64,000 nt of DNA. Origin: Heloderma charlesbogerti. Its lineage: Eukaryota; Chordata; Lepidosauria; Squamata; Helodermatidae. Positions 1 to 64,000 of this stretch are shown here, piece after piece. Each line of letters begins with the position of its first letter. The first letter of the stretch is position 1. Made by a program: the position numbers and the translations under genes. The notes beneath the pieces are model-generated. The model saw nothing but the letters and a program-made list of their open reading frames with translations, had not been told where the DNA came from and made no database searches. The stretch lies in NCBI GenBank assembly GCA_026122225.1, contig JANEZZ010001865.1, forward strand, positions 186,001 through 250,000, written 5' to 3'.

Positions 1-271
1 ATCCCAAGAACTGCTACCCCCACTGATATAAAAACAAAACAAGATAAATTGTGGAGGAAAGTAATGCTGAAACAGAAACAAGAAGCATGCGTACCGCTTT
101 AAGGAATTTAAAGTGTATCTACAGATTTCTTTTCAAGCGATGACTTGCATGGGGTAATAACAGTTTCATGTTCTGTGAACATGTACACCAATTGTGGTTT
201 TTCACTCACCATTTTGATTGTGTACAGCAGCATATCACAGTGTAGTGCCGTCCAGATATGTTATACTACAA

Positions 272-366
272 TGTCCATCATCCCTGACCAATAGTAATGC
301 TGGCTGGGACTGATGGGGGCTGTAGTCCAAAACATCTGGAGAACATCATGTTGGGGAAGGCTGGCA
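272..366. mobile_element. MITE fragment (CAACTCCCATCA/AACATCTGGAG family)
   Basis: GCTGGCTGGGACTGATGGG, GTAGTCCAAAACATCTGGAG and TTGGGGAAGGCTGG match one arm of the hairpin MITE that is better preserved at 40291-40430. Confidence 0.6.
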
Positions 367-631
367 TACAGTTACAAGAAACAAATTAGTTTATTTCTTC
401 CTCCCAGTTGTATTATTACTGATGTGGCCTTTAGGAATAAACAAAAATTGCACACCAGCTTAAAGGTATACTGCAAGTTATGCTGAGGTACATATTCCAG
501 GGAAATTCAACATGCAATCAACACCCTCCCTCTCTGTAAGAGGAATTCAAAATATACTAGCCAGTGTTTTGAGGAAACAAAATCTTAAATCTATTTCAAA
601 CTAGTGATGTGCAAAAGGTGATGAAACAGAC

Positions 632-38093
<37,462 letters not shown>

Positions 38094-38368
38094 CCCCTCG
38101 GCCGGCCCGACGGTGGCTCCCAGCGCCCGGCCGCGGGCGAGCTCTTCCTTCCCCCCGGCCGCCTGAAGTAAAAACCGCCGCCGTCCAGTCAGTCGCCCCG
38201 ATAATGCCGCCGCCGCCGCTGCTGCTGCGGTCGCCGCCCTCTGCCGCCGCCGCCGCTCCCCATTAGCGCAGGGGCCGGGCGCCTCCCTTGAGCTGCAGCG
38301 CGGAAGCCCCTGCGCGGCCGGCCGCCGCCGCCGCCGCGGGACCCCGAAGCCGCCGCGGCCGCATCCCA

Positions 38369-38376
38369 GCCGCCAT
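38369..38376 (-). promoter_or_regulatory. YY1-like ATGGCGGC motif, also the start of a possible uORF
   Basis: On the minus strand the sequence reads ATGATGGCGGC. ATGGCGGC is the YY1 core often found just downstream of transcription starts, in the same orientation as the gene. The ATG codons here open a short minus-strand frame ending at 38263. It would be an upstream ORF if transcription starts above 38380. Confidence 0.4.
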
Positions 38377-38453
38377 CATGGACTCCGCTGGCGCCTCTCC
38401 GAGCCCCGTCACCAGGGCTCTCCCCGCGGCCCGGCCCGGCCCGGCCCGCCTCC

Positions 38454-38464
38454 AGGAAGTGACG
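38454..38464 (+). promoter_or_regulatory. Composite ETS/CRE-like site
   Basis: AGGAAGTGACG combines an ETS core (GGAA) with a TGACG half-CRE, a pairing common in CpG-island promoters close to the start site. It lies about 360 bp upstream of the ATP11B start codon. Binding is inferred from the motif only. Confidence 0.45.
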
Positions 38465-38576
38465 CAGAGAGGCAGGCTCGGGACGGGCGGCTGGGTGGGT
38501 GGAAGCACCTGGAAGGGGGGAGGGCGCGTGTGAGGGAGGGAGAGAGAAAGAGCCTTCCCTGACCAGGCGCCCCCCT

Positions 38577-38665
38577 TCAGCTGTGTTGGACTACAACCCC
38601 CATCGTCCCCAGCCGCGCCGGCTGGGGTGGATGATGGTGGCTGTGGTCTAGCACAGCTGGACGAG
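38577..38665. mobile_element. Hairpin MITE remnant in the promoter region
   Basis: CAGCTGTGTTGGACTACAAC near the left end is mirrored by GTGGTCTAGCACAGCTGG at the right end, and CCCCATCGTCCCCAGC by GCTGGGGTGGATGATGG. The arms resemble the common squamate MITE with a CAACTCCCATCATCCCCAGC core that recurs elsewhere in the window. Confidence 0.6.
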
Positions 38666-38813
38666 GGCGCCCGTTTGGGGGAAGGCTGCAGTTTTGGGGA
38701 AGCTCCTGTGGGTCGAGGCGGTGCCACGAGCCCTGAGGCCCGGCCTTCCCGACCCGCCGAGCTCCTGTGGCCGAGCAAGGCGCGAAGAGCGCTGAGGTAG
38801 CGCAGAGCGGAAT

Positions 38814-39661
38814 GTACCACTTCAGGGCTACAGCCAGGGAGAGGAAGACGCGGTGTTCTGTTCTATGTACCACTTCAGGGCTACCGCTGGGGAGAGGAAG
38901 ACGCGGTGTTCTGTTCTATGTACCACTTCAGGGCTACCGCTAGGGAGAGGAGGACGCGGTGTTCTGTTCTATGTACCACTTCAGGGCTACCGCTAGGGAG
39001 AGGAAGACGCGGTGTTCTGTTCTATGTACCACTTCAGGGCTACCGCTAGGGAGAGGGAGACGCGGTGTTCTGTTCTATGTACCACTTCAGGGCTACCGCT
39101 AGGGAGAGGAAGACGCGGTGTTCTGTTCTATGTACCACTTCAGGGCTACCGCTAGGGAGAGGAAGACGCGGTGTTCTGTTCTATGTACCACTTCAGGGCT
39201 ACCGCTAGGGAGAGGAGGACGCGGTGTTCTGTTCTATGTACCACTTCAGGGCTATAGCCAGGGAGAGGAAGACGCGGTGTTCTGTTCTATGTACCACTTC
39301 AGGGCTACCGCTAGGGAGAGGAAGACGCGGTGTTCTGTTCTATGTACCACTTCAGGGCTACCGCTAGGGAGAGGAAGACGCGGTGTTCTGTTCTATGTAC
39401 CACTTCAGGGCTACCGCTAGGGAGAGGAGGACGCGGTGTTCTGTTCTATGTACCACTTCAGGGCTATAGCCAGGGAGAGGAAGACGCGGTGTTCTGTTCT
39501 ATGTACCACTTCAGGGCTACCGCTAGGGAGAGGAAGACGCGGTGTTCTGTTCTATGTACCACTTCAGGGCTACCGCTAGGGAGAGGAGGACGCGGTGTTC
39601 TGTTCTATGTACCACTTCAGGGCTACCGCTAGGGAGAGGAAAACTCGGTGTTCTGTTCTAT
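38814..39661 (+). repeat. Minisatellite: 16 units of 53 bp
   Basis: Units begin with GTACCACTTCAGGGCTA at 38814, 38867, 38920, 38973 and so on every 53 bp to 39609. They differ by only a few bases, mainly CCGCTAG versus CAGCCAG or TAGCCAG, and GGAAGACG versus GGAGGACG. Each unit holds CpGs (GACGCGG). The period is not a multiple of three, so all frames repeat with a 159-bp cycle; the open frames across it are repeat artefacts. It starts about 720 bp upstream of the ATP11B start codon. The last unit has AAAACTCGG instead of AAGACGCGG. Confidence 0.97.
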
Positions 39662-39760
39662 GTATTTACTACACGCCTATACTGCCCAATCGCGGAAGCT
39701 CTCTGGGTGGTTCGCAACCACTGAAACAATAAAACAAACACCATAAAACATAGTATATAC
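39655..39760 (-). mobile_element. L2 LINE 3' end
   Basis: On the plus strand TATACTGCCCAATCGCGG and AGCTCTCTGGGTGGTTCGCA are the reversed L2 3' terminus. It abuts the end of the 53-bp minisatellite, which may have grown next to it. Confidence 0.8.
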
Positions 39761-39822
39761 ATTTAAAACGACGGCGAACAAAATAAAAGCAAGCAGCAGT
39801 GCACGGATTTAAAATACAGTAA

Positions 39823-39917
39823 GGGCACGATCCTATGCATGCTTAAGACAGGGGGGAAAAAAGCCCTACAAAAGCTGTAGGCCTTTTTTCTGGCTTAAGC
39901 ATGCGTAGGATTGCGCC
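39823..39917. mobile_element. Short hairpin MITE (GGGCACAATCCTATGCATG family)
   Basis: GGGCACGATCCTATGCATGC at left mirrors GCATGCGTAGGATTGCGCC at right; inner arms AAAAAAGCCCTACA and TGTAGGCCTTTTTT also pair. Flanked by TAA and TTA. Confidence 0.85.
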
Positions 39918-40290
39918 TTAACTGATATAAAGCAATAGAAATTGAAAGACTGAAATGTCCGGGAAAAGAAGGTCTTCACCAGGCACTGAAAAGACCACAG
40001 GCGACTGTTTGAATGCTCCACTATGTTCAAAGTAAATTAAAAACAAGCTCTGCAAATGAAACAACTAGATCATCGGGGAGAAAAGTTCTGCTAGCTCTAC
40101 CTGCAGTGCTAGTTTTTGTTTGCAGGAAGTTGTGCGGTTTTTGTTTCTTGTGGGAGCCTTCAACAATGAGGCTTCCCACCTGTCCATCAGAAGTTTGTAA
40201 GGGCCATTCTTTTAGGTCTCTCCTCGTTCACCTTGGATATTATGAAGGTTTAGACCTAAAAGTAGGAATGGCACAGATAGTTTAGTGCAG

Positions 40291-40430
40291 ACTTCCCTCA
40301 ACCTGGTGCCCTCCAGATGTTTTGAACTTCAACTCCCATCAGCCCCAGCCAGCATGGCCAATGGTCAGGAACACTGGGAGCTGTAGTCCAAAACACTGGG
40401 AGTTGTCCAAAACATCAGGTTGGGGAAGGT
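40291..40430. mobile_element. Hairpin MITE (CAACTCCCATCAGCCCCAGC family)
   Basis: ACTTCCCTCAACCTGGTG and CAACTCCCATCAGCCCCAGC at left; ACTGGGAGCTGTAGTCC and CAGGTTGGGGAAGGTTG at right form a long imperfect hairpin. The right arm carries a small internal duplication (CCAAAACA twice). Confidence 0.75.
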
Positions 40431-43091
40431 TGCTTTACTGGTTTGTAGCAGACATGGGGGTAAATGAGTTTCTATGTGAGAATCTCTGTAGATAAAGGAA
40501 ATGGGGGATTTGGAGGGCAAACTGAGGCAGTGGTTTTCAGATTGTGTTCCAGGGAACCCTGGGGATTCCTCAATAAGAAAACCAGCAGTGTCGGACAAGA
40601 TTATTTGGAAGATAGTTTGCTTGCTACTATCCATCTAACCCTACAGCGCATAGAGACTGGGAAGTGCTGGGTTTGTTCTTGGGCGCACACTCTGCTCATG
40701 AGAGATAACACGGAGGCCTGGCCACAATATGGGATGCACCCTAACATCCCACCCCCTAACATTTCCAGAGTCCTCTGCAACATGAGAGGTGTTCTGTGTC
40801 AGCTGTGCAGGGATTCCTTGGCACAGGGATTGATTTTATTGGTTTCAAATATTTTGATACCACTTTTCCAGGTAGTTTAGATGTGGTTCCTTCTCAACAG
40901 AAAAAATAAACTAAAAAAAAAATACAGTATCAGAAATATCAAAGAGAACAAATTAAAACAACCAGAGGGAGACCCAGTTCAGCCAAAAGCTATTCCGTTC
41001 TGCATTGTATGTTGCTTTCTATGAGGAGCTTCAAAAGCAGAGTGTAATATGGCATGTGTGTGTGGCCAGGAGGGAACAAGGGGCTGCTGTTACAGAGAAA
41101 AAGTTAGAAGCCAAATGGCCACATGAAGTTTGCTGGATTGCAGATGGTACTGATTAAAACAAGCCCCAGTTAAAATGTATGGGTAGGATCCAAACAAAAT
41201 TAAACACTTTTTAAGTCCCATTGGTTTCAGTATGAAAACATTAAGCATGGACTAACCTTTCACATTGAAATCAGTTAGGACCAAACTATTCCCCCCCCCA
41301 CTTATGGGAAAATAGCACGGTACTTATATTTTCCCCCAATAGGATGAAAATCAACCGAGGACTGATTTTGAGTGAGGAAAATGGCCGGACATGAAAGAAC
41401 TAAGCAGCCTCTCCACACTATTCAAGCTAGCATCCTCTGTAGCTCCTTTTTTTAACTCGGGAAATGTAACCGAGCAATATGTGTACTTTCAGAATTAGGT
41501 CTCGCTGATTTCAACAGAAAAATATAACACATGCTCAATACTCACCCACAGTTGGCATTAAATGTGCTTGGGTTGAATACAGACTAGGTTAGTTGAACTT
41601 AATTCCCACTCAAATCAATGGGACTTAAAATCATGATTAATTTCTGATATTGATTTCAGTGGGATCTCTGGACAATTAATTTAGTCTATCAGTTTTGGCT
41701 GGGCTGAATCATATATATGTGCATGCGTGTGTATGTGTATATATATAATGTTAGATGTAATGTTGCTTATTAAATGTACTATATTATACATTAGAAAACT
41801 TCTCTCTGAGTCGTGTTGATGCGTATATTGCCATGAGACTACTGCCTTATTACGGTAGGACTATCACTTTAGGTTTGACTTAAAGGAGGGGTTCACACAA
41901 CCTGCAAAGCCTGACTACATATTTCCAATTTTTGTTGTTTTGAATACCATTTTGAACATTACAGAACAACACTTTGTATGTCTGTGTGACTCAGGCCATT
42001 CCTTAATCCCAGTTCAATTAACTTGATCATGCTCAAAGCAGCAAACTATTTAAAAGATGGGAATAAACCCTCAGTCCCCATTCTGATGCCCAATTCTAAC
42101 AAAATTGTACTTCCAGTTTTAAATCTACTCTCCAGGGAAGAGTTTTGAGACTTAATTTGAAGCCTTCGGAGACCAGTGCTATTGCAAATTCAGAATTAAG
42201 GCACTACTCGGAATTATTTCATTGGAGTGGGGGCGAGGAGGGAACCTACCCAATTTAAATGCAGAAAGAAGCCCATTTAAAATGATTGAGGTGTGTATGT
42301 GTGAAGGGAGGTAATTACAAGGAATTCCTTATTAACCTTTATATTCCAGTTGACTAGATCTGTCTATAGCCCTTAATTTACATCCCTGAAGTAGTATCCT
42401 AATACCATGGTTTGTGTAGCTGTAATGCTACATTAGTTGGCACCAATTATTCTAGGCTTCTAGAGCATGACACAGCAGCCCATAAACCTGAAAAAGTTTG
42501 GCCTAATTCACATAATAGTTGATGAAATAGTAAAAGTATTTCTGACCTGTCTGTACCACTTTGGACTTCAGGTGTGGAAGATCACATGATGGAAAGCTTT
42601 TTCCCCTTAAAAAAAGCTTCCTCCATATAGAAAAGTAGACATTAAGGAGATGAATTCTAATCTAAACGTCTTCCTGATGCGCTAGTTTTCTCTGTGCAGT
42701 GGGGAAGCATTTGTGCGTTTTCCCCACCTGCAATTTGAAATGGCATAGTTTAGGAACAGTTTTACCACTCTTTGAGTAACTGGACCTTAGTTGCATCTGA
42801 CTTCCACTGAAACTAATGGACATTAAGGTCATGACTAACTCATATCCTATGGCTTTTAAAGAACTTGCAATGTAATCCTAAACGTGGGATTTGGGCTGCA
42901 GTTCTAAAGACATTTTTAGTTCTAAGCAGATAAGCAGAGCAACCCTATGATCCCTGGGAGGGTGTCCCACAGGCCAAAGGAAATTACGGATTCTCCGCTC
43001 CCCGCAAGGCTACAGATCAAGTGTTCAGAACCTCAAGTCCCAATCTTGCCCTCCAATTTTCCCCAGAAGGCCATGCTCCTTTCCTCCAACC
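40431..43091. other. No recognisable gene or element
   Basis: Intergenic sequence upstream of ATP11B. ORFs reach at most 138 codons and show no family resemblance. Motifs such as AATCAATGGGACTTAAAATC near 41610 hint at old SINE or MITE debris only. Confidence 0.6.
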
Positions 43092-43238
43092 CACTGCAGG
43101 CTGATGGCTCCAATGTCAGTGGGATGGTGAATCCATTCTGGGTTTCAGTCAAAACCTTGGACTGCTCCTTTAGAGCTCTGACTGAAATCCGGAGTGGATT
43201 CACTGCCCCACTGACATTGGAGCCACCAGCCTCCACTT
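43092..43238. mobile_element. hAT MITE family C, copy 1
   Basis: 147 bp. Ends CACTGCAGGCTGATGGCTCC and GGAGCCACCAGCCTCCACTT are inverted repeats with mutations; interior GTCAGTGGGATGGTGAATCC mirrors GGATTCACTGCCCCACTGAC. Flanks CTCCAACC (43084-43091) and CCCCAACC (43239-43246) are a 7-of-8 match, as expected for an old 8-bp hAT duplication. Confidence 0.85.
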
Positions 43239-43944
43239 CCCCAACCATAGATTATTTGGTGGTTTTCCAGGTTTTGTGCAGTTTACCTGCATTCTAGAAG
43301 GTCAAGATGCCTCTCCGAAGCCTTAATTACTGGCAGTAAGAGTTTTAAGCTGAAATATACTGGTGTGTTTGGTTTTCTGGTCCTGCCCCCTTTCGCTTCA
43401 TCCTTGCCCGCCGCTGGAATGCAGCCCTTGAGACCTTTCCAGAATGGAATTAGGCACTCAGGCTGAAAGAGGTTCTGTATAGGACCATCTGGACGTAACA
43501 ATTTATTTTATTAAGCTGTTTTTCTGAGTATGCTAGCAACCTAAAATGTTTGTAAGGATTTCCTGTGCAGAAGTTTAGAACTGTGTACCACACACAGATA
43601 CAGATTCCAAAGGTGGCAATTTACACAACATGATTTCCTTGTTCTTGCAATGAGCCACATCATTAACTGTTCCTGGAATTGCTGACACATAGTTCACTTG
43701 TCACAATTTTAATAGCCTTTCTATGTGGGAGTCCCAGCACAAAAGTCCATGTGGAACCAGGAAAAGCATAGTGTAATCATGATCCATAATCATGTGTGAC
43801 TGGACTGAGGAAACTGAACAAACAAACCCACGTAAGCTTATGAATGGCATCAACAGTTCCTTCCCTGAACTGTCAGAGGTCAAAACCAATGAAATAATAT
43901 AGATGTTTACCTGTCGTCTTAAAATTGTAGGACTTTGTGCTGGT

Positions 43945-44440
43945 ATTTTATTATTTATTTTTTAAATTTATAAAGCACCCTTCAGCCATAGAATCCCAGG
44001 GTGGTATACACAATATTAAAAACAAACAACAAATGTAATATAAAAATCATATACTTACACATTAAAAAGCAAATGAAGTGACGGCAACACTTCGACCAGC
44101 AAGCCAAACGAAAACAGAACTATCAGTTCAGTCTAAAAATAACTTAAAATTAAAATGTTAAAATATTAAATTTAAAATGCCGAGAGAAAAAGTTGTAACT
44201 TGGTGCTGAAAAGAAAACATTGGTGCCAAGCATATCTCCTTTAGAAAATTATTCCAGTCATATCTCTTTATGAAGGGGGGCCACCACAGAGAAGGTCCTC
44301 TCCTCTTTCTCTCACTGATGGTATTCAGATAACAGCCTCCTTTGAAGCTGTTAGTGCACTGGCAGGATAGTAAGGGAGGAGGTAGTCCTTCAGGTATCTG
44401 GGTTATATAGCTGAAAATCCAAATATTGAGATATTTCAAT
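43945..44440 (-). mobile_element. Probable LINE 3' fragment, diverged
   Basis: TATTATTTATTTTTTAAAT, CATAGAATCCCAGGGTGG and CAAAAAACAAACAAC-like A-rich sequence resemble a reversed L2-type 3' UTR; GGCCACCACAGAGAAGGTCC (44280-44299) is a phrase common in reptile L2-type elements. Classification tentative. Confidence 0.4.
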
Positions 44441-45044
44441 ATTGTGGCAACATTTTAAAATCCAAATGTATTTTTGTTGGGTGTGTATTAAATAGATGGC
44501 TCCTCACCCAATATTATCAAAACATTTAAGTAGCCTTAAAAAGTATTTTAGGACTTCTTAAATGTTTTGATGCTGTAGGATGAAGAACCAGAGTGAATCC
44601 AACCAAATGTTAAAACACTCAGAGAAGAAAAATTCTACAGCATTTTGCTACAGTTAAAAATTGGATGGGAGACACTTACTGTGTTTAGGGTGGGTGGGTG
44701 GGTGGGAAGGACTTTGTAGAGGACTAACCCAAGGTTAGAAGCATGACTTTGGAAAACCATTTCTGATATATAAACCACGTCATTATCATTTGGTGTTGAT
44801 AGCATCCCTCCACAACAGGTGAGAGCTGGGGTCGTCATCTGTCCTATTTTACAGGCCACAGTCTTTGAAGATAGCTTCTGTTCGAAGGGCTGTCCAATCC
44901 GAGTCTAGGATTATATCCTCAGGGGAGTGTCAGTGATACACAACAGCTATCCACTGGCTGTCAGAAGCCACTGCAAGGAGGGAGAATTCCCCCATTTGCC
45001 CAAAACAGTTCCAAACACCTCCCAAAGTTAGTAGATCACCCTCT

Positions 45045-45290
45045 TGTGGGGGCATATTCTTTATATAACTTCTATATCTTGCCTTTTTCTTCCTAAAATG
45101 AACGCAAGGTGACATACATGATCTGCCGCCATTTATCCTCACAACAACCCTGTGGGGTAGGTTAGGCTGAAAGCAACGATTGGCCTAAAGTCACCCAGTG
45201 AGCTTCATGGTCAAATGGGAACTAGAACCTGCATCTCCTGAATCCCAGTCCAACACTCTAACCACTACACCACACTGCCTGTTCAGTGTG
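45045..45290 (-). mobile_element. CORE-SINE (MIR-like)
   Basis: Minus strand: GTGTAGTGGTTAGAGTGTTG (A box region), GCAGGTTCTAGTTCCCATT (B box region), CACTGGGTGACTTTAGGCC (CORE) and CCCCACAGGGTTGTTGTGAG. The order and spacing fit CORE-SINEs of amniotes. Confidence 0.8.
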
Positions 45291-45779
45291 GGATATAGCC
45301 AGGTTAGGAATTGCTGAGCTAGGCTTTGAACCTTAGTGACTTATATATGAGGTAAGAATTGTGGAAGCCAACACAATAAAAAGCAAACTTAGTGTAAATC
45401 AGAGATGTTAAATTAGACCATACTTGTCTGGTGGTCAACATTGTATATCGTTTTTAAATTAGCCAAAAAAAAAAAAGGCATATGAAAACCTAAGTGTGAT
45501 ACATTTCTCAGAACACATGCTTCACTTATTGCAACAGAGTAAACATCTGTCATGTGTACTACTTGCTGGAAAGCAAGCCTGTGGTTGTAAAGTCTTAAAT
45601 CATAAAACAGTGGACATTGAACCTTAAATAAAATGCACAAATTAAAGCACTCTATTTGGCAATTAAATACTCTGCATAGAGAAGTGTTGGAATGTCCTTG
45701 GAAATGTTCACAACAAAGTTGGGCAGAGTCCTGTCGGAAAAGGAACATATGCCTTATACCTTGTCAGATTATTTGTCTG

Positions 45780-45872
45780 TCTAGCCTTCCCCAACATGGT
45801 GCCCTCCAGACGTGTTGGGACTGCAACTCCTATAATTCCCAGCCAGCATGGCCATTGGCCATAGGGAAGGCT
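45780..45872. mobile_element. Hairpin MITE (CAACTCCCATCA family)
   Basis: TAGCCTTCCCCAACATGGTG, CCCTCCAGACGTGTTGGGAC and AATTCCCAGCCAGCATGGCC match the left arm of this family; the right arm is reduced to ATAGGGAAGGCTGG. Confidence 0.65.
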
Positions 45873-46701
45873 GGCCTGCTCTGACTGGAAGAGGCCCTCC
45901 AGGGTCTCAAGCACATGGTATCTGATCCTTTTAAAACAGGATTTTGAACCTGGGACTTTGGTTTTGAACCTGGGCTCTACCACTGAACTTTGGTCCCTCT
46001 CCAACTTTAGATATATTCTGCCCTAGATGGAGAGGTATGGGTAGATGGGCAGACCAGAAAATTATTAGAGACCAGCCAGTTCTGTGATGTCAAATAAGGA
46101 CTAGATATTAAAAAGCTATGAACAATACACTGTGTGTTTATTCATGTATTGTTTTCAAAATTTGTGCCCTACTTCTCCATCTTATAAGGAGGCACTCCAG
46201 CAGGGCCAGTGTCAAGGGAAGGCATAGTTGGGGCTGCGAGGGCGGGTGGAGGGGAGGCAGGATGGGGGAAGGGTTTACTGTTTGTACTGTATTGGAAAAT
46301 GGAAAAAAAAATCTAATAAAGTATTAATAACAAAAAGTAGAAGAGGAAATGCATCACCAAAAAAGAGGATATAGATTTCTACAAAATTTTCAGATGCTAA
46401 TTTGTACGTATGGGTGCAAATTTAGAAGTAATTCCTATAATTTAAATAGAAGTACAAGACTTCTCACCGTAGTGGAGAAGGTTGTGCTCAGTCTGCTGTC
46501 CAGGTGCTAAGCCAAGTGTTGATGGGCGCTGTCAATGTCCCTCCTCTCCCTTCTTGTGGTTCTGTATTTTTAAAGTGGACTTGGATGGGCCAGTCCTTCA
46601 GATAGAGGACCATCCTCTGAAAAGAAGGAAACAGGGCCACTCTAGCACTGTGGACAAAAAGGTTCATATGGGGTGAGGAAGGCTGGGACCTAAGACAGTT
46701 A

Positions 46702-46827
46702 GGGAGCAATCCTATGTATGTTTAGAAAGAAAACAAGTCTTACAACTCCCAAGCATTCCCCAGCCAGCAGAGCTCTTTCCTGGACTCTTTTTTTTTTTTT
46801 GGTCTAAACATGCATAGAATTACGCCC
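46702..46827. mobile_element. Short hairpin MITE (GGGCACAATCCTATG family)
   Basis: GGGAGCAATCCTATGTATG mirrors CATGCATAGAATTACGCCC. Flanked by TTA at 46699-46701 and 46828-46830. Contains a 12-T run. Confidence 0.85.
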
Positions 46828-46830
46828 TTA

Positions 46831-46964
46831 AGATGCATTCCTGTGCAAGTTAAAAAAGAAAAAAGTCCTACAACTCCCAGCATTCTCCAGCTGGCCATGC
46901 TGGCTGGAGAATGCTGGAAGTTGTAGGACTTTTTTCCCAACTAAACATGAATAGGATTGTGCCC
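46831..46964. mobile_element. Short hairpin MITE, adjacent second copy
   Basis: Starts at the very next base after the TTA of the neighbouring copy and ends GGATTGTGCCC before TTA (46965-46967). AGTCCTACAACTCCCAGCAT and ATGCTGGAAGTTGTAGGACT form a near-perfect 20-bp stem; CCAGCTGGCCATGCTGGCTGG is the tip. Confidence 0.85.
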
Positions 46965-47070
46965 TTAGGACTTTACAGGTGGTAACTTGCACTTTGAATT
47001 GTATCCTGAAAGGGGCCTTATTGCAATATTAACAGAACCCCACCACCACCACCAATGTCTCACACCCTTA

Positions 47071-47368
47071 GGGCACAATCCTATGCCTGTTTAGACAGAG
47101 AAAAGGCCTACAACTCCCAGCATTCCCCAGCCAGCGAGATGTGGCTGTGTCGTACAGGCATTTCCACCCTCCCCTCCCCAGAATGCCCCTTTTTGGCTGC
47201 TGCACTCCTCTTGCGAGCGCGGAGGACGGGGTTGGAGGCAGCGCGGTAGTGCGGGGAGGTCAGTTCTCCAGGAACCGACCTCGGAGCATGGGCTCTGAGG
47301 TCGGTTCCTGGAAAACCAGATAACCCATGGCCGTCTAGCTACTGTCTAGTGGCCATAGGATTGATCCC
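47071..47368. mobile_element. Chimeric MITE: short-hairpin left end, long-family right end
   Basis: Left 70 bp (GGGCACAATCCTATGCCTG ... CAACTCCCAGCATTCCCCAG) belong to the short hairpin group; from GTGTCGTACAGGCATTTCC on it follows the long group seen at 34440-34834, ending GGCCATAGGATTGATCCC. Flanks TTA and TCA. The tip holds a palindrome AGGAACCGACCTCGGAGC / GCTCTGAGGTCGGTTCCT. Confidence 0.75.
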
Positions 47369-48977
47369 TCATTGAATCAAACATTGTTTCCATTAAAAGG
47401 CTCACATTGAAATATTTGCTCAGATGTGACATTCACCATCGTGTCTTTACTTGCTGGACTGCATTTTATGGAAGTAATAACTGGTGATAATTTTGATGCA
47501 AATAAGCCATGGAATGAAATGCTCCAGACATGCTGAACTGAAAAATAAGATATAATAAGGGGTATTACAAGAAAGAGCAGAAGGGTGCAGTGCTGCTGTG
47601 GCAACAAATTGGCAAGCTATGAGACACGTATTTTGTGCTAGCTAAACTCACTGTGATGTTGTTCTTAACATTTATTATTTGTTAAGGCACTGTACATACA
47701 ACAAGGAAGATGCTGTCCCTGCCTGCAGGCTGACAGTCTAAAGCAGACATGACACATGAGGACAATAATGGAGTGAAACAGATGGAAATTGGAAATAAAA
47801 GATAAGGGGTTGAGCTAATGTGAGGAGGGGAGAAGGATTAAAGTGAAAAGGCACTAAGCATGACAGAAAAGGCAAGTTTTAAGGATTTATGATATTGTCA
47901 GCTAGGGTGTTCTTAGTAACAGTGGTTGAATCCTGATCTGGATTGCAATAGCAGCTTTAAATGGTCTTGCCGGTATCTATAGGCCTTTTCACACATTAAA
48001 CAGGGTAAATCTGAGTCTCCTACTGGACGTACATCAGTCTTGGCTCCCTAATGCAGGAGTAGTCAACATTTTTTGGGCCATGGGCACATTTGGCAATTTG
48101 AGAAACTGTCCTGGGCACCACCACAAAATATCAAAGGGCTTTCTTCTATTTGAAGATGTCCTCTGTTTGAAGGGCTGACCTCTCCAGGTCCAGTTTAAAG
48201 ATAAAGAAACATAGGCAGGAGAGGCAGTGGCCTTGAAGTTAGCACCTGGACAGCAGGAACCCAGGTAGGGTTGGACCTTGGAGGCAAAGCCCAGGGCCCC
48301 CATAGCTCAGTGGGCCTCAAATGACTGTCCAGTGAGTGGCAGGTGACAGGGGTAGCAGCAAAGAGACCCCTCCTTAGCACCTGGGCCGGCATAGGCATGC
48401 CAGAGCCCACCAGGGCTGGCACTGCTCAGCACAGCCGCCTTTCTTTCCTCTTATTTCTGAAACACTTAAAAGTTAGTGGGCTGCTGAGTGGATGAATACA
48501 TGATGACAGATGCTTGTTTTATTATTTGTACTTATCCTTTTTTTCAACACGTTGGTGCTTATTTCCAAGAAAATGTGTTTAGCAACAGGGCAGAAGAAGT
48601 AAACTCCATTTTATTCCTGTAGTCGTGAAAATGCTCTGACTTAAGCAAGTTTAAAATACAACCCTACACATTCTCAGATTGTTTCTTTTTTTAAACCAGG
48701 GTTGGTGAACAGTCCCCCCAGCCCTCACCATAACAAATCTGGAATGTAGAAGATTGTAAAGTATGGAATCGTGGGGAGAAGGGACATGTCAGTTGTGTGC
48801 TTCAGAACTAAAGTGGCTAAGTAAAGGATCCCCCATAAAACCATTATGTCCAGGGTCTAGGATTAGCTACCTGCATCACTGCCTAGGTCTCTTGGTCACA
48901 GTCTCCCCCACTGTAGTATTGTATATGTATTGTATTTCCATTTCAATTATAGCAATTATTTCTAAATTTGTACCTTT
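47369..48977. other. No recognisable gene or element
   Basis: Intergenic. A tract at about 48035-48190 (AGTAGTCAACATTTTTTGGG; CCTCTGTTTGAAGGGCTG) looks like diverged transposon debris; nothing else supportable. Confidence 0.5.
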
Positions 48978-48990
48978 ACATACAAATTTT

Positions 48991-49448
48991 GTTGTTGTTC
49001 AGTTGTTAAGTCGTATCTGACTCTTCGTGACCCCATGGACCATAGCACGCCAGGCCTTCCTGTCCTCCACTCTCTCCCGGAGTGTGCTCAAGTTCATAAT
49101 CATTGCATCGGTGATGCTATCTAGCCATCTCATGCTCTGCCGCCCCCTTCTCCTTTTGTCTACAATCTTTCCCAGCATCAGGGTCTTTTCCAGGGAGTTT
49201 TCTCTTCGCATTAGGTGGCCAAAATATTTGAGCTTCAGCATCTGTCCTTCCAATGAGCAGTCAGGGTTGATTTCCTTTAGGATGGACTGATTTGACCTCC
49301 TTGCAGTCCAGGGGACTCATAAGAGTCTTCTCCAGCACCACAGTTCGAAGGCATCAATTCTTCGGCACTCAGCCTTCCTTATAGTCCAGCTCTCACAGCC
49401 ATACGTTGCTACTGGGAAAACCATAGCTTTGATTATACGGACCTTAGC
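48991..49448 (-). mobile_element. RTE-BovB LINE, copy F, 5'-truncated
   Basis: 458 bp of BovB 3' end, minus strand, coding GCESWTIRKAECRRIDAFEL and, frame-shifted, LKYFGHLMRRENSLEKTLML. Flanks ACATACAAATTTT (48978-48990) and ACATGCAATTTTT (49449-49461) look like a decayed target duplication (11 of 13). Confidence 0.88.
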
Positions 49449-49564
49449 ACATGCAATTTTTCTCCAAATCTGCATCTTCTTTTCTCGTGGTGCATTTCCT
49501 CTTTTTTGTGTGATGTGTAAGTTGAAACACGTGCACTGTATTAAGTCACATACACACCACACTT

Positions 49565-50405
49565 ATCCCTAAGAAAGTAATAATTTATTTGGTCACTTAT
49601 TTATTATATTTCTCTGTGGGCCAAAGCTGAAGATCTCTGGATGGTTCACAACAATTAAAACCATAAAATACAACACAATAGCACAAAATATAAAAGTTTA
49701 AAGGTACAGTAAAAAATAAAAGCCAAAATAAAACCTATCAGCAGTGCAAAGATTCCAAATCCAGTAATAGATTTAAAACAACAGAAACTGAAAGACTAAA
49801 ATGCCTGGGAAAATAAGGTCTTCACCTGGAGCCAAAAAGAGTACAACATAGGCACCGATTCACAATGGCCTCACCCAGATTTAATTAAAAGGACAGGTGT
49901 CATCTGCATATTGGTGACACCTCGGCTCATACCTCCAAACAATAATCCCCTTGCACCACCTATCCAAGTAGAAGCGGAACCACTGCGGTGCAGTACCTCC
50001 AACTCCCAGCCCAGATAGCCTATCCAGAAGGATACCATGGTTGATGGTATTGAAAGCTGCTGAGAGGTCCAAGAGAATCAACAGGGTTGCAGTCCCCCTA
50101 TCCCGCTCTTGGCAAAGGTCATCCGACACGGCAACCAGTTTCAGTTCCGAAACCAGGCCTGAAACCCGATTGAAATGGATCTAGATAATCAGTTTCATTC
50201 AAGAGTGCCTGGAGTTGACTGGCAACCACTTGCTCAAGCACCTTGCACAGGAAGGGAATGTTGGCTACTGGCCTAGAATTGTTGACATCATCCAGGTCCA
50301 GATTAGGGTTAATTTTTTCAAGAGTGGCCTAACTGCCTCCTTTAAGGAGGCCAGTACCACCCCTTCTCTCAAGGAGGAGTTTACAACCTCCAATTTACAA
50401 TAATT
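49565..50405 (-). mobile_element. L2 LINE, degenerate, with internal deletion
   Basis: Minus strand: reverse transcriptase pieces SLKEAVRPLLKKLTL, then NETDYLDPFQSGFRPGF in shifted frame, TATLLILLDLSAAFNTINHG and LDRLSGLGVGGTAPQWFRFY, then a jump to YADDT near 49895. The 3' end (about 49565-49700, reversed) has an (AATA)-type tail. Palm sequence between SYLxxR and YADD is missing. Confidence 0.85.
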
Positions 50406-50726
50406 GCCATCTTTAAGACACATCTTGTTAATATTTGGGGAAGACAAAATTTCATTTTGCACTTAGCATGCAGCAAAGTTGAATTTCAAACAGCACTTCT
50501 AACATCACTATCGATTCAGGGAAATCAATCAACTTCTATTATGCCAAGAATGACTTCATAGCAGTGGCCCTGTGCCCAGATACGCGACTTTTGAAAAAGC
50601 TCCTGGTGAAAAACTTAACTGATCTGATCAGCATTCTTATGCTTGTCTTTCAGAAACAATGGAATCTGAGGCAGAAGACAAGTTCTCTCTCAAGAGGACA
50701 GCTGTACATCTTCCAACCTGGCTAAC

Positions 50727-51560
50727 TGTAAGGATTTTCTTGGGCCTTGCATTACATTTGCGTACAATATGGGGAGGGTTTAAAGCTAACGGGCAACAGG
50801 GCAAGTAGGGGAGTAAGAGCATGCTAGATGCTGATACTGATAAGAGATGTTTTGATAACCTTCCAACATTATCAACTGTGTCTTCCTTATAAGGAAACTG
50901 GGTAAAAAGTAAGGGGTCATAGATAAGAACACGTTGTGGTTTGGGATTCCCCTTTCTGGAAATAAAGGGAAGAAAAAAGGAGCTATTGACCACATAAAAG
51001 GAGAACTTAGACCTGTTTTACAGTAAACAAGAGGTAGGAGGGAATATTTGGGAAATGTATCATGAGATGGGACGTATAGGATGACATGGACCAATAGTTG
51101 TAAAGATTTTGCAATATGTATTAGAGGGGAGGACACCAACTTTGAGAAGGTATATAACAGAAGAGATCTGGGTCTTCTTTCTTTACTCTGGGCTGAGCCT
51201 GCTACACGGTGGTCTATTTAATAGGCCATGGTTGAAGCCAGGGTTCGGAGTGGGAGAGAGTCCCTTTACCGTTTTGGGTAGAGTAGCGCTTTGTGAGTAT
51301 GGCTTTGCTTGGTTGAAGGTTTGTGTGCTTTTTAAACTTTTCTTTATCTTTCTTTAATAAATGTATTTAGCTTATGTCATTGTTTTAATCCTAATTCATA
51401 GAATTTAAGTAAATCAGGGTGCATGTGAACACTCTGGTCTCAGTCCCCAAAGGAACCACGCCTACCACATCAGGGCCAAACTCAGGCTGTTTAAAGTAGA
51501 TTTGCCTAAGTACCCAATACCAGGGACCTTGAAATTTTAACCTCCAGTTTTTCCCTTACA
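50727..51560 (+). mobile_element. LTR of an unidentified LTR retroelement (5'-type LTR)
   Basis: 834 bp. Begins TGTAAGGATTTTC and ends TTTTTCCCTTACA, so the termini are inverted TGTAAGG/CCTTACA with canonical TG...CA. Contains a TATA box TATATAA (51151-51157) and AATAAA (51356-51361) about 200 bp later, the order expected for U3-R-U5. The flanks CTAAC and GATTA do not match, so this is not a solo LTR; a primer-binding-like site follows at once. No gag, pol or second LTR is recognised downstream, so the rest of the element is lost. Orientation is antisense to ATP11B. Confidence 0.72.
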
Positions 51561-51563
51561 GAT

Positions 51564-51582
51564 TAATGATCCTTCCGCAGGT
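51564..51582 (+). promoter_or_regulatory. Primer-binding-like site complementary to the 3' end of 18S rRNA
   Basis: TAATGATCCTTCCGCAGGT is the exact reverse complement of the last 19 nt of eukaryotic 18S rRNA (...ACCTGCGGAAGGATCATTA-3'). It starts three bases (GAT) after the CA that ends the LTR, the position and length of a retroelement primer-binding site. After 19 nt the match stops: the rRNA complement would continue TCACC, here it is AGGTT. Role as a primer site is inference. Confidence 0.6.
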
Positions 51583-52175
51583 AGGTTCCTTTAGTGGGAG
51601 TTGAGATGTGGAATGTTTAAGGATGAATGTTGTTTGTGCTGCTTTTGTTAACATAACATAACAATGTATTTCCCTCCCCCACTCAAAAGATAGTTGCTGT
51701 AATGCTCTGTGAATGAAAGCACGTTATAAATGTTAACAGGAACATTTGCAAAACACCTCCATCTATCTTGTTTTGAAAGGGCTAATAGCTTTGGGAAATA
51801 GTGCTATGATCAAATAAAGTAAACAGCGTTGTTGCAGGTTGAGGACACTGGCCAGGATCCAAAGAGGTACTTTAGGCATGCCTGAAGGCTTGGACATGTT
51901 CAGCCAGTTTTGTGACTTTTTATCTGAACAGCAGACCTCTCCACTCATGTCAGATATCTTCTTCGGTTGTTGGACGGTTTGGAAAGTTAAGAAATAAAAT
52001 AAATAAAAATACATGCCACAATCTGTTTTTGGAAGTCCCCTTAGATTCAAAAGTGGCTATGTGGCATAGAGGGTGATGTTCAAGAAAGCACAGGAACAAA
52101 GCCTCATGGAATTTGGACCCATGGAATTCATTGTGCAGTTCTGTGGATCCCGGCCATAGTTATTTACACTACAAG

Positions 52176-52342
52176 CAGTGGAGGCTGGTGGCTCCAATGT
52201 CAGTGGGGCAGTGAATCCACTCCAGGTGTCAGTCAGAACTGGCCAGCACCCTGGATAGCTTCTTTAGAGTTCCGACTGGTTCTGACTATAACTTGGAATG
52301 GATTCACCACCCCACTGACATCGGAGCCACCACCCTCCACTG
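52176..52342. mobile_element. hAT MITE family C, copy 2
   Basis: 167 bp. CAGTGGAGGCTGGTGGCTCC at left; right end GGAGCCACCACCCTCCACTG. Flanked by a perfect 8-bp duplication ACTACAAG (52168-52175, 52343-52350). Best-preserved copy of the family in the window. Confidence 0.95.
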
Positions 52343-52357
52343 ACTACAAGCAGCATA

Positions 52358-52497
52358 GGCTGAATCTACACATAGCAGTTTTACTGTTATCATAGTGCAG
52401 TGATAACTGTTGGTGCATATGACACCAATGGGTGTCATGTTATCACAATAGTTATCCCTGGTAAAACTGCTGTGTGTAGATTCAGCCATAGTCTTGC
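52358..52497. mobile_element. MITE family E (GGCTGAATCTACACA ends)
   Basis: 140 bp hairpin: GGCTGAATCTACACATAGCA and TGCTGTGTGTAGATTCAGCC; CAGTTTTACTGTTATC pairs with GTTATCCCTGGTAAAACTG. Flanked by ATA on both sides. Confidence 0.88.
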
Positions 52498-52534
52498 AAC
52501 ATCAGAAAAAGTGCATTAGCTCATTTCGCCCAAG

Positions 52535-52613
52535 CAGCAGATAAGGTGATAAACCTGTTTCGGGACTATACCATGTCAGAGTACAGGTGGGGGATTGCAT
52601 GGTTGAATGCTGC

Positions 52614-52661
<48 letters not shown>

Positions 52662-52826
52662 CCCCTGCACAAAGAAAAATACAATGCCAGGCTAGAAACC
52701 TCCTCCCTGACATATATTTGCTTGGTTATTTGTATGGAGGGGCATTTAGTCATGCAATCGCCCCACCCCACCCCCAGCAGTCTGAAGTGGTACTGTCTAG
52801 GAACAGGTTTATCACCTTGCTTGCTG
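52535..52826. mobile_element. MITE family F with central (AAT)n microsatellite
   Basis: AAGGTGATAAACCTGTTTCG at left mirrors GGAACAGGTTTATCACCTT at right, followed inward by ACTATACCATGTCAGAGTAC and GTCTGAAGTGGTACTGTC. A (TAA)n array occupies 52617-52661. Confidence 0.82.
52617..52661. repeat. (TAA)n microsatellite
   Basis: About 15 uninterrupted units; open frames of poly-Asn and poly-Leu over it are artefacts. Confidence 0.97.
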
Positions 52827-52865
52827 TTAGTGTGAACTAGGACTTTATGGTTTGGGTCTTTCTTC

Positions 52866-53001
52866 AGAGGTAGGGAAACTGTGGCCCTCTAGCTGTTTTT
52901 AGATTACAACTCCCATAATCCCTGACCACTGACTATGCTGGCCAGGGCCGATGGGAGTTAATCCAAGAACATCTGGAGAGCTACAGGTTTCTCACCCCTA
53001 C
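52866..53001. mobile_element. Hairpin MITE (CAACTCCCATAATCC family)
   Basis: AGGTAGGGAAACTGTGGCCC and ACAACTCCCATAATCCCTG at left; GGGAGTTAATCCAAGAACATC and GAGCTACAGGTTTCTCACCC at right. Confidence 0.75.
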
Positions 53002-54159
53002 TTAAGACTCTTCAGAATTGATTTCAGACATTCCAACTATCCTTATTTACCAGGAATGGTCTCAATTTGTTTTCTGTTTTTCCTGATAAAATCCCTCCCC
53101 TCTTTTTTTTTAGATGCTGTATTAAAAGTGAGTTTCCATGGGTTGTAGCAACATCATTCTTCAGCTGCCTCCATAGTGTCTCTGGAAGTTAAATCTTTGG
53201 TGGGGTGATGGATGTATCTTGTCTCTAATGTGCATATAATGCACATGGATGAACACTAAGGCACCATGCATAGCTAGCTATAGTACACATTTGCTAAAAT
53301 GACCTTGGGTTTTAAATGAATGGCGTTTAGGTTATTTTAAAGTAAATGTAGCTGGAAAAGCTATCTCAAATATTGAAGGGGATTTAACCTCACAGAGTGA
53401 TTGATCTTTGGTACGGGCAAGAAAAGAGCCTTCATATGCATGCCTTTATCTCTCTCTGTGGAATGTTAGAGGGCATGTGATCTCTATATGTCATATGCTT
53501 TCAGAAAAAAGAAGGTCTTTATTGCCTTAGGAATAATCCAGAATATGATGCTCATGAGACTAAAGAGATGTATGTAGCTTGAAGACTTGCCCAGACATAT
53601 AAAATGAAGTTGTTGTCTATCTTGCTGCCACAACAAGGCAAACATTTGTTAAGTTGGGCAAGATGCACTTTTGCAGGCTCATGAAATTATCTGAGAAAAA
53701 TGAATGATGGCTCAGATATTGCTTCATTCTGAGATCATATGAAATGACTTCTGTCCTGTAGGTAGGTAAAATGGCCAAATATATCCAATCACCCATTCCG
53801 CTTTACACAAGCCCGCTATTTTCCAGTTCTTTCTCTATTGAAAAATGGTTTCAGTTGCTTAATTAGCCATTTCAAGTCTCCTGAGACATAACATAAGCAG
53901 TAGCCTTAGTAATTGCCACCTGTAGCCAAACAGATATAAGACGTGGATGATGATATAAACAGTTGTTTTATTCTTACCCATAATGGAAACTCTTGCTTTT
54001 TTAAAACAACAACCCGAAATGAACTATCATCTGTAGTAGATGCGCTGAATATATAACATTCCTGAGAAAGTCACTTGGCTATAGTAACACCTGCCTTTAG
54101 TTACATCAAAATTGAATTCCTGTTACATCAAATTACATCAAAATTGAATTCTCTTCAGC
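53002..54159. other. No recognisable gene or element
   Basis: Intergenic AT-rich sequence. Near 54094-54150 the phrase ACATCAAAATTGAATTC occurs twice, a small local duplication just before the CR1/L3 element. Confidence 0.5.
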
Positions 54160-55710
54160 TTGTTCATAAATGGTCTAGAATTAGGAGTCGGCAGTGAGGT
54201 GGCCAATTTTGCTGATGACACCAAATTATTTTGGTTAAAACCAAAAGGGATTCTGAAGAGCTCCAGAAGGATCTCTCCAAACTGAGAGAATGGTCATAAA
54301 ATGGCATGCGCAGTTCAGTGTAAGCAAGTGTAAAGTGATGCACATTGTGGCAAAAACTCCCAACTTTGCATATAAGCTGATCTGAGCGGGTAGTGACTGA
54401 TCAAGAAAGAGGTATTGGGGTTGAGGTGGACAGCTCCATGAAAAAGTTAACCCACTGTCCAGCTGCTGTGAAGAAGTTAAATTCCATGTTAGGCAAAATT
54501 AGGAATGGAGTAAAAAATAAAACTGGCAAGGTAATACTGCCCTTCTACACATCTATGGTGTGACCACATTTGGAATATTGTGTACAGTTCTGGTCACTGC
54601 CCCTAAAAAGGGTATCATAGAGTGAAAAAAAAAACTGTAAAAAAAGAGTAACTAAATGATCAAGAAACTGGAGCAGCTCCCATATGAGGCAAAGTTACAA
54701 CATCTGGAACTGTTTAGCTTAGAGTAATAGCAAATGAAGGGAGACATGATAGAGGTGTACAAAATTATGTATGGTGGAGAAAGTGGATAGGGAGACATTT
54801 TCCCTCTTTCTCATAATACTAGAACCTGGGGTCCTCCCATGAAGCTGATTGGTGGGAGATTTAGAACAGATAAAATGAAGTTCTTTTTCACACAGTGCAT
54901 TGTTAAACTATGGAATTCCATTTCCACAATATGTAGTGATGGCCACCAGTTTGGATGGCTTTAAAAGGGGATTGGACAAGTTGTATTGGCCCCAGGAGCG
55001 TAGCCAAGTCATTTGTAGAGTTAGTGGGGCCTAGAGATCCATAATGCTTGCTTAAGTTCATTATTGGTGCAGTTCCCATGCTAGTAAGCCTCTGAGCATG
55101 TGCAGATGAGTCAAAAGGCTGATAACAGCCTTCTTGGTGCATTCCTTGCTAATGAGGAGAGTCTTTATCTCTGATGTGCCTGCGAAGCAAAGTCTGTTTA
55201 CAGGTGGCTGTGCCTGAGAACAAACACTTCTAGCCTATGCTGAGAATGAACGGTAGGGGCACGTGCTGCTGTTACACTGCTTATTGCTAACCTGTAGAGT
55301 ATAAGACCCATTGTACCCAATGGCTCGGGGTTCAGAGAAGCTGTCTGATCTAGCCATTGGGTACACCTGTGTGCTGTAAGTTACTCAATAAAGTCTCCTT
55401 GTAAGCAAACCTTTGAGTCTGATTTATCACTATCTTGGCACTTCTAACCTAAGAGTTCAACGCCCACTGCAGGGGCGACACACAAGTTAATGGAGGAGTT
55501 GGCTATCAATGGCTACTAGCCCTGATGGCTACATGCTACTTCCAGTATGCCTCTGCATACCAGTTGCTGGGGAACATGGGCAGGAAGGTGCTGTTGCACT
55601 TATATCCTGCTTGTGGGTTTCCCATGGGCAGCTGGTTGGCCACTGTGTGAACAGAATGCTGGACTAGATGGACCCTTGGGCTGATCCAGCAGGGCTCTTC
55701 TAATGTTCCT
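54160..55710 (+). mobile_element. CR1/L3 LINE 3' portion, split by a solo LTR
   Basis: Left segment 54160-54981: GTGGCCAATTTTGCTGATGA (encodes a VANFADDT-type active site), CTTCTACACATCTATGGTGTG, ATTTGGAATATTGTGTACAG and GAAGTTCTTTTTCACACAGTG. Right segment 55483-55710: TGGCTATCAATGGCTACTAG, CCAGTTGCTGGGGAACATGG and ACTAGATGGACCCTTGGGCT, then CAGGGCTCTTCTAATGTTC. Together one element, heavily mutated, interrupted by the LTR. Confidence 0.9.
54982..55482 (+). mobile_element. Solo LTR with 5-bp target duplication
   Basis: 501 bp, from TGTATTGGCCCCAGG to GCAGGGGCGACACA, with TG...CA ends. Flanked by CAAGT at 54977-54981 and 55483-55487. TATAAG at 55300-55305 and AATAAA at 55387-55392 give a U3-R-U5 layout. 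The remaining U5 ends CGCCCACTGCAGGGGCG. No internal region, so it arose by LTR-LTR recombination. Likely retroviral; class not determinable from the LTR alone. Confidence 0.9.
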
Positions 55711-56099
55711 CCTGATGCAAATAGCAAGTGTAGACTTTTCCAATCCAGATCAGGACCATCATGGGCATCAAGGGTTAATGACCCCCTCCGCCCCATGGGC
55801 CCAATGGAGTCCCCCACCCCCCGCTATTTACATTTTAAAAGTCATTCAGACACTTGTGATTTGCCTGAATAACTTCACAACCTGCATGTCCTGCTCCCTC
55901 TAGGATTCCATCATCTGCTCTAGGCAATAACTTGGGTATAGAGGCACAACATAGGACAGGCAGCTGGCTCACATCAAAATCTTGACTCGGTTTCAGTACC
56001 ATGGACAGCAACTCTTGAGCTAGAGTACTAATAAATTACCCAGCATTGACTGGGAGCAACCAGCAGGGATTTATAGTCAGGCAAGGAGAGTCTTCTTGG

Positions 56100-56570
56100 A
56101 AGTTCCACCCCCTCCGGTGCTGTATCTGGTTGTTAAAAGGCCAGAGTCCTTTTCCTGTGGGCACTGGCTTCTCCTGGGGAGTGAAGATTAGTGGGATGAC
56201 GAACTAGTTGGGGACTGTTCCTCAGCATTTCCCTGTCCACTAGAGGACTCTGAAGTCCATTCCTCAGAGTCAGGGGGCAGTAGCAATTGCTGGGGGTTGC
56301 GTGGATAGGATATAATTTCCAAGGCAGTGGCCCCCAGTTCAGAAGGACCATGGGATTGTTCTGGCACCTTCTCGCAGTCACTGTTGCTCCAAGGGCTCCT
56401 GGGCTTGGGCCGTGACAGTGGGTTGATATACAGTGTGTACCCAATCAAAGTGTAACATGGGAAGTATCCCTTAGAGCCACACTGAATTGTTCCCTGTTGC
56501 AAACAATGGCTGAGGTTGTGCTGTTTTCGTGGCTTTGGATCCCAGGTAATTGAATCCAATTGCTTTGACC
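56100..56570 (-). mobile_element. LTR-like or gag-like sequence of unidentified element
   Basis: Minus strand carries acidic, serine- and proline-rich coding flavour (PPDSEEWTSESSSGQ) similar in style to 5040-5640 and to 56990-57290. Boundaries unresolved. Confidence 0.3.
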
Positions 56571-56809
56571 TTTCAATCAGCTCTTATTTATTGCAGGCAA
56601 CATTTAACTAGACAGGCTATTTTCTTTTTAGACACTCCACTCATTATCCCGATGTTTAGTTTTGCGTTGTCTCTGAAGATTGATTGCTCTGGACCATAAT
56701 CTAAAGCTTTGTGATGGAAAATCAGCTGCTGATTTTCCATGCAACTGGTGCTTGTGCCCAGTCATTTAGTGTTTGGGGAATGAGAAAGCCTTAAAATAAG
56801 TCTTTTTAT

Positions 56810-57803
56810 CAGGGGTGTTGAACCTATTTCAGCTCAAGGGCTGAATTAAATTTCAGAGAAGTTCTCTGGGGCCACATTCCAGTGGTGGGTGGGACCAAAG
56901 TCAAAGGGTGGGGCCAAAAAGAGCAGCATAGTTTTGATTAAAGCTCTTACTGGCAGTAACTACTTTTAGAATGGGAAGAATCTGTGCAAAAGCCGGAAAC
57001 CACCAGACTGTCATGCCCTACCTGGAGGAGAGTTCGTCTGAGGAAGGAGAGGAGGGGAAGAGCCAGCACAATGGGCCCCAGCCAGAGCTAAGCAGGGAAC
57101 AGGAGGCGTTGGCTGACAGTCCTCTCCTGGAAACATTACAGGAGCGACCTGGCCCCACTTGAGCAGTTCCTGAATTTCCCCAAATGCTGGAAGCAGAGCC
57201 TGAGATAATTCATCCCTCTGAACGGGATAGAATCAGACATGAGCAGCAAAAGAACAAAAGGAAGTCACAGCATAGGGCCTCCCTTAAAAGCAACAAGCTG
57301 ACTTAATTAGCCAGCTGTGTTGATTAACAACTAGAAATTCAGCCCCGCAGATGCCAACTGTGTCCTGCAAACAACAGTGCCTTAACCTCAGCTTTGGTAT
57401 TCCAAAATACCAGATCTGACAGGCTCCTAAACCTTCAGCTACCTATCTGGGCAACGCTTTTGGACACCCCCCTGACTGGCCTTGGCACTTGATAAAACAG
57501 ATGCTGGTGAACTGACCTTTGGACTGCTTTGACCTCACCTCTGCCTGTGCTCACAAAACCTCCTTGGAATTCCTGTGTGTGACTTCAGACTGAATCGGTT
57601 GCTTTCTCGCTGCTGGTCCTGGGACTATCTGCGCCTTGTCCAAGGCCCTTGCCTGCACTGAAAAAGGACACAGATGATGGGTAAACAGGCGAAAAGGATT
57701 GGGGCCATGGGAAGGGGCATGGCCATCTGGGGAACCTCAGAGGGCTGGACCGGGATGCAAGTGGGCCAGATTTGGCCCATGGGCCTGAGATTCAACACCT
57801 TTG
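56810..57803. mobile_element. hAT-type non-autonomous element carrying foreign interior
   Basis: 994 bp. Left end CAGGGGTGTTGAACC and right end GATTCAACACCTTTG are inverted; GGGCTGAATTAAATTTCAG and CAGATTTGGCCCATGGGCC continue the two arms. Flanks CTTTTTAT (56802-56809) and CTTTATAT (57804-57811) match at 7 of 8. The interior (about 56996-57650) starts TGTCATGCCCTACCTGGAGG and encodes SSSEEGEEGKSQ, so it is probably a separate LTR-like insertion. No transposase. Confidence 0.7.
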
Positions 57804-58419
57804 CTTTATATCTTAAGCCAGAGTTGGAATGAATGCAGCCCACAGGGGTTCCCCATCTGGCAAGTGGTGGTTTCTCTCCCCAGGCCTCACCCCCTCGCAG
57901 ATCGGAGATAACAAGAGGGATTCCATTTCACATGCTAAATAATGACATGACAGCTAAACATCCCTGTCACTTGACTGCATGCCCACTCTGCTAGGTTACC
58001 ACTTGGCATGAGCCACCAGTATTTATGCAGTATTTCATTCCATATGAAGGGCATTTTTCTGCTGTAACTTGATCAAACATCCCATTCAAGTCAGTAGGAC
58101 ATCCTGGAAAATATGGTGAGGATCCTGATGCACCTAGAACCAGAAGAGTTGGAGGGGGCTTTGTAGGCCACCTAGTCTGCTCTGCTTGAAGCAGGAAATC
58201 TAGATGCAGATCATCCCCAAGAGATGGCTGTTCAGCCTCTGCTTGAAGACCTCTGGTGAGGGAGAGCCCACCACCCCTTGAGGTTGCCATTGGTTCCATT
58301 GTCAAACTGCTCTTACTGCCAAGATGACTCTCCCGCTGGTGCATATATCCCTGGATTATGACTACTGTGTTTATTTATCTTACCTATTATTTTGTATTTA
58401 TAACATTGATATCCCATGG

Positions 58420-58560
58420 TGGGACTCGATTCTCGAAGGGCTGTCAGACAGTCTCCCATCCAGGTACTGACTTGCCCCAAACCTGCTTAACATCAGCAAG
58501 GTGGCTGCATTGTGTGTCTTCAGACTGCACCCTGGGACCAAAGCATACTTTGCAGCAGGG
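58420..58560 (-). mobile_element. 5S rRNA-derived SINE fragment
   Basis: Plus strand CAGTCTCCCATCCAGGTACTG then AAACCTGCTTAACATCAGC is the reverse of the 5S internal region (CAGTACTTGGATGGGAGAC; GAAGCTAAGCAGG). Diverged; not a 5S gene. Confidence 0.65.
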
Positions 58561-58609
58561 GTAGGCAGAAGGAAGATCTCCAGAATTTTGGGACTTCCAG
58601 TTCCCGGAT

Positions 58610-58690
58610 ACCCATGTCAGCATGGCCAATGGTTAGGAAAGCTGGGAGTTGAAGTCTTAAATATCTGGAGATCTACTTTCTGACCACCCT
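58610..58690. mobile_element. MITE fragment (CAACTCCCATCA family)
   Basis: ATGTCAGCATGGCCAATGG, GGAAAGCTGGGAGTTGAAG and AATATCTGGAGATCTAC match one arm of the family. Confidence 0.55.
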
Positions 58691-59480
58691 GGCTTTGGGG
58701 TATCTGCTAGCACACTCCACTTTATGCAGCAAAGACATGAGATGTTTTTACCTACACACAAAGGAACTGTTCCTTCAGCCTAGCTGAAACAGGCAACATA
58801 AAACAAACGGGTGGCAGGAGGACAAACCATTCATAGACAAGACAGTAGTAAGGCTTACTTGCTTCATTGCTTGATGATAGCTTTGTGCATCACTTAATTA
58901 CAAGGTGGGCCATTCATAGCTATTACAATCGATTTCCTCTGCTGTGATTCCAACAGCCTTGTGCTCATTGACCGGTTAGCCAAATGAGTTGTTTGTGTTG
59001 TTTTTATGAGCCATATGTTGCCAGAATATTGCTGCTAATGTGCTTTTAATTTCATCCAACATCAATCATGCATACCCTGTTTGTTTTGAGGTTTGAAAGC
59101 CAATGAAGAAAGAAATATAGATTCATGAGGCTCAGATCTTGACAGTGTTGATAACAGCATAGTGCTATTGAATAGGAACCTTACTGTGGACTTGCTCGAT
59201 CAGATTAGGATCCAACTCAGCAGCCAGACATGTATTCACAAGGAAGCCTTGAAGGTTATGGGCTTCTCCACTTTGTCTCCAGCATATGATATTCAGAGGT
59301 ATACTGCCTCTGTACCTGGGAGTTCAAGCTTTTAACAGGTCAGAAGATCAACTCTCAATAGGGTGTCCACTTTTATAGAGCACAGTCCTCTATTTGAAGG
59401 GCTGCTAGAGTATTGTCCTCTCTCTGAAGGTGTCCTCTTATTAGAAGGGCTGTCCATTCCAAGTCTGGTTTAAAGGTTTG

Positions 59481-59766
59481 GGGCAGAATCCAACGGGGCT
59501 CTTACGTCCCTGCAAATTCTTTTCTGCCCTGCTGATTCCCTTACACAACTGGCTTGTCCTTCCAATTCCATGGTGCAAGTGGGGCTCAGAAAAAGCAGAA
59601 ATGAACTCCGTCAACTTGCTTCCTTCCAGAAATGAGCATTTCTACTTGTTTCAGGTTGACCCGGAACTGCTAAATCACCATTGCACAAGCGTTGGGGGCC
59701 ACTTGCACAACACAATTGGCAGGGTGTAAGAGGGTGGTGGCCTAAGTGCCCTGTTGGATTCTGCCC
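59481..59766. mobile_element. MITE family B, copy 2
   Basis: GGGCAGAATCCAACGGGGC at left and GCCCTGTTGGATTCTGCCC at right. Interior shares CAGAAATGAGCATTTCTAC and CTAAATCACCATTGCACAAG with 12472-12840. Flanks TTG and TTA. Confidence 0.82.
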
Positions 59767-59782
59767 TTAGAACCATCAAAAA

Positions 59783-59936
59783 CAGCGGAGGCTGGTGGCT
59801 ACAGGTTTCAGTCAGAATCAGTCAGGACTCTAAAGGAGCTATCCAAGGTGATTTACAGTTAGAGTTTTGATTGGTTCTGACTGAAACCCAGAGCAGATTC
59901 CCACCCCATTAACATTGGGGCCACCAGCCTCCATTG
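59783..59936. mobile_element. hAT MITE family C, copy 3
   Basis: CAGCGGAGGCTGGTGGCTAC at left, GGGGCCACCAGCCTCCATTG at right. About 154 bp. No target duplication is recognisable. Confidence 0.82.
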
Positions 59937-60698
59937 GTGCCTGCTGTATCTTAATATCCTCTGCCCAAGTACTTTTCATGATGTTTCTTGTGCACCACTC
60001 TCATGTCCAAAGTGGCCGCAGTTCAGGGCCAAATTAGACATGGTGAGGCCATCATTTACACATTTACACATCCACCCCATAACAATGGAGAAACGACTTT
60101 ACATAAGAGAAATAACAGGACATCAAATAAGCACAACATCACAATAGCAATTTAAGAAAGATGCAGAAGAGTGCTTTAGGGGGAGTTACTAAAGTTAGCC
60201 TTTAACCCTTTCACTGCAGAGGAGCGAGATTTATTTCTTACTTCTAATAAACATGCACAGAAGGGGGGATAAATTAAAGATTAAAAGCAGGCTATTTAAG
60301 GTGATGTGTTGTGGCAAAGCGGTTTGCGTAACTCAGTGAAGCCATAAGCTATGCTGTGCAGGGCCACCCAAGACGGACAGGTCATGGTGGAGAGTTCTGA
60401 CAAAATGTGGTCCATTGGAGAAGGAAATGGCAATCCACTCCAGTATTCTTGCCAAGAAAACCCCATGGAAGGTATCACAAGGCTAAAAGAGATGATGCCA
60501 GAAGATGAGCCCCTCAGGTCAGAAGGTGTCCAATATACTACTGGGGAAGAGCAGAGGGAATTTCCAAGTAGCGCCAGAAAGAGTGAAGTGGCTGGGCCAA
60601 AGCCGAAAGGACACTCAGCTGTGGATGTGTCTGGTGGTGAAAAGAAAGTCTGATGCTGTAAAGAACAATATTGTTTAGGAACCTGGAATGTTAGATCA

Positions 60699-61403
60699 AT
60701 GAATCAAGGTAAGCTGGAGGTGGTCAGACATGAGATGGCAAGATTGAACATTGACATCTTGGGAATCAGTGAACTAAAATGGACAAGCATGGGCAAATTT
60801 AATTCAGATGACCATTACATCTACTACTGTGGGCAAGAATCCCTTACAAGAAATGGAGTAGCACTCATAGTCAACAAAAGGGTGGGAAAAGCAGTACTGG
60901 GGTACAATCTCAAAAATGATAGCATGATCTCAGTACAAATCCAAGGCAAACCATTCAACATCACAGTAATTCAAGTCTATGCCCCAACCACTGATGCCGA
61001 AGAAGCTGAGGTTGATCGGTTCTATGAAGACCTACAACACCTTCTAGAACTAACACCAAACAAAGATGTCCTCTTCATCATAGGGGATTGGAAGGCTAAA
61101 GTAGGACGTCAAGAAATAACCGGGATAACAGGTAAGCATGGCCTTGGTGTACAAAATGAAGCAGGACAAAGGCTAATAGAGTTTTGCCAAGAGAACACGC
61201 TGATCATAGCAAACACTCTTTTCCAACAGCACAAGAGGCGACGCTACACATGGACATCACCAGATGGTCAATATCAAAATCAGATTGATTATGTCCTTTG
61301 CAGCCAAAGATGGAGAAGCTCCATACAGTCAGTCAAAACAAGACCTGGAGCTGACTGTGGCTCAGATCATGAGCTTCTTGTTGCAAAAATCATACAGGTA
61401 TGA
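60699..61403 (+). pseudogene. BovB APE-type endonuclease domain, copy B
   Basis: 234 codons open. Motifs of the APE-type endonuclease that nicks target DNA for target-primed reverse transcription: GTWNVRSMN just upstream in frame, ISELKW (catalytic Glu kept), VIQVYAPTTDAEEAE, GDWKAKVG, IDYVLCSQRW and DCGSDHELL (catalytic Asp-His). In GDWKAKVG the usual Asn of GDWN is replaced by Lys (61092-61094), so the enzyme is probably inactive. Confidence 0.85.
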
Positions 61404-62262
61404 CCTAAATCATATCCCTGATGAATATACAGTGGAGGTGAGGAATAGATTGAAGGGATTAGACCTGATAGACAGAGTGCCTGAGGAACTATGGACGGAG
61501 GTCTGTAACATTGTTCAGGAGGCAGCAACTAAATCCATCCTAAAGAAAAAGAAATGCAAGAAAGCAAAGTGGCTGTCTGATGAGGCTTTACAAGTAGCTG
61601 AGGAAAGAAGAGAAGCGAAAAGCAAGGGAGAAAGGGGAAGATATATCCAACTGAATGCAGAATTCCAGAGAATAGCAAGGAGAGACAAGAAGGCCTTCTT
61701 AAATGAACAATGCAAAGAAATCGAGGAAAACAACAGAATGGGAAAGACTAGAGATCTCTTCAAGAAAATCGGAGATCTCAAGGGAACGTTTTGTGCAAAG
61801 ACGGGCATGATAAAGGACAAAGAAGGCAGGGGCCTAACAGAAGCAGATGAGATTAAGAAGAGGTGGAAAGAATACACAGAAGAACTATACAGGAAAGATG
61901 TGAATGTCCCTGATAGCCATGATAGTGCGGTCACTGAACTTGAGCCGGACATCCTAGAGAGTGAAGTCAAGTGGGCCTTAGGAAGCATTACTAACAACAA
62001 AGTTAGTGGAGATGACAGTATTTCAGCTGAGCTCTTTAAAATCCTAAAAGATGATGCTGTTAAAGTGCTGCACTCAATATGCCAGCAAATGTGGAACACT
62101 CAACAGTGGCCACAAGACTGGAAAAGGTCAGTTTACATTCCCATTCCAAAGAAGGACAACGCCAAAGAGTGTTCAACCTACCGTACAATTGCGCTCATTT
62201 CACATGCCAGCAAGGTGATGCTCAAAATCCTACAAGCTAGGCTTCAGCAGCATGTGAACTGA
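61264..62262 (+). pseudogene. BovB linker and reverse transcriptase fingers, copy B
   Basis: Open for 332 codons. From about residue 45 it reads RYDLNHIPDEYTVEV, then the basic linker (ILKKKKCKKAKWLSDEAL), MGKTRDLFKKIGDLKGTF, and the start of the reverse transcriptase (WPQDWKRSVYIPIPKKD, YRTIALISHASKVMLKILQ). Ends in TGA where copy D has CGA (Arg). The first 44 residues are in the wrong frame because of the upstream deletion. Confidence 0.85.
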
Positions 62263-62427
62263 GAACTACCGGAAGTACAAGCTGGGTTTCGAAGAGGCAG
62301 AGGAACTAGAGATCAAATTGCCAACATTCGCTGGATCATGGAGAAAGCAAGCGAATTCCAGAAAAACGTCTATTTCTGCTTCATTGACTACACTAAAGCC
62401 TTTGATTGTGTGGATCACAACAAACTG

Positions 62428-64000
62428 TTGTTGTTGTTGTTGTTGTTCAGTCGTGTCCGACTCTTCGTGACCCCATGGACCATAGCACGCCAGGCCTTCC
62501 TGTCCTGCACTCTCTCCTGGAGCGTGCTCAAGTTCATATTCATTGCATCCGTGATGCTATCTAGCCATCTCATCCTCTGCCGTCCCCTTCTCCTTTGGCC
62601 TTCAGTCTTTCCCAGCATCAGGGTCTTTCCAGGGAGTTTTCTCTTCGCATTAGGTGGCCAAAATATTGGAGCTTCAGCTTCATTATCTGTCCTTCCAATG
62701 AGCACTCAGGGTTGATTTCCTTTAGGATGGACTGATTTGACCTCCTTGCAGTCCAGGGGACTCGTAAGAGTCTTCTCCAGCACCACAGTTCGAAAGCATC
62801 AATTCTTCGGCGCTCAGCCTTCCTTATAGTCCAGCTCTCACAGCCATACATTACTACTGGGAAAACCATAGCTTTGATTAGACGGACCTTTGTCGGCAAG
62901 GTGATGTCTCTGCTTCTTACTATGCTGTCTAGGTTGGCCATAGCTTTCCTCCCAAGGAGCAAGCGTCTTTTAATTTCATGGCTACAGTCACCATCTGTGG
63001 TGATCTTGGAGCCCAAGAAAGTAAAATCTGTCACTGCTTCCATTTCTTCCCCTTCTATATGCCAGGAAGTGATGGGGCCAGATGCCATGATCTTCATTTT
63101 TTTAATGTTGAGTTTCAAACCAGCTTTTGCACTCTCCTCTTTCACCCTCAACAAGAGGCTCTTGAGATCCTCTTCGCTTTCTGCCATTAGGGTGGTATCG
63201 TCTGCATATCGGAGGTTGCTGATAATTCTCCCAGCAATCTTAATTCCGACCTCTGATTCATCCAACCCGGCATTTCTTATGATGTACTCTGCATATAAGT
63301 TAAATAAGCAGGGTGACAATATGCAGCCTTGTCGTACTCCTTTCCCAATTTTGAACCACTCGGTTGTTCCATGTCTGGTTCTGACTGTTGCTTCTTGACC
63401 CTCGTACAGGTTTCTCAGGAGACAGGTAAGGTGGTCTGGTTCTCCCATCACTTTAAGAATTTACCACAGTTTGTTGTGATCCACACAATCAAAGGCTTTA
63501 GCATAGTCAATGAAGCAGAAATAGATGTTTTTCTGGAATTCTCTTGCTTTCTCCATGATGCAGCGAATGTTGGCGATTTGATCTCTAGTTCCTCTGCCTC
63601 TTCTAAACCCAGCTTGTACTTCCGGTAGTTCTCGGTTCACATACTGCTGAAGCCTAGCTTGTAGGATTTTGAGCATCACCTTGCTGGCATGTGAAATGAG
63701 CGCAATTGTGCGGTAGTTTGAACACTCTTTGGCATTGCCCTTCTTTGGAATTGGAATGTAAACTGACCTTTTCCAGTCTTGTGGCCACTGTTGAGTGTTC
63801 CAGATTTGTTGGCATATTGAATGCAGCACTTTAACAGCATCATCTTTTAGGATTTTAAATAGCTCGGCTGGAATACTGTCATCTCCGCTAGCTTTGTTGT
63901 TACTAATGCTTCCTAAGGCCCACTTGACTTCACTCTCTAGGATGTCCGGCTCAAGTTCAGTGACCGCACTATCATGGCTATCAGGGACATTCAGATCTTT
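62428..64000 (-). mobile_element. RTE-BovB LINE, copy D, young insertion running off the right edge
   Basis: Minus strand. Its 3' tail is (TTG)6 on the plus strand at 62428-62445, directly after the copy B sequence ...CACAACAAACTG. The reverse transcriptase is open from the window edge to 62630 except one stop: TAA at 63463-63461 after DHNKLW. YADD is at 63197-63208. A 1-nt loss in a T-run near 62625-62628 shifts the last 60 codons. Best preserved BovB in the window. Confidence 0.95.
62618..64000 (-). pseudogene. BovB reverse transcriptase, copy D (one stop, one frameshift in view)
   Basis: Reads from KDLNVPDSHDSAVTEL at the edge through WPQDWKRSVYIPIPKKG, GFRRGRGTRDQIANIR, FCFIDYAKAFDCVDHNKLW, stop, then VRQGCILSPCLFNLYAEYI, NLRYADDTTLMAE (active site), GCESWTIRKAERRRIDAFEL and RRLLRVPWTARRSNQSI. 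The enzyme copies element RNA at the nicked target. One stop and one terminal frameshift over about 460 codons make it a recent casualty. The endonuclease part lies outside the window. Confidence 0.9.

What the first reader, a model, noticed from the sequence alone, without database searches (positions are those of the whole stretch)
50727..51582. LTR followed by a site complementary to the 3' end of 18S rRNA: possible rRNA-primed retroelement
Seen: an 834-bp unit with inverted TGTAAGG/CCTTACA ends, a TATA box and AATAAA in LTR order, then GAT, then 19 nt (TAATGATCCTTCCGCAGGT) that are the exact complement of 18S rRNA counted from its very last nucleotide. Known: LTR retroelements prime reverse transcription at a site just inside the 5' LTR, about 18 nt complementary to the 3' end of a host tRNA. 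Inference: here the primer would be 18S rRNA. Position, strand, length and alignment to the rRNA terminus all fit, and a chance 19-nt match at that spot is very unlikely. I know of no LTR family established to prime from 18S rRNA. Only this one copy is visible and it has no recognisable gag or pol.
Basis: partly seen in the sequence, partly recalled or inferred. Interest (0 to 1): 0.88.

Follow-up and report, generated by a model that had tools for sequence, protein, structure and literature searches.

The report
Retrovirus remnant primed by ribosomal RNA
A family of ancient retrovirus-like elements, in a genome that looks reptilian, carries exactly where retroviruses normally bind a transfer RNA to start copying themselves an 18-letter site that fits the end of the ribosome's 18S RNA instead, which points to a starter molecule that my literature searches did not find described for such elements.

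Summary
The 834-bp unit is a real LTR: 39 other copies were read in the window's own 2.30-Gb genome, 30 with both ends, and 15 of 23 solo-type copies have exact 4-bp duplications. One copy has two LTRs 9.8 kb apart; 3' LTRs follow a purine tract; one has a gamma-type envelope fragment upstream. Seventeen copies match past the LTR, 12 of them with a recognisable leader. Each has, three bases after the LTR, an 18-nt block complementary to the last 18 nt of 18S rRNA (0-4 mismatches; majority base right at 18 of 18 positions). The exact 18-mer occurs four times in the genome, every time after this LTR. Agreement with 18S stops after nucleotide 18. The next 18S nucleotide is an RT-blocking dimethyladenosine (human A1851), at the same distance from the 3' end as m1A58, which limits tRNA primer sites to 18 nt. 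Best explanation: a class I-like endogenous retrovirus lineage primed by 18S rRNA or its 3' fragment. No pol was found in the pieces scanned; primer use is inferred from sequence. Seven capped literature listings showed no rRNA-primed LTR element.

The parts
50727..51560 (+). 5' LTR (834 bp, TGTAAGG...CCTTACA) of an endogenous-retrovirus-like family; 39 further copies read in the same genome (a lower bound)
51151..51157 (+). TATA box (TATATAA) of the LTR promoter
   Evidence: read from the sequence; function inferred
51356..51361 (+). polyadenylation signal AATAAA of the LTR
   Evidence: read from the sequence; function inferred
51561..51563 (+). GAT spacer between LTR end and primer site (G in 16, A in 14, T in 15 of 17 copies)
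51564..51581 (+). 18-nt primer binding site, exact complement of the last 18 nt of 18S rRNA
51582..51582 (+). 19th matching base, opposite the dimethyladenosine corresponding to human 18S A1851; not conserved in the family (T in 5 of 17)
51583..51637 (+). remnant of the element's leader, alignable to copy C2955 (L010); the window copy is truncated after it
   Evidence: right edge approximate

Best explanation
The feature is the 5' LTR and primer binding site of a truncated endogenous retrovirus whose family primed minus-strand DNA synthesis from the 3' end of 18S ribosomal RNA, either whole rRNA or a 3'-terminal fragment of it. Proposed cycle: the genomic RNA anneals through its 18-nt site to the last 18 nt of 18S rRNA. 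RT extends the rRNA 3'-OH through GAT and U5 to the RNA 5' end and transfers to the 3' LTR. The purine tract (AAGGGGGGGA in the clearest copies) primes plus-strand strong-stop DNA, which copies U5, the spacer and 18 nt of the rRNA and halts at N6,N6-dimethyladenosine (human m62A1851, the 19th nucleotide from the 3' end). That leaves an exact 18-nt tail for the second strand transfer, the part that m1A58 plays in tRNA primers. Shown here: LTR identity; position, strand, length and family-wide conservation of the site; purine tract; 4-bp target duplications. Inferred: that 18S rRNA was the primer in the cell, and that m62A sets the stop in this host.
For: Site exact in the window and starting at the 18S terminus. 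The exact 18-mer is found 4 times in 2.30 Gb, all 4 after this LTR's end, control 0. Seventeen copies that match past the LTR have it 3 nt after the LTR end with 0-4 mismatches: 26 of 306 cells, 12 of them at the one CpG; 12 of the 17 also share leader sequence. Majority base equals the 18S complement at 18 of 18 positions, and agreement stops there: base 19 is the 18S complement in 5 of 17. Site identity is 0.87 against 0.61 (gapped) for the next 40 nt among 10 leader-sharing copies, where shuffled leaders give 0.48; in 5 copies with other sequence behind, the site is 0.83 and the next 40 nt 0.45 against 0.51 shuffled. Real LTR family: 15 of 23 exact 4-bp duplications, shuffle mean 0.9, maximum 5 in 1000. 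Two-LTR copy with 25 of 874 LTR differences. Gamma-type TM upstream of one 3' LTR. Human m62A at 1850/1851; RT stops at the first m62A of small-subunit rRNA in E. coli and two archaea; tRNA PBS length set by m1A58. Predicted joint fold of 18S end and site region -42.4 kcal/mol against -14.4 and -15.9 for the two apart.
Against: No biochemical evidence. No retroviral pol or complete gag in the pieces scanned, so RT and autonomy are unknown; not all fetched pieces were scanned. 18S rRNA is not named among RNAs enriched in retroviral particles in the passages read, and in ribosomes its end is bound (recalled). The spacer is 3 nt, whereas 2 nt is usual in retroviruses (recalled). The copies were found with a query that contained the site, so 17 of 17 is partly circular; one search is not. 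The two-LTR copy lacks an exact 4-bp duplication (TTGT against TTTT), and 8 of 23 solo-type copies lack one too. Fifteen LTR ends without the site were not resolved and no tRNA set was compared. m62A positions are human; in one archaeon (H. volcanii) the stop was incomplete. This host's 18S end was not seen: no rDNA holding the 18-mer is in the assembly, and 18S was not searched for otherwise.
Confidence: 0.85

Rival explanations
1. The primer is not ribosomal 18S rRNA but a free 3'-terminal 18S fragment (small rRNA-derived RNA), which is easier to package and anneal. This is a sub-case of the best explanation.
For: 18S rRNA is not named as an enriched retroviral particle RNA in the passages read; a short RNA avoids melting the helix-45 hairpin (-14.4 kcal/mol predicted).
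Against: No data on such a fragment in this host. A fragment longer than 18 nt would carry the same m62A, so sequence cannot tell the two apart.
Confidence: 0.3
2. The site is a fossil accident: RT once jumped onto 18S rRNA and copied its end up to m62A, and the block was then inherited without a function while another signal primed.
For: A template jump would also give a copy that starts at the terminus and stops at m62A (inference, no call).
Against: It lies where a primer site must lie, on the right strand. It is kept in 17 copies, some with LTRs whose alignable parts are as low as about 68-74% identical to the window's, while the following sequence has changed. No other site shared between copies was noticed beside the LTR end, though no tRNA set was compared.
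Confidence: 0.06
3. Chance resemblance or a misjudged LTR end next to a random 18-19-mer.
For: An 18-mer can occur by chance in a large scan; the one IMG/VR hit looks like that.
Against: Four of four genome-wide exact occurrences follow the same LTR end; LTR ends supported by target duplications.
Confidence: 0.005
4. A fragment of rDNA or an 18S retropseudogene inserted beside an LTR.
For: 18S-derived fragments exist in genomes (recalled).
Against: Only 18-19 nt match, framed by element sequence, at the same place in many copies.
Confidence: 0.005

Closest known systems
Class I (gamma-like) endogenous retroviruses, tRNA-primed
   Same: TG...CA LTR with TATA and AATAAA, 18-nt primer site a few nt after the 5' LTR, purine tract before the 3' LTR, 4-bp duplications, and in one copy a gamma-type TM envelope fragment nearest Syncytin-2 in the PDB
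   Different: Primer site complements the end of 18S rRNA, not a tRNA CCA end; 3-nt rather than the usual 2-nt spacer (the latter recalled); no pol seen in the pieces scanned
Self-primed LTR elements (Tf1 type)
   Same: Do not use a tRNA 3' end
   Different: Tf1 uses its own RNA 5' end as primer (recalled; the title of Levin 1995 on self-priming was seen in a reference list); here the complement is a host rRNA terminus
Copia-type elements primed by a tRNA half (recalled)
   Same: Unusual primer from a host non-coding RNA
   Different: Still a tRNA-derived primer; here rRNA
LINE-made chimeras with host RNAs such as U6 (mentioned in PMC7472051, passage seen)
   Same: RT copies the end of an abundant host RNA
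   Different: Those are one-off events at new insertions (recalled); here a conserved site inside an LTR element

Membership tests
LTR retroelement / endogenous retrovirus | Repeated LTR with defined TG...CA ends | tested here: met
   39 further copies, 30 with both ends within 3 nt of 50727 and 51560
LTR retroelement / endogenous retrovirus | Two LTRs flanking an interior | tested here: met
   C2955: L010 and L021 same strand, 9.8 kb of interior, 25 of 874 LTR sites differ; C1870: 5' LTR fragment, 357-nt interior, 3' LTR
LTR retroelement / endogenous retrovirus | Fixed-length target-site duplication | tested here: met
   15 of 23 solo-type copies exact 4 bp, 0 of 23 with 5 bp; shuffle mean 0.9, maximum 5 in 1000. 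Not exact in the two-LTR copy C2955 (3 of 4 bases)
LTR retroelement / endogenous retrovirus | Polypurine tract before the 3' LTR | tested here: met
   AAGGGGGGGACT or variants before 6 of the 30 two-ended LTRs: L011, L015, L021, L036, L037, L038
LTR retroelement / endogenous retrovirus | gag-pol with retroviral RT and integrase | tested here: inconclusive
   No retroviral pol in the pieces scanned: L039-L042, L043, L049-L052, L058-L060, L071, L072; the other fetched pieces were not scanned; RVT_1 hits judged nested LINEs by eye; gag-like reading pieces only
Class I (gamma-like) ERV | Gamma-type TM envelope with CX6CC | tested here: met
   In 1 copy only: TLV_coat E 4.2e-7 upstream of the 3' LTR on C1868; Syncytin-2 E 2.1e-9; CX6CC read
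tRNA-primed retroviruses | Primer site beginning TGG, complementary to a tRNA 3' end | tested here: not met
   17 copies that match past the LTR have the 18S-complementary block there; 15 other LTR ends unresolved, 3 of the 13 read have TGG within 8 nt; no tRNA set compared
18S rRNA-primed element (proposed) | 18-nt complement of the 18S terminus next to the LTR in independent copies | tested here: met
18S rRNA-primed element (proposed) | 18S rRNA covalently joined to minus-strand DNA | not testable with these tools
   needs cDNA or RNA from the host or a primer-extension assay

The most novel reading that the evidence does not exclude
A whole retrovirus lineage switched its replication primer from tRNA to the 3' end of the ribosome's 18S rRNA, using the conserved dimethyladenosine pair of helix 45 in place of tRNA m1A58 as the stop that fixes an 18-nt primer site. 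This would tie reverse transcription to the ribosome and give a primer that is the same in nearly all eukaryotes.
Probability: 0.8. Interest if true: 0.92.

Novelty: new variant of a known kind. Interest (0 to 1): 0.87.

Why it matters
Retroviral primers are described as tRNAs, with self-priming and tRNA halves as exceptions (partly recalled). An element primed by 18S rRNA would show that what is required of a primer is an exact 3' end plus an RT-blocking base 19 nt from it, not a tRNA as such. It would also show that an abundant rRNA can be recruited, and it would make primer choice testable. The coincidence of the conserved block with the m62A position gives a strong, cheap prediction.

Tried and rejected
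Second LTR or gag/pol near the window's copy: none found (Pfam on + frames 42327-50728 and 51583-59984 and - frames 51561-59962). Public viral and prokaryote collections: one coincidental hit in IMG/VR (L001) and rDNA contaminants in genome contigs. Pol identification: no retroviral pol in the pieces scanned; two RVT_1 hits judged LINEs by eye. A protein search with the gag-like frame gave nothing at E <= 1. The bacterial promoter scan is irrelevant here. A 2-nt spacer with an extra 3' A on 18S (GA + T TAATG...) would restore the usual spacer length; not tested, no 18S gene of this genome was seen. The idea that the five site-only copies are primer-retaining DNA ends was considered; their LTRs proved divergent and too fragmentary to test. 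In some searches the drop of identity after the site is overstated, because it was counted without gaps and leaders start with or without an extra T; one search gives the gapped value. In one search the printed label 'A(2nd) is nt 20' is wrong by one: index 20 is the first A of GGTGAACC, the second is nt 19. A pattern search with up to 2 mismatches did not complete. One leader-only match (C2467) was not examined.

Full report
What is in the window. The unit 50727-51560 is 834 bp, begins TGTAAGG and ends CCTTACA, and has TATATAA at 51151 and AATAAA at 51356 in LTR order. After GAT, bases 51564-51582 equal the reverse complement of the 18S rRNA 3' end for 19 nt, and then the match stops. The terminus was checked on fetched eukaryotic rDNA. 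In 5 of 7 loci the Rfam SSU model ends at its last position exactly at the 18-mer; in one (L002) the match ends elsewhere and one (L003) has no Rfam match. In all 7 the 18-mer is followed by TTC and not by the window's bases. A blast of the LTR against the window shows no second copy, and Pfam scans of the flanks named in Tried and rejected show no retroviral protein. Rfam finds no family at gathering thresholds in the window.

It is a real LTR family. The window lies in a 2.30-Gb assembly. The LTR query gave 46 matches, which I group as 40 copies including the window; 40 of 586 candidates were scored, so this is a lower bound. Of the 39 others, 30 have both ends within 3 nt of 50727 and 51560. 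Of these 30, 6 follow a G-rich purine tract (3' LTRs), 1 (L010) is followed by the 18S site, and 23 look solo. Fifteen of the 23 have an exact 4-bp duplication and 0 have 5 bp; shuffled flanks gave a mean of 0.9 and a maximum of 5 in 1000. Two of the 15 (L029, L030) share flanks and may be one event. One solo-type row without a duplication (L032) probably is a 3' LTR with a variant tract. On C2955 two LTRs lie on one strand with 9.8 kb between them; they differ at 25 of 874 sites, 2.9%, and their outer flanks agree at 3 of 4 bases only, TTGT against TTTT. The window LTR differs from the 29 others compared by 7% or more.

The site belongs to the family. A query of LTR end plus leader from C2955 gave 43 matches, 40 of 278 candidates scored: 17 that run through the site (the window, C2955 and C1870 among them), 22 that stop at the LTR end, and 4 in the leader only. 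Three of those 4 lie beside copies that have the site; the fourth, C2467, was not examined. All 17 were read. Each has the block 3 nt after the LTR end with 0-4 mismatches to the 18S complement: 26 of 306 cells, 12 of them at the CpG at positions 13-14. Four are exact. The majority base is the 18S complement at 18 of 18 positions, though only 9 of 17 at position 13. At base 19 and at base 20 only 5 of 17 agree with 18S. Twelve of the 17 also share leader sequence. Among 10 of these (C178a and C441 dropped as near-duplicates) site identity is 0.87 and the next 40 nt 0.61 with gaps, shuffled 0.48. Five copies with other following sequence keep the site at 0.83, while their next 40 nt (0.45) are no better than shuffled (0.51). 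In those five only parts of the LTR body align, 68-90% in four and none at the threshold used in C1804.

LTR ends without the site. Of the 22, 9 are among the loci or 76: 5 have exact duplications and are solo (L013, L023, L025, L028, L064), 2 are 3' LTRs (L015, L038), 1 has no duplication (L016) and 1 was not tested (L033). The other 13 were read only behind the LTR; 3 of them have TGG within 8 nt. So 15 are unresolved, and a different primer site in some of them is not excluded. No tRNA set was compared.

An unbiased test. Because copies that match past the LTR were found with a query that contained the site, I searched the whole genome for the exact 18-mer alone. It occurs 4 times and the reversed control 0 times. 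The four are the window, C1870, C178 and C1371, all 3 nt after this family's LTR end. No rDNA copy with it is in the assembly.

Why 18 nt. In tRNA-primed viruses plus-strand strong-stop DNA ends at m1A58, which fixes the 18-nt primer site (PMC13191261, passages seen). Human 18S rRNA carries N6,N6-dimethyladenosine at 1850 and 1851 (PMC6182160, table passage seen; PMC6380343, passages seen). With the recalled length of 1869 nt, A1851 is the 19th nucleotide from the end; the sequence agrees (GGTGAA, then 18 nt). RT was inhibited at the first dimethyladenosine of small-subunit rRNA in E. coli, S. acidocaldarius and P. furiosus, incompletely in H. volcanii (PMC7897474, passages seen). So the 18S end is a natural 18-nt primer with its own stop, and the family's block has that length. 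This fits the proposal but was not measured in this host. Predicted energies: 18-bp duplex -32.0, 18S end alone -14.4, site region alone -15.9, both together -42.4 kcal/mol (using an 18S end from a fetched contaminant).

What kind of element. Upstream of the 3' LTR on C1868 lies a broken gamma-type envelope TM (Pfam TLV_coat, E 4.2e-7; best PDB match Syncytin-2, E 2.1e-9). With 4-bp duplications (typical of gammaretroviruses, recalled) this points to a class I-like endogenous retrovirus. No retroviral pol was found in the pieces scanned: L039-L042 of C2955, L049-L051 and L071-L072 of C1355, L058-L060 of C1868, L043 of C30, L052 of C249. L044-L048, L053-L057 and L073-L085 were compared only with the LTR, interior pieces and the site, not with Pfam. 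The copies seen may be deletion derivatives or non-autonomous forms. That the host is a squamate is inferred from CR1- and BovB-like repeats in the window (names recalled).

Literature. Seven searches of the open PMC library aimed at rRNA-primed LTR elements or squamate ERV primer sites. The listings were capped (30 of 444, 20 of 27, 2 of 3, 10 of 25; complete). No listed title or abstract opening concerns an LTR element primed by rRNA. Beyond listings I saw only the passages cited. Most subscription papers and repeat databases were not searched, so novelty is provisional. PMC4997597 (passages seen) lists Pol III RNAs such as 5S in virions and does not name 18S there.

Verdict.

Noticed in passing
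L042:1284-1604 (C2955 interior) and C1355 (L049, L050, L072): An actin-like fragment (Pfam Actin, E 5.2e-13) and its surroundings lie in the interior of the C2955 copy and align in pieces to the C1355 copy, so the element may have captured a host actin sequence.
   Followed up: partly
L039:602-1900: Broken reading pieces with a coiled-coil, gag-like look (by eye) follow the leader; no protein match at E <= 1.
   Followed up: partly
L060:2893-3186: Gamma-type envelope TM fragment upstream of the 3' LTR on C1868, nearest Syncytin-2 in the PDB.
   Followed up: partly
L092 and L093 (C178); L029 and L030 (C2711): Two pairs of like copies on one contig (C178, 23 kb apart, 0.97 identical over 40 nt behind the site; C2711, inverted, about 71 kb apart, same flanks), possibly segmental duplications.
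   Followed up: no
window 52176-52342 and 52358-52487: Palindromic repeats; the first has related copies at 43092-43237 and 59802-59936, MITE-like.
   Followed up: no
window 8691-10261, 24000-26500, 28800-29500, 60300-63460: CR1-like and BovB-like LINE reading frames (names recalled).
   Followed up: no
Genome contigs L002-L008: Six of seven records labelled as prokaryote genomes or MAGs match eukaryotic rRNA models, i.e. look contaminated; the seventh (L003) has the 18S end without an Rfam match.
   Followed up: no
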